A stretch of 64,000 bases of DNA from Sphaerolaimus hirsutus (Eukaryota > Nematoda > Chromadorea > Monhysterida > Sphaerolaimidae). The position numbers and the translations under genes were made by a program. The notes beneath the pieces are model-generated. The model had not been told where the DNA came from, ran no database searches, and saw nothing but the letters and a program-made list of their open reading frames with translations. Position 1 is the first letter of the stretch. Every line of letters begins with the position of its first letter. Below, one piece after another: positions 1 through 64,000 of the stretch. The DNA lies in assembly GCA_964036195.1 (NCBI GenBank), contig OZ038459.1:7747206-7811205 (forward strand), written 5' to 3'.

Positions 1-91
1 TCGGTCGATCGCCGACAACACCCAGCCAACCGTCCCGTCACCACCACACGCGAGCACATTGAAAGATTCAAATGTGGCGAACATGCGTAGT
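1..91 (-). CDS. DGK exon: catalytic glycine loop (partial)
   Basis: The acceptor ends in TTGCAG at 92 on the minus strand. The exon reads [19 protein letters not shown] and continues [15 protein letters not shown] is the conserved nucleotide-binding loop of the diacylglycerol kinase catalytic domain. Its first base completes the glycine codon left by the exon at 450-722. It is cut by the window edge. Confidence 0.93.
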
Positions 92-2122
92 CTGCAATGA
101 CAAGAAATTATTTATCTATGTCGGTATCACCGAAGAAATGACACACAACATCACTCCGAAGAAATGACACACAACATCACTCCGAAGAAATGAAAACGCC
201 TCCGAACAGACACCTTTGACCGGAGGAATATGGCGGAGTTCAGAGGGGGAAATGCCGAAAAATGCCAATTCCGGTCCCGATCCCGAATGGTCAATTCCGG
301 TCCCGATCCCGAATGGCCAATCCCGATCACTATCCCGAAATCTCAAAAAGCCGATCCCGATCCCGAAAAGTCAATCCCGTTTGAACCTTTAAAATAAGGC
401 ACCTATTTATTTAACAATACACGACAAACACACTTCACTTCTCACTCACCCCATATCAGGGCCCTGCGTAGCCAAATCGAACACCTGCAGCGGATTCAAC
501 GCTCTCTTAAACTTGGCCAGCACAGTAACGCCCTGCTTGTCGCCGGACTTCGTGTTGACGAGCACGAGCAGCGGCGCGGCGGCCGGCTGCGACGACGCGA
601 CCACCGCGGTCGACGATAATACACTGGCGCCGGTGGACACGTTGGGGCCGCTGGCGCCGGACGCGTCCGTGTCGCGCAGCCGCTCCAGACGGATGACCGA
701 CTGCCCGCTGTCGCGGTCCGTGCTGAGAGGGGTTCGGGAGTGGCATGGGTGGGATAAGTTGCTGCAGGGGTCTTGCAGATTTTGACCTCTGCGGGGTTTC
801 TCAGTTGGGGGTTAGGGGGGGGGGAGGAGTCGCGGGGGTTCAATAATCAATATACAGGCTTTTTCAAGGTGAGATAGTTTATAAAAGGGACATAGGCACA
901 TATTTTTGTACCCCAAATGATTGACAAAAAGCTATAAAGCACATGAACTAAACGCACACATGAAAATGGACAAACTTTACTTTGAGCAAAAATTTTAAAA
1001 ATTAATTCAAGGTAAAATTTTATAAAAATAGTTCCAGACAGATGGGCGATTAGGGGGGATTTGGGGGATTGTAGACACAAATTTTTCTTCGGGTAGACAT
1101 ATAGTTCAGCAGCCTAAAGGATCGATAGACAGCTGGAGCGCTTGGGCGTACCCCCACCCCTCCCCCCCACTAGACACAGTCTCTAAAGCAGCAGTAACCA
1201 TCCAAGCCAACTCAACCCAATCCAACCTGATGGCATAGGGCGGCACAGTAGACATCCGACAAGCGCCCAGGGCACACCGTCGCGGGTAGCTCTCCACGCA
1301 CTCGGTGTGCACGGCCACATTGCACCAGAGGCACCGCTGACCCGCCCACAGCCGAGTCACGCTGGCGCAGGGGCGGGCGCAGACCGCGCACCTGAGGGGT
1401 ATGAAGATGCTGTGTTTACTGGAATAATTCCCCCAGGGCGTTAATTTTTTCAGAGTGGAAATTTTGAGGGGGTACTAGTTCGAGGGGCGGGTATTTCGAG
1501 GGGTGTTAATTCAAGGGGGTATTTCGAGGAAATACCGTACTTCAGCAACCAAAATCCACGAGGCCTACAATCAACCTACCTGGCACCGAGCGCCAAGTTT
1601 CCCACCACCCACTGGTGCGGCATGCAGGTGGCGTCAGCGCGCAGCGCAGGCGACACATGATCCGCAGTGCGCCACTTGCAATCCTGCCACGAGCTGGCTG
1701 CACAAGCCTTGTGAGCTTTCACTTTGCACACTGAAACGCGAAAAAAAATTATCTAGGACCCTTAAAAACATATTAATAATATATAAATAATATTTTCCAT
1801 GGACAATTACCCCGATCCGACCAGGGTGTAGTGCCAGATGTAAAGTAACAAATGTCATGTAAAATGCCAATCAAAACAGAAAAGGATTTTATTACTGAAA
1901 TTTGCATGACTCTTGACACTTTACATTTGTCATGACAATTGACACTTTGGTCTGAAATTTTACATGACATTTTACACTTTACAGGCTCCGGGATTGACAT
2001 CAGCCAACAAACGCACCCGAACAAGACAGCCCCCTCCACGAAACAGCGCCCAGCGCCAGCTCGCACACATTGCAAAAAGTAGGCCGCCCATGCGCCCGCC
2101 ACACCCAATCATGCACGTGGCT
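1..2122 (-). CDS. Diacylglycerol kinase gene, internal exons (gene continues off the left edge)
   Basis: Diacylglycerol kinases phosphorylate diacylglycerol to phosphatidic acid at membranes, ending diacylglycerol signalling. Five minus-strand exons (2122-2017, 1730-1580, 1391-1227, 722-450, 91-1) join with GT/AG borders, and the codons split at every junction are completed in frame. The joined protein has a full C1 domain (H-X12-C-X2-C-X13-C-X2-C-X4-H-X2-C-X7-C), a second C1 domain, a linker of about 50 residues and the start of the catalytic domain ([20 protein letters not shown], then [13 protein letters not shown] with the nucleotide-binding glycine loop). There is no Ras-association domain between the C1 domains and the kinase, so the type I (alpha) or type III (epsilon) layout fits better than theta. 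The motif MPHQWVVGN before the second C1 resembles epsilon. Subtype is inferred; family membership is near certain. Exons are GC-rich and the introns are full of transposon debris. Confidence 0.93.
265..390 (+). mobile_element. Fragment of (ATCCCG)n hAT MITE in a DGK intron
   Basis: Repeats of CCCGATCCCGA with the terminal motif AATCCCGTTTGAACC match the right end of the intact copies at 13624-14204 and 15180-15740. The left end and terminal CCCTA are lost. Confidence 0.75.
450..722 (-). CDS. DGK exon: linker and start of catalytic domain
   Basis: The acceptor CCCTCTCAG lies just above 722 and the donor GTGAGT just below 450. The first part is a serine- and arginine-rich linker ([15 protein letters not shown]). 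The second part is the start of the kinase domain, [15 protein letters not shown] through [18 protein letters not shown], which matches the family pattern PLLVFVNPKSG...LNPxQVFxL...GP. The conserved proline of NPKSG is threonine here. The phase is compatible with both neighbours. Confidence 0.92.
1227..1391 (-). CDS. DGK exon: second C1 domain
   Basis: The acceptor CCCCTCAG is at 1392 and the donor CAG|GTTGGA at 1226. It encodes [18 protein letters not shown] followed by [18 protein letters not shown], then [18 protein letters not shown]. The C-X2-C pairs, the H-X2-C and the trailing basic CxLG then PP motif are typical of the second C1 domain of diacylglycerol kinases, directly before the catalytic region. 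Confidence 0.92.
1422..1543 (-). mobile_element. Fragment of TACCGTATTTCCTCGAAAT family in a DGK intron
   Basis: Repeated GGGGGTATTTCGAGG blocks end in GGTATTTCGAGGAAATACC followed by GTA, the terminal repeat shared with elements at 26408-26881 and 60284-60676. It lies between the exons at 1227-1391 and 1580-1730. Confidence 0.6.
1580..1730 (-). CDS. DGK exon: end of first C1 domain and inter-C1 linker
   Basis: The acceptor TTTCAG is at 1731 and the donor CCAG|GTAGGT at 1579. Its first two bases complete the valine of C-S-V-C. It then reads [17 protein letters not shown], the C-terminal zinc ligands of C1, followed by a linker ending [15 protein letters not shown]. The next exon supplies the following cysteine. 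Confidence 0.92.
1800..2000. mobile_element. GTAAAGTGTCA-type MITE copy in a DGK intron
   Basis: Inverted blocks around ATGTCATGTAAAATGCC and TTGACACTTTACA end near CACTTTACAGGCTCCGGGAT. The sequence is related to the elements at 2123-2293 and 59913-60162 but more degraded. Confidence 0.55.
2017..2122 (-). CDS. DGK exon: start of first C1 domain
   Basis: The exon begins [20 protein letters not shown] and continues [15 protein letters not shown]. It carries the first histidine and first three cysteines of a canonical C1 domain. The donor is GTGCGT. The acceptor CCCCCAG is only 5 bp from the terminal repeat of a MITE that fills the upstream intron. Confidence 0.9.
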
Positions 2123-2293
2123 CTGGGGGCAGTCCCAGACCCTGTAAAATGCCCCGTAAAATGTCAAATGTCATGCAAAGTGTCAAAAGTCATGGACTCG
2201 GTTGCCATTTTGCAGGGCATTTTCCAAGACTTTCGACACTTTGCATGACATTTACCATTCCACAGGGCATTTTACAGGGTCTGGGACAGGCAC
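2123..2293. mobile_element. MITE that makes up a DGK intron
   Basis: The ends are inverted: CTGGGGGCAGTCCCAGACC on the left and GGTCTGGGACAGGCACCTGG on the right. Internal CCTGTAAAATGCC and GGCATTTTACAGGG blocks are also inverted. The terminal repeats supply the 5' splice site (CCAG|GTGCC) and the 3' splice site (GCCCCCAG|A) of the minus-strand gene, if the exon at 2294-2421 is real. Confidence 0.7.
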
Positions 2294-2421
2294 CTGGTGC
2301 GCGGCGGTGTCGCGGTCGGCGGGCAAGCCGGCGGTGGTGTTCAGCCGGGCGCGGTACAGACGCGGCCCGCCGCCCGACGCAGGCGCCCGACCGCTGTCGG
2401 TACGCGAAGCGGGCGAGTGAG
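2294..2421 (-). CDS. Candidate upstream DGK exon
   Basis: A GC-rich open segment with acceptor CCCTCGCAG above 2421 and donor CACCAG|GTGCCT below 2294. The frame gives RLYRARLNTTAGLPADRD near its end and finishes in phase 0, as the C1 exon at 2017-2122 requires. No domain is recognised. It rests on splice sites, phase and GC content only. Confidence 0.5.
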
Positions 2422-2583
2422 CTGCGAGGGGAGGCGAAGAATCTAATGTCTTTTGTCCTACAATACGAACATTAGCTGACAGCTGAAAGTTCCAAAGCTG
2501 ACAAATATTTATGCTTTGGACACCAAGATTGAGTTTACCAAAACGAATCGTTTTTGAAGGTTACCATAGTGAATTGCGTCAGC

Positions 2584-2830
2584 AGCAGGGGTCTCTAATG
2601 GGGGGTTACCCCCCAAAACCGCCCAGCTATCTATCTATCCCAGAAGCCGCTCAGCTATCTATCTATCTCGGAGGCAAAATTTTGGGCTACTACCCCCTAA
2701 ACCCCCCCCCCCCAAACATTTTTTCCAGCTAATCTATCTATCCCGGAGGGACTATCCATCTATCCCGGAGGGTCTATCCATCTATCCAACCCCCCGGAGG
2801 GTCAAAATCTAGGAGACGCCTGATTAACAG
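2584..2830. repeat. CTATCTATCCCGGAGG repeat block
   Basis: At least five copies of a CTATCTATC(T)CGGAGG-like unit are interspersed with homopolymeric C. A related block lies at 27781-27960, so this is a dispersed repeat. No clean terminal repeats were found. Confidence 0.5.
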
Positions 2831-3081
2831 TAGTTGACAGACCCCTTATTCGGATAAACTCGCGATTCAAATGACTTATCAGCTTTGAGAAATTCGGTTG
2901 TCCACTAGTGTAATGGGGCGTGCGAATGCTGGAAACCGGCCTAAACATCTGTCCCATCGAGCAAACTTGATTGCTGTCACAAAAAGATTTTCAGCTATCT
3001 ACACCGTTTTTAAACCATCTTCAGTTTTTAAAAAACCCATCTCATTTCCAAATCGTCAATCTAATCTCCCACTCAACAAAC

Positions 3082-3167
3082 CGATGGACGCGAAGCTGGT
3101 GGCGCTGTGCGCCGAGGCGGCCTGCAGTCGACCCGCAGGCACACTCGTGTCATTCTCCGTGCGGCGA
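3082..3167 (-). CDS. Weak candidate upstream DGK exon
   Basis: A GC-rich patch with possible acceptor CACTCGCAG and donor ATCG|GTTTGT. The frame reads RRTENDTSVPAGRLQAASAH and ends with one base, the phase needed by the candidate exon at 2294-2421. It is low-complexity with no domain. A plus-strand reading of the same patch is also open, so this is tentative. Confidence 0.3.
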
Positions 3168-3333
3168 CTGCGAGTGGCCGTGCGAAAACGGGGACTAGTG
3201 TTACCAGTTTTACCTAAGCACACGAGATGCTGTTGTACTTGTCTTTGTCTACTTGGCAATTTTTTGTCAACTTAAAAATGCTTTTGAAGAGTGATTAAAC
3301 ACTGTCGGATCCATTCGCGGTCCGCGCATTACC
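3168..3333. other. Stretch with no recognised feature
   Basis: AT-rich sequence between the candidate exon and the following fold-back. I see no gene or repeat structure in it. Confidence 0.4.
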
Positions 3334-4620
3334 TAGTTGACACACGTGTGTCAATTGCTCTGTGTCAACTCAGATTTCGGCTTCACGTGTCGCACAGCGA
3401 TCTCCAAATGAAGGGTGTGCTTCTAAAAGTACCGATCTACAAAAAATCGATTTTGAGATAATCGCGATTGAAAGTTTGGAGTATGCAATCCCCATACATG
3501 GGTATTGGGTATGGGAATTTTGGGTATGGGTATTTCGGCCATATTGTTGGGTATCCACATGCATGTGTATAATCATTGATTATACACATAACACTAGCTA
3601 TATAAAATTTAGTGAATTGTATTTTTGTAGTACAGTACATTTTAAAGGAACAAGTTGGTAATAACATGTAGATCGGTATTTTTTAAAGCACAAAATCAGA
3701 AAGCTGTAGATCGGTACTTTTACCCATACTAAAAAAGCACAAAATGAGTTTTTGCTCAACCGGACACCGATCTGACATCGGTACTTTTAGAAGCACAAAA
3801 AATAATGTGCAGATCGGTACATTTAAAAGAACAATTTTGAAAAACAATTCTTTATGGTAGTATTCTGCACATACTTTGCGGTCCGCCGAGTATCCATTTG
3901 CAAATACAGTGCAAGCAAATCTAATACAAAAGTACCTAGTTAATCCAATCACATTCAGCCTTTGAGCCATTGCACACGTAACTCTTGCCACGAAAAGTAT
4001 CGTTCGAGTCAGCGCAATTAATACGCGTGCAAGGTGGGTGTCGTGTAATCGATCACACGCGGGTGCCCTTTGGTGTGTGCCGCTCTGACCCCCAAAATGC
4101 AATGGTCAATTCTGACATCATAAACCATTCCAAGCCAAATTACGGTCAGGGTATCAAAAATAAAAAGTGCCCAAGCCATGTGCGGGGCTTGGGTTATGCT
4201 GTAGTGTATAAGTCACCGCTAGGTGTAGATCGGTACTTTTAAAGACACAAAAGCTGAAAAAGCTTGTAGATCGGTACTTTTATAATTTCAAAAACTGTAT
4301 TTTGCGATTTTTTTGCTTTTTTCGACCCCCCATATCTCAAAATTGAATTTCGCACCCCCCACATATTATACCTATATATTTTTGAAGCGCATTTTTATAG
4401 GGACCCCAAAAATGGTCCTAACTCAAATTTGAAAAATTTGTAGATCGGTACTTTTAGAAGCACACCCTTCAAATGCACATGCGGAAATCTTGAAAAATTA
4501 ATATTATGACAAGTGCATTGGAAGATTCCTCTTTGATACGTGAAGCCGAAATCTGAGTTGACACAGACCAGTAGAAACAGACCAGTTGACAGATACGTGT
4601 CAACCAACTAGTGTGTGGGC
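3334..4620. mobile_element. Long fold-back MITE with GTAGATCGGTACTTTT array
   Basis: The outer arms are inverted: CTAGTTGACACACGTGTGTC at the left, and GTGTCAACCAACTAGTG plus TGTGGGCC at the right, with TGTGTCAACTCAGATTTCGG matching inside. Inner arms around 3410-3465 and 4439-4475 (AGGGTGTGCTTCTAAAAGTA) are inverted too. Between them a GTAGATCGGTACTTTTA unit recurs at about 3668, 3707, 3776, 3811, 4226, 4266 and 4440. The outer terminus is shared with the elements at 25803-26023 and 62678-62893. Confidence 0.7.
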
Positions 4621-5035
4621 CAGCGTTAAATTTTTGTATCGAAATGTGTCTAGAAAATATCACCCATGCATTGATTTACTATCGATTGTACAAAGTGTGC
4701 GAGGTGGCGGGCACTGGATATGTTTTCGCAAGACACACCGGCGCTGCTGCAGCTGGTGATGCACCGCCAGTGTTGCAATATAGTCAGCTCAGTGGTGTAT
4801 AAAATCGGACTGGTTGAATTCCTGAAATTATTTAATTCATTATTAGATTTTGAATCTATTTTTGTACACCACAAAAGTGCGAATAAAATATGAAAGCTGG
4901 GGTGAAATTTTTCAACGGTCCTGTTCAGAAGGAGTTTTATGTGGGTGGAGTAAATAATGAATACCTATGTAAAAATGTGTATATAAATACAGGGCCAGCA
5001 TTATACCGGTTATTATTAATTTATTATTCATCAGG
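4621..5035. other. Stretch with no recognised feature
   Basis: AT-rich sequence. The short open frames here show no family motif and no splice-site support. Nothing else seen. Confidence 0.4.
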
Positions 5036-5920
5036 GCAAGTGAGGCATCTAGTTCCGAATGTCGGTAAAGACCAAAGTGTAAAAAAATGAGGTAAGTGCG
5101 GATCTGTGATAAGTGCACTTATTTCTTCATGATAGCAAAATAATTTTTTCAATATCTTATACCGTTCCCGAGATATATATATATGCCGATTTTTAGAAAA
5201 AAAACAAAAAAAAATCATCCGAAACAGGGTATCTCCACCCTCAAATTGGAAAAAATTCACTCGAAACAGGGTATCTCCAAAAAGAGCCACCAAAAATTTC
5301 ACTCGAAACAGGGTATCTCCACCAACGGAAAAAATCATCCGAATTACGGTATAGATTTGAAGCAAACAGTCCAAATTCCCATACAAAACAGAAAAAATCA
5401 TCCGAATTACGGTATAGAATTCCAAACCAGTTTTTGAAAAAAATCATCCGAAACAGGGTATCTCCAAAAAAATCTTTGTCGGAAACAGGGTATCTCCAAA
5501 AAGTCTTTGTCCGAAACAGGGTATCTCCACTGCGTTGGGTAAGAAATTTGCTCTAAGTGGGGCCATGGGCCAGCAGAATGGCAGCACAACCGCGCAGCGC
5601 CGCGTCGCGTTGATCCCATGGACTCAGTGGAGATACCCTGTTTCGAGTGATTTTTTCGAAAAAAATCACTCGAAACAGGGTATCTCCACTGAATCTGCTG
5701 ACCTGCTATTAATCGAATCATCATAACTCTAGCTATATACGCCGGCCGCAGGGTTTAAAATATGGAAAATGTAGACAATTTCATAAGCTTTTCAAAAAGT
5801 CTTGGGCAAGACTTGTCACTTTAAAGTTGCACGCTCGGGCCAACTTTGAATTTTCAAATGAAATTTTGGAAAAACCTAAAATGATGGAGATACCGACATT
5901 CGGAACTAGATGCCTCAAGT
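5036..5920. mobile_element. MITE with CGAAACAGGGTATCTCCA array
   Basis: Inverted ends: GTGAGGCATCTAGTTCCGAA at the left and TTCGGAACTAGATGCCTCA at the right. The interior has about nine copies of CCGAAACAGGGTATCTCCA, in both orientations around a short GC-rich patch at 5545-5635. Non-autonomous; superfamily not determined. Confidence 0.7.
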
Positions 5921-6857
5921 ACTATACCAGTTATTATCTCAAAGAACATGAAACGAAACGTCACTGCAGTATTTAAACATGCTCCTCAGTGTAAATACAG
6001 TGAGATATCCACAGAAACCAAAACAAACACAAGTCACAACTAGGGATGGCCAAGGTTTTTTTTAAATAAAAAACGTTTTATTTTTTTAAAAACCCCGACC
6101 ATTGAAACCGTTTTTTTTTTCTCAAAACCTTGACCAAAATTTTTTGTACTAAGCAATAGGTATTTTGCAATTTTTTGCGCGCAATTTCACATGCACCTTA
6201 CTTTTTGTGGTTGTTTTCATCGGTTTTGCAGCATTTTTAATGTACAAGCTTCCATTTGTTCATGCTATTGTGCCATAATAAGCCGTGATATGTTAGTGTA
6301 TTATATAATATCCAGTCAACGTGCCTCCATATAAACACCTTCCCGATCAAGTCCGGCCCCCCATTTTTTATTTTACTTCTGACGTCCTGTTCTAGGACGC
6401 GCCAGAAGCTGAAACTTGGGGTAGATATTGGCGCAACCCCCCTCTACTTCGCATGAATTGAAGGGGTCGCGGCGAACCCCTACAGGGTGGGTCGCCGAGT
6501 GCAAAAAAAATTTGCAGCTTTTTTAGTGTCCCACACAGGTCCGGCCCCCACTGATTTCTTTCACTGTGGGTGCCGTACCTCCACCTGTGGGAGGGGTATA
6601 AATCTGAAATTTTGGGGATGTGTCGCCAACACCCCTCCCCTACTATACACTGGCCAGGCGGTCTTTGGCAACTCACGACAGTGTGGGGTGCAAAGTTTAA
6701 AATTTATTAAAATGTTACTGTCCCACACAAGTACAGCATCCAATTGAATTTCAAAAAATGGACACTTTTGTGTTGTTTTAACACTAATGTGGTTGACAAT
6801 GTGAAATATGCATGAAATATCCTCTAAAAATATCTCATCCGTCCTAAAACTGCCCAC

Positions 6858-7272
6858 TGTTGTAGTTGCCCTACATTCTATCTATATTTACAGTTCTATT
6901 TACATTTGATTACCCAGTTCAGTAAGTTTGAGTAATTGTGCAGAACCCTTAACTATTATGTTTCAACCAACATCAAGTATTGCCCACTTGGGGTTTTAGT
7001 TCAGTGGATGTTTTTACCTCAATTCATTTGCCCTACAGGGTGGCCCATTAATGAATCTGAGATGTTAACACTTTGAGATCCGTGTCGCAGGGCGACAGTG
7101 GTCACATAAAAGCGAAAACACATCCAACTCAAACGTTCACCCTTTCCTCTCGGTTGCCCAGCACCTCGTGGACTTGACACTTGCTCGTTAAGGTCCACGT
7201 GCTGGTTCACACATTGACATTTGCACGCCGGTGGCACGACTGCCTATTTGCTCTACTACCGTGCGTACAACA
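6858..7272 (+). repeat. 5' LTR of gag-only element
   Basis: 415 bp, TG...CA, with a possible TATA-like ACATAAAAG near 7106. It is repeated at 10493-10907 with one visible difference (GCGTAC versus GCGTGC at the end). Confidence 0.92.
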
Positions 7273-7290
7273 TGGTGACCGTACAGTTGA
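7273..7290 (+). promoter_or_regulatory. Primer-binding site
   Basis: The sequence starting TGGTGACCGTACAG lies directly after the LTR. TGG is complementary to the CCA end of a tRNA. The tRNA is not identified. Confidence 0.65.
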
Positions 7291-7439
7291 ACTAAACGAA
7301 CCCAAAAAGTCAACCCGGGCATCAAGCAGCGATTCCCGCACGCGCGATAAAACCAGCCGACTGCGCACCGGCAAACACTCTCACCACACCGTTAACACGA
7401 TTAGTGTGGCGCGCCACATGAGCGCAGGGCAAACTTAAC

Positions 7440-9493
7440 ATGCCCAATGCAGACGAATTGCCCCCTGCGGGCTCAAAAACAGCAGACCCTTCAACGGCCA
7501 AACAAATAACATACACAGAGCGCGAGCTCACGGAAAAAATTAATGAATGGTGCACAACCGAAAACAGGTGGGCACTATTGAACACGGGAAACATCCTCAA
7601 CCAATTTCAGGATGACACGATTACCGAGGCCAAGAAAAAATGGCCAAAATTCAACACACCCTGGAAAGACGGGACAGAGACGATGGCGAAAAAAGTGCTG
7701 AAAATGGCGGAAAGGTACTTTGGAGCGACCAAAGACAGCCATATCACAATGGAGGACCCCGAAGATGAACCAGATGACGCAAGCATCAGCACTACGCCAC
7801 TAATTCGCCCAAGCAAAATACCACAGACACAGTACGTACCGACCCCTAGACGGGAAGTCAAAACGCAAAAACAAACACCCGATTTTGCAGCGATGATGGA
7901 CATGCTGCAGCAACAGATGCAACAACAATTCATGCATCTTGAGCAACGAATGGACCATTTGGCCAACCAGAAGCAGCAACAGAGCGCAGACCCACCGACA
8001 AGCAGCGCAGCCACTAATTCAAACCACCAGACTGACCCATGGTTGTGGGAAGCAGACAAGCGTTTGGAAACATTACCACCGGGCTCCATCTTGGAACAAA
8101 TGATTGCATACATGGAGCTATATGCACTATCGCCAGGCGACGGACTGACACGGCTGAGCTCACTCAAAATCCCACAAGACAAAATGAGTGTAGGACATGT
8201 TGCATCAGCCGCAAAGAAACAAATCGAATTTGACGGCGACCAAAAGGGCAGCACTGGCCCATTCAAGTTCTGGCTACACATGGTGATGCAGCAATCGATG
8301 GGCGTCCCAGAGGGCATGCAACAACTGTTCTGGAACAATGTCTTCATGCAATGCCTAACCGGAAAGGCCAGGGAGAAATACTTGGCAATTCGCATTTCCA
8401 GACGCCACGATATCCTGTATGTTGTCGACAAATTAACTGAAGCCTACAGACAGGAACACCAGGTCTATTCAGTAGCAGACTGGTACAACTTGAAAGCCAC
8501 GCCAGGGGAATCAGTATCATCCCTGCACACCCGTTTGAGCGCGGAGTTCTACCACATCAGCGAGACCATGTCTGACAAAGACCGCGAACAAATGATCGGG
8601 GATAAACTATTCTCAGAGGTCCCTAAACTAGTACCCTCCTCGTGCTGGTACATGTGGCGAACCCGCTGGATGGACAAAGCATGCACACTGAACAGGGCCA
8701 TAACACAAATGGATGCCGCACGCGTGGAAGTCAAAAGAATGCGCACCCAGCGCAAAGAAGAGCAAAGCCACAGAAACTGGCAGAGATACAGTGGAAGCAG
8801 AAATTGGCAAACAGAATGGCGGGGTCAACCGGAACAGAAGCCATGCAGCACTGAAGAGGTGCAAGCTGAAGTACGCGCCACAATGGACCCAAGGGACTAC
8901 AAAGGCCCGTGGTGCACATACTATCTGCACAGAAATCCAATGACCCACCACCCCGGCAAATGCTTCATTAACCCGGCATCTCCAGAATTCAAGCCAGATC
9001 ATGAGCGCACCATCAGGCAAAACAATGAAAGGCAAGGGAGAACCGATGAAAAAGCCAAGCAAATCATGGCCAGAAAATGCGCAGAACTCAGGATTGCCAT
9101 GAACAAAGAGCCTGTAATGGCAAGCCGGTACACAACACAGACTGGAGATGAAAAATTGTCAGATGTCGAAAGTGACAATGATTGGGGAGATATAGAAGAT
9201 TGGGTACCTGGAATTGCAAGCACGAAAGCAGACAATATACCGTACTGCAACTTGACCACCAGCCCAGACCCAATGGCCACCATCAGTATACATGGAGTCC
9301 CAGTGATAGGGCACATTGACACAGGATGCAACATAAGTCTATTCATTGAGGAGACTACATTGGAATCAGTATGGGCAAAAGCAGGCATCAACCCAAGCAC
9401 CGAGCGAAGCAAATTCCGCCCGTACACGGGTAGTCACATCCGCACAGCAGGGAACATCATCAAGGCTGAATGGTTGAAAACTTACGACATCGC
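7440..9493 (+). CDS. Gag and N-terminal protease of the gag-only element
   Basis: Begins ATG at 7440. The first 250 residues are Gln- and Met-rich with likely coiled coil (MMDMLQQQMQQQFMHLEQRM). A capsid-like retrotransposon gag region follows (about 8240-8620; FKFWLHMVMQQSMG, LTGKAREKYLAIR). Near 8911 is a CTYYLHRNPMTHHPGKC cluster rather than a normal CCHC knuckle. The retropepsin motif IDTGCNISLF is at about 9316-9345. The open frame formally continues to 9572, but from 9494 it reads through a short tandem repeat that shifts the frame, and the natural continuation is in the frame of 9527-10231. No polymerase domains follow. Confidence 0.85.
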
Positions 9494-9533
9494 AGCTATG
9501 CTAGCTATGCTAGCTATGCTCCTAGCTATGCTC
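9494..9533 (+). repeat. GCTATGCTA tandem repeat in the protease
   Basis: Four near-copies of a 9-bp unit. It sits exactly at the break between the two protease frames and is the likely cause of the frameshift. Confidence 0.8.
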
Positions 9534-10231
9534 CAGATGGAGTCACACATGAGGACACATTGTCAGCTGTAGTAAAACTCACCAAATTCTTGCCATCTGC
9601 TTATCCACTCCTTATCGGAAGGGCAGCCATTTTTGGCAAGCTTCATATCGTGCAAACCATGCACAGTGAGCTAGAGCGACTGTCCCAAAAATTTGGCAAA
9701 TGCGTGTCGACAAGTGGAAATAAGCAGAGGACTGGCAGCAGACTGGGGCAGAAGTCAGGCCCAAAAGGAGCACACATGGAACAGGTGCATTCCATACAGC
9801 ACACACAAGAAATCATGCACCCAGATCCAGTGATGAAAGTAAGCCCAATAGTGCCAGACACACCCATGCCAGCTGTGCAGACAAAAATGGTGCAACCAAT
9901 CACCCACACAAATGCGCACACACAAACTCTGGACAGGCTGGCCCCCAACCCACTACATTATGTCCATGCCGCAAAGCCAAAAGATAACAAAGATGTGCAT
10001 CAGTCCAATGGTATGCACACATCCTGGCAGCAAATGAACCAAAACAACATCGACTATGGGGCCATCACCGGACACACCCATCCACAGCCCAGAAATTACT
10101 TCTCCCGCATTTTCTGGAACCAGAAAATATGGCATGGCATGGTACAGTTCCACCAGCCTGAGCACAAGACATGCAAGTCAAAGGATGGAAATGGATCACA
10201 AACACTGGAAAACTCCAGAGTACAAGATTAG
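9527..10231 (+). pseudogene. Frame-shifted remainder of the protease plus unknown tail
   Basis: In a different frame from 7440, the sequence after the repeat reads PDGVTHEDTLSAVV and FLPSAYPLLIGRAA. The last resembles the C-terminal YxVLIGRD motif of retropepsins. The remaining about 190 residues are rich in His, Gln and Thr and match nothing I know. They end about 260 bp before the 3' LTR, where pol would be expected. Confidence 0.6.
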
Positions 10232-10482
10232 ATGACATGATGACATGAAACAAAGTGATAATTTTGATTCTTCAATTTTGTTTTGATCATTTATTTATAC
10301 AAAACTTTTGATTAACTTTGTGAACAAGGGAGGAGGACAGAAAATGACTGCAAGGAGGATACATGGTGCAATATGATTGTGTAAATTTTGACTATTATTT
10401 TGGTTACAATACAATTATTTTTACATTTCTTGATTTTACTCTTTTATTCTAATTTTTGTCAGTTCCCCCTGTAGGGTGAACT

Positions 10483-10492
10483 TGGGGGGGAC
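10483..10492 (+). promoter_or_regulatory. Polypurine tract of gag-only element
   Basis: The G-run TGGGGGGGAC directly abuts the TG of the 3' LTR, as expected for the plus-strand primer. Confidence 0.75.
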
Positions 10493-10907
10493 TGTTGTAG
10501 TTGCCCTACATTCTATCTATATTTACAGTTCTATTTACATTTGATTACCCAGTTCAGTAAGTTTGAGTAATTGTGCAGAACCCTTAACTATTATGTTTCA
10601 ACCAACATCAAGTATTGCCCACTTGGGGTTTTAGTTCAGTGGATGTTTTTACCTCAATTCATTTGCCCTACAGGGTGGCCCATTAATGAATCTGAGATGT
10701 TAACACTTTGAGATCCGTGTCGCAGGGCGACAGTGGTCACATAAAAGCGAAAACACATCCAACTCAAACGTTCACCCTTTCCTCTCGGTTGCCCAGCACC
10801 TCGTGGACTTGACACTTGCTCGTTAAGGTCCACGTGCTGGTTCACACATTGACATTTGCACGCCGGTGGCACGACTGCCTATTTGCTCTACTACCGTGCG
10901 TGCAACA
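10493..10907 (+). repeat. 3' LTR of gag-only element
   Basis: Near-identical copy of 6858-7272, followed by the CCAC target duplication. Confidence 0.92.
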
Positions 10908-12149
10908 CCACCACATGAACCCCTCCCCCCAAGTGGGTGACAAAAAAATCACTTTTTACAACTTTTTCATTAGACAATTGAACTGCTGGTTTACAATGAT
11001 TTATAGAGGAGGGTTAAAGGTTTCAAATTGTGTAAAAAACCTTACCTCAAAAATGCCTTCATAAGAAAATTTGCTGGGGGTGAATTTCAAATTGTGAATT
11101 TTGCCTATTTTTGTTCCTGCAATGATGTCATTTTTACAATTTGAAATTCACCCCCAGCAAATTTTCTTATGAAGGCATTTTTGAGGTAAGATTTTTTACG
11201 CAACTTGAGACCTTTAACCCTCCCCTATAAATTATTTTAAACCAGCCATTCAAGTGTCTAATAAAAAAGTTGTAAAAAGTGATTTTTTTGTCACCCACTT
11301 GGGGGAAGGGGTTCATGTGGTGGCCAGTTTTAGGTCGGATAAGATATTTTTTAGAGGATATTTCATGCTTATTTCACATTGTCAACCACATTAGTGTTAA
11401 AACAACACAAAAGTGTCCATTTTTTGAAATTCGATTGGATGCTGGACTTGTGTGGGACAGTAGCATTTTAATAAATTTTAAACTTTGCACCCCACACTGT
11501 GGTGAGTTGCCAAAAACAGCTTGGCCAGTGTATAGTAGGGGAGGGGTGTTGGCGACACATCCCCAAAAATTTTAGATCTATACCCCTCCCACAGCTGGAG
11601 ATATGGGACCCGCAGTGTAAGAAATCAACATGGGGGGGCCGGACCTGTACGGGACAGTGAAAACGCTGCAAATTTTTTTCAGGTATATGGCGACCCCTTC
11701 TATAGTGAGTCGCCCGCTGCCCCATTTATTCATGCGGGGTAGTGGGGGGTTGCGCCTATATACCACCCAAGTTTTAGTTTTCCACCCCTCCCGCAACCGG
11801 AGATATGGCCTGCAAAGTGAAAAAAAATAGGCGGCCGGACTTGATCGGGAAGGTGTTTACTTGTACAGTGTGAAAAATCACTTCTAATGAATTAGCCTTC
11901 TATTGTAACCTAATTTAAACACTATTCCAAGGCCAACTTCACTTGAAGTCACAAACATTCGACAAAAGCCAATATTCGTAATAAGTCGACATAAAGCGGA
12001 TATCTTTGACAGAAATCACCACTTATAATGATATCCCATGGCTCCACAGCCATTATATGGCTAAATATAGCACCACAAAGTACTGTCACCTGTCTGATAT
12101 ACCTGTATATGTTGACTCATAACCATATCTGGGAGCCATCCCTAGTCAC

Positions 12150-12542
12150 CAGGGACGTATCCAGGATTTTTGAGCGGGGGGGCTGCTTGTTTACAGAGGC
12201 CGGTGAGCCCCCCCCTAAAATTTTAGCTACATAGTGGTGGAATGGCGCCATGGCGCTGGCGCCATTAGTAGGCGCCACGCCATGGCGCCATTGGCGTTGG
12301 CGTCAGCGCCATGGAATGCTGTAAATGTATGTAAATATACATACAAAACAGCAAAAACCACAACATTGTGTATTTATAATGACTTGTGGCCACATGGAGC
12401 AAATCCGATGATAATACCTTATGTCTGGTGCAGAATGCGCGCTTGCGCACAAAATTTTTTATGCTGACGTTGAAAAAGTCGCATTTTCCGGTCACTTTTT
12501 GGTCTTGCCAGGGAGGGGGGGGGCTGCAGCTAGGGATCCCTG
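12150..12542. mobile_element. CAGGGACGTATCCAGG MITE
   Basis: Begins CAGGGACGTATCCAGG and ends GGATCCCTG, with GTCAC on both sides. It shares ends with the element at 63143-63857 and, more loosely, 18574-19034. It contains a GGCGCC-rich block. Non-coding. Confidence 0.6.
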
Positions 12543-12550
12543 GTCACAAC

Positions 12551-12838
12551 TAGGGATGGCCAAAAAACGTTGTTTTTTTATGACCCTGTTTTTTATAAAA
12601 CGTTGTTTAAAAGACAACATTTTTGAAAAATAAATTAAGGTTGTTTTTTTAAGCTCCCAGATATGATTATGGCTCAACATATACAGGTATTTCAAACAAT
12701 TGCCAGTACTTTGTGATGTTACATATAGCCACAGAATGGCTGTGGAGCCATGGGATAGCATTATAAGTGGTGATTTCTGACAAAAATATCCATTTTTTGT
12801 CGACTTGTTATGTATACCGCCGTTTGTCGAATGTCTTA
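12551..12838 (-). mobile_element. Family-1 hAT MITE, truncated, reverse orientation
   Basis: Begins TAGGGATGGCC after GTCACAAC, then poly-T/poly-A blocks, then CTCCCAGATATGATTATGG and the conserved block GGAGCCATGGGATAGCATTA. The distal half is missing. Confidence 0.7.
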
Positions 12839-12845
12839 TTGATAA

Positions 12846-13134
12846 AATCTAGTAAGGGGGAATTATTCAAGGGGAGGAACTATTTTTTCCTCACTCGTCA
12901 TACAGGGGGATTCTTTGGGGGGGGGGGGATTATTCAAGGGGGAACTATTCAAGCAAATACGGCATTTACACATTAAATACAAAACGTTTTTTGTCAATGT
13001 GAAATGTTTTCTACCCATCAAAGTGGGGGGGGGGGTTCATTCGAGAGGGGATTTTCCTCGCATTCACAAGAGGGGGGACTTATTTGAGAGGGGGGATTTT
13101 TCAAGGGGGGACTTATTCGAGGATATACGGTACA
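12846..13134. repeat. GGGGA-TTATTC repeat ending GATATACGGTA
   Basis: G-runs alternate with TTATTCAAGGGG or TTATTCGAGG, ending ATTCGAGGATATACGGTA. This is a degraded member of the group with termini TACCGTA(T/A)ATCCTCGAATA. Confidence 0.45.
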
Positions 13135-13510
13135 TGGCTATATTCAATACGTGTTGCTATATACGTTGACTCACAACCTACGTTGACTCATAACCATATT
13201 TGGGAGGTTTAAAAAAGTTTTTTATTAAAAAAGTTCTTTCCACCCCTATGCTCATATGGATCTCTTTCCGTAAACACACATGTTTCCTAACATTCTTACT
13301 TATGATGTCTGCGGGCCACGTGTTGGATGTGCCCATGGGAATAGCTAGAAAAGTGGTGAATATTGCCACCAAAAATCATATTCATCTTTTCTTGTTGCAA
13401 ATAAATTTAAAGATCGCTTTCATTGGATGTGAGTGACTTCGTGGAAGGAAATCAAAATTTCGCTATGAAATGGCAGTAAAATCAACCACAAGGAAAAAAG
13501 TGAACGCATT

Positions 13511-14424
13511 TACCGTAAATCCTCGAATACCCTCCCCCTCCCGAATAACTTCCCCTTCGTGAGCGTGAGAAAAAAAATAATCCCCCTCCTCGAATAACTC
13601 CCCTAATCGATGCCGCATATACCTAGGGTTCAAACGGGATCCCGATCCCGATCCCGGATCCCGTGAAATTCCGGGATTTAGCAGTCCCGATCCCGATCCC
13701 GAAACCCCAATCCCGATCCCGATCCCGAAATCCAAAAATACCAATCCCGATCCCGATCCCGAAAACTTTCAAATCCCGATCCCGATCCCGAGAATCTCCC
13801 AAGTCCGGGATCCCGATCCCGGAAAAAATAGTGAAAATTATAAAAAGTGAAAAAATGACATTTTTGCGTGCACAAATGTGAACGCAAACCCCCAGCGTCG
13901 ATTTTATGTCACTTTTCTGGCATCCAACAGTGTTTTGAGACCTTTATGAACAACTGTGAATGCCAGAACAGTGACGAAAATCTCTATCCCTAGACCCCAA
14001 TCCCGATCCCGAAAAAATGCCAATCCCAATCCCGATCCCGATCCCGTGACCCCAATCCCGGCCAATCTCGATCCCGATCCCGATCCCGAAATCTCAAACT
14101 ACCAATCCCGATCCCGATCCCGAAACCCCAATCCCGATCCCGATCCCGAAATCTCAAAAAGTGAATCCCGATCCCGATCCCGAGTCAATCCCGTTTGAAC
14201 CCTACATATACCTACGTGATTTACCTACGGGAACCGGCGACGTACGACCTCATGTATGCAGTGTGTATCTACCTAGGTACATGACCATTTTCATGTGTTC
14301 GTGTCAATGAACAAATTTTCCTGAATATTTTGTGAAAAAATAACTCTCCTCGAATAAGTCCCCGCTCAAAACGTTCTGAAGAAAAAATAACTACCCCCTG
14401 GGACTTATTCGAGGATTTACGGTA
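13511..14424. mobile_element. TACCGTAAATCCTCGAATA element with nested hAT
   Basis: Left end TACCGTAAATCCTCGAATA, right end TATTCGAGGATTTACGGTA. Both ends carry TA, compatible with TA target use as in Tc1/mariner, but this is inference. The hAT at 13624-14204 sits inside. Confidence 0.65.
13624..14204. mobile_element. hAT MITE with (ATCCCG)n array
   Basis: 581 bp. Inverted ends TAGGGTTCAAACGGGAT and ATCCCGTTTGAACCCTA, with perfect 8-bp target duplication CATATACC at 13616-13623 and 14205-14212. Most of both flanks consists of the hexamer ATCCCG; the centre (about 13826-13990) is unique. Non-coding. The open frames through it are artefacts of the repeat. Confidence 0.92.
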
Positions 14425-14892
14425 AATGAATTTTTGTGCATGATGTTTATTACCTCAAGATCATGTGGATTGTGAAATGGCTGCTGTGGTAAGCCTCAAC
14501 TAATCCTACCACGCGCCTCAATAATGAAAACAATAGTCAAGCAGAACACACAAAACATCGATGAGATTTTTCCCACTCATTTTTGCTTGCGTCAGCTTTT
14601 GGTAAATAGAACGCACATGTGCGGAATAGCGACGTGAGAAAACGGAAACGCGTTATATTGCTGCAATATTGGATTTCCACAGCATTGGGACGGATAAATA
14701 ACATTGTATGGAGATGTTTTCCCACTTTTTTACTTTACATGAATACCAATGACACCCGCTGCGTAAATATATGGGTATGCGCATTTTATCATTTTGATTT
14801 TATTTGCAGTAGCGTTAGAAAAGTGGCAGAAAGATTATGTTATGCTATGCTGAAGTTGAAAGGAATGCTAGGTGCAAATGGGGTATCCCATT
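14425..14892. other. Stretch with no recognised feature
   Basis: AT-rich sequence without a supported gene. The open frame at 14619-14894 has no family motif. Confidence 0.4.
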
Positions 14893-16236
14893 AAGACCAA
14901 AGCGCTTTAAGACAACAGCAGCTTTAATGCAACAAAAACGCTCATTAAGACAAAAGCTACTTTAATACAACAGTCTGTGCATTAGTACAATACATGTCGC
15001 TTTAAGACAACACTTTTCGCTTTAATACAACATAAATAATTGTTTATACAAATATATATTTATGTTTATGCAAATATATATTATTACAGTTTAGTAGTGA
15101 ATAGCACATAATTTGTAGACAGTTGGGTTCATGTGAAAGTTCATTGTGTCAATTCTACTTTAAGTACTATATTTCCAGCTAGGGTTCAAACGGGATCCCG
15201 ATCCCGGATCCCGTGAAATTCCGGGATTTAGCAGTCCCGATCCCGATCCCGATCCCGAAACCCCAATCCCGATCCCGATCCCGATCCCGAAATCCAAAAA
15301 TACCAATCCCGATCCCGATCCCGAGAATCTCCCAAGTCCGGGATCCCGATCCCGGAAAAAATGGTGGAAATTATAAAAAGTGAAAAAATGACATTTTTGT
15401 GTGCAAAAATGTGAATGCAAACCCCCAGCGTCCATTTTATGTCACTTTTCTGGCATCCAACAGTGTTTTGAGACCTTTATGAACAACTGTGAATGCCAGA
15501 ACAGTGACGAAAATCTCTATCCCTAGACCCCAATCCCGATCCCGAAAAAAAGCCGATCCCGATCCCGTGACCCCAATCCCGGCCAATCCCGATCCCGATC
15601 CCGATCCCGAAATCTCAAAATACCAATCCCGATCCCGATCCCGAAACCCCAATCCCAATCCCGATCCCGATCCCGAAATCTCAAAAAGTGAATCCCGATC
15701 CCTATCCCGATCCCGAAAAGTCAATCCCGTTTGAACCCTATTTCCAGCCTCATAAAAAGTTCATCAAAAAGTTCTTCCATCATCAAAAAGTTAACAAAAT
15801 CTATATATTTTTTATTAAAGTTAAAAAGTATATTTCAATTTTTTGACCCAGAACACAACCTGGAACTGTATACAGAATTCAAATTGATAATGAAATTGAT
15901 TATTGAACACTAATTTATTGAATTAGTGTTCAAAATAATTCAATGTTTATTTGATCTGGAATTTAAATAAGTAATTTGGGCAGCATCTGGCCACTTCAAA
16001 TTCTTTGGGAATTCCAAACTTTTTTATGTTTGCCTATTTTAGGCTTTTGCAAACAGGTGTGCAACCTCTATGTATAAATATCACTCAAATTGTGTTGTAT
16101 GAAGGCAACATGTGTTGTATAAAAGCGACAACTGTTGTGTAAAAGCGACGGGTGTTGTACTAATGCACAGATTGTTGTATTAAAGTAGCTTTTGTCTTAA
16201 TGAAGGTTTTTGTTGTATTAAAGCTACTGTTGTTAA
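14893..16236. mobile_element. MITE with inverted arrays of TTTAAGACAACA / TTTAATACAACA
   Basis: Five or more units of (C)GCTTTAAGACAACA or CTTTAATACAACA at the left (14903-15035) are mirrored by TGTTGTATTAAAG and TGTTGTATAAAAG units at the right (16093-16232), in matching order. It is split by the hAT at 15180-15740. Confidence 0.75.
15180..15740. mobile_element. hAT MITE with (ATCCCG)n array, second intact copy
   Basis: 561 bp with the same termini and unique centre as 13624-14204. Perfect 8-bp duplication TTTCCAGC at 15172-15179 and 15741-15748. Confidence 0.92.
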
Positions 16237-17361
16237 AAAATTTCCTGGTAGGTTCTTGGGGCGTTTTGTGCTTTTTTGACAAGTGCCATTGAAAAACGTG
16301 TTTTTATCCATCCCTACTCCCATAGTATTTTTATCATTCTGAGAGGCTTACTTAATGTCGCTGCAGACGTAAATAAAAAATTACAGAGTACCACCCGGAT
16401 GAAGGACCATCCATATTAAGGAATTATCCCCATTAATTAATAAATATGGTGAAAGAAGGGTACATGCAAAAATTGTACCTAGGTTAATGAAAAAGGATCA
16501 ATTTCGAGGCACTTGTGGGTAATATTTGGAGAAAAAAACTTTGAAAGAATCAACATAAAAAGAAAGAACATACAAAAGTTGCTATCTTATTACACTTCCC
16601 ACTGGGGATAGAAAAAATGTTTTTTATTTTTTTTTAAACTCTGAAAAAAACCTCGGCCACCCCCAGTTCTCACTATCAGATAGATAGTGCATTTGATAGT
16701 TTACTCTGTTAGCTCTGCTGATAGTTTGATAGTTTACTCTGCAGTTAGCTCAAAGGCAGCAGGGGATTAAGAGGGAAACTTTTCAGCTGTCCAGTATTTA
16801 CTACACTGTAAATGGGTAGTTTAGTCAGCAGTTAAATAGGTGCAGACTGTGCTTACCTACACTGGCACTAATTATACTCTTCACATTCAAAATACTGCTT
16901 GACCTTATGTACTAATGAGAAATGGACACTCTAAAGTATTTTTCAATTAAAGAATGTTCCAGATCAGTGAACAAATTGAAACATAGCCGTTTCTTTATCT
17001 GTCTGTTACACTGAAAATTTTTATACACATATACCACCCCCCATGCCAACGTCAGTCGCTATATTCCGAAAATTTAAGAGGCCCTCCTTTGTGGCCCGTT
17101 AAAATATAATCAGCCACCCATTTACAATGAAAAAACCCTAGTTATGCATGCCCTGATGGAGCCGCTCGCCATGATGCCAGTAATAAATTCTCATGCGAAT
17201 TCATTGAGCCACGCAAGCACCTTCAAGCACCATATTGAGTGATCATGGCGAAAGGAAAGGTGCTATTGGCATTGAAATAGCGCTAGTCGAAAAAATGGCG
17301 CTGGGCACAGCTCAGCTTAACAAAGTATTTTCCCATAGAAGAATACACACCTAGATCAATA
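16237..17361. other. Stretch with only a MITE fragment
   Basis: A short poly-T/A family-1-like remnant near 16610-16660 and a possible end near 16283-16310. Otherwise AT-rich sequence with no gene evidence. Confidence 0.4.
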
Positions 17362-17526
17362 TACTGTACATCCTTGAATAAAACCGCACCCTTGAATAAC
17401 ATCTCCTTGATAACTCCCCCATGTTGACCAGGTGAGGAAAAAATTATTTCCCTCTCTTGAACACTCTACCCCTCGGAACCCTGATCAAATGATAACCGCT
17501 GGGGTCGTATTCGAGGATATACGGTA
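17362..17526. mobile_element. Short TACTGTACATCCTTGAATA element
   Basis: The left end TACTGTACATCCTTGAATA and right end TATTCGAGGATATACGGTA are inverted with a few mismatches. A 165-bp member of the TACCGTA group. Confidence 0.55.
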
Positions 17527-18070
17527 TGTATATTTATGTCTGGACTGTAAATGGATTGCCACTAGGGTTGGCCGATGTTTTTTTTAAACGTTTTTTTTTT
17601 TTTAAACATGACGTCCGAAATGTTTTTTTTTTTAAAAACATCAGCCGAAATTTTTAGTACTAAGCACTTGGTATTTTGCAAAATTTTTGCACGCAATCGC
17701 GCAACTTCACACACAAATTGACATTGGTGGTTGTTTTCATTGGTTTTGTGGCATTTTTAGTATCAAAGTATCCATTTCTATGAGCTACCATGGGTTAATA
17801 AGCCGTCATATGTTGCTGTACTATATAATATTGAGGTAATGTGCTTCCATGTACCTCCACAGTGTGTAACTTCACTCCCAAAGTAACAACCTCCTTTTAT
17901 AACCTTGTTTGATCACTATTCCGTGCCAAACTTTGCCTGAAGTCACAAACATTTGACTATAAGGCGATATACGAATGATATGTCGACAAAAAATAGATAT
18001 TTTTGACACAAATCACCACTTATAATGCTATCCCATGGCTCCACAGCCATTATATAGTCATATATAACAT

Positions 18071-19708
18071 TAGGGTTGGGGAACCGAACCGAACCGAACC
18101 GAACCGAGAACCGAGCACAATTTTGGAACCGAGAACCGAGAACCGGAACCGAAAAAAATACCCAAACCGGAACCGAGAACCGGCACTTAGACCCGGAACC
18201 GAACTAAAGAACCGAAAGAACCGAAAAATTTTTAAATAATGGGCCGCCTCCCCCCTTCCTGGGTCAGAGTAGGGATATGCCTGGAAATGTAACTTCTGGC
18301 ATCAATTTTTAGGGTGATTTGTCAAAAAAATTTGCGCGCAAGCGCGCAATTCTTGCTTCACGTGACCGGTGATTTCATCTCACCGGTCGCGCAGCCTCAT
18401 GTGTTCACGATCCCGCCTAAAATGTGTATATGTATGTAAAATACATATACAGCAGTCTGTGGGGGTCTGTGCCAGTGTGCATGTAAACCTGGTGCGCATG
18501 TAGGCCCATTTTCCCACATTTCTCCATCACGCTGATATTTTAGAAGTACATTGGTACAGAAGTACATACAGCGCAGTGGCGTAGCCAGGATTTTTGAGTG
18601 GGGGGGGATTGTTTACGGAGCCCGGCGAACGGGGGGGGGGCGGCGCCCCCCCCCCTAAAATTTGACCCCTGTAGTAGGGAACTTGCGCCAAGGCGCTGGC
18701 GCCATTCGTAAGCGCCACGCCATGGTGTTGATGCCATTCGTAGGCGCCGCGCCATGGCGCCATTAGCGCCACAGACCGCTGTAAATGTATGTATTTTACA
18801 CATACGTATACAGCGACATGGACAGAATTGAGTGCATTTTCACCCAGCTTGAGCCGACCGCTACCTGTGATATAAAAATGCCTGTAATGTGAACCACAAA
18901 TGCGCGCTTGCGCGCAAAATTTTTGAAAATTGACCCCAATATCGTTGCACGAAAACACATTTCTGTACATTTCTATGTCTCACCCCGGAAGGGGGGGGCG
19001 GCCGCCCCCCCACCCCCCCCTGGCTACGCCACTGGGTAAGCGTACTGGTAATTCTCTATAAAATACAGCGAGTGGGGTGCCAGTCTCTCTATATGTACAT
19101 GTATAAACATACATATCAGAAATTTTTGGCACCAATGCCAATGGCGCCAGCGCCATGATGCCATTTCGTCACCATGTAGGTAAACTTTTAGGGTGGGTGG
19201 CTGAATCCCCCTCCCGTACACCAGGCTCAGTAAACAAACATACACCATGCTCAAAAATCCTGGATATGTACCTGGCCCCCAAAGCAAGGGGTCTACATGC
19301 ACACTGGGTTTACATGCACACCAAGTTTTGGCCGTCTGGGGCACCTATGCTAACGCCAATGGCGCCATGGCGTGGTGCCTATGAATGGCGCAAGCACCAT
19401 GACACCATTCCGCCACTACAGGGGCAAAATTGTAAGGGGGAGGTGGTTTTAAGTTGTTTTTCCTATGTTCCGCTTATTATTTTCTTATTCCCGATTTTTT
19501 CATTACCCGATACCCAACTTTTTCATTACCCGGAACCGAAATTTTTGATAATTTGGAACCGAAAGAACCGATCCGGAACCGAACTTAAGAACCGAACCGA
19601 GAACCGGAACCGAAAATTTTGAGGAACCGAGAACCGAGAACCGAACCGAAATTTTTTAGAACCGAGAACCGAGAACCGGAACCGAAAATTTTGAAATTCC
19701 CAACCCTA
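18071..19708. mobile_element. hAT MITE with (GAACCG)n arrays, nested in family 1
   Basis: Begins TAGGGTTGGGGAACCGAACC and ends GAAATTCCCAACCCTA. Perfect duplication TATAACAT at 18063-18070 and 19709-19716. GAACCGA units fill both flanks (18080-18232 and 19545-19690). The middle holds the element at 18574-19034 and GGCGCC-rich sequence. Confidence 0.9.
18574..19034. mobile_element. CAGTGGCGTAGCCAGG MITE
   Basis: Left end CAGTGGCGTAGCCAGG, right end CCTGGCTACGCCACTG, with G-runs and C-runs just inside. I could not find a convincing target duplication. Related to 12150-12542 and 63143-63857. Confidence 0.75.
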
Positions 19709-20256
19709 TATAACATCACAGAATATTGCCACTGTCTGATATACCTATATATGTTGACATAAGGTCATATCTGGGAGCTTTTAAAAAAAACGTTTTTTAT
19801 TAAAAAAACGTGTTTGTTTTTTTAAAAACACGTTGTTTTTTTAAAAAACATCGAGTTACAAAAAAACGTTTTTTTTCCAACCCTAATTGCCACATTATGT
19901 AAATATTTAAATTTAAATATCAGCAACATATGTATAGAACCCAACTAAATAACAGATAAATACTGGCAAAGCATTCAACATGCAATGGACAATGAAACGC
20001 GCTTTACGCAACGCCACAACCCACAATGTGCGCCAAGTAACTCAATTTACATGCCATCCTATTTAGCGCACCTCAAGGCAATGGAATTCTCCAGAGGCCG
20101 CGCAACAGAACGACGGCGACTCATTCGCCGCGGCGACATAAAAAGTGACTTACGTCGCCGCGACCACTTTCAATTACGCCGGCGTCAGGCATTAGGAGGG
20201 CTTCGTTAATGTCACTGCGCGGCGAGGCGGCCCGGCCGGGCGTCAGTGTCAGCTAC

Positions 20257-20336
20257 CTGCGGCCGGGGCGGCACGCTGGCACGTTGAAACGCCTTCGCGG
20301 CACCCACCCCCTGCTCTATTGTGGAGTGTACGCCCA
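20257..20336 (-). CDS. Orphan candidate exon
   Basis: A minus-strand open segment with acceptor AATTCCCAACTCAG and donor CCGCAG|GTAGCT, reading GVHSTIEQGVGAAKAFQRAS and more. GC-rich like the kinase exons, on the same strand, but 17 kb upstream. No domain recognised. It could be a far 5' exon of the kinase gene, another gene, or chance. Confidence 0.3.
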
Positions 20337-20344
20337 CTGAGTTG

Positions 20345-21400
20345 GGAATTGCACAATTTACCGGGTTTCCGGTGACGAGAAAGTTTTGGTTCGGTTCGGT
20401 ATCAGGTAGAGGTTTCGAAAATTTCTGGGTCGGTTCGTGCCGGGTCGAGTTTTTGTGTAGAAATATCGGGTTCAGTTAATGAAATCGTTGGGTATCAGGT
20501 GGAAAAATTAGCAGGTATTTGGTTGAACAACCAAAAATACAAAATGAAGTGGTGTGGCTAACACAAGGGCCACTCCCAGACCATGTAAATATAATTCTTT
20601 GTAAAATGTGATGCAAAGTGTCAAAAGTTATGTAAAATGCCCTGTAAAATGTCAAATTTGTTTCTTTTTTTGTTGGCCATTTGACATTTTTCATGGAATT
20701 TTATGTAACTTTTGACACTTTGCATAACATTGGCTTTTTCATGGCATTCATACCATGTCATACAAATGGCAGAATAGTACCTAACTTCCAACGAAGCATC
20801 ATCTGTATTGTATTGACGAAATTTTTTCTGAACTGCTTAACGCCCCGTTTACTCGGATTTTTTGTGACGACTCAACAGCAATAAAAAGTTGAATAAGTTG
20901 AGTAAAAAGGCTCCAAATTCATGGGAAAAAGTATTCAATTGTACATTCTACCTAGGCGAATATACATGTCAAATTGCAGAATCGTGCTTGTAGCTTTAGG
21001 CCTATATACGTTTGAAAAAATTTTGCTGTTGTCGCAGGCTGTCGGGAGACTGTCCGACAATGGCAAAAAGATTTCAAACGTGTATAAGTCTAAGCTACAA
21101 GCACGATTCTGCAATTTGACATGTATATTCGCCTAGGTAGAATGTACAATTGAAAACTTTTTCTCATGAATATGGAACTTTTTTACTCAACTTATTGAAC
21201 TTTTTAGTGGTGTTGAGTCGTCACAGAAAATCCGTGTAAACGCGGCCTAAGAGATTGAACTGGAAAATTTTTGAATCGGAAATCCAGTTCGGGTCGGGTA
21301 TTGTTGTCGGGTATCAGTTTCGGGTCAGAGTCGGGTTCCGGTACCGGTATTCGGTTCAAAAACACCGGGTATCCGAACCGAGTCGGGTCAGGTGCCAAGC
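20345..21400. repeat. GGGTATC / CGGTTCGG repeat region with nested MITEs
   Basis: Degenerate CGGGTATCAG and TTCGGGTCGG units at 20375-20520 and 21280-21390 flank AT-rich sequence that contains inverted AAGTGTCAAAAGTTATG blocks (20612-20730) and the fold-back at 20841-21247. It looks like an old element with a repeat-array interior that later insertions split. Confidence 0.45.
20841..21247. mobile_element. 407-bp fold-back MITE
   Basis: The ends CGCCCCGTTTACTCGGATTT and AAATCCGTGTAAACGCGGCC are inverted. The arms pair for about 190 bp, including CGAATATACATGTCAAATTG and CAATTTGACATGTATATTCG. A TAA trinucleotide on both sides suggests a PIF/Harbinger-type target. Confidence 0.75.
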
Positions 21401-22345
21401 GCAGCGCAGTGCCCCAGCGGCCGCGCTGCTTTATCAAGCACACGCGGTCGCCAGCGCGGTCACGGCTACGGGCAACGGGGGCATTTCAATGTGATTGAAT
21501 CGAATGTGCAACGGGCGCGAGCGAAATGCCAAGACCAAAGGCCGCTTCGATGAGACGCGAGTGCATTCATGCACAAAATGTCATGTCGCACGCGGCTGGC
21601 GGTGTGCGAAACGGTGGGCTGCTCGCTGTGCGAGGAACGGCACCTAAGAAGCCCGCAGATGTTAAATTTGGTAAACGCGTATTTGCAGCGTTTGCGGGAG
21701 CGATTTCCATTTTTCATCCCGTACGGTTTACATGCTCATCGTTTTCATGTTGTTTTGTGTCACTTTACTGCTAAGTGTGACACTTAACTTGCTACTCTAC
21801 TGTACTAGTTTTCATCCAAAGTATGACACTTTACTTTTTAAAGTTGTTGTTAAAAACTCTGGAAAAAAACCCGGCCATCCCTACTCCAAGCCATTTAAAT
21901 ATTCATATTTACTTTCAACCTGGTGCTCTGATATCAAAATCTTTTAAAGTGAAAACTGTGTGACAAAAAATTAGTGAAAACAATAGAAACGTCAGCCTCC
22001 AGAACGGTATTCTCCATTAGAACGGTACCTCCAATAGACTGCCAGTTAGAAACGTTGGCGAAAAAAATAAAACGGCGCTGCCCTATTAGAAGAAATACGG
22101 TAAATAGGTATGCAAAATATTGATAAAGGAGTGAACGCGCACGTGCATCGCATATTACCTAAAACGTCTAAAAATTACAATCTAGGTTATTCATTAGCGT
22201 GTCCGTAAGCGCATAAATTTTCAACTGTTTACCCTGGGCAGAGCTCAGACGACTACCTAGTGAATCCATGCATAAAAGATACTTCACGTGTTGCACTGCA
22301 TGTCAAACGAACGGATAGCCATGCAGAGACGGACATGTCGACCAG

Positions 22346-22645
22346 GGGGCCGTTCCGCAAATTGAGAAGTGAGAAGTAAAATGGCAAAAGCGAAGTGAAT
22401 TGAGAAGTAAAATGGCAAAAGCTAGTGAACTGAGCAGTAAAATGGCAAAAGCGAAGAGAAATTACTTTTCATTTTATGATTTTTTTACTTTGCTGTTGAA
22501 AATTCACTTGCCATCTCACTTCGCTTTTGCCAATTCACTTGCCATTTCACTTCGCTTTTGCCATTTCACTTGCCATTTCACTTCGCTTTTGCCAATTCAC
22601 TTGCCATTTCACTTCGCTTTTTTCCAATCAATTTGCGGAACTGGC
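22346..22645. mobile_element. MITE with GAAGTAAAATGGCAAAAGC arrays
   Basis: 300 bp. Ends GGGGCCGTTCCGCAA and TTGCGGAACTGGC are inverted, with ACCAG on both sides. AGTAAAATGGCAAAAGCGAA units at the left are mirrored by TTCGCTTTTGCCATTTCACT units at the right. Non-coding. Confidence 0.75.
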
Positions 22646-22825
22646 ACCAGGTTAGCAGCAGCAAAAGTAGATAAAAACTAGCCTTAAATTTATATGCTAT
22701 CCGAGTTCAGTACTGTATTTACACTGTCAAAGGTCTCTTAAGAGACAGAAAATTTCAGTTGGTTTGGTAGCCTATTCGAACTCACGAAATCGCGAAATTC
22801 CCAAGAAAAAAGCACAGGGTACATC

Positions 22826-24019
22826 TGGTTCAAACGGGATCAACTTTTCGGGATCGGGATCGGGATTGGTTTTTTGAGTTTTCGGGATCGGGATTGGTGT
22901 CTCGGGATCGGGACCGGGCTTGGCATTTGTTCGGGATAGGGGTTGGGATTAGGGTTGGAAAAAAACGTTTTTTTTTTAACTCGATGTTTTTTTTTTAAAA
23001 AAAACGTTTTTTTTTTAAAAAAAACGTTGTTTTTTTAATAAAAAACGTTTTTTTTTTAAACCTCCCAGATGTGACCTTGTGTCAACATATATAGGTATAT
23101 CAGACAGTGGCAATACTCTGTGATGTTATATATGACCATATAATGTCTGTGGAGCCATGGGATAGCATTATAAGTGGTGATTTGTGTCAAAAATATCCAT
23201 TTTTCGTCGACATATCGTTCGTATATCGCCTTATAGTCGAATGTTCGTGACTTCAGGTAAAGTTTGGCATGGAATAGTGATCAAACAAGGTTATAAAGGG
23301 AGGTTGTTACTTTGAGAGTGAAGTTACACACTGTGGAGGTACATGGAAGCACATTACCTCAATATTATATACTACAGCAACATATGTCGGCTTATTAACC
23401 CATGGTAGCACATAGAAATGGATACTTTGATACTAAAAATGCCACAAAACCAATGAAAACAACCACCAATGTTAATTTGTGTGTGAAATTGCGCGCTTGC
23501 GCGCAAAAATTTTGCAAAATACTTAGTGCTTAGTACTAAAAATTTCGGCCGATGTTTTTTTTTAAAAAAAACATTTCGGACGTCATGTTTTTTTTTTTAA
23601 AAAAACGTTTTTTTTAATAAAAAACGTTTTAAAAAAAACATCGGCCAACCCTAGTTGGGAGTTTGGAAGAAGTTATGATTTAAAATGTTTTTCTTTAATT
23701 TGTCATAAAAATGGTTAAAACACATCTGGATGCCAGAAAAGTGGCATAACGAGGAAACTTGAGGCCTCACTTCAGATTTATTAGTGGAAAAATGGCATTC
23801 AAGTTGGCAAATGTTTCCAGGATCGGGATCGAGGATCGAGATTATATAATTTTTTCGGGATCGGGATTTGAAAATTTTCGAGATCGGGAATCGTTTTTGA
23901 GATTTCGGGATCCGGTACGGGACCGGGATTGGGATTTGGGGCCGGGATCGGGACCGCAAAATCCCAATAATTTGCGGGATCCAGGATCGGGATCGGGATC
24001 CCGTCTGAACTGAACCCTA
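22826..24019. mobile_element. Old (ATCCCG)n-type hAT MITE split by a family-1 copy
   Basis: It opens GGTTCAAACGGGATC and closes GTCTGAACTGAACCCTA. CGGGATC units lie on both sides, and the unique centre (about 23710-23800) matches the centre of 13624-14204 in reverse. More diverged than the other copies. Confidence 0.75.
22950..23653 (-). mobile_element. hAT-like MITE family 1, complete copy, reverse orientation
   Basis: 704 bp from TAGGGTTGGAAAAAAACG to CATCGGCCAACCCTA. Flanks GTTGGGAT and GTTGGGAG are a duplication with one mismatch. Collinear in reverse with 17563-19885 minus its insert. Confidence 0.88.
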
Positions 24020-25070
24020 CATCGGAAATTTTGTCCACATCCCTAATTTTGCGTAATACTGAATCCATCAGGTGTTGCGTGGGGGCAATTCAAAGGGAGA
24101 CACCTGATATTTGACTCAGCCATTTATCAAGACGCACGAAAGCCGACGGTGTTGAATAGAACACATTGACATTTTGCGTGCCTTGCGACAGGTAAAACGG
24201 AGTCTAAATTGATTGTCAAGTCGATTTCTAGCATATACACACACATTTGTAGCAAACAGCTAATGCAATAGAGCATGCACTTAAGAAATTGCAACGTTAA
24301 TACATATCTACAATTTTCAAACATAAATATGATTGTTAGCGACGGTTTTGAAACTTTTATGTGCTTTGAAGTGGATCGATCATAAAATGGAACCGTCACT
24401 TCACAACAAACTACTACTCACACTTCGCAACTTTACCACACCATATTCACCGCCACATATACATACTCACCTAAGCATTTATGTCGATATTTTTATACCA
24501 TTTGCACATCTTTGACTAAAAAACTGCATAAAAGCGCGCGCGAGAAAAACGCATGGAAAGGCAACAATTAACTAAATTAGTTTACCTACCCTCCTAAACA
24601 AAAAAAAGAGAGGAAAACATAGCGCGGGCAGATGGTACGTTTGCCACGAGTACAGTAAAAGCAGCCATGTATACAATACGCATGCAGCAGTGTCAGAAGC
24701 AGCGACGGAGTGCTCTCGAGTTGCCCATTACAGTCTCATATAGTAGAGTCTCATACAGTGTCATCTCATCTCGGGAACGCGTGGGCTTAGTGGCGGATTG
24801 CATTTTTGCATGTCATATTGTTCCCTGTACGTCCGGCTATGGTCAATGCAGTACGCACCGCGTGCAGGGATAATCTGTTTATTTGACTGACACTTTTACA
24901 ATGACCGCGATTTGTAAAAAAATGACCTGATAATTGACAGTCCGAAAATGATTATTGATGTACACAGCGAAAAAATGAAAAAATAAGACGCATGAACACG
25001 AGCCCACACTCTACTGGCAAAACAAACAAAGCCAATTCGAGAGTAAATCGCAGCGGCAGCCAGAGTGGAA
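24020..25070. other. Stretch with no recognised feature
   Basis: No repeat with clean ends and no supported gene. Short open frames lack motifs. Confidence 0.4.
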
Positions 25071-25078
25071 CACGCGTG

Positions 25079-25585
25079 CAGAGTTGTTAAAAGTACTAAA
25101 AGTATTTCAAGTAAATGTAAATGTGAAGTATTTTATTTTTACTCACCAAGGCCCTGAGTACAGAAAAGCCCTGAGGGCCCTGAGTACAGAAAACGTAGAA
25201 AAAATTTGCTGTTACCTAAATACCAATATTTTTAATTTGGAAAAACGTAAATGCGATTTTTTTCGATTTTGTACCTAAGAAAACGTAAAAATGAATAAAA
25301 GTAAAAGCAAGAGTCGTAGTAATTCCTTACCCATCGCAACTTCTATCATTTCCGCTGCCATTTTTGCAGCCATTTTGTTTGAGTGGTTTTTGCTTTTTAT
25401 GCACCCCAAAATAATTCTCAATTACGTTTTCTGTACACGCACTTTCAAAAACTATGCGTAAAGGTGAGTACTGGTGAGTTTTTTTGTACTGGTGAGTACT
25501 TTTTACCAGAGGAAACAAACGTATTCACTCAGTACTCGAGTAAACGTATTTTCCGAGTAAACGTAAATACGTTTTAACAACTCTG
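25079..25585. mobile_element. hAT MITE with GTAAACGTA-like units
   Basis: 507 bp from CAGAGTTGTTAAAAGTAC to ACGTTTTAACAACTCTG. Perfect 8-bp duplication CACGCGTG at 25071-25078 and 25586-25593. Interior units such as AGTAAACGTA and GTGAGTACT recur. Non-coding. Confidence 0.9.
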
Positions 25586-25802
25586 CACGCGTGAAGGCAA
25601 CGGTGCGCGCGCGCCTGGCGTCATGACCGCTAGAAACAGTCGAACGAAGCGCGCCCGGCCCAATACTCACTCTAGCCGAGCCATAGGGTACGAGGAAATA
25701 AGCATGATGTACATAATCGCGCAGAGGCATAATGCGACCGGACGGTCGGGCGCACGGGCGGAGGGGTCGCCGCGTGCGTTTAGCTTTTCAGTTCGCGGCA
25801 AA

Positions 25803-26023
25803 GGGCCCACACACACACACTAGTTGACATCGCAAATAAATGTCAACTGAATGCCAACTAAATAAGGCAAAAAGTTGTTTAAAGTGTCACACTTAACAGA
25901 AACCATGAAAATTAAGTGTCAAGATATAAAATTAAATACACTTATCACAAAGGAAAGTTGAAATCACATAATCAACCAAAATTCAATTGACACTAATTTT
26001 GATGTGAACTAGTGTGTGGGCCC
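25803..26023. mobile_element. GGGCCCACACACTAGTTGACA MITE
   Basis: Left GGGCCCACACACACACACTA, right ACTAGTGTGTGGGCCC. A close copy lies at 62678-62893. The immediate flanks show no clear duplication. Confidence 0.7.
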
Positions 26024-26407
26024 ATAGCGGCCGCGCACAATTGCACAACATTGAAATTTGGGAAACTAATAAATCTGTTTTTAACACATTTGAGTTTATC
26101 ACAATTAATCATTTTTGATCGCCGTCAACAGTGAGTTCACAGACTCCCCATACTTAATAGTTGTAAACTCAAATGTGTTCAAAATAGATGTATGAGTTTC
26201 CCAAATATCGATGGTGTAGTAGTGTGTGCAGCGCCATACTACGTACCAAACGATACTCTCACCAGGAAAAATATTAAGTAGCCGGATAATCAAAATACCC
26301 CCCCCCCCACCCCCGCAGAGACTTCCTCAGTGCGCCAAGCGAACTGTAAATACGTACCTAAATAAGTAAGCATTTAGCAGTAGCCCCTCGCGTAGCATGC
26401 TGCATGC

Positions 26408-26881
26408 TACCGTATTTCCTCGAAATACCCACCGGGGGTGATTATTTCAGAGTGAGAATTTTTAGGGGGGGGTTAATCGTTTAACCGAGTTAACCGGTTA
26501 ATCGAGGGGGTATTTCGAGGGGGGCTTATAATTTGAACTACCATTGAACTATTTTGAACTTAAAGTACTAATTTGGCGTTTGTAACGTACGCAGACGTAG
26601 AAAACTGCAACAATAACTGCATGTATAAGAGTCTATAGAATTATTTGAGTAAATATGAAGATGGCATAAACCCTGTTCTAACGTAACAAGTCATTGTTTT
26701 AACGTGTGTTTTGCATTGCCCGGATCACAAACCGCATCTGTTGTCGTTAACGTTCCCTTTACACTCAATTTGGGGGGTATTTCGAGGAAGGGGCTAATAA
26801 ATTCATAGTGGCCATTTTGAGGGAGGGTATTTCCAGGGGGGGGGTATTTTGAGGGAGGGGGTATTTCGAGGAAATACGGTA
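26408..26881. mobile_element. TACCGTATTTCCTCGAAAT element
   Basis: Left TACCGTATTTCCTCGAAATA, right TATTTCGAGGAAATACGGTA. Inside both ends are GGGTATTTCGAGG-like blocks with G-runs. TA ends fit TA target use. Non-coding. Confidence 0.75.
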
Positions 26882-27161
26882 TTTACTTTCTCGAGGCACT
26901 CGATTATGCGGACCTCTGCCATCGCAGCGCGTCGCATCCGTGTATGTAAAGTCGAAACAGTTCCCAGCGATGCTAGCTAGCAGAAGCCACGACGCGCATA
27001 TAGTCAGACGTGAGTCATGCAAATGGACTAGACGCTGGATCATAGCTAGAGTTCGAGCCCAATCTCGGGGAATTTGGGGTTCGAGCCCAGATACATTTGG
27101 GGAATTTTTGTGGACTTGGGAATCGGATTTGGGAATTTTTGGGAATGGAGGACCCTGTGCC

Positions 27162-27726
27162 TAGGGTGTCAACAAAAACTTTTTGGCGGAAAACGGAAAC
27201 GGAAACGGAAAAATTTTTGCACTTGCCGGAAAACGGAAACGGAAACGGAAAAAATCTTGCACCTGCCAGAAAACGGAAAACGGAAAAACGAAAGGCCGGA
27301 AAAAAGAAACGGAAATGGAAAAATTTGCTGAAATTATGCCGGAAACGGAAAAAATTTGCTGAAATTTTGCCGGAAAGAGAAAAAAATTTGCAGAAATTTA
27401 TCCAGAAATCAAAAAATTTGCAGAAATCTTGCTAGAAATAGAAACAATTCACATAATTGAGAACCTGCATGCATGTTTACCAGTTTGGCTGAAACAGAAA
27501 ACAGAGAATTGAGCCAGAAAATGAAAAAAAGTTGGAAAAACAGACAATTGAGCCGGAAAACGGAAAAAAGGCGGAAAAACTGAAATTTTAGCTGGAAAAC
27601 AGAAAATGAGCCGGAAAAACGGAAACGGAAACGGAAAAAAAATTTAGCAGCCGGAAAACGGAAACGGAAACGGAAAAAATTTTGCCTGCAGAAAGCGGAA
27701 ACGGAAAACGGAAAGTTGACACCCTA
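27162..27726. mobile_element. hAT MITE with (GGAAAC)n array
   Basis: 565 bp. TAGGGTGTCAAC and GTTGACACCCTA inverted ends, with perfect duplication CCTGTGCC at 27154-27161 and 27727-27734. Most of the interior is variants of GGAAACGGAAAAA. Confidence 0.92.
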
Positions 27727-27975
27727 CCTGTGCCATTACGCATGTATACATGATATGTTACCCATCATGTATTTATGTAGACCCATCACACAGGGGCGTT
27801 TCCAGGGAGGGTGGAGTCAATCCCGGTCTCAGGGGGTAGTAGCCAAAAATTTGCATCGAGATAGATAGCTGAGCGGCCTCCGGGATAGATAGATAGCTGG
27901 CGGATTTGGGGCGCAGCCCCCTCCCCAGCCACCAACCTTGAAGACCCATGTCTCCCGGCTCCCAAGGGTAAATTG

Positions 27976-28140
27976 TAGGGCTCGAACTCGACTCGACTCG
28001 ACTCGACTCGACTCGACTCGACTCGTGACTCGAGGGTAAAATTGGGTACTGACTCGACTCGCCCGACTCGACCGGAAAAATATGTCCCTGACTCGAGACT
28101 CGAGGTTTTTGCCTGATTTTGGCAAAATTCGAGTCGGGGT
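27976..28140. mobile_element. Left part of an (ACTCG)n MITE
   Basis: Begins TAGGGCTCGAACTCGACTCG followed by nine or more ACTCG units and CCGACTCGACCGG. The right end of the same family (GAGTTTCGAGCCCTA) is seen at 59247-59372. Confidence 0.6.
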
Positions 28141-28802
28141 TCCCATTGAAAAATGTCCAAAAATTTCAGTTTTGATATGCATTTTTGAACATATTTTTCA
28201 AAAATTTTGCGCATTTCCACACCATATGCATGATACCGTATTTCCTAGAAATACCCCCCTTGAATTAACCTCCCTTGAAATACCCCCATGTGTTTTTGAG
28301 CTGAGGAAAAAATACCTCGCCCCCCTCGAAATACCCCTGTCTGGAATATCATCATCACGTACATCATGTATGCAATATACATGATGTATAAATAGAGGCC
28401 AATTTGCGCCGCAGCTACATGCCTGATTTGTGTAGCAATGTACGTTGATATGTCCTTATTTAGTCATGTTTTTCACCAGTTTTGGGTATGTAAAGGCCCA
28501 TTCTTTACTACTATCTTTACGAAAATTTCTGGTGAAATAAGAAACCCCCCTCGAAATTAGGGTTCAAATGGGACCAGTTTTTCGGACCGGGACCGGGACC
28601 ATAAATTTTCTAATGTCGGGACCGGGACCGGGACTGGGACCGGGACTGGGACCGGGACTGGGTGGTCCGGACCGGGACCGGGACTGGCTTTTTTCAAGTG
28701 TCGGGACTGGGACTGGGACCGGGACTGGGTGGTCCGGACCGGGACCGGGACTGGCTTTTTTCAAGTGTCGGGACCGGTGTAATGCGATAATCGACGGCGG
28801 GC

Positions 28803-28837
28803 CACCAAAGTGCCAGACCTATGTCTCTGGGACGGTG
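28803..28837 (+). ncRNA. Stem-loop 1 of the constant-loop family
   Basis: Outer stem CACC/GGTG, inner stem CCAGA/TCTGG (28813-28817, 28826-28830), loop CCTATGTC. Copied in the 3' LTR at 42540-42574. Confidence 0.7.
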
Positions 28838-28990
28838 ACCCAGCGCCAATTAACGCATACAAGCCCTAATTATGGCGCTTTAGCCTCCGGAAATGCCACA
28901 CGGGCCATCTTTAGACCAAAGAGACGTCATTGCGACGTCGCCCTATATGAAACCTAACTTATAGGGAACTTACGGCGCAACGAACGCCAA

Positions 28991-29067
28991 CTATGGTAAT
29001 TGGCGCCAGATCACCAAAGTGCCAGACCTACGCCTCTGGGACGGTGATTAAGCGCTAATTACCATAG
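28991..29067 (+). ncRNA. Stem-loop 2 within a 16-bp outer stem
   Basis: Outer arms CTATGGTAATTGGCGC and GCGCTAATTACCATAG pair at all but one position. Inside them ATCACC/GGTGAT and CCAGA/TCTGG stack beneath an 8-nt loop CCTACGCC (29027-29034). It also exists in the 3' LTR at about 42728-42804. Confidence 0.8.
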
Positions 29068-29634
29068 AACTGTATATCGATGGCGCTATGTCGCCGGCCC
29101 TAATTGACAAAACGGCCTGGTTAGCCGTATTTAGTCGTGAAAAGTCCCGGGTGACGTCATTTGACACCACCGGGAACGGAACCCAACTTTTGTGAAACTT
29201 ACGGCGCTTTCATTAAAAAGAAAAGCAGCGCCGAGTAAAAACTGTGTTTCCCCGAGTGTGGCGGCCGAACGAGCGCCGGCGAACGACTCCGACGGCCGCG
29301 ACAGCGCCGCGCCGCCGCCATTCGACGACCGCCGACCGCCGGAACCCGGGAGAGGGGGGATTTTTGGTGTTTTGGGCGGTTTTTGTGAAAGTGTCGAATC
29401 GGTCATTTCTGGCCGAGTGCCAACTTCCGGAAAATGGCACCAAGTGTATTTTTGAGGGGGTTTAAGTGCTGCCGCCGTGTTTTGGCGACAGTTTATCGCT
29501 CAAAACTTGTAAATTTACCCCTTACCCAGTTCCCCCCGACCGTCCACGACAGCGACCGCCGGAAACGTCCGCGGAGCGACGAACTTCGGCCGCTTAGAGA
29601 GTTTTCGGTGGGAGTGGCCACCGGAAGGGATGGC

Positions 29635-29677
29635 CCCGATAGCTCCTGAAGCCTACGTCCTTCGGAGTAGAGACGGG
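29635..29677 (+). ncRNA. Stem-loop 3 of the constant-loop family
   Basis: Outer CCCG/CGGG, inner CTCC(T)GAAG/CTTCGGAG with one bulged T, loop CCTACGTC (29652-29659). The stem bases differ entirely from stem-loops 1 and 2. Confidence 0.75.
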
Positions 29678-29731
29678 TCACCCCTTCTGGAGGGGTATGT
29701 GCCTTTAGTTAGAAATAGTAAAATAGGGAGC

Positions 29732-29778
29732 GGCCCGATAGCTCCTGAAGTCTACGTCCTTCGGAGTAGAGACGGGCC
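29732..29778 (+). ncRNA. Stem-loop 4 of the constant-loop family
   Basis: Outer GGCCCG/CGGGCC, inner CTCC(T)GAAG/CTTCGGAG, loop TCTACGTC (29751-29758). It lies about 100 bp after stem-loop 3, from which it may be a duplication. Confidence 0.75.
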
Positions 29779-31784
29779 AATCCCAAAGGAAATTGGAAGA
29801 GTGCCAAAAAGGCAGTTTTTGTGTGTAATTTGGCACATATCCCGTAGCCACTGCTGCCACAGGGAGGAGTTTGTGATGTTTTAGGCTGTAGGTTGTAGGA
29901 GTAGGTTTAGGAAGTAGGTGCGCGGTAGGTGCCGCGGTTTGTGATTTATTGAGTATGTATTTGTATTTATTTGCACTTAATTACCCACCTAACCCCCTTA
30001 GTTGTGATAATTGCATGTATTTTGTGATTGTGTTTTGTGTTTTGCACTATTTCTATGTTTCGCATGTATTTCTGTGTTTTGCACTAAATTGCATGTGTTC
30101 GCACTTTTGCACCTTGTGTTCGCTCCACGTCAGTCGAATGGTACGCTGGTTTTGGACGAGCTCACGTTGAGCACACACGGTTATTTTTGTATTTTTGTCC
30201 TTTGGCATTTGTTGCAGCTTTCGAGTAGCTTGTGGATTTGTTCGGCTTGTTTTTAATTGTATCAGGTTAATTTGGAGAGTTTCGCTCAGTTTAGTCACTT
30301 TAAGCTGTTAGTTTGCGCGTTTGCATTCGGTAGGTTACTGTAGGTATTTTGCTTTCTAGTTTGGCACAGTTCCAGGTTTGGTTTTATTAGCTGGCTGAGT
30401 GCCAGAAGAAAGGTGTTCCTGAATGTCAAGTCACCATTCCCCTGTTCCATTAAAAAGTAACCCTTGTGGTACATGGCTCTGTTCAGCTGAGGTCACTTAT
30501 TTCTGGTACATTTTTGAATGCACTTTCGTGATTGGTTGGCTCCGCCCAGCTGCAAACCGGTTTTGGGCATTTCAGACCCATAAAAGAGAGCCCCAATCTT
30601 GTGATTATCATCAGTCTATTCAATCCAATTCTAATTACTAAGTCAGTGATTTACCAGCTGAAATGAGCCTACCCTTGGTTATTCATTCTCTGCTAACTCT
30701 GGCATAGGCCTTCTCTTCCCTCTGCACGGTGACATTTAGGTTCACAGGGGCAGGAGTGGCCACACGGAGCTGCCGGTATAGCTAAGATAGGGTGTTGTAT
30801 GGGGAGAACCCACCATCTGTGATGCTTACTGTACGTCTGGACCTCTGTGGACTTGTTTTAGGCGTAAATTAAGCTGAAGTAGGCTGTACACCTATTGACT
30901 CGCTCTAGGCTTTCGTAAGGGCCCAAACAGTTGTGCTACGTCGTTGTAGAATTACTTTTGATAGTGGTGCTGTGCCAAGCTAGGATTTAAGTACCTGGTC
31001 TTGTGTGGTCTCTTACCAGTGCATCGTACTGCTATCCTCACCTGTCTGGTTTAGCTTATATGACCCTGAGTGTTATTTAGTCATTTTTATGTTAATGTTC
31101 TGATTTGGAAAGTTGAAAGGTAAATTGGAAATATTCAAGTACTTTGGAAACTTTAATTGTAACGTTATCCGAGAAACCCAATTAGTGTAATTCAAGCTTA
31201 CTCTGGTGCAACAATTCTCTACTTAATCTATTGGCTCATTCCAGCTAGTGGATCTAATTATTTCTAATTCTAGTTTGTGAATCGTGATGGAAGTTGCTTT
31301 TATTTGCTTGCATTCGAGTGATGTTCAGTTGTCGGTTTTCGAGGCGTGGGCTAATCTTGTTTCTGTTTCTGAAAGTGCGCCAAGTTCTGAAGGTTTCTGG
31401 GATGTTGATGATTTGGAAACGGGCCCAGTTTTTGATGGTTTTGAACCCGTGTTGGAATTGTTTCAAATTCAGCGAAGGGCCACGTATGCGGACAAGGTTC
31501 AGGGCGCTGGCGATTTTGTTGTTGATTCCGTTTTGCCCAATGGCGAGATAATTAGTGATGCTTCTCAGCAGTGGTTGCTTGATCACTTGATCATGGAGCC
31601 AGCTTTTATTGAACCCGGAATTTGTGGTGTTTCTGAGAAAACCGCTGAAAGGCTGAAGAGAGTTGTGCAGCCTAGAAACCTTTGGTATTTGGTGGGTAAG
31701 AAGGGGAAATTACAGCCGCACGTTATCCGCCGCAAGCTTTTGCAATTTGCGCGACCGGACTTTGTTAGCTGTGGCAACCAAGTA

Positions 31785-31828
31785 GACCGAAAAGTTCCGA
31801 AGCCTACGTCCTTCGGAATAGCTAGGTC
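31785..31828 (+). ncRNA. Stem-loop 5 of the constant-loop family (coding)
   Basis: A perfect 8-bp stem TTCCGAAG/CTTCGGAA around loop CCTACGTC (31803-31810), with outer GACC/GGTC. It lies in the upstream ORF, where the loop is read as P-T-S, a different frame from stem-loops 6-8. Copied at 45522-45565. Confidence 0.8.
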
Positions 31829-32211
31829 GAAAGGCACCAAGCTAGTGAAGTTTGGCAGACAGGATTTAGCGCACGCGCCAAGCGTAGGGCTTGTAGGGCA
31901 GTTGTTGAGTGCCCAGTGGACATCATGTCGCTCGTTGAATGGTCGGAATTGTGCGATTATTTGGTTGGCGTGTTGCCATCGTTTGTCGTTCCATGTGTGC
32001 AAAAGGTAACCAAGTCCCCTGTTAGGTGCTGTAGATTTGGCGTAATTAGGCAGGATGGGCTGCATGAGCGCATCATTGAGAGTTCTGACGAATATGGGCA
32101 TTGCCCAAGGTGCTGTTATTTGTCCCATAATGGTGATGTTGCAAGCCCCGGGGATGTATCGTATTTTATTAGAAGCAAGGTTGCAAGACCCGGGGGGTTA
32201 TATTATTATAT

Positions 32212-32229
32212 TGGAGGTCCCACCTCGGG
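32212..32229 (+). promoter_or_regulatory. Primer-binding site of Gypsy element
   Basis: TGGAGGTCCCACCTCGGG begins one base after the LTR/internal junction. TGG fits the tRNA CCA end; the tRNA is not identified. It lies inside an open reading frame. Confidence 0.65.
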
Positions 32230-32769
32230 TTACGGCACCGTGTTGCACCCCCCTTTCACCCCCCCTCCACACCGCACACATAGCCACCCTCCATGCGTAC
32301 AGGGCGTAGTGTTTCAGCTTAGCCCTATGCTACCATGCACATACTGGAACCACAAATGTTGGCTTTTGCGTAAGCGTTTTGAGCGTCTGAAATGTGTGTC
32401 ACGCGCCTATTATCGTTTGATTTCTTGGCATACTGCCCCATCCGTGCTGCAACAGAGTCAAATTTCCAAATTTGAGAAACTACAATACACCATGCCCTGG
32501 CGGCGATTTTTGATGCGAATTTTGAAATTTCCGAAATCTTTTTCATGCCCCGCGCCAGCCAATTGTCAGTTCAAAACTTTCGAAACGACTGATGTCGAGC
32601 CAGAGCTATGTCAATCATGTGAAAAGTACGTGACCACTGACTACTCTTTTGATTCATTTGATTATCAGTATTTATATTTGTCAGCCGACGATGGTGCATC
32701 ATGGTCCTTTGATGATCTTGAGCAATCAACTGAACTGAGCTCGTCATCATGTGCTTCAATTGATAGCGA

Positions 32770-32808
32770 CTCACTAAAATGCCAGACCTACGTCTCTGGG
32801 ATTGTGGG
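32770..32808 (+). ncRNA. Stem-loop 6 of the constant-loop family (coding)
   Basis: Outer CTCAC/GTGGG (one G-T pair), inner CCAGA/TCTGG, loop CCTACGTC (32787-32794). Read as KCQTYVSG in the upstream ORF. Confidence 0.75.
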
Positions 32809-33014
32809 CCAAGGTCAATTTGAGCACAGTGTTGACTTGGCAGCTAGCCAGCCTAGCACTCTAGATGACTCTACTTGTGACACAGATGTGGCTTTGGAAC
32901 ATGTGTGCTCCACTACCTTGTCCGCAGCCCAATCGTTTCAAACAGTATTTATTGAGGACTCGCTCAATTCTTTCGAAATTATTGACGATTATATGGCCGA
33001 CCCCGCTGCACTGA

Positions 33015-33503
33015 GTGGAGCGCACACGACGCCAGATGCCAATGATAATTACATGGTTCACGCTGCGGATATTAATATGTTGCAGTATAATTCATCCTTG
33101 GGTGTGGTTACTTGCCGCCGCGGCAATTCTAACCAGCAGCTTCTTTGAGCTAGACGGTAGGGAACGCGCGCGCCCTGTCGTCCAATGGGCCAGCACTAGC
33201 CGTCGCGGTATATTGTGTAATGATGTTGGCGATTCTGTGGGTTCTCGGGACCGGATGTCTGACCTAGCCACTCCAGCATATACCTCTGAGCCAGGGATGT
33301 CGTATGTTAACGAATCTCGGGATACAGTGTTAAGACGACCCCACGAGGACTTCCCTCAAGCTACTAGTTCCCCGTGTCTGAGCATTCAATCCCCTAGTAG
33401 ACCCCCTACCACTGTCTGTGACCTAATTACCGCCGTGAAACCACCACCTTCCAACCCTACTAGTAGCCCTCAACTCCAACCTCCCACTGGGTCAGTGAGA
33501 TGA
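33015..33503 (+). CDS. Small open frame between the upstream ORF and gag
   Basis: 162 codons, Pro/Ser-rich toward the end. It overlaps the upstream ORF by 134 nt in another frame and lies in the gag frame, separated from the gag ATG at 33546 only by a TGA at 33501-33503 and 14 sense codons. It could be an N-terminal extension of Gag reached by frameshift or readthrough, or chance. No domain recognised. Confidence 0.3.
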   Translation: MERTRRQMPMIITWFTLRILICCSIIHPWVWLLAAAAILTSSFFELDGRERARPVVQWASTSRRGILCNDVGDSVGSRDRMSDLATPAYTSEPGMSYVNESRDTVLRRPHEDFPQATSSPCLSIQSPSRPPTTVCDLITAVKPPPSNPTSSPQLQPPTGSVR

Positions 33504-33545
33504 TATCGAGGATTACTGACGAATAACCACCCAGAGTTCGATACT

Positions 33546-36500
33546 ATGATCTCCCCCTTGCAACAAGCATGTGAACCTGCTAAATTATGGGACCACCTGA
33601 AACCCTCAGACCAGTGCATTGGGGATGTATTACAACCCTTTGAACAACTTCTGAGCGAACTCGATCCTGAGATAAATAAGTTAGATCAGCTATTGTTCGA
33701 CCTTGCTACTGTAACACCTTCTGACCCATCCCAGCAAACCACCCTGGATAATGTTACTTCGGCCCTGATGACCCTTCGAACGTGGTCACAGGCAATGTTG
33801 CCATTTCATGGGTCCTTGCAAGACTCCATTGACCGTACCCTAAGTGTTCACTTGAAACCTTGGGTTGATTCCCTAGCGGGTGATTTACAATCCCTACTTA
33901 GCAACTTTTGTACTGATGTGAATGCCCGGACTAAGCCCCCCGTTGATATGACTATGCCGGCTCAGAGGCAAGCGAACCAGCAGGTACTGGCAGCGTCAGA
34001 CCCTGGCCCGGCGCGCCCACAGTCACGCGCTTACCCCGTTCAGTGCGCGCTTGCATTTATGCAATCCGTTTTGCTAGTTTCTGCACTATCAGCAAGGGAT
34101 TGGACTACTCTTCGTTCTCAGATTCAGTCGAAATCAACGGCTGGTGTCTTTGGCCTAGAAAATAAGGGTGTATCCCAAACAGTGCGCGCTGCAGCCTTGC
34201 GTAGCCTGACAGAGGCCTGGGTTTACCTCGATGTGCATCGGACCGGATTTAATACGTACATGCCATTGCTTGGCACCTTGCCAGAAACAGCTCGGTATGC
34301 TATGGCGCAATTTCACGGATGCATAGCTGAAGGCATTCGCCTCAACCATGCGTTTGCGGATATATTACCTGAGATTAAGCGCCAAGTTAATGGCCCTGTC
34401 GCTCGTAAGACAAGGAAAGAACTGCTTGCACATCTTGGTAATACCTTGGACTCTGCCCGAGACCTTTTGTGCCGCTTAGAGGATCTGGACTTTGCGCAGT
34501 ACAATGCCCTTTGTGCGATGCATATCGGTCGGGTCTCAGACAGGTGTACCCCTCAGAAATGTCGGTTGGTGTGTCAGAATTTGCTGAACAATATCGGTTT
34601 TGGATTAGACTGGCTACACCAGTTGCGTGGAAAAACTCCTGTTCCGACACCCAAACCGCAACCTTCGCAAGTACTCAAGCCACACCAGAGCGCGCATCAA
34701 CCATCCATGTATACTACTCCGTTGAACCGTAGCATTTCGACCTTACCCCCCGCCTGGAATAATGTCTTAGTAGCTCACCTAATGAGCCCCGACCCTATGC
34801 GATGCATGGCGGCACATCAGTGGCCGCCTGATCCTTCTGTTAAAGTGCAAACCGACCCGCCGCGCATTGTACTGACTGACTTATCTACGCACGCTTGGGT
34901 AGAACCTGTAGGTCCGGAGTTCTCTGTTGGCCCAGTGGCTGAGGTTGACGTCAAAACCACTTGGGTTGGTCGTATTTTGCCTACAGTTGGTATTATGGAC
35001 ACACCCTGGGCCATTATTGATCCGCGAAACACTGATCTCGTGCGCGCTTATTCAAAGTTGATTGCTGCCTATTTCGAGTCTGAATACATTTTCCAACTTG
35101 TGTTTCGCTATGGCTGGTTTCCAGATAGCTTACTTACTGCATTTCAACGCTGTGCCTTCCTTGTGCAAAAGCTTGTTGACACGCTTGACCGTTCTATTAA
35201 GCATGGCGAAACAGTAGGCATAACAGACACCTATCCATTACCCGAACAGTACCACATTAATGGTCGCTTTTTGTATAAGTTGGCTAGTGATGCTCGTCGC
35301 GACTATAAACAAGTTGGGGCTAGCTACACTAAGCTGGCACGACGATATTCGGCGGTGCCTGTGCACACTACCCCGATGTTCCCAATTGACCGAAATAATC
35401 GCTTCGAGCACTCTCGCCGTCGCTTACAGCTGCCTACCGCTCAAAACGCGCACTCACAGATGGTTCGGGTAACGAATAGTGTTAGCTGCGATGCTAACGT
35501 AGATATGATTCAGCCGGATGATGTAGGAACGCGGGACAACCAATACGACTTTCTGTTGTCGCACCAGGGTTACCAGCAGCCTGACTCGGCTGGTGGAGCC
35601 CCTGCAACCGCCGCTGTGCAGGCGCCCCAGAGATTATATCATACGGGACATCAGCACACCGGTAGGCTCTCGGTTCCACCAGCACATCTCAGTTCTTCTG
35701 TAGCACCCACTTCGGCTTTAGATCAACTTAAGTCAGAAATGGACCAAAAATATGCTAATATGCGTGACCAGATGGAGGCGATGAACGCTAACATGCGAGC
35801 CCTATTAGACCAAAGACGTGCCCAATCACGAGCCCAGCCTCAAGTTTTGCAACCGAATGTATCAAATGACCCGCCTAGTACTGCAACTAGCTCGGACGAG
35901 GATTTGGCTAAGCATATTAAGAAGCTTAAAATGCTTGGTTGTCCCATGTTCTCGGGTAAAGCGTCTGTTGATGTCGGCCAGTGGCTAGCACAGTTTACCG
36001 CGAAATGTAGAATCTGCAAAATAGCCTCTGACGAAGAAATGGCTTTGACTCTGGCTGCTGTGTTGGAACATGATGCAGCCACGCTGTGTTATGGCCAACC
36101 ACAGGAAGTCCAGACCTCTTTTATGAAACTGGAGTCAGCTCTTAAAGCTCACTTTGGTCAGGCAAAACATGTGCTAGCTACATGCCGAGCAATTACACTT
36201 ATGAATTGGAAACCGAATGACACGATTGATACTGTGCGACGCCGTTTGATGACCGAATCTGCGCAGTTGAAAGATGTGAATCACGGCAAGCGTGAATTGC
36301 GCATGATTGAGGGATTTTTGCATGCCTTGGGTCAACATAATTCCGAGTTGCGTCAATTAGTTGAATTAAATTCTGCTTCACTCGAGTCTTTCGACAAGCT
36401 GATTCAGCATGCTAAAGTCGCTCAACAGTCTTTGGAAAATCGTAAGCTTGAGCAAGACCGCTCAGCTAAGGACACTGAGTTTAAGCGCATGCGCGATGAA

Positions 36501-38036
36501 CTCTCGCAACTGCGGCAGCAAATGTCTAGTGTACGCATGGGCGATAATCGTCAGCAGTTGGGTGGCGGTATGTTGGCTGGCCAACAGCCAATGTTCCGAC
36601 CACCGATGGATATGCGCCAAAACCCGCGATTTGCCTTTCCCGCGCCACAAGCGCAGCCTAGTGCTCAACCGCCGTTCAATGCACAGCGCATGCCAATTAG
36701 ACCGCAACGAGATATTCCGCCTATGCGTCTACCACCCGCCGTACAAGGTCCGCGTTTTGCTCCGCGTCCAACAGTTGATGTAGGGCCACCTGTAGTAGCT
36801 ATTGACAAGCCCGGTCGACAGCCTCCCAATGCTTACAAGAGCTATTTTTGTGATAAATGTAAAATGGCCGGCCATACCACCGAGGAGTGTGGCCGTCGTG
36901 CAACCGGTCCTACCTCATCTGGCCCTGCACCAGCCCAAACGCCGCGTGAGCCACTTAAGTGTTTTAAGTGCAATAAGCCTGGCCATTTCTCGCGTGAGTG
37001 CCCCGAAAACACGCCTGTGCAGAATGTCAATGAACTGTACGCACAGTATGATATCATACCCGACGATCAAATTGGTTACACTGATTTGCAAAATGACTTA
37101 GTTGAGGGAGTAGCAGACCCTAATGACCTGCAAGGTTATTACAACGAATACCCGGCGGAAACCATGCATCAGTACCAATATGATTACTCGGATATGGCAC
37201 CACCAGAAACAGACGCATTAGCCGAAGAGGAGAATGATGTGCGTGTGAATTTTCTGGGTTCCTGTCCAGAACTCTACAACTATTCTGACCCAACTCCAAT
37301 AAGCTATTTTGACGTTTGTGTTACGCAGTGGGTGGACACGTCTACTACTGAGCCAAAGGGCGCCGCGCCAAAGTGCCAGGCCAACGTCCCTGGGACGGTG
37401 CGCGCGCTCAGTGACTCAGTAGCTGGCAAGAGGCCCACTACAAGTTTTTGTAAAACCTTGACTGGTGTTCCCCAGGTCGATTATGTTTGTGACTCGATCC
37501 CACACCCAAGTATTCCGGAAATTCGCATTCAATCTTGCGAACCTGACCAGACCTCAGCCCTCGCGGTAACCACGCAAAAGTCCCAAGCCTACGTCCCTGG
37601 GATTCGTGATACCGCGGGTACTGATGACCTGGAGCATGTATTATTGGGTAGTCAAAAAACTGCGCAAGTACCAACACAAACATCTACCTGGACACCCTCT
37701 ATTAATATGTTTCGCCCTATCAACCCCGCCACACACACGTCTGTAGTTGCTGCTCTAGATCTCAGTACTTCCGATGCTGGCCGAGAAACCTGTCGTGACC
37801 GTAGGAAATATTATTGGGAGCAACTCTCCCCGGATCTAGGTGTCAAGCGCGTGGAGTACCAATGTAATGCCGCACAAGTTGTAGTAACCGAACCATTGGG
37901 TGCTCGCTTGCAAAGTGGTAAAATGACGCGTCCAAAGCACACTGTGCGTGATTTAATTACACCTAGTATTTACCACCGTGCCGTAATTCAAGGTGTAGGG
38001 CCCTATCTAGTATTAGCCGATACTGGCGCGGAATAA
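33546..38036 (+). CDS. Gypsy Gag and start of protease
   Basis: ATG at 33546. An unusually long N-terminal region of about 700 residues has no recognised domain. A coiled coil follows (LDQLKSEMDQKYANMRDQME, about residue 723), then a retrotransposon-gag capsid region (35890-36400) and a Gln/Pro-rich linker. Two CCHC zinc knuckles, CDKCKMAGHTTEEC (36852) and CFKCNKPGHFSREC (36960), show nucleic-acid binding. After an acidic Tyr-rich segment the frame reaches the protease active site ADTGAE and meets TAA at 38034. The downstream codons continue the protease in the same frame. About 1496 codons is well above a usual Gypsy gag. Confidence 0.9.
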   Translation: MISPLQQACEPAKLWDHLKPSDQCIGDVLQPFEQLLSELDPEINKLDQLLFDLATVTPSDPSQQTTLDNVTSALMTLRTWSQAMLPFHGSLQDSIDRTLSVHLKPWVDSLAGDLQSLLSNFCTDVNARTKPPVDMTMPAQRQANQQVLAASDPGPARPQSRAYPVQCALAFMQSVLLVSALSARDWTTLRSQIQSKSTAGVFGLENKGVSQTVRAAALRSLTEAWVYLDVHRTGFNTYMPLLGTLPETARYAMAQFHGCIAEGIRLNHAFADILPEIKRQVNGPVARKTRKELLAHLGNTLDSARDLLCRLEDLDFAQYNALCAMHIGRVSDRCTPQKCRLVCQNLLNNIGFGLDWLHQLRGKTPVPTPKPQPSQVLKPHQSAHQPSMYTTPLNRSISTLPPAWNNVLVAHLMSPDPMRCMAAHQWPPDPSVKVQTDPPRIVLTDLSTHAWVEPVGPEFSVGPVAEVDVKTTWVGRILPTVGIMDTPWAIIDPRNTDLVRAYSKLIAAYFESEYIFQLVFRYGWFPDSLLTAFQRCAFLVQKLVDTLDRSIKHGETVGITDTYPLPEQYHINGRFLYKLASDARRDYKQVGASYTKLARRYSAVPVHTTPMFPIDRNNRFEHSRRRLQLPTAQNAHSQMVRVTNSVSCDANVDMIQPDDVGTRDNQYDFLLSHQGYQQPDSAGGAPATAAVQAPQRLYHTGHQHTGRLSVPPAHLSSSVAPTSALDQLKSEMDQKYANMRDQMEAMNANMRALLDQRRAQSRAQPQVLQPNVSNDPPSTATSSDEDLAKHIKKLKMLGCPMFSGKASVDVGQWLAQFTAKCRICKIASDEEMALTLAAVLEHDAATLCYGQPQEVQTSFMKLESALKAHFGQAKHVLATCRAITLMNWKPNDTIDTVRRRLMTESAQLKDVNHGKRELRMIEGFLHALGQHNSELRQLVELNSASLESFDKLIQHAKVAQQSLENRKLEQDRSAKDTEFKRMRDELSQLRQQMSSVRMGDNRQQLGGGMLAGQQPMFRPPMDMRQNPRFAFPAPQAQPSAQPPFNAQRMPIRPQRDIPPMRLPPAVQGPRFAPRPTVDVGPPVVAIDKPGRQPPNAYKSYFCDKCKMAGHTTEECGRRATGPTSSGPAPAQTPREPLKCFKCNKPGHFSRECPENTPVQNVNELYAQYDIIPDDQIGYTDLQNDLVEGVADPNDLQGYYNEYPAETMHQYQYDYSDMAPPETDALAEEENDVRVNFLGSCPELYNYSDPTPISYFDVCVTQWVDTSTTEPKGAAPKCQANVPGTVRALSDSVAGKRPTTSFCKTLTGVPQVDYVCDSIPHPSIPEIRIQSCEPDQTSALAVTTQKSQAYVPGIRDTAGTDDLEHVLLGSQKTAQVPTQTSTWTPSINMFRPINPATHTSVVAALDLSTSDAGRETCRDRRKYYWEQLSPDLGVKRVEYQCNAAQVVVTEPLGARLQSGKMTRPKHTVRDLITPSIYHRAVIQGVGPYLVLADTGAE
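37364..37402 (+). ncRNA. Stem-loop 7 of the constant-loop family (coding)
   Basis: Outer CGCGCC/GGTGCG, inner CCAGG/CCTGG, loop CCAACGTC (37381-37388). Compared with stem-loop 6 the inner A-T pair has become G-C on both sides. Confidence 0.75.
37562..37616 (+). ncRNA. Stem-loop 8 of the constant-loop family (coding)
   Basis: Outermost CGCGGTA/TACCGCG, then CACG/CGTG, then TCCCAAG/CCTGGGA with one mismatch, loop CCTACGTC (37588-37595). Read as KSQAYVPG. Confidence 0.75.
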
Positions 38037-39989
38037 AGTGCCATTCCTGTGTCTTTATTGGAACAAATTGAGAGCCTTTCAGGGAAATGTCTAGACCGTC
38101 GAATTTTTCAATTGGAAAAACCCCTTGTTTGTAAAGGCTATACAGGACATAAACATACGTTACTTTACTCGATCCAATTGACAGTCTCGATCGGTACGGA
38201 GACACGACGCATAAACTTCGCAATTTCCTTTGAAGGCACTCAGTGCATTATAGGTATTGGTGATTATGCTAAATTTTGGTTCCTACCTATTTGTCCTGGC
38301 GCTTGTATGACACGACCAGTTATGCATAGCAATAAACGGTATCTCATCCCGGGTGATGAGCCTTGCTTGCTCTATGAAGGGGAAATTCCCTACGTAGACA
38401 CCGGGTTACGTACAGGCGCCATTGCAAAAACAGGTGAAAATATCCCAGAAGCAATTGAACGAGTTCAATCCAGTAATATTTACACTGTAGGATCACTTTT
38501 AGAGCCGTATTTGACCCCAAAAACAGATGTAAATAGGCTTTGTTCCTCGTCACCCGTCCCCTATTTCTCGCCAAGTAAGGGTACTGGTGCTGTTGGGGTT
38601 GTCGCAACGGAAAACTGGGTATGTCCACCGCGCTCCGTGTCTTATGTGCCGGCTGAGTTGGCAGATGCTCCCCAGGAGATACTCACCACGGTTCTTTTCA
38701 GCCCACATGCACACTTTTCCGAAAATTTCGAAAACACTTTGCTACCACTAGAGAACGGGAATGAACTCTTTGTTCCGTTTGCAAATCACTCGGACAAGGA
38801 GATGGTGCTATTTGCCTGCCAGTCTCTTGGCTGGGCCGAAGAGGTGGTGGTGGAACCGACTAACGACTTCCACATGAACGAACTTGCAGTTGAATTCGCC
38901 GATGTGTGGTGGCAAACAGTGCAGATACCCTTGTGTAAGGCTCTCTGTGAAGCCAACTTGGCTTCCACACAGGTAGAACCCCCTGAGGACCCTGTAATCA
39001 CTGCTCAATCACCCCCTGAGACTCGATTGCACCAACTTGGGAAAATTCTGGACGAAGGAGTACTTAGCCACCTCCCCTTGGAAAAGCAACAGGTGTTGCG
39101 TGACTGGCTATTAGAACGCCATCACATCTTTTCACTGTCCGATTTTGACATGGGAGATACAGGCGATATAATTTACCACCCCATCGAAACCGGAAATTCT
39201 CCCCCGATTCAACAGAAAGTCCGTAGATTAGCTATCGGGTTACGTAAGGAAGTTGAACGCCAAGTGCAGCTGTGGCTGAAATTAGGGATAATTGAGCCGT
39301 CAGTGTCTCCTTGGGCATCCCCGATTGTCCCGGTGCGTAAGAAAAATGGCGCGCTGCGATTATGTGTCAATTACCGTCGTGTGAACTTAGTGACCAAGCG
39401 TGATTGTTTTGCATTGCCAAATTGTGCTGATCTGATTGACATGGCTGGACTCGTGCACCCCCAGTATTTTTCATCGCTCGATTTAGCATCTGGGTATCTG
39501 CAGATGCGTATCGACCCCCGGGATATTCCAAAAACTGCATTTACTAGCCATGTCGGTCTGTTTCAGTATAAATTTATGCCGTTCGGCCTAGTTAACGCGC
39601 CAGCCTCATTTAGTCGGCTTATTGCTAATGTACTTGCGGGTTTAGATCCAGACCGTGTGCATTTCTACCTGGACGACGTTTTGGTTTGCGCCGAAACCGA
39701 GGAACATATGTACTCGCTTTTGGATGATGTTTTTGCTCGTTTCGATCGATACACCCTTAAAGTCGGTATTAAGAAATGTGAATTCTTTAAAGAACGCGTT
39801 AACTTTCTGGGTTGTGTCCTAACGAGGGAAGGCATTGAAATGCAACAGTCAAAAATCACCACTATCCAAAATTACCCAGTCCCAGTAACCACTAAGGAAA
39901 TCCGTCGATTCCTGGGCATGTGCTCTTTTTACCGTCGCTGGGTTGAGGGTTTCTCCTTTATTACACGACCGTTGCACTTAAAAATTTAG
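38037..39989 (+). CDS. Gypsy protease remainder and reverse transcriptase
   Basis: Same frame as gag, directly after the TAA at 38034-38036. No ATG is needed if the stop is read through; a GTG at 38049 is not a convincing start. The protease continues SAIPVSLLEQIE. The reverse transcriptase has SLDLASGYLQMRID (39475), FMPFGLVNAPASFSRL and the catalytic FYLDDVLVC (39664). The thumb follows, with FLGMCSFYRRW. The frame ends at TAG (39987) exactly at the RT-RNase H connection, where the protein family continues without a break. The two stops make this copy probably defective. Confidence 0.88.
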   Translation, partial: SAIPVSLLEQIESLSGKCLDRRIFQLEKPLVCKGYTGHKHTLLYSIQLTVSIGTETRRINFAISFEGTQCIIGIGDYAKFWFLPICPGACMTRPVMHSNKRYLIPGDEPCLLYEGEIPYVDTGLRTGAIAKTGENIPEAIERVQSSNIYTVGSLLEPYLTPKTDVNRLCSSSPVPYFSPSKGTGAVGVVATENWVCPPRSVSYVPAELADAPQEILTTVLFSPHAHFSENFENTLLPLENGNELFVPFANHSDKEMVLFACQSLGWAEEVVVEPTNDFHMNELAVEFADVWWQTVQIPLCKALCEANLASTQVEPPEDPVITAQSPPETRLHQLGKILDEGVLSHLPLEKQQVLRDWLLERHHIFSLSDFDMGDTGDIIYHPIETGNSPPIQQKVRRLAIGLRKEVERQVQLWLKLGIIEPSVSPWASPIVPVRKKNGALRLCVNYRRVNLVTKRDCFALPNCADLIDMAGLVHPQYFSSLDLASGYLQMRIDPRDIPKTAFTSHVGLFQYKFMPFGLVNAPASFSRLIANVLAGLDPDRVHFYLDDVLVCAETEEHMYSLLDDVFARFDRYTLKVGIKKCEFFKERVNFLGCVLTREGIEMQQSKITTIQNYPVPVTTKEIRRFLGMCSFYRRWVEGFSFITRPLHLKI

Positions 39990-42338
39990 GGTGCTAAGAC
40001 TACCTGGGATGACGAATGTCAGGCTGCCTTTGAAGAACTTAAGAAACGTTTAGTAGAAGGCCCAATTTTAGCCTACCCTAAAGAGGGTCGCCCATTTATT
40101 TTGCACACGGATGCCTCTCGCAGTGGTTTAGGCGCGGTTTTGAGTCAGATGGACGATGCAGGCCGCCATCGCGTGGTCGCTTATGCTAGTTGCGCGTTAA
40201 AAGGTGCCGAGAAACGTTACAATACCACGGAACTGGAGTGCCTAGCTATTGTCTGGTCCTTGAAATACTGGAAACATTATTTGACACAACAAGAAGTTAT
40301 TATTGTAACGGATCACCGCACGCTTACATGGGCACTGGAAAACCGTTCTGAGAACCCTCGCTTAGACAAGTGGTATGTGTTTCTAATGGCTTACCAACCT
40401 AAGATCATTTTTAAACGCGGTAGTGAGAATAGTGTGGCAGATGCGTTGTCGCGTATTGCCGAGTCGGTTAATTTCCATAAGTGGACTGAGGATCATTTAC
40501 AAGGTAAATTCGACCCCGAAGAGGTACCCGCTGGTATCTGCCCCCTGGCCACTTTCACTGATAAATGGCAAGCGCACCCGTTGAACCAACCTGAGCCCGA
40601 CTTGTCTGAATACTCTGCCGTTGAGATTACGAAAATTTCTGACGAAATGCACTATGTATGGCATCCCCCGCTCGGTGTAGGTCACATTCAAGTACTGGAC
40701 AATATACCTCACCCAGCTAATCAGGATAGAACACCAAAAGCGAACAACCCTTCAATTTTCGAAGCTAAGTCCACCCCCGTCGAAAGATTTAACATGACCG
40801 GTAAGGATGTCGACGTAACCCGCGATGCAGGTCTCGCGATAGACGGTATCGTGGGTTTTACGCTGGAATCCGTTGCTGAGGAAACTCAAAAGTTTTGGCA
40901 ACGAATTATAAAAGGTCAGGAAGCCGACCCCGATACTCAGTCCATTAAGCTGTTTTTGACCACTAGGCAATACACGAAGCACGCGCGCTTCAATACTTGG
41001 TTAGATCGCAACTATACTGGGTTTTGTGTGGCGCATGATGTATTGTGGTTTATGGGAAATACTAGTCGTTGTGCGTGTCTGGTGGTTCCAATAGAAATTA
41101 CTTCAGAGCTTTGTGAAAGATTTCATTCCTGGGGACACCCAGCTGGTCTCAAGTTGTCTATGTTGTTAAGGATTTATTTTTGGTGGTTCACACTGACCAT
41201 GGATGCTCATCGTGCTGTGGATAAATGTCTGGAGTGCGCCACTAGGACAGGACAGGGTCGTAAACGTCTCAACCCGCTCACTCCTATTTCAGTGGTGGCA
41301 GAGCCATTTTTCCATATCCATATGGACGTTCTAAAAATGCCAATGTCGCAAAATGGTTTTCAGTACGTATTGGTCTTGCAAGATGCATTTACAAAATACC
41401 CTTGTGCATATGCTCTCCGGTTAAAAGACGCGGAAACAGTGGCGTACCATTTTATGCAATTTGTTTCAGATCATGGTGTCCCACGAGTACTTGTCACTGA
41501 CAACGGTTCGGAATTTTGCAATGCGATTTTACATGGGTTGACACAATTTTGGGGAACAGACCATCGCAAGACCACTGTGTACCGACCACAAGCGAATGCA
41601 TTAGTAGAGCGTTTTAACCGCACTTTGTTAGACATGTTGGCTAAAATGTGCACTCTGCGCCCTACTGACTGGGATGAGTGGCTTGCCCCTGCACTGTACT
41701 GGTACAGAGCCATACCTCATGCAAGTACTGGTGAATCTCCGCACTTTTTGGCAACAGGTCGCGACATGCCGCTTCCCGGCGACACGTCGTTTTTGGAAAC
41801 GTCGCAACTTGTGTATAATGAACACCCAAAGTACCATGAGCGGATTGTCCAGTATACGCGTGAGGCTTGGAAAATTGCCAAAGAGTTGATCGATTTGGCG
41901 CAAGCACAACAAAAAGCTCAGTATGATAAGAAATGTAAGCCCCTGACTTTTGAAATAGGTCAGCGTGTGTGGTACTTAGCAGAAGGTGTCGTGACTGGTC
42001 CCGCTTATAAACTTGCCCGGCCGTACATCGGTCCTTATCGCATTTTGGAGCTTAAAGGGAAGACAGCCAAAATTAAGCGCATCAACCAATGCGATGCGGC
42101 AGCAATTCGTGTCAACCTGGATAAACTGCTTCCGGTAAAGGACTCTGTAGCTTCAGGTGCGATTTGGACCGGTCGCGCCCTGCGCAAGGTGCGTGAGGTT
42201 CCGTTGGAGAGTGAACTGCCGACACATGATGTCTCTGGTGAGAAAACCGACACTGGTGTGATGCCTGGCGACAAGCCACTGTCAGGTGATGGCATGGTAC
42301 TCAGAAGTGGTAAATATGTGCGTTCTAATTCAAAGTAA
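39990..42338 (+). CDS. Gypsy RNase H and integrase
   Basis: In frame with the RT segment after the TAG. RNase H: HTDASRSGLGAVLSQ (40104), TELECLAIVWSLKYW and a terminal VADALSRI. Integrase: zinc-binding H/H and C-X2-C (CERFHSWGH, CLECATRT, 41119-41250), catalytic Asp in HMDVLKM (41319), second Asp in VTDNGSEF (41497), Glu in NALVERFNRTL (41596). A GPY/F module follows (RPYIGPYRILELKGK, about 42018). No chromodomain and no envelope ORF. The frame closes 128 bp before the 3' LTR. Confidence 0.9.
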   Translation, partial: GAKTTWDDECQAAFEELKKRLVEGPILAYPKEGRPFILHTDASRSGLGAVLSQMDDAGRHRVVAYASCALKGAEKRYNTTELECLAIVWSLKYWKHYLTQQEVIIVTDHRTLTWALENRSENPRLDKWYVFLMAYQPKIIFKRGSENSVADALSRIAESVNFHKWTEDHLQGKFDPEEVPAGICPLATFTDKWQAHPLNQPEPDLSEYSAVEITKISDEMHYVWHPPLGVGHIQVLDNIPHPANQDRTPKANNPSIFEAKSTPVERFNMTGKDVDVTRDAGLAIDGIVGFTLESVAEETQKFWQRIIKGQEADPDTQSIKLFLTTRQYTKHARFNTWLDRNYTGFCVAHDVLWFMGNTSRCACLVVPIEITSELCERFHSWGHPAGLKLSMLLRIYFWWFTLTMDAHRAVDKCLECATRTGQGRKRLNPLTPISVVAEPFFHIHMDVLKMPMSQNGFQYVLVLQDAFTKYPCAYALRLKDAETVAYHFMQFVSDHGVPRVLVTDNGSEFCNAILHGLTQFWGTDHRKTTVYRPQANALVERFNRTLLDMLAKMCTLRPTDWDEWLAPALYWYRAIPHASTGESPHFLATGRDMPLPGDTSFLETSQLVYNEHPKYHERIVQYTREAWKIAKELIDLAQAQQKAQYDKKCKPLTFEIGQRVWYLAEGVVTGPAYKLARPYIGPYRILELKGKTAKIKRINQCDAAAIRVNLDKLLPVKDSVASGAIWTGRALRKVREVPLESELPTHDVSGEKTDTGVMPGDKPLSGDGMVLRSGKYVRSNSK

Positions 42339-42450
42339 GCTACCCTGGAAGTTATTTCGAGTAATAAGGTAATATGTGTGAGACCGTAGTTTAAGTTTCT
42401 CTCTTTTCTAAGTTCCGTTTTAGTTTCTAAACAACCTGTGGTTAGACCAC

Positions 42451-42466
42451 GCAAGGGGGGAGGAAG
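42451..42466 (+). promoter_or_regulatory. Polypurine tract of Gypsy element
   Basis: GCAAGGGGGGAGGAAG lies directly before TGTAATGCC. This sets the true start of the 3' LTR at 42467, 48 bp upstream of where the two LTR copies begin to align. Confidence 0.8.
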
Positions 42467-45400
42467 TGTAATGCCTGTTCGCGCTGGGTCAGCGCTCAAA
42501 AGGTCGGTATAGTATGTAATGCGATAATCGACGGCGGGCCACCAAAGTGCCAGACCTATGTCTCTGGGACGGTGACCCAGCGCCAATTAACGCATACAAG
42601 CCCTAATTATGGCGCTTTAGCCGCCGGAAATGCCACACGGGCCATCTTTACACCAAAGCGACGTCATTGCGACGTCGCCCTATATGAAACCTAACTTATA
42701 GGGAACTTACGGCGCAACGAACGCCAACTATGGTAATTGGCGCCAGATCACCAAAGTGCCAGACCTACGCCTCTGGGACGGTGATTAAGCGCTAATTACC
42801 ATAGAACTGTATATCGATGGCGCTATGTCGCCGGCCCTAATTGGCAAAACGGCCTGGTTAGCCGTATTTAGTCGTGAAAAGTCCCGGGTGACGTCATTTG
42901 ACACCACCGGGAACGGAACCCAACTTTTGTGAAACTTACGGCGCTTTCATTAAAAAGAAAAGCAGCGCCGAGTAAAAACTGTGTTTCCCCGAGTGTGGCG
43001 GCCGAACGAGCGCCGGCGAACGACTCCAACGGCCGCGACAGCGCCGCGCCGCCGCCATTCGATGACCGCCGACCGCCGGAACCCGGGAGAGGGGGGATTT
43101 TTGGTGTTTTGGGTGGTTTTTGTGAAAGTGTCGAATCGGTCATTTCTGGCCGAGTGCCAACTTCCGGAAAATGGCACCAAGTGTATTTTTGAGGGGGTTT
43201 AAGTGCTGCCGCCGTGTTTTGGCGACAGTTTATCGCTCAAAACTTGTAAATTTACCCCTTACCCAGTTCCCCCCGACCGTCCACGACAGCGACCGCCGGA
43301 AACGTCCGCGGAGCGACGAACTTCGGCCGCTTAGAGAGTTTTCGGTGGGAGTGGCCACCGGAAGGGATGGCCCCGATAGCTCCTGAAGCCTACGTCCTTC
43401 GGAGTAGAGACGGGTCACCCCTTCTGGAGGGGTATGTGCCTTAAGTTAGAAATAGTAAAATAGGGAGCGGCCCGATAGCTCCTGAAGTCTACGTCCTTCG
43501 GAGTAGAGACGGGCCAATCCCAAAGGAAATTGGAAGAGTGCCAAAAAGGCAGTTTTTGTGTGTAATTTGGCACATATCCCGTAGCCACTGCTGCCACAGG
43601 GAGGAGTTTGTGATGTTTTAGGCTGTAGGTTGTAGGAGTAGGTTTAGGAAGTAGGTGCGCGGTAGGTGCCGCGGTTTGTGATTTATTGAGTATGTATTTG
43701 TATTTATTTGCACTTAATTACCCACCTAACCCCCTTAGTTGTGATAATTGCATGTATTTTGTGATTGTGTTTTGTGTTTCGCACTATTTCTATGTTTCGC
43801 ATGTATTTCTGTGTTTTGCACTAAATTGCATGTGTTCGCACTTTTGCACCTTGTGTTCGCTCCACGTCAGTCGAATGGTACGCTGGTTTTGGACGAGCTC
43901 ACGTTGAGCACACACGGTTATTTTTGTATTTTTGTCCTTTGGCATTTGTTGCAGCTTTCGAGTAGCTTGTGGATTTGTTCGGCTTGTTTTTAATTGTATC
44001 AGGTTAATTTGGAGAGTTTCGCTCAGTTTAGTCACTTTAAGCTGTTAGTTTGCGCGTTTGCATTCGGTAGGTTACTGTAGGTATTCTGCTTTCTAGTTTG
44101 GCACAGTTCCAGGTTTGGTTTTATTAGCTGGCTGAGTGCCAGAAGAAAGGTGTTCCTGAATGTCAAGTCACCATTCCCCTGTTCCATTAAAAAGTAACCC
44201 TTGTGGTACATGGCTCTGTTCAGCTGAGGTCACTTATTTCTGGTACATTTTTGAATGCACTTTCGTGATTGGTTGGCTCCGCCCAGCTGCAAACCGGTTT
44301 TGGGCATTTCAGACCCATAAAAGAGAGCCCCAATCTTGTGATTATCATCAGTCTATTCAATCCAATTCTAATTACTAAGTCAGTGATTTACCAGCTGAAA
44401 TGAGCCTACCCTTGGTTATTCATTCTCTGCTAACTCTGGCATAGGCCTTCTCTTCCCTCTGCACGGTGACATTTAGGTTCACAGGGGCAGGAGTGGCCAC
44501 ACGGAGCTGCCGGTATAGCTAAGATAGGGTGTTGTATGGGGAGAACCCACCATCTGTGATGCTTACTGTACGTCTGGACCTCTGTGGACTTGTTTTAGGC
44601 GTAGTATAAGCTGAAGTAGGCTGTACACCTATTGACTCGCTCTAGGCTTTCGTAAGGGCCCAAACAGTTGTGCTACGTTGTTGTAGAATTACTTTTGATA
44701 GTGGTGCTGTGCCAAGCTAGGATTTAAGTACCTGGTCTTGTGTGGTCTCTTACCAGTGCATCGTACTGCTATCCTCACCTGTCTGGTTTAGCTTATATGA
44801 CCCTGAGTGTTATTTAGTCATTTTTATGTTAATGTTCTGATTTGGAAAGTTGAAAGGTAAATTGGAAATATTCAAGTACTTTGGAAACTTTAATTGTAAC
44901 GTTATCCGAGAAACCCAATTAGTGTAATTCAAGCTTACTCTGGTGCAACAATTCTCTACTTAATCTATTGGCTCATTCCAGCTAGTGGATCTAATTATTT
45001 CTAATTCTAGTTTGTGAATCGTGATGGAAGTTGCTTTTATTTGCTTGCATTCGAGTGATGTTCAGTTGTCGGTTTTCGAGGCGTGGGCTAATCTTGTTTC
45101 TGTTTCTGAAAGTGCGCCAAGTTCTGAAGGTTTCTGGGATGTTGATGATTTGGAAACGGGCCCAGTTTTTGATGGTTTTGAACCCGTGTCGGAATTGTTT
45201 CAAATTCAGCGAAGGGCCACGTATGCGGACAAGGTTCAGGGCGCTGGCGATTTTGTTGTTGATTCCGTTTTGCCCAATGGCGAGATAATTAGTGATGCTT
45301 CTCAGCAGTGGTTGCTTGATCACTTGATCATGGAGCCAGCTTTTATTGAACCCGGAATTTGTGGTGTTTCTGAGAAAACCGCTGAAAGGCTGAAGACAGT

Positions 45401-45948
45401 TGTGCAGCCTAGAAACCTTTGGTATTTGGTGGGTAAGAAGGGGAAATTACAGCCGCACGTTATCCGCCGCAAGCTTTTGCAATTTGCGCGACCGGACTTT
45501 GTTAGCTGTGGCAACCAAGTAGACCGAAAAGTTCCGAAGCCTACGTCCTTCGGAATAGCTAGGTCAAAAGGCACCAAGCTAGTGAAGTTTGGCAGACAGG
45601 ATTCCCGCGCACGCGCCAAGCGTAGGGCTTGTAGGGCAGTTGTTGAGCGCCCAGTGGACATCATGTCGCTCGTTGAATGGTCGGAATTGTGCGATTATTT
45701 GGTTGGCGTGTTGCCATCGTTTGTCGTTCCATGCGTGCAAAAGGTAACCAAGTCCCCCGTTAGGTGCTGTAGATTTGGCGTAATTATGCAGGATGGGCTG
45801 CATGAGCGCATCATTGAGAGTTCTGACGAATATGGGCATTGCCCAAGGTGCTGTTATTTGTCCCATAATGGTGATGTTGCAAGCCCCGGGGATGTATCGT
45901 ATTTTATTAGAAGCAAGGTTGCAAGACCCGGGGGGTTATATTATTATA
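42467..45948 (+). repeat. 3' LTR of Gypsy element
   Basis: About 3482 bp. It starts with a TGTAATGC-flanked 48-bp segment absent from the 5' LTR and then aligns with 28778-32210 at an offset of 13737-13738. It ends TTATATTATTATA against MITE sequence. It carries copies of hairpins 1-5. Confidence 0.9.
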
Positions 45949-45989
45949 CTGGGACTGGGATTTGCCGAACCATGTACCAGGTGTGCTGA
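45021..45989 (+). CDS. Upstream ORF, intact-frame copy in the 3' LTR (C-terminally truncated)
   Basis: The same protein as at 31284 without the frameshift: 309 codons within the LTR, then about 13 codons of MITE and BEL-LTR sequence to a chance stop. It shows that the ancestral frame was open across the 3' part of the LTR. No known domain. As a 3' LTR copy it is not expected to be expressed in its natural context. Confidence 0.6.
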   Translation: MMEVAFICLHSSDVQLSVFEAWANLVSVSESAPSSEGFWDVDDLETGPVFDGFEPVSELFQIQRRATYADKVQGAGDFVVDSVLPNGEIISDASQQWLLDHLIMEPAFIEPGICGVSEKTAERLKTVVQPRNLWYLVGKKGKLQPHVIRRKLLQFARPDFVSCGNQVDRKVPKPTSFGIARSKGTKLVKFGRQDSRARAKRRACRAVVERPVDIMSLVEWSELCDYLVGVLPSFVVPCVQKVTKSPVRCCRFGVIMQDGLHERIIESSDEYGHCPRCCYLSHNGDVASPGDVSYFIRSKVARPGGLYYYTGTGICRTMYQVC

Positions 45990-47243
45990 CCGTGGCAAAA
46001 TGGATGGATAAAGAAATACAGAGAATTGATAATTAGGCTCATATTTGCACATTTATTTATTTGCACTATTTTACATTTTATACACTATATTAATTTACCA
46101 CGCAAATTGTATTTCCTGCACTATATTATTTACCCATGGAGAATATTCGATTAGGAAAGTGTTCTATAAGATATTGATAGGTTTATGTTGAATGTTTAGG
46201 TTAAAAGGTCAAATAAGTTATTATTAGGTGTATTAATATGAAATTAGGCTCATTCAACTCGCCGTAATTTTCTGATCATTATTATATATACATTTACATG
46301 GTTTACTTGCAATTTGGGAAAGTCAAAAGTTGTAAATATTTATGTGCCACGTATTTATTTAGGCCAGCGTCCTAATAGAGAAATAGTGCCCTGTGCGTAA
46401 CTAGCATTTTCTGTATGAATTTACGAAGCCCTTCGCGTAGACATAATTATAATACCCTGCTCAAGCCGAATGTATTATAGACCCTACTCAATTACAATAC
46501 CTATTTACCTCGAATAAGTCCCAATTTTGTTAGATTATTCAACATACGTTTCCAGGAAGTGATTATTATTATTATGTTGAATATACCTTATTCTATTTAC
46601 GTCATTAGGAACATTTACACCACTATTTACAATTTCCAAACCCTATTTTATTAGTTCCAATGTGCGTCAATGTTTTCTGACAAATTGAATCAAATTAGTA
46701 AATTGGCCGAGTTTGCCGACTTCGCGCCTCGTAAGATTAATAGTTTTTCTATTAACCCAATTTGTACCTGGTATTTCTTTACCATAAGTATTTGAATGTA
46801 TGCCCGCGCAGTATGAGGCAACTGTTTCGTCTAGATATGTTTATTTGTTGCATTTGTGACTTATTTGTGTATTTGTATTAGGAAATTACTGTAGCTGTTT
46901 TTCTATACATGATTTCCGTGTCTTAGCTACTTTGAAAGTTTTTACTTCAGTCTGCGGACCCCAAGCTACTGAACGAAAATAAGCTAGCGATAGAAACTTC
47001 GAATAGGAAGCTCGCTAGGCTTTGCGCTTTTGTAACACGCTGTATCTGATCGAAATAAAGTACCTGAAACAATTCGAACCCCCTTTTTCAACACTCAACT
47101 ACGAAATAAACTCAACTTGGCTGTCGACAAGTGGACGTTCGGCTACAACGGGAAATCAACCACTCTAAAGGCCGTTTCTCACTACGGTCTTGGAGCAGCC
47201 GGATTCGGTGGTAGAAGACGCTGACTTCGGTGGCTTCATCACA
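45982..47243 (+). repeat. 5' LTR of BEL element
   Basis: 1262 bp, TG...CA, with a polyadenylation-type AATAAA near 47054. The primer-binding site TGGCGCAGCGAGCAGGG follows immediately at 47244. Confidence 0.92.
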
Positions 47244-47260
47244 TGGCGCAGCGAGCAGGG
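47244..47260 (+). promoter_or_regulatory. Primer-binding site of BEL element
   Basis: TGGCGCAGCGAGCAGGG directly adjoins the LTR CA. The TGG matches a tRNA CCA end. The tRNA is not identified. Confidence 0.7.
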
Positions 47261-48472
47261 TGATTGCATGACATTGTGCTATCACCAAGCCGGAACGAAC
47301 ATTGTGCGGCAGTTGGCAGAACTTCAAAAGTCCTGCTGAACATCAATTTGGCCTTGGCTGAGCGTTGGCTGTTGATTTGCAGACAGCATTGTGCCAAAGT
47401 CACGGCACTCCTGTCTACATCCTGGGAGCGGTTCTACGCTCACGCGCGGAGGACACTGGAGTTCTGACAGACCTGTCAGGATTTCAGGCAGCTTTCACCA
47501 GTGTTCTGGCAAGGTGCTAGACGCTGGGCGGCACCGGCATTTGACAAGGAGTCATTGTCGGACGGTGGTCAAACTTTCGGTGGACGCTCCTGGACATCTG
47601 GACGCCAGTGACCGCTCACACGTCCTTCCTATGCCAAGGGAGGGTGACCAGACGGAGACAGGATCGCCACAGAGCCACGCTAGTCAAAGGGCTGTTTTTT
47701 GGGCATTCGCGGAGGTCCCTCGCTCCACTGGGTAAGAGTGGACTCATACCTCGGAAGTGCAAAAGTAGGGGTATCAGTGTACAAAGGGCTGTAGCTGACA
47801 GAGGGCTGTAGCTGACAGAGAGTGGATTTGAAAACCAAGTATTAGGATACTTGGTAGCGTGTAGGGGCTTTGCGGAGCTCCCGTCAAATATACACGCTGT
47901 GCCTGCTCGGTACCATCAGATCAGACAGCACAAAAGTGCCAGAATACTGCATTGCACAGGCGCAATTGCAGAGCAGTGTACAGAAACACTGCCCAGAATC
48001 AGAAAGTGCACCAGAGTGCACAGAAACGTGTCACAGGCGACACGGCAAGCGCAGCACTGCGCACAGCGGCACAGGAGCCGCTCAGGAAAGCAAGTGGCCG
48101 GCGTGGTCACAAGGCACACAGGCGTGCCAGAAAGAGCGCCAGAGCGCTCAGAAAGAGTGTGTACGGACCCTCTTTGGGCGCACACTGCTGGGCAAAGAAC
48201 TTGTTTATTGTCCAGGTAGATTTGACCGGTGTGTTGAAGTCAACGCGTGTAAACAATCACGTCAGGGGCTTTAGGAACACACCTGGTGCCAGTGTAGTAA
48301 AGGTCAACGCGTGAGAACACGTCAGGGGCCTGTAGGACTGCATTGGTATTGTGCGTGGCACAACAAATCCGTGGTGCACAGAGCACTACACAGAAAGACG
48401 CAGAGAAGCGTCCCAAGCGTCACAGGCAACGCACTATAAAGAGAAACAGTGAAGGAAAATTCATCAGCAAGA
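47261..48472 (+). other. BEL 5' leader
   Basis: 1.2 kb between the primer-binding site and the start codon. It holds a tandem GGGCTGTAGCTGACAGA (47788-47820) and two copies of a GTCAACGCGTG...CACGTCAGGGGC block (48239-48272 and 48302-48330). Open frames here show no domain. A packaging role is a guess. Confidence 0.5.
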
Positions 48473-51400
48473 ATGGTTTCACCAACGGGTCACATCAGAA
48501 AGACCCTGGGGCCAGCAAAGCACAGGGTGGAAAGTAGATTGGCAAGAGAATTTGCCAAATATGACCTGGAACTATTTGCGGAAGCATCAAAGGATGATAA
48601 GAGAACAGAGATGAGAAGAGTGATTGCATCTGTCAAACAGGAGGGTGCAAAATTGGAAAGTGCAATGAATGCAGTGAGAACTCAATTTGACGCATGGAGG
48701 GATATCGTCAAGGACATTGACAAACCCGACCAGATGGAACAAGAACAGAAGATATACCAAGACTCATATGAGGAATATGCAAACATGTCAGACTTGGTGA
48801 CACAGAAAATTGCAGCCATGAATGTATACATCGAAGAGTTGCAAGATATGATCCAGCAACTGAGTGGAAGTACCATGTATGAAGTCAATACAGCATTCAT
48901 ACAGCAGATGGCTGCCCAGATGGCTCTGACAGCTCAGGGAGCTGCTCCGGGGGCCAGTTCAACTAATGCGACCACAGCAAAGAGCGTCAAATTGCAGAAA
49001 CTGGAAGTGGAACAGTTTACTGGGGAAATTGTCAAATTTCGATCATGGTGGCAAATGTTCGAATCCCACATCCACAATCGGACAGATTTGGAGGACATTT
49101 CCAAGTTCTCATACTTGAGGAGCTTGCTGAAAGGCTCAGCATTTGGCATGATCAGTGGACTGAGTGTGACCGCAGAAAATTATGCACCCGCAATTGCAAT
49201 GCTCAAAAAGAGATATGACCAGCCAGTTGTGGTCAGAAACACGCTGATGAGTAATATCATGAAGCTGCGACAGGCCAGGAATACCTGTCAGGATATGAGA
49301 ATTTTGTTTGATGCAATTGAAAGGCTGCTCCAGCAGTTGGAGTCACTGGGAGAATCAGTGGAGCATCCAATGCTGTTGAGCCAGCTGCAACAGAAAGTAC
49401 CACCCGAGGTTCTCAGAGAAATTCAGAAGGAACAGGGAACTGAGGAAGCCTTGACGGTGGAGATATTCAGAAAGCTGTTTGGCAAGCAGCTAGCGCTCAG
49501 TGAGGCTGTACAGCACGCACAGCAAACTGAGGCACCAGTTCAGCAATCGCGCCAGGGATTCGGGAATAATCCACGCGCACAGCAATTCAGTAATAGATTC
49601 CAAGGCAATGGGAATCGATTCAGAGGGCCAGAGAACCCAAGGACCAGCACAGGGAGCATGTCTGTGATCCAGAATGGTCAGAGTGCACCACAGGCTGGAT
49701 TCATGAATCCTGGGAGGCCATGTGTGTTCTGCAATGACACACAGCAATTACACTTTAATGATAAGTGTCCAAAGTTCAAAACTGCCAGAGAAAGGAGAGT
49801 GATTTTGTCAAAGGCAGAGCGATGCCTGAGATGCCTGCAGAAAGGGCATTACATGAATCAATGTCAATTTACAAGAAGTTGCTTCTATTGCAAGTCCAAT
49901 AGGCACCACACTGCGGTGTGCCCAGAGAAATTTGGTGACAATAGCAATGGAAACGCTGGACGGCAAATTCCAGCATTCAAAGCAAATGGTCAACAGAGTG
50001 GCCAGCAATTCGCAAACAATGGCAGAAAGTCTGTGCCGACGGCCGGTCGACCAGCACAGAGTCAACAGAGAAAGGCCACAGTGAATTGTGTCACTGTGGA
50101 AGAAGCTGGACCAGAAATGGTGGAGACAGAAACCATATCCAGCACAGTGGTTACAGAACCAAATACAAAGCAACAAAATACGTCAGTGAACCTGTCAGTA
50201 AACAGGAATATGTCAATGTTGATGACAGCCAGAACCGTGATTGAGGCTTCAGAAATGGATACAGAGATGGAGCCTGAACAGCCACCACTACAGATTCAAG
50301 CGTTCCTGGACACAGGATCCCAGGGAACGTACATGTCAGAAAAAGTGGCCAAGAAACTCAATTTGAAGAGTACAGGTGAACACCACATCCAGGTGTACAC
50401 ATTCGGAAATGAAAAGCCGCACTATAAAGTAGTACAGCAAGTGGAATTCAGAATGAGGCTCAGAAATGGCCAGAAAGTTGATATGGTGGCTGATGTGGTC
50501 CCGACGTTGACCACAGAACAAGTCAAAGTGCCTGTGTCAGAACAGGACGAAAAGTACTTGCAGAAGTACTTCCCGGATGAGAGTTACTTTGCAGACAGAA
50601 TTCCCAAGGAAAAAGGGACAGAGTGCAAGTTCAAGCCAGACATTATAGTGGGCTTGAATTATTTCTGGGACTTGATGTCCAGAAACACCAGCACCACCAG
50701 ACTTCCGTCAGGATTGTATGTCATTCCATCAGAATTGGGATTGCTGATGGGAGGTGGGCAGCTGACGAGCAACAGAAATCAATGGACCACGGATGGCGCA
50801 TATCCGGTGGTGGTCAATACAATTGTGCATCAAATTCAGAGAGAAAAGTGGTACAAGGAAGCACCGTTGTCAATTGCTCCTGTACCAAATGTCAAAGATA
50901 TGGATAGACTGGATACCATTGGCATAATGGACCAGCCAGACCTCGTCGAGGATGATGAGGCCATCAAGCAATTCAATGAGAGTGTACAGAGAAACCCAGA
51001 TGGACGGTACTCTGTCAAGTTCATGTACAAGCCAAATTTGCATGAACTCCCAGATAACAAAGCAATGGCGTTCAAGAGGTTCAGATACCTCACCAACAGG
51101 CTCAAGAGAGACCCAGAATTACTGGAGAAAATTCAGGCAATCATGAAAGCACAAGAGAAGCAAGGAGTAATTGAGAAAGTCCAAGAGGATATTATGGATG
51201 GCAGAAAGTTCCATATTTTGCCTCATCAACCAGTGATAACGCCAGAGAAAACTACCACAAAGGTCAGAGAGGTATATGATGCCTCAGCGAAACCGCCAGG
51301 CATGCCAAGCTTGAATGAATGCATGTACCGCGGTCCAGTTATACTACCACAGCTGGTAGGGATGCTGATGCGATTCCGATTGCATGGAATTGCACTGGTC

Positions 51401-54400
51401 GCAGACATAGAGAAAGCGTTTCTGCAGATTAGTCTGCAGGACAGTGACAGAGATGTGACAAGATTTCTGTGGTACAAGGATCCCACGAAACCAGCCATGG
51501 AGGACAACATTCAGATTTACAGATTTGCCAGAGTGCCATTTGGTATAATCTGCAGCCCAGCACTGCTGGCACTGACAGTCAGATACCACCTGAATCAAGC
51601 TGACACAGAAAATGCAAAATTGATTGATGAAAATCTGTATGTGGATAATTTGATCCTTAGTGTGGACACAGAGCAGAAAGCAATCGAATTGTACCAGGAA
51701 TCCAAAGTGCTGTTCGCAGAGGCGCAAATGAATCTGAGAGAATGGAACAGCAACAACAAGAACTTTACATGGCAATTGGCAGAGTCAGATGTGGCCAAAG
51801 AAATTATCACAACAGTCCTAGGAATGAAATGGGACACAGAAAGCGACCAGATGTGGCTGAAAACGCCAAAGACAGTTCAGCAATCACAATTATCAGAAAC
51901 TGACCAGAAAATCAAACTTCCCACAAAAAGGACAGTTGCAAAGGTGACCGCAGGATGTTTTGATCCAATGGGACTCGTTAGTCCTGTCCTACTGCCAGCA
52001 AAGAGATTTTTGCAGACGTTATGGCATTCAGGACCAAGTGCCAAAGAATGGGATACCCCCCTGTCTGAGGAACAGACAGCAATTTGGCAGCAATTGGAGA
52101 CAGAGTTGCTCAAAGTTGGACAGATCAAGTTCAACAGAAATTTGAATTATCAGAGTGGTGCAGATGCACAACTGCACATCTTCGTCGATGCCTCAGCAAT
52201 GGCATACAGCGCAGCGGCATACATATGCCAGAAAACAGAAAATGACAGCGGCACGTCAAGCCTGCTGTACTCCAGATTGAGACTAGCTCCAAAGAAACCA
52301 GAAGTGACAATTCCACGGCTGGAATTGTTAGCAATGTTGATCGGCAGCAGAATGTCAAAGTTTATTCACAAAGAGCTCAAGGACGTCAAATTCAGTCAAA
52401 CAGTTGTATGGTCAGATTCAACCTGTTGTCTTAAGTGGCTAACAACAGCGAAGCCACTGGCATGTTTTGTCAAGAACAGATTGGATGAAATTAGGAAAAT
52501 TCAGAGTAAGACAGAGAACATGCACATCAGACACATTGCAGGACTGGAAAACCCAGCTGACATGGCCACAAGAGGCATGAATATGTCAGAGTTGGAAGGC
52601 AGTAACCTGTGGTGGAAGGGGCCAGAATGGCTAATGACTGGAGAATGGCCAGAGCCGAAAGTGGAACCAGTTACGCCAGAAGTAATGGCAGAAATCAAGA
52701 AAGAAGAGCTCAAGTTCCCAAAAGCCAGTCCAATTTACCTGGGCGCCACACAGCAAGTGGTCAGTGACCCAGATACCAGCAATGTGCAAGCTGACGAAAG
52801 CAAGCAAAGCAACCCGTTGGGAATTGAGATTCAGAGATTCTCATCACTGACAAAATTACTGAATGCAACAGTATACGTGATGAGATTTGTGCAACAGATG
52901 CACAAAAAGCGCAGAAGAAATGACAGTCAGAATGGATTGTCAGAAATCATGGAAAGTATCTGTGGTACAATAAAACCACAGGGAATTATCAGTATTGAAG
53001 AGAGAGAGATTGCATTGAAATATTGGATCAAAGTGACGCAACAAAATCGTTACAAAGGTGTGGCAGAGATTCTGGCAACAGGCCACAGCAAAGGCAGCCA
53101 CGATGGCAAGAAAGCAGCTGCAGACCAGCAGTTGATCAAATGGCTCAATGTGCAAATGCATCAGGATGGAATCCTGAAGTGCCACGGCAGAATGGAGCAT
53201 ACAGACCCACAGGAGGTCACAGTGCCACTCATACTGTTGCCAGCAATGGCTACAGTGACTCAGCTGATCGTCAGAGACCAGCATGAGAAGTTGATGCACG
53301 CAGGAGTGCAACACACATTGGCAGCGATCAGACAAAAGTACTGGATTACACAGGGCAGACGGGTGATCTACAATGTGACCAGAACCTGCCCAACCTGTAA
53401 GAAATTGGGAGCAAAGCCGTACCAGCTTCCACCAATGCCAGATTTACCAGAAACCAGAGTTCAGAGAGCCAGACCGTTCCAGTACACGGGCTTGGATTAT
53501 TTGGGACCAGTTTGGTACAAAGTGGACAAAGATCACAGGAAAATGTGGATCTGTTTGTTCACATGTATGGTGACACGTGCAGTTCACCTGGAAAGTGTGC
53601 TGGACATGACAGCACAGGAATTCCTGAATGCAGTCAGGAGATTCGTCGCCAGGCGTGGAAAGCCTGAGGCAGTGATTTCAGACAATGCGACGCAATTCAA
53701 ATTGACAGAGAAAGTGCTCAGCACAAGCACTGACAAGGCCATCAATACTGGAAAGGAATGGTCAGAAATGGTCAAAAGTGGAGCAATACAGACTTACTGC
53801 TCACAGCAACAAATCCAGTGGAACATGACTACTCCTATGGCACCATGGCAAGGAGGAGTCTATGAGAGAATGGTGGGCATCACCAAGAAACATTTCAAGG
53901 CAGCTGTGGGGCACAGAATGTTAACCCTGCAAGAATTGTTGACACTTCTGCCAGAAGTTGAGGCAGTAATCAACAGCAGGCCAATCTCTTACATCTATGG
54001 TGATGTAAAGAGCCTCAGAGTGCTGACGCCAAAGGACTTCCTGACAGGGGAAGGTCAGATTGGAGCACCACAGTTTGACACAGACAAAGATGGAGAATTT
54101 GTGCCCAGAATGGATAACGCAGCGAAACTGCAGAAATATTGGGAGACAACCCAGCAAACTTTGGATAAGTTCTGGGACTTGTGGCATCAAGAGTATATCC
54201 CAAGCTTGAGGGAAAGAACTCAGGTGACGCACAAACATGGCAGATTGACAGCGACTCAAGAACCCAAAGTGAATGAAGTTGTGCTGATTTATGAAGAGAA
54301 CATGCCCAGAGGTGCATGGAGGATGGGTTGCATTGAGCAGTTAGAGCCCAGCAAAGATGGACAGATTCGCTCAGCAAAAGTCAGAACTGCCAACAGAAAT

Positions 54401-57175
54401 GTGGTCAGCAGACCACTCAATCAATTGTATCCGCTGGAAATCAATTCAAAGACAATGGATATCCCAGAAACAGCAGTGACAGTCAAAGTGGATTTACTGG
54501 ACCCAGCAATTGTCCAGAAACATGTCAGAAATCAGAGCTCGAATAGAGACTCTGTACCAAACCCTGCTCAGAGGAACTCAGCATCAGATAGAGTCCTGAG
54601 AAGTGCAACAGGGAAAGCCACAGCAACCACTAGCAGTCTGGTGATTGGAATGCTGTGCATGATGTTGATGCTGACAGGCATGTCAGAGTCAGCAACGCTG
54701 AGAGAAGCCGGCAAGGCTTACAGCGAAGTATTTTCCAGAACATACGTTCTAGAAACCTCGACAGTAAGGCCACCATCATTGGCAGCGCATCATAGATTGC
54801 CACCTTTGCCTTCAGAATGGCCACCAAAATCTGTCAGAGAAATGCAGACTTATGAGAGATTCAAGGATGCAATCAAAGATCATCCTGTGGAACAGGTGAT
54901 CAGCTCACAAAGCCAGAAGTATCAGATTTGTACCAGTGGGAGGCATGGACATGCGCTTACAGTTCCTGAAGAAGTGCAGTGCCATATCCCACCAAGGAAC
55001 TTTGTCAAAGCAATGAAAGTTACACTTTACGCACAGAGACAGATTCCACAGAAAGAGAAAGCATACAGATGCTACATCAGAATCAAAGAGATCATCACAC
55101 ACACCAGTTTCTGGGGAGCGAAAGGCATTACAGGCAATTTTGAGAAATACCAGCAAGTTGGCGTGGTAGCCTGTAACTATGCAAGAATTCACAAGATGTT
55201 CAGAGGAACACCTTTGGTGGAAATGGAGCCCAGAGTGTGGACAACCAATCAAACCTTGAATGTGGAGTATTCATGGTGTTGTCATGACAAAGAAAATGTC
55301 GTCAGTAACTTCTACATGGAAGAAGGAACCGTGGCTTCACTTGATGGAAAGACTGTAATCAGCGACTTACAAGATTTCAGCCAGTGCAGAGCCATGATGG
55401 GACATTGCAGAGACCACAACTATGGAATCACAGTGTGGGACATGGAGAACTTCAAGCATCAATGTGCATATGAGAGAATTGGCAGATTCAAGTCAGAGAT
55501 ATCTGGCCAGACAATTATTGTGTCAAAGTTGCAAGCAGCATACTCCCACAGCAACAAGACAAAGAGACCAATTGGTTCAGAATGTGTTCCGAGAGACACA
55601 TACTACACCGATCAAGGAGGTGTATTCATCCAGTTTGACAGAAGAGAAGATGTGCCTGTGGAATGGGCAATGCCAGGAAAGATAGTGGAGGCAAGAGAGT
55701 CGACAATCAGTGGAACATTGTATGCCAGATTGGACGACAGAAACTCCAAGTTTCAGTTCCTGCAACATGTAGTCAGAGAGATGACTCAGGCACAATTTGT
55801 GATTGTATGGCATCAGTTATGTCAACTTCGCAAGAACCAGCTGGACATGTTGACTCAGCTTTTCCGCATCGATCCAACACTAGGGATTCGAGCCATGCTG
55901 GGAAGACAGGATGTTCATGCAGAATGGGCTGGAGAAGCAATTATGTTTTGGGAATGCAAGGAAGTGCAGCCATACATAGTTTATCAGACAGGAAAAGTGG
56001 GAGAGACATGTTACAAGTACACACCAATGAGATTGGACAAAGACGGGCCCTTGTGGTTCAAGAGCCCAGGCAGCAGAGACTTGGTGGAGAAATCACCAGA
56101 AGAGGACTGCAGCCACACCACACCGCACCTGTACAGAAATGAACATGGACAATGGAAGTCCGCACATGGAATGGTGCACGTCACAGAGACACCGATCGAA
56201 ATGACATGGAAAGGACAATGGCAGGCCTTCACGTTTGATGCGCCTCACCTGTTCACCAACATTGTCAACAGAGCGACCAATTTCATGGATGTCAGAGGCC
56301 AGATTCAGAGACTACAGAATTTGGAGCATGTGCAGAACCAGTTGATCGATTACACGGCAGATATGTCATTGGATCCCAGAGTGATCAGAAATTCAATAGA
56401 AGGCATTGGAGCTGGAATTGGACAGACAGCAGCAGGAATCGGCAAAGCATATGGTCACTATATATCTGGAGTATCAAAAGGATACACCAACTTTATGGGA
56501 GGAATGTTGAAAGGACCCTTTCAAGTGATCATCAACACAATCGCAATGCTGCTGGGAATCACAATCCTAATAGCTGGAATTGTAGCTGCAGGATACCTGT
56601 GGTACAATTGGAGAATTGCCACAGGAAAGCCAGTGATTCCACCATGCGTATACACATGCATATGGAAATGCATAGTGTGTCCGTTCAAATGCATATGGTT
56701 ATGCTTCAGAGCTATCAGATATACTATCAAGAAATCAACTCAGAAAGAGACCAATTATCCACAAAGAAAAGTACGCAAGACAGAGTTGAGACCAGCAATC
56801 AAGAGGAGAGCCAGATCCAACTCAACACAGTCTGTCAGATTTGCCAGGAGAGCAGAAACAGAAGACAGAATGGCAAAGTCACTATCAGCATACGTTCAGC
56901 CAGATGAAAGTTCAGCTGATGAAGGACAAGTCAGAGCCAGGAACAGAGACAGTGTTCACATGCCCGATATCCGCAAATTCACCTCACGCGAACGCGCAGG
57001 AAGCGACACAGGCAACTACCTGCTTCATCATCAGGCTAGGTCGGCGTTGGCATCACCAGCAACCGGACCTGCAACTTCACGCACGCCTACGACTTCGCGC
57101 ACGACCACGTTCACCACCGAGGCGACTGTGGAAACGCCACTCATCACGTTGGCACCCACCACCACCAGCATGTGA
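48473..57175 (+). CDS. BEL/Pao polyprotein: Gag-Pro-RT-RNase H-Integrase-Env-like
   Basis: First ATG at 48473 (the frame is open from 48449); about 2900 residues with no stop. In order: coiled Gag; DUF1759-type region (about 176-246, KLEVEQFTGEIVKFRSWW); two zinc-finger clusters (432-483, CLRCLQKGHYMNQC and CFYCKSNRHHTAVC); protease FLDTGSQGTYMS (about 612); RT with ADIEKAFLQI and ENLYVDNLIL (about 1055); RNase H with FVDASAMAYSAAAY and PADMATRG; integrase zinc module (HEKLMHAG...CPTC, about 1602-1643) and catalytic D, D, E in GLDYLG, SDNATQF and GGVYERM (about 1674, 1736, 1796). After about 2050 comes a hydrophobic segment (LVIGMLCMMLMLTG), a Cys-rich ectodomain-like region of about 600 residues and a C-terminal membrane segment (2683-2712, LLGITILIAGIVAAGYLW) with a basic tail: an envelope-like glycoprotein. 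Its DPTLGIRAMLGRQDVHAEW stretch recalls glycoproteins captured by BEL elements from RNA viruses, but that is tentative. Confidence 0.93.
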   Translation: MVSPTGHIRKTLGPAKHRVESRLAREFAKYDLELFAEASKDDKRTEMRRVIASVKQEGAKLESAMNAVRTQFDAWRDIVKDIDKPDQMEQEQKIYQDSYEEYANMSDLVTQKIAAMNVYIEELQDMIQQLSGSTMYEVNTAFIQQMAAQMALTAQGAAPGASSTNATTAKSVKLQKLEVEQFTGEIVKFRSWWQMFESHIHNRTDLEDISKFSYLRSLLKGSAFGMISGLSVTAENYAPAIAMLKKRYDQPVVVRNTLMSNIMKLRQARNTCQDMRILFDAIERLLQQLESLGESVEHPMLLSQLQQKVPPEVLREIQKEQGTEEALTVEIFRKLFGKQLALSEAVQHAQQTEAPVQQSRQGFGNNPRAQQFSNRFQGNGNRFRGPENPRTSTGSMSVIQNGQSAPQAGFMNPGRPCVFCNDTQQLHFNDKCPKFKTARERRVILSKAERCLRCLQKGHYMNQCQFTRSCFYCKSNRHHTAVCPEKFGDNSNGNAGRQIPAFKANGQQSGQQFANNGRKSVPTAGRPAQSQQRKATVNCVTVEEAGPEMVETETISSTVVTEPNTKQQNTSVNLSVNRNMSMLMTARTVIEASEMDTEMEPEQPPLQIQAFLDTGSQGTYMSEKVAKKLNLKSTGEHHIQVYTFGNEKPHYKVVQQVEFRMRLRNGQKVDMVADVVPTLTTEQVKVPVSEQDEKYLQKYFPDESYFADRIPKEKGTECKFKPDIIVGLNYFWDLMSRNTSTTRLPSGLYVIPSELGLLMGGGQLTSNRNQWTTDGAYPVVVNTIVHQIQREKWYKEAPLSIAPVPNVKDMDRLDTIGIMDQPDLVEDDEAIKQFNESVQRNPDGRYSVKFMYKPNLHELPDNKAMAFKRFRYLTNRLKRDPELLEKIQAIMKAQEKQGVIEKVQEDIMDGRKFHILPHQPVITPEKTTTKVREVYDASAKPPGMPSLNECMYRGPVILPQLVGMLMRFRLHGIALVADIEKAFLQISLQDSDRDVTRFLWYKDPTKPAMEDNIQIYRFARVPFGIICSPALLALTVRYHLNQADTENAKLIDENLYVDNLILSVDTEQKAIELYQESKVLFAEAQMNLREWNSNNKNFTWQLAESDVAKEIITTVLGMKWDTESDQMWLKTPKTVQQSQLSETDQKIKLPTKRTVAKVTAGCFDPMGLVSPVLLPAKRFLQTLWHSGPSAKEWDTPLSEEQTAIWQQLETELLKVGQIKFNRNLNYQSGADAQLHIFVDASAMAYSAAAYICQKTENDSGTSSLLYSRLRLAPKKPEVTIPRLELLAMLIGSRMSKFIHKELKDVKFSQTVVWSDSTCCLKWLTTAKPLACFVKNRLDEIRKIQSKTENMHIRHIAGLENPADMATRGMNMSELEGSNLWWKGPEWLMTGEWPEPKVEPVTPEVMAEIKKEELKFPKASPIYLGATQQVVSDPDTSNVQADESKQSNPLGIEIQRFSSLTKLLNATVYVMRFVQQMHKKRRRNDSQNGLSEIMESICGTIKPQGIISIEEREIALKYWIKVTQQNRYKGVAEILATGHSKGSHDGKKAAADQQLIKWLNVQMHQDGILKCHGRMEHTDPQEVTVPLILLPAMATVTQLIVRDQHEKLMHAGVQHTLAAIRQKYWITQGRRVIYNVTRTCPTCKKLGAKPYQLPPMPDLPETRVQRARPFQYTGLDYLGPVWYKVDKDHRKMWICLFTCMVTRAVHLESVLDMTAQEFLNAVRRFVARRGKPEAVISDNATQFKLTEKVLSTSTDKAINTGKEWSEMVKSGAIQTYCSQQQIQWNMTTPMAPWQGGVYERMVGITKKHFKAAVGHRMLTLQELLTLLPEVEAVINSRPISYIYGDVKSLRVLTPKDFLTGEGQIGAPQFDTDKDGEFVPRMDNAAKLQKYWETTQQTLDKFWDLWHQEYIPSLRERTQVTHKHGRLTATQEPKVNEVVLIYEENMPRGAWRMGCIEQLEPSKDGQIRSAKVRTANRNVVSRPLNQLYPLEINSKTMDIPETAVTVKVDLLDPAIVQKHVRNQSSNRDSVPNPAQRNSASDRVLRSATGKATATTSSLVIGMLCMMLMLTGMSESATLREAGKAYSEVFSRTYVLETSTVRPPSLAAHHRLPPLPSEWPPKSVREMQTYERFKDAIKDHPVEQVISSQSQKYQICTSGRHGHALTVPEEVQCHIPPRNFVKAMKVTLYAQRQIPQKEKAYRCYIRIKEIITHTSFWGAKGITGNFEKYQQVGVVACNYARIHKMFRGTPLVEMEPRVWTTNQTLNVEYSWCCHDKENVVSNFYMEEGTVASLDGKTVISDLQDFSQCRAMMGHCRDHNYGITVWDMENFKHQCAYERIGRFKSEISGQTIIVSKLQAAYSHSNKTKRPIGSECVPRDTYYTDQGGVFIQFDRREDVPVEWAMPGKIVEARESTISGTLYARLDDRNSKFQFLQHVVREMTQAQFVIVWHQLCQLRKNQLDMLTQLFRIDPTLGIRAMLGRQDVHAEWAGEAIMFWECKEVQPYIVYQTGKVGETCYKYTPMRLDKDGPLWFKSPGSRDLVEKSPEEDCSHTTPHLYRNEHGQWKSAHGMVHVTETPIEMTWKGQWQAFTFDAPHLFTNIVNRATNFMDVRGQIQRLQNLEHVQNQLIDYTADMSLDPRVIRNSIEGIGAGIGQTAAGIGKAYGHYISGVSKGYTNFMGGMLKGPFQVIINTIAMLLGITILIAGIVAAGYLWYNWRIATGKPVIPPCVYTCIWKCIVCPFKCIWLCFRAIRYTIKKSTQKETNYPQRKVRKTELRPAIKRRARSNSTQSVRFARRAETEDRMAKSLSAYVQPDESSADEGQVRARNRDSVHMPDIRKFTSRERAGSDTGNYLLHHQARSALASPATGPATSRTPTTSRTTTFTTEATVETPLITLAPTTTSM

Positions 57176-57217
57176 CGTTGCTGCAACAACGGGGTGCAGC
57201 AACTCTTCCGCCCGGAG

Positions 57218-58478
57218 TGTGCTGACCGTGGCAAAATGGATGGATAAAGAAATACAGAGAATTGATAATTAGGCTCATATTTGCACATTTATTTATTTGC
57301 ACTATTTTACATTTTATACACTATATTAATTTACCACGCAAATTGTATTTCCTGCACTATTTATTTACCCATGGAGAATATTCGATTAGGAAAGTGTTCT
57401 ATAAGATATTGATAGGTTTATGTGGAATGTTTAGGTTAAAAGGTCAAATAAGTTATTATTAGGTGTATTAATATGAAATTAGGCTCATTCAACTCGCCGT
57501 AATTTTCTGATCATTATTATATATACATTTACATGGTTTACTTGCAATTTGGGAAAGTCAAAAGTTGTAAATATTTATGTGCCACGTATTTATTTAGGCC
57601 AGCGTCCTAATAGAGAAATAGTGCCCTGTGCGTAACTAGCATTTTCTGTATGAATTTACAAAGCCCTTCGCGTAGACATAATTATAATACCCTGCTCAAG
57701 CCGAATGTATTATAGACCCTACTCAATTACAATACCTATTTACCTCGAATAAGTCCCAATTTTGTTAGATTATTCAACATACGTTTCCAGGAAGTGATTA
57801 TTATTATTATGTTGAATATACCTTATTCTATTTACGTCATTAGGAACATTTACACCACTATTTACAATTTCCAAACCCTATTTTATTAGTTCCAATGTGC
57901 GTCAATGTTTTCTGACAAATTGAATCAAATTAGTAAATCGGCCGAGTTTGCCGACTTCACGCCTCGTAAGATTAATAGTTTTTCTATTAACCCAATTTGT
58001 ACCTGGTATTTCTTTACCATAAGTATTTGAATGTATGCCCGCGCAGTATGAGGCAACTGTTTCGTCTAGATATGTTTATTTGTTGCATTTGTGACTTATT
58101 TGTGTATTTGTATTAGGAAATTACTGTAGCTGTTTTTCTATACATGATTTCCGTGTCTTAGCTACTTTGAAAGTTTTTACTTCAGTCTGCGGACCCCAAG
58201 CTACTGAACGAAAATAAGCTAGCGATAGAAACTTTGAATAGGAAGCTCGCTAGGCTTTGCGCTTTTGTAACACGCTGTATCTGATCGAAATAAAGTACCT
58301 GAAACAATTCAAACCCCCTTTTTCAACACTCAACTACGAAATAAACTCAACTTGGCTGTCGACAAGTGGACGTTCGGCTACAACGGGAAATCAACCACTC
58401 TAAAGGCCGTTTCTCACTACGGTCTTGGAGCAGCCGGATTCGGTGGTAGAAGACGCTGACTTCGGTGGCTTCATCACA
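57218..58478 (+). repeat. 3' LTR of BEL element
   Basis: 1261 bp copy of 45982-47243. The purine tract before it is weak (CCCGGAG). Followed by CCAGG. Confidence 0.92.
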
Positions 58479-58506
58479 CCAGGACAGCGGTCTCGTTTGA
58501 ACCCTA

Positions 58507-58917
58507 TTGGTACGTAATATTCAGTCAATGTTGTTCCACACACCTCCATTGTGTGAAGGAACACTCTCAATGTATTAGCCTTTTGTTATAACATTATTCA
58601 AGCACTATTCCAATCCCATCTTCACTTGAAGTCGTGGAATAACGATGTATTTATGTAACAAGTTACACAAGACACTTGTAATAACACCTAAAATAGATTT
58701 TTTGGCAAAAATCACCACTTATAATACTACAACATGGCTCCAAAGCCATTGTATTGCCATATATGACATCATAAGATACTGCTATTTGTCAGACATATTT
58801 ACATGTACATGTTGACCACATAGTAACTATATTTGGGAGTCGTTGAGAAAAACATCTTATGAAAAAAAACATTTCTTTAAACCCAGGTCATTGAAAAATA
58901 CGTTTCTTTCCATCCCT
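58507..58917 (+). mobile_element. Right half of a family-1 hAT MITE
   Basis: The conserved blocks AAATCACCACTTATAAT and ACATGGCTCCAAAGCCATT occur in order, ending TTTCTTTCCATCCCTT. The left half is missing and is replaced by the end of a (GGGACC)n MITE. Confidence 0.7.
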
Positions 58918-59246
58918 TGTCGGGACCGCTATAAAATTCCGGGACCGGGACCGGGACTGGGTGGTCGGGACCGGGACCGGGACTGGCTTTTTGTCAATGT
59001 CGGGACCGGGACCAGAACCGGAACTGGGGTGTCGGGACCGGGACCGGGACTGCCCCAGTCCCGACTTTTTGCCGAACCATGTACCAGGACCGCGGTCCCG
59101 TTTGAACCCTACTCGAAATACACCGCTCAAAATTTCCACTCTGAAAAAATAATTTATACTTCATGAGGTGTGTGTGAGAACATTGGTAGAAAAACCAGTA
59201 CCTGAAATTTCTACAAGAATCATGCAAAAACATAACGCATCCGACT

Positions 59247-59372
59247 CGACTCGAGACTCGAGATTTTTGCCTGACTCGACTCGAATTTTCACTGACTTTC
59301 CCGACTCGACCGGAAAAAATTTGGGGTTGCGACTCGAACTCGAGTTTAAAAAAAATCGAGTTTCGAGCCCTA
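59247..59372. mobile_element. Right part of an (ACTCG)n MITE
   Basis: CGACTCGACTCGAGACTCGA units end in GAGTTTCGAGCCCTA, the mirror of the TAGGGCTCGAAC start at 27976. Confidence 0.6.
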
Positions 59373-59415
59373 CTAATTTTGTTGACAAAGAATGGCGCAC
59401 TCAGAACCAGTGACA

Positions 59416-59517
59416 TAAAATGTGGCGGTGACGCAGTGATTGTCACCGCCTGCTTTTCCGATGTCACCGCCCCAAAATGAGGTGTCCTCGCGGTGACAAT
59501 CACCGCCACATTTTGAT
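59416..59517. mobile_element. About 100-bp palindromic MITE
   Basis: AAAATGTGGCGGTGA at the left and TCACCGCCACATTTT at the right are inverted. The inner GATTGTCACCGCC and GGCGGTGAC blocks also pair. Confidence 0.65.
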
Positions 59518-59639
59518 CCGTAGTTCAGTTTTAATTGGTGGTACGAGTTTTCCGCGCATTCCATTAAATTTAATAAATAGAAGCGTAAAGGAATGGCTGT
59601 ACATCAGCGCCAAATTTGCATATGACTAGTGCTGGAAAA

Positions 59640-59790
59640 GCGCTAGGAAAAATGGCGCCAGGCACCAATGGCGCCATTCAAAATAATGGCGCCGGGCGCC
59701 AAAGGGCGCCAGTGAAAATGGCGCCAGGTGCCAATGGCGCCACGGCACCATCTGAAAAAATGGCGCCGGGCGCCAGAAAAAATGGCGCCA
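59640..59790. repeat. GGCGCC array
   Basis: About ten ATGGCGCC or GGGCGCC units in 150 bp. Similar arrays lie at 60822-60985 and, shorter, at 12240-12305, 18690-18775 and 19140-19400. GGCGCC is itself a palindrome. Confidence 0.65.
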
Positions 59791-59907
59791 ACGATTTAAG
59801 TCACTATTTTAGCACGTATATCATAACAGAGGCGTTTTTAGAAGAGCAATATGTTACCACATTTTCTCCAAATAAACCCTTGAATTAATTCCCCTTCGAA
59901 ATACCAC

Positions 59908-60168
59908 CAGGGGGCAATCCCAAGCCATGTAAAGTGTAAAGTAAAGTGTCAAATGTAAAGTCAAATGCAAAGTAAAGTGTCAATCAAAACAAAAAAGAAA
60001 AGATTTTATTACTGAACTTTGCATGACAATTGACACTTTACTTTGCATTTGACTTTACATTTGACACTTTACTTTGCATTTGACTTTACATTTGACACTT
60101 TACTTTGCATTTGGCTTTACATTTGACACTTTACTTTACACTTTACAGGGCTTGGGATTGCCACCTGG
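59908..60168. mobile_element. GTAAAGTGTCA MITE, best-preserved copy
   Basis: CCAGGGGGCAATCCCAAGCC at the left and GGCTTGGGATTGCCACCTGG at the right are inverted. Inside are AAAGTAAAGTGTCAAATG units and their complements. Same family as the DGK intron element at 2123-2293. Confidence 0.75.
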
Positions 60169-60283
60169 TCTGAGCGAGCAGGTGAAAAATTAACCACTAA
60201 TTGACACCCCTGTCTGTAATAAGGTACATCATGTTTGCAAAGAAACATGATGTTTCTATGGCTGCCAATTTACATCGCAGCTA

Positions 60284-60676
60284 TACCGTATTTCCTCGAA
60301 ATACCCATAGGGGGTTTATTTTTCAAAGTGAAAATTTCGAGTGGGGCATTTCGTGGGGTGTGGGGTTTATTCGAGGGGTAGTTGTATTATTTCCCCAGAA
60401 ATATCCGAGACAGAGTGTAGTAAAGATGGGCTTTTACCTACCCAAAGCTGGTAATAAAAGTGACAAAACAGGATATATTTAGGTAAGTCTATAGAGTCTT
60501 GGCGGATACATGGCGGTTTTTATTGCATTTTTCGACGTCTGTGTATGTTACAGACAACAATTTAGTACTGGGATTACAAAAAAATTCTGGCGAAATAATA
60601 ACCCCATCGTTTAACCCCCCTCAACAATCTCACTCTAAAAAACAAACCCCCTGGGGTTTTTCAAGGAAATACAGTA
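60284..60676. mobile_element. TACCGTATTTCCTCGAAAT element
   Basis: Left TACCGTATTTCCTCGAAATA, right TTTCAAGGAAATACAGTA, with the right end slightly diverged. G-rich blocks inside. Confidence 0.65.
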
Positions 60677-60821
60677 GATGTATCAAATTTGTAGATGGCT
60701 AAATACATATGGTACCAAATACAAATACCAGTAAAATACAATGACTACTTTGTGTTACGATCTACGATAAAATGTCCAAAAAGGTCCTATTTGGTCACAT
60801 TTATTCGCGGAATTTCGGCGC

Positions 60822-60985
60822 CATTTCTGGTGCCATCCAAAACGATGGCGCGGGGCGCCAAATTGGCGCAAGCGAAAATGGCGCCAAGCGCCAAGGGCGC
60901 CATACGAAATAATGGCGCTAGGCACCAGATGGCGCCAGAGAAAAGGGCGCCAAGCGCCAATGGCGCCATGGCGCCATTCCATCAC
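60822..60985. repeat. Second GGCGCC array
   Basis: More than ten GGCGCC or GGCACC units alternate with AAAATGG spacers, including AATGGCGCCATGGCGCCATT at its right end. Non-coding. Confidence 0.65.
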
Positions 60986-61240
60986 TACATATAACACGCA
61001 TAAAAAATACTCACGCGACCCGCTGGGCAGCGGTTCATAGCCGCAGCGGGGGAAGCATTTAAATATTTAGCTTTGTGCACATACCTAATACCTAAATCGA
61101 ATGAAATAAAAACATTTTCCTTACATTTTTAGGATTTCGTTTTCCACATGTTTGCGGTGTTCACATGGTTTCGTGTGAATAGTACCATAAAAAATAGTGA
61201 AAACGTTCATAATTCCGGAATAAAGTTCCGTATTATATCT

Positions 61241-61477
61241 GCAAAGAAAGGCAGTAAAGTGTGCTCACTAGCGTAAATACACACATGCCAATTTGCAGAT
61301 AATTTGAGCCTGTCATTCAAATTTGAAAACGAATTTCTGTTGTCGGTTTTGTTTCAAAACAAAAACCGAACCGACAACTGAAATTAGTTTCAAAATGCAT
61401 ATAGGTAAATCTTGAATGACAGGCTCAAATTATCTGCAAATTGGCATGTGTGTATTTACGCTAGTGCCTTTCTTTGC
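61241..61477. mobile_element. 237-bp near-perfect palindrome
   Basis: GCAAAGAAAGGCA at the left and TGCCTTTCTTTGC at the right. GCGTAAATACACACATGCCA and TGGCATGTGTGTATTTACGC pair, as do the GATAATTTGAGCCTGTCATT arms. Short spacer with GTTTTGTTTCAAAACAAAAC. A fold-back MITE. Confidence 0.8.
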
Positions 61478-62677
61478 AACCAACCCCCCCCCCCCATTCG
61501 ACACCCCTGATGTGCAAAACATTTGGATACCATAGGTGGGTATCCTGGGGGGTTGGCTAACCGGGTCAAATCGAGATACGGAATTTATACATCACTGACT
61601 CGACCTCAAGGCTCAAACATGGAATTTTCAGGTTGTCCTGATCATTTTAAGTGTTTAATCGGCCCAGAAAGTGTGGTGGACCACCAGCCTACTGTTTCTC
61701 TATAATGAAAACGTCCCAACATAGTAGTGTACATCCATGCATCCAAAGCAAAAAGGGCCATGACGCTTTTGGTGCATGGTGCTACCATGCTATGGCGCTT
61801 AGCGCCATGTCCATGAAAAGTGTCATGGCGCTTTTGGCGCTTTTCGTGGTTGTAAAAAATTGACAAAACCTGCCATTCTATTGGAGGTATGCCTTTCTAT
61901 CAGAAGAAATACAGTAAACGTAAATACATACACGTACACAATATATATATACGTACACAAACGTAATATATATACGTACACAGACTAGCGTATACTGCGA
62001 TGCAAAATGGATGCAAATACATCATGTACCTTGTTTCAGACGGAATATTTCATGGGGGTTAATTCAAGGGAGGGCGAGTATTTCGAGGAAACACAGTATA
62101 TAATTACATAATGGTGTCACTGCGACAAAACAGCCTGTCACTCATTGTCACCGCTAGAATTTTGGACCATTTTATGTCTATGCTCAGAACACCACACAAA
62201 TAGCAATAATAGCATGATAAAAGATAAGGTAGCCCAGCAAATCGCGGAATCTTAGCCCAATAACAGTCGTTCTGATAAAGTACCAATAACCCTTATTTTA
62301 TGGTTGTTGATGGACTTATCAACTTTTAGAAATGAGTGTTTACAATGTATTTATCGACTTTCTTGCTGAAGATTTCCACAAAACTTTACAAGTGCACTTA
62401 TCAACTTTTTGTAGATAGAGCATGGGCTGAACAATTGTACCGCTCGGAGCATATTTAGACACTTTGTGACGATTTGACCAATATCAAAATAGAAGCCCAA
62501 CCAAGCTACAAACAAGCACAAATAACCATTTACGAGCGCAAAACATCGCGACAGTTCGCACATTTCCATCCGGTCTGATAAGCCGCATCAACAAAGGACA
62601 ACAAAGCTAATGCGGATACCAAACGAACTAAATATAGACCCCGAGACACCCACGCGCGCAGTTGAAAGCGCCTCAAA
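61478..62677. other. Stretch with no recognised gene
   Basis: It contains an ACGTACACA-type microsatellite near 61925-61982 and a short TATTTCGAGGAAACACAGTA end near 62080-62100. Otherwise nothing supported. Confidence 0.4.
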
Positions 62678-62893
62678 GGGCACACACACACTAGTTGACA
62701 TCGCAAATAAATGTCAACTGAATGTAAACTAAAAACTAAAAATCTTTTAAGCATCGCACTCAACAGGAACAATGAAAGTCGAGTGTCACGATATAAAATT
62801 AACTATGCTTTATCACGCGGGAAAGTTGAAACCACATAATAAACCAAATTCCAGTTGACACGAATTTCCATGTCAACTAGTGCGTGTGGGCCC
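62678..62893. mobile_element. GGGC-ACACACACTAGTTGACA MITE
   Basis: GGGCACACACACACTAGTTG at the left and CAACTAGTGCGTGTGGGCCC at the right. Close copy of 25803-26023, including the shared CATCGCAAATAAATGTCAAC. Confidence 0.75.
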
Positions 62894-63142
62894 ATAGAAA
62901 CCGACCGGCATGACGCCCCGCAGCCTTACTCCCGTCAGCGACAATCAAAAGTGCGGCTAGTGCGAAATCGCGGCGATCACGCGACGGCACCTCGGAAATC
63001 CAGCCAAATGAATCTGGGGGCGGCAATTTTACGCGTGTTGCCGTTGACGTTGCCGCTCGCGATAATATGCGACGTGCGGAATAAGATAAATATTTAGCTG
63101 CTCGCACTAGTTACTAAATATCTACCTGAATGTAACAGGAAG

Positions 63143-63857
63143 CAAGGACGTAGCCAGAGGGACTGAGACATTCTGTGCATGTAAACCCGGTGCGCATGTA
63201 AATATACCCTAATTTTCACTCAAAATCGCTAATTTTCAATCTTTCTATAGATTTTCACCTTCAAAATCACTAGGTCATTTGTTTTATTGTCCATTTTCAG
63301 CTATTTTTGTAGAATATGTGCTTATATACCCATTTTTAGTAATTTTTCACCTACCTTTAGCGATTTTTCTAGCTTTTTTCTACACCATGAAAAAACATAT
63401 ATTGAACCCCGGCGAACCCCCAAACCCGAAACCTATTCAACCCCCTTTGAGGGTCAAAATCTAGAATACCCCTGACATGCACAGCGGGTGAACATGCACA
63501 GGGGCACAGGCTCGCCAGAGGGGGGGGGGCTGGAAGGGGGGGCGTGGTCAGTTACAAGTATAGGTAGTCAAAAAGTGACAAGTCAAGTCCTTACATGTCA
63601 CTTTTCGACTTTACTCATCATCAGTTTGAACATATCTTAATTTAAAACTGGAATCGCTTTAAAATGTCCACCGGCACAAGGTCTTCCTGGCCAGACATAA
63701 AAGATGGTAGGGATGGCACTTTGATAAAGCGATTTCTAGGCAGATCGCAAAAAAATCTGCGCGCAAGCGCACATTTCCTCACAGTACCTACATTGTCGCC
63801 CCCCCCGGGCTCTGTATACAATCCGCCCCCCGCTCAAAAATACTGGCTACGTCCCTG
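63143..63857. mobile_element. hAT-like MITE, CAAGGACGTAGCCAG termini
   Basis: 715 bp. CAAGGACGTAGCCAG at the left and CTGGCTACGTCCCTG at the right, with perfect 8-bp duplication ACAGGAAG at 63135-63142 and 63858-63865. Non-coding. This places the CAGGGACGTA / CAGTGGCGTA MITEs in a superfamily with 8-bp duplications. Confidence 0.9.
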
Positions 63858-64000
63858 ACAGGAAGTTTGCTGTGTAACCTGGCCGGCGTATCAACCGCAA
63901 ACCAACATTGAAATTAATTTGACCCATCATGCAAAGCTTTATTCAACTGATCTATCTCATAGAAAAGAATCACATCTAACCCGTAAATAAAGGCTATCAC

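What the first reader, a model, noticed from the sequence alone, without database searches (positions are those of the whole stretch)
28803..37616. A family of stem-loops with a constant 8-nt loop and covarying stems, spread through one Gypsy element
Eight sites (28803, 29010, 29635, 29732, 31785, 32770, 37364, 37562), plus copies of the first five in the 3' LTR, share the loop CCTACGTC or a close variant. The flanking stems differ in sequence but still pair: CCAGA/TCTGG, CCAGG/CCTGG, TTCCGAAG/CTTCGGAA, CTCC-GAAG/CTTCGGAG, TCCCAAG/CCTGGGA. Most have a second, outer stem that also covaries (ATCACC/GGTGAT, CACG/CGTG, CGCGCC/GGTGCG, GGCCCG/CGGGCC, GACC/GGTC). They occur in non-coding LTR and in coding sequence. 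The loop is read as P-T-S at 31803 and as Y-V in another frame at 32787, 37381 and 37588, so peptide selection cannot explain it. Compensatory change points to a folded RNA (or hairpin DNA) bound by something that reads the loop, for example a packaging, dimerisation or translation signal. Six of the eight loops contain the self-complementary ACGT, which could support loop-loop contact. Alternatively it is a miniature hairpin that multiplies inside the element.
Basis: seen in the sequence. Interest (0 to 1): 0.88.

Follow-up and report, generated by a model that had tools for sequence, protein, structure and literature searches.

The report
Repeated covarying hairpins in a retrotransposon
A large jumping element in what is probably an animal genome carries about twenty kinds of one folded hairpin whose tip is kept nearly the same while its long arms change in matching pairs, which suggests a repeated signal that something reads, although what reads it is not known.

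Summary
All eight sites and five 3'-LTR copies are there. Each caps an imperfect 60-95 nt hairpin whose arms match each other, not those of other sites. The host genome (348 Mb, unnamed, probably animal) holds many relatives; longer ones carry at least seven to ten further hairpins before the 3' LTR and one after pol, some 18-20 site types, all pointing one way. Across 14 sites the covariation score exceeds every shuffle and slide. In gag, synonymous variation falls to 0.03 over one hairpin (0.16 overall) and only in the core of the other. The two isolated core matches that I fetched are fragments of this element; no Rfam family matches the hairpins. I think it is a dispersed cis-acting RNA signal read at loop and A bulge, most likely by Gag for packaging. 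That it acts as RNA is inferred: G-U and A-C mismatches are about equally common, so DNA-level pairing is not excluded. ACGT loop-loop dimerisation is not supported, since T7 often changes to C. A mobile miniature hairpin is unlikely.

The parts
28778..32214 (+). 5' LTR of the Gypsy element (about 3.44 kb)
   Evidence: self-BLAST: 28778-32214 matches 42515-45952 at 99.3% over 3438 positions; 25 differing positions
28782..28858 (+). hairpin h1 (loop 28818-28825 CCTATGTC), at the 5' end of the LTR
   Evidence: fold z -2.70; in the genome 13 of 25 distinct copies have CCTACGTC
28991..29067 (+). hairpin h2 (loop 29027-29034 CCTACGCC); a second version of the arms occurs in relatives and also pairs
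   Evidence: fold z -8.00; reworked version in L007/L009, L074 and L027
29621..29690 (+). hairpin h3, subtype 2 (loop 29652-29659)
   Evidence: fold z -1.73, 11 of 200 shuffles as good; palindrome score at the 0.15% level of the element
29726..29784 (+). hairpin h4, subtype 2 (loop 29751-29758); the weakest site
   Evidence: fold z -2.80; palindrome score at the 1.5% level; outermost arms do not pair
31758..31852 (+). hairpin h5, subtype 2 (loop 31803-31810), inside an LTR-encoded frame
   Evidence: fold z -3.77; stem pair T-A in 4 of 15 copies, the window's among them, C-G in 11
32743..32836 (+). hairpin h6 (loop 32787-32794), between the LTR and gag
   Evidence: fold z -4.41; relatives hold a second copy 183 nt downstream
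37340..37427 (+). hairpin h7 (loop 37381-37388), gag frame after the zinc knuckle
   Evidence: best palindrome of the whole element; fold z -4.93; 40 scored copies of the region in the genome, a capped list
37547..37632 (+). hairpin h8 (loop 37588-37595), gag frame
   Evidence: fold z -3.58; the lowest synonymous variation of 363 windows lies here
42515..45952 (+). 3' LTR with copies of h1-h5 (loops 42555, 42764, 43389, 43488, 45540)
33546..38036 (+). gag frame with zinc knuckle, holding h7 and h8
   Evidence: zf-CCHC E 1.2e-06
38049..39989 (+). pol frame: reverse transcriptase
   Evidence: RVT_1 E 4.2e-25
40101..42338 (+). pol frame: RNase H and integrase; no family hairpin here
   Evidence: RT_RNaseH, rve, Integrase_H2C2; no family hit

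Best explanation
The element's transcript carries about 18-20 kinds of one hairpin (the window's shorter element has eight kinds). A protein or complex reads the apex: the 8-nt loop CCTACGYC, the closing stem, and the unpaired AAA with a G-G mismatch on the 5' side. The long arms only have to pair, so they diverge with matched changes. I think these are repeated cis-acting RNA signals that recruit the element's own Gag for genome packaging and particle assembly, several weak sites adding up. Shown here: the hairpin family, its apex conservation, the covarying arms, nucleotide-level constraint in gag, and its uniform sense orientation in the copies examined.
For: Arm-swap test: outer arms (18-45 nt from the loop) pair with their own partner (8 sites -18.6 vs -9.5 kcal/mol over 56 swaps; 15 sites -19.1 vs -10.9 over 210 swaps, 0 of 20,000 permutations as good). 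Covariation on 14 sites: 50 cells changed on both sides vs 24.6 shuffled (0/500) and at most 21 on slides; score 0.477 vs 0.226 shuffled (0/500) and at most 0.198 on slides. Within sites, 19 of 24 double changes at Watson-Crick pairs give another Watson-Crick pair. Loops: G6 in 471, C8 in 472 and A4 in 470 of 472. Paired columns vary less than unpaired hairpin columns, 0.229 vs 0.522 variants per column. gag: pS 0.008 in the h8 core and 0.027 over all of h8 vs 0.157 overall. Sense strand in 71 of 71 loci that could be oriented. The architecture matches published packaging-signal systems: dispersed stem-loops with a shared loop motif and a 5' bulged A in MS2 (PMC6281560, passages read), and loops with a core-protein motif in HBV (PMC7612645, start of abstract in listing). 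The element encodes a CCHC zinc knuckle.
Against: No binding, expression or structure-probing data exist. The wobble test gives no sign of RNA: new changes at Watson-Crick pairs give G-U 70 times and A-C 75 times, and 22 vs 21 for variants in three or more copies. Mean sense and antisense folding energies differ little (8 sites -39.3 vs -38.6, my mean of the values; 15 sites -37.3 vs -33.9). In one search two of five measures are weaker: 14 pairs with double change vs 11.2 (14/500 shuffles reach it) and 33 further pair types vs 28.9 (26/500). Several of the 14 sites are related by duplication. In one search the own outer arm is the best partner in 8 of 15 rows, and nearer the loop in only 3-4 of 15, since cores are alike. 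Against random centres 5 of 8 sites reach 0.05 for the outer arms; h1, h4 and h5 do not. h7 arms are not depleted in synonymous change (pS 0.143), and another low stretch without a family hairpin lies near 36915. Two of 16 hairpins fold no better than shuffles at the 5% level (h3, a2). The 13 copies of b1 show no clear matched double change in the inner arm. Subtype 2 matches the type-1 model weakly. The number and spread of sites is high for a retroelement packaging signal (recalled).
Confidence: 0.42

Rival explanations
1. The hairpins are cis-acting RNA signals for another step: nuclear export of the long unspliced RNA (as the CTE of type D retroviruses does) or translation control, bound by a host protein.
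For: In longer relatives the densest array lies between the last long frame and the 3' LTR, where the CTE lies in type D retroviruses (recalled). Such elements are long imperfect stem-loops with conserved unpaired parts (recalled). All RNA-level evidence for the best explanation applies equally.
Against: No Rfam match at the hairpins: three sub-threshold matches in 22 kb of the window lie elsewhere, none in two relatives. Sites also lie in gag and throughout the LTR, which export does not require. No binding data.
Confidence: 0.2
2. The pairing matters at the DNA level: the palindromes act as cruciform or single-stranded DNA hairpins, in cDNA or in chromatin, read at the loop.
For: Strand-neutral mismatch tolerance: G-U 70 vs A-C 75 new changes; the excess over swapped arms is all Watson-Crick, with neither G-U nor A-C raised.
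Against: Hairpins face the sense way in 71 of 71 loci that could be oriented. With 15 sites, isolated outer mismatches lean to G-U, 19 vs 8. A mild A-C tolerance in a long RNA stem would give the same counts.
Confidence: 0.13
3. No function in the arms: one core hairpin spread by tandem and dispersed duplication inside the element, and template switching during DNA or cDNA synthesis keeps copying one arm onto the other, making matched changes without selection.
For: Template switching is reported to create hairpins and possibly to maintain them; the authors call its role in maintenance less clear (PMC8794818, passages read). h2 has two blocks of arm sequence that are both paired. Strand neutrality fits. 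Some array arms (a1, a3, a4; a6, a10) look related by eye, so duplication happened.
Against: Arm copying alone should not lower the overall rate of change (inference), yet paired columns vary less than unpaired ones and synonymous change is suppressed over all of h8. The apex is conserved among 14 sites. The reworked h2 block holds G-U pairs, which a direct copy would not give (read by hand).
Confidence: 0.12
4. The hairpins are substrates for small-RNA or double-stranded-RNA enzymes of the host (Dicer-like, ADAR), as decoys or as a silencing source.
For: Length of about 60-95 nt and irregular stems; strand-neutral arms.
Against: In precursors of small RNAs the stem, not the loop, is usually conserved (recalled); here the reverse holds. 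No small-RNA data.
Confidence: 0.06

Closest known systems
Dispersed packaging signals of RNA viruses and HBV (packaging-signal-mediated assembly; PMC6281560 passages, PMC7612645 start of abstract in listing)
   Same: Many stem-loops spread through one genome with a shared loop motif, in MS2 also a 5' bulged A, and sequences that vary around the motif
   Different: Here the carrier is a Gypsy LTR retrotransposon, the stems are far longer, the apex is strongly conserved in sequence, there are clustered arrays, and no protein reader is shown
Retroviral 5' packaging and dimerisation signals; Ty1 kissing loops (PMC5454406, start of abstract in listing; Ty1/Ty3 review PMC4974528, passages read)
   Same: RNA hairpins in LTR elements that package their RNA through Gag
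   Different: Those are mostly confined to the 5' region (recalled); here sites run from the LTR to the 3' end, and the self-complementary loop is not conserved
CTE and RTE export elements of type D retroviruses and IAP elements (recalled)
   Same: Long imperfect hairpin near the 3' LTR with conserved unpaired parts
   Different: Single element there, many here; no sequence or Rfam match at the hairpins
gypsy insulator: clustered Su(Hw) sites in Drosophila gypsy (recalled)
   Same: Repeated short sites inside one Gypsy element
   Different: Those are linear DNA sites without covarying arms
MITE or foldback elements (recalled)
   Same: Short palindromic units in several copies
   Different: Most arms not shared between sites, one orientation only, not seen outside the element in what was fetched

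Membership tests
Dispersed packaging signals | multiple stem-loops across one genome sharing a recognition motif, with variable stems | tested here: met
Dispersed packaging signals | bound by the capsid or Gag protein | not testable with these tools
   no binding data
Dispersed packaging signals | needed for efficient packaging or assembly | not testable with these tools
   no functional data
Kissing-loop dimerisation signal | conserved self-complementary loop | tested here: not met
   loop position 7 is T in 370 and C in 102 of 472 loops; diversity 0.20 there
CTE/RTE export element | recognisable known export element by covariance model | tested here: not met
   no such Rfam match at E up to 5 in 22 kb of the window or up to 1 in L018 and L022
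CTE/RTE export element | position between the last gene and the 3' LTR | tested here: inconclusive
   true of the array in relatives, not of the window's sites
Miniature mobile hairpin (MITE/foldback) | copies homologous to their ends | tested here: not met
   likeness between the window's sites ends within 18 nt of the loop; some array sites look related further out
Miniature mobile hairpin (MITE/foldback) | copies outside the carrier and in both orientations | tested here: not met
Ty3/Gypsy LTR retrotransposon | LTRs, zinc-knuckle gag, RT-RNase H-integrase order | tested here: met
Any Rfam family | a match at the hairpins | tested here: not met
   matches lie at 26032, 30254 and 43991, below their gathering scores
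Coding-sequence motif (peptide selection) | synonymous change freer than amino-acid change | tested here: not met
   h8 pS 0.027, pN 0.040 over 33 codons; h7 over 33 codons pS 0.143, pN 0.042, so this test is clear only for h8

The most novel reading that the evidence does not exclude
A Gypsy retrotransposon marks its own genomic RNA with about twenty dispersed hairpins that share one apex and have free, co-evolving long arms, and uses them together as a distributed packaging and assembly code, a scheme known from RNA viruses and HBV and, in the searches run here, not met in an LTR retrotransposon.
Probability: 0.33. Interest if true: 0.86.

Novelty: new variant of a known kind. Interest (0 to 1): 0.7.

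Why it matters
How LTR retrotransposons choose their own RNA is, to my knowledge, best studied in yeast. Here one element offers some 18-20 natural variants of a hairpin, most of them in many copies, with the apex nearly fixed and the arms free, so the recognised part can be read directly from the alignment and tested with short RNAs. If the pairing proves to act in DNA instead, a retroelement with about twenty selected DNA hairpins would be more surprising still.

Tried and rejected
Peptide selection: rejected for h8 and the h7 core. ACGT kissing loops: rejected. Miniature mobile hairpin: unlikely. Known RNA family: none at the hairpins. Exact cores in viral contigs and GTDB contigs and the U3 region in phages: no match. 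Relatives of the gag region with h7/h8 in the protein database: none at E 0.001. RT relatives are 32-45% identical over 15-54% of the query; a viral-contig scan with the RT found none, so I had no DNA of other species' elements. The wobble test was meant to decide RNA against DNA and did not. A scan of local folding energy over the whole window put h2 (both copies) and h4 alone of the family among its 24 listed extremes, because other palindromic repeats dominate; the palindrome score centred on the loop was more telling. b1, found late and not used in the model, has an unchanged stem core in 13 of 13 copies (one loop CCTACATC) and no clear matched double change in the inner arm. Dropped rows: three of 18 clusters (28 of 278 hits) were chance hairpins without the core and were left out. 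One search kept 189 of 273 copies over 11 clusters and skipped a10 (12 copies). One search kept 358 of 374. One search used a stricter cut whose numbers were not printed. In one search 31 rows became 29 distinct ones. In one search the row 33546-34100 is void, because most loci do not reach it, and the diversity after h6 may be spoiled by missing ends. Flank diversity is inflated by indels, since those comparisons are ungapped.
Full report
What is there. The window holds a Ty3/Gypsy element with LTRs at 28778-32214 and 42515-45952, 99.3% identical, and frames for a zinc-knuckle gag, reverse transcriptase, RNase H and integrase. They fall into two subtypes. Five (h1, h2, h6, h7, h8) share, with changes, a core like AAAGTGCCAGACCTACGTCTCTGGGAC; three (h3, h4, h5) share one like GCTCCTGAAGCCTACGTCCTTCGGAGTA. 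BLAST likeness between sites ends within 18 nt of the loop. The hairpins span 59 to 95 nt.

More than chance. Scored as Watson-Crick palindromes, the eight sites lie at the 0.006% to 1.5% level of all centres in the element, and 11 of its 16 best palindromes are family sites, LTR copies included. With the loop allowed 2 mismatches and arm energy of -30 or lower, 14 places remain on both strands of 64 kb, 13 of them the family; 60 permuted loops give 1.75 on average and at most 6. A looser count is less clean: 15 places on the + strand, 12 of them family, against a mean of 3.3 for 300 8-mers drawn from the window, one of which gave 16. Against dinucleotide shuffles 14 of 16 hairpins had at most 2 of 200 shuffles as good; h3 had 11 and a2 had 24.

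The arms are matched pairs. Swapping arms between sites shows that each 5' arm fits its own 3' arm. For the part 18-45 nt from the loop the mean energy is -18.6 with the own arm and -9.5 (sd 3.2) with 56 swapped arms, the own arm being best in 7 of 8 rows; over 9-45 nt it is best in 8 of 8. Against 1000 random centres, 5 of 8 sites reach 0.05 for 18-45 nt (h1, h4 and h5 do not) and 7 of 8 for 9-45 nt (h5 0.053).

The genome. The window's assembly is searchable: 348 Mb, unnamed, probably an animal (inferred from the BEL/Pao neighbour and from RT relatives). The 20-mer CCAGACCTACGTCTCTGGGA occurs 172 times and its reversed control 0 times; a degenerate 26-mer core occurs 392 times, control 0, the first 100 places being listed. 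Pieces of related copies show that the same sites recur at about 83-91% identity and that h6 has a second copy downstream. Longer elements carry an array of 7-10 further hairpins in the pieces fetched before the 3' LTR (9 loci), with more site types in L061. One more (b1) lies, by distance, downstream of pol; its region has 40 scored matches, a capped list. The window's element has 13.7 kb from LTR to LTR and lacks the array and b1; one relative has about 26.3 kb by the positions, if both LTRs belong to one element. Clustering 377 distinct hairpins gives 17 clusters and three singletons, two clusters holding two neighbouring sites each; 18-20 site types is my count. The two isolated core hits that I fetched, L079 and L080, hold other sites of the same element. 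Hairpins lie on one strand in 81 of 81 sources (80 loci and the window). Of 92 loci, 71 have a match of at least 150 bases to the window's element and all 71 have the hairpins in its sense direction; the other 21 could not be oriented this way. Several loci overlap or are copies of one another, so these are not independent.

Covariation. Fourteen sites align without gaps over 52 columns with invariant A13 A14 C18 C19 A20, loop C C - - C G - C, and T33 G34 G35 G36. For the structure with an AAA bulge and a G-G mismatch, which I drew from this alignment, 78.6% of 252 cells pair against 63.1% after shuffling (0/500). 50 cells are changed on both sides against 24.6 (0/500) and at most 21 on slides; the score is 0.477 against 0.226 (0/500) and at most 0.198. 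Two weaker measures: 14 pairs with a double change against 11.2 (14/500) and 33 further pair types against 28.9 (26/500). With 15 sites the arm-swap difference is -19.1 against -10.9, with 0 of 20,000 permutations as good; the own arm is best in 8 of 15 rows. Some sites are related by duplication (h6 and its copy, a4 and a5; by eye also a1, a3, a4 and a6, a10), so they are not fully independent. Within sites, 19 of 24 double changes at Watson-Crick pairs give another Watson-Crick pair. At h2 relatives show two different blocks of arm sequence, both paired. The model, built from 14 sites of which two are the window's own, finds the type-1 sites of the window at E of 2.2e-11 or better and subtype 2 weakly (E 0.0075, 0.088 and 7.5); the best non-family hit has E 0.16.

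Constraint. In 29 distinct copies of the gag region, synonymous variation is 0.157 overall, 0.008 in the h8 core, 0.027 over all of h8 and 0.068 in the h7 core, but 0.143 over all of h7. Amino-acid variation is 0.026-0.042 in the hairpins, 0.030 between them and 0.015-0.018 up- and downstream. The lowest 12-codon windows of 363 lie on h8; another low stretch, at 36915, has no family hairpin. Nucleotide-level constraint is clear at h8 and partial at h7. In 11 LTR and array clusters diversity is near zero within 10 nt of the loop and rises outward. Over 472 loops (loops with up to 3 changes were accepted) position 8 is C in all, 6 is G in 471, 4 is A in 470, 2 is C in 464, 1 and 5 are C in 459, 3 is T in 446, and 7 is T in 370 and C in 102. 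Paired columns carry 0.229 variants per column, unpaired hairpin columns 0.522; transitions exceed transversions 2.74-fold in paired and 1.27-fold in unpaired columns. If arms merely copied each other, the total rate of change should not fall, so I read this as selection (inference).

RNA or DNA. A folded RNA should tolerate G-U better than A-C. With eight sites the counts were 16 and 19; with 15 sites 44 and 30 overall, and 19 and 8 for isolated outer mismatches; in fixed register 16 and 11 against a swapped baseline of 20.9 and 13.7. New changes gave 70 and 75, and those in three or more copies 22 and 21. I see no reliable preference. For RNA speak the sense orientation and a mean sense energy of -37.3 against -33.9 for 15 sites (-39.3 against -38.6 for the window's eight, my mean). 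The question stays open.

How it may work. The nearly fixed parts are the loop, the closing pairs, the AAA bulge and the G-G mismatch; the rest must pair but may have any sequence. That is what a protein site on a hairpin looks like, and many such sites in one RNA are what packaging-signal-mediated assembly uses: in MS2 the motif is a loop plus a 5' bulged A, with other stem-loops sharing parts of it (PMC6281560, passages), and in HBV loops with a core-protein motif (PMC7612645, start of abstract in listing). The zinc-knuckle Gag of this element is the natural candidate reader. Export or translation roles, a DNA-level role, and arm copying without function remain as rivals with the weights given.

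Novelty. No Rfam family matches the hairpins. Searches of open papers listed none whose title or abstract start describes such a family in an LTR retrotransposon; lists were capped and subscription papers are not covered. I rate it a new variant of a known kind, because dispersed hairpins with a shared loop are known elsewhere.

Noticed in passing
window 45981-58478: A BEL/Pao element (LTRs 99.4% identical) sits about 28 bases after the Gypsy element and has a 2908-codon frame with a match to a Monjiviricetes fusion glycoprotein (Pfam E 1.7e-14) after pol.
   Followed up: no
L059 minus strand 2162-8983: A long second frame after pol in a relative has a NADAR domain near its end (E 3.2e-13), to my knowledge an unusual cargo for a Gypsy element; the rest has no Pfam match.
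   Followed up: partly
window 31284-32009 and 31916-33148: The LTR and leader hold frames that behave as coding in relatives (pN/pS 0.35 with 4 stops over 14 rows; 0.52 with no stop in 16 rows), so this LTR seems to encode protein.
   Followed up: partly
window 28583-28796 and 58939-59052: Arrays of GGGACC/GGGACT repeats directly before the 5' LTR, with a related stretch after the BEL element.
   Followed up: no
window 26030-26232: An inverted repeat of 79-nt arms, 80% complementary, with a sub-threshold match to the MIR8007 precursor model; probably a MITE.
   Followed up: no
window 35633 (gag): A strong palindrome with loop ATTATATC, not of the family by sequence; unexplained.
   Followed up: no
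window 36915-36960 (gag): Low synonymous variation (0.018) without a family hairpin; perhaps the end of the zinc-knuckle region or another nucleic-acid signal.
   Followed up: no
loops of many sites: Loop position 7 is T or C in several different sites (h2, h8, h3, a4/a5, a9), as if it toggles independently or is exchanged between sites.
   Followed up: partly
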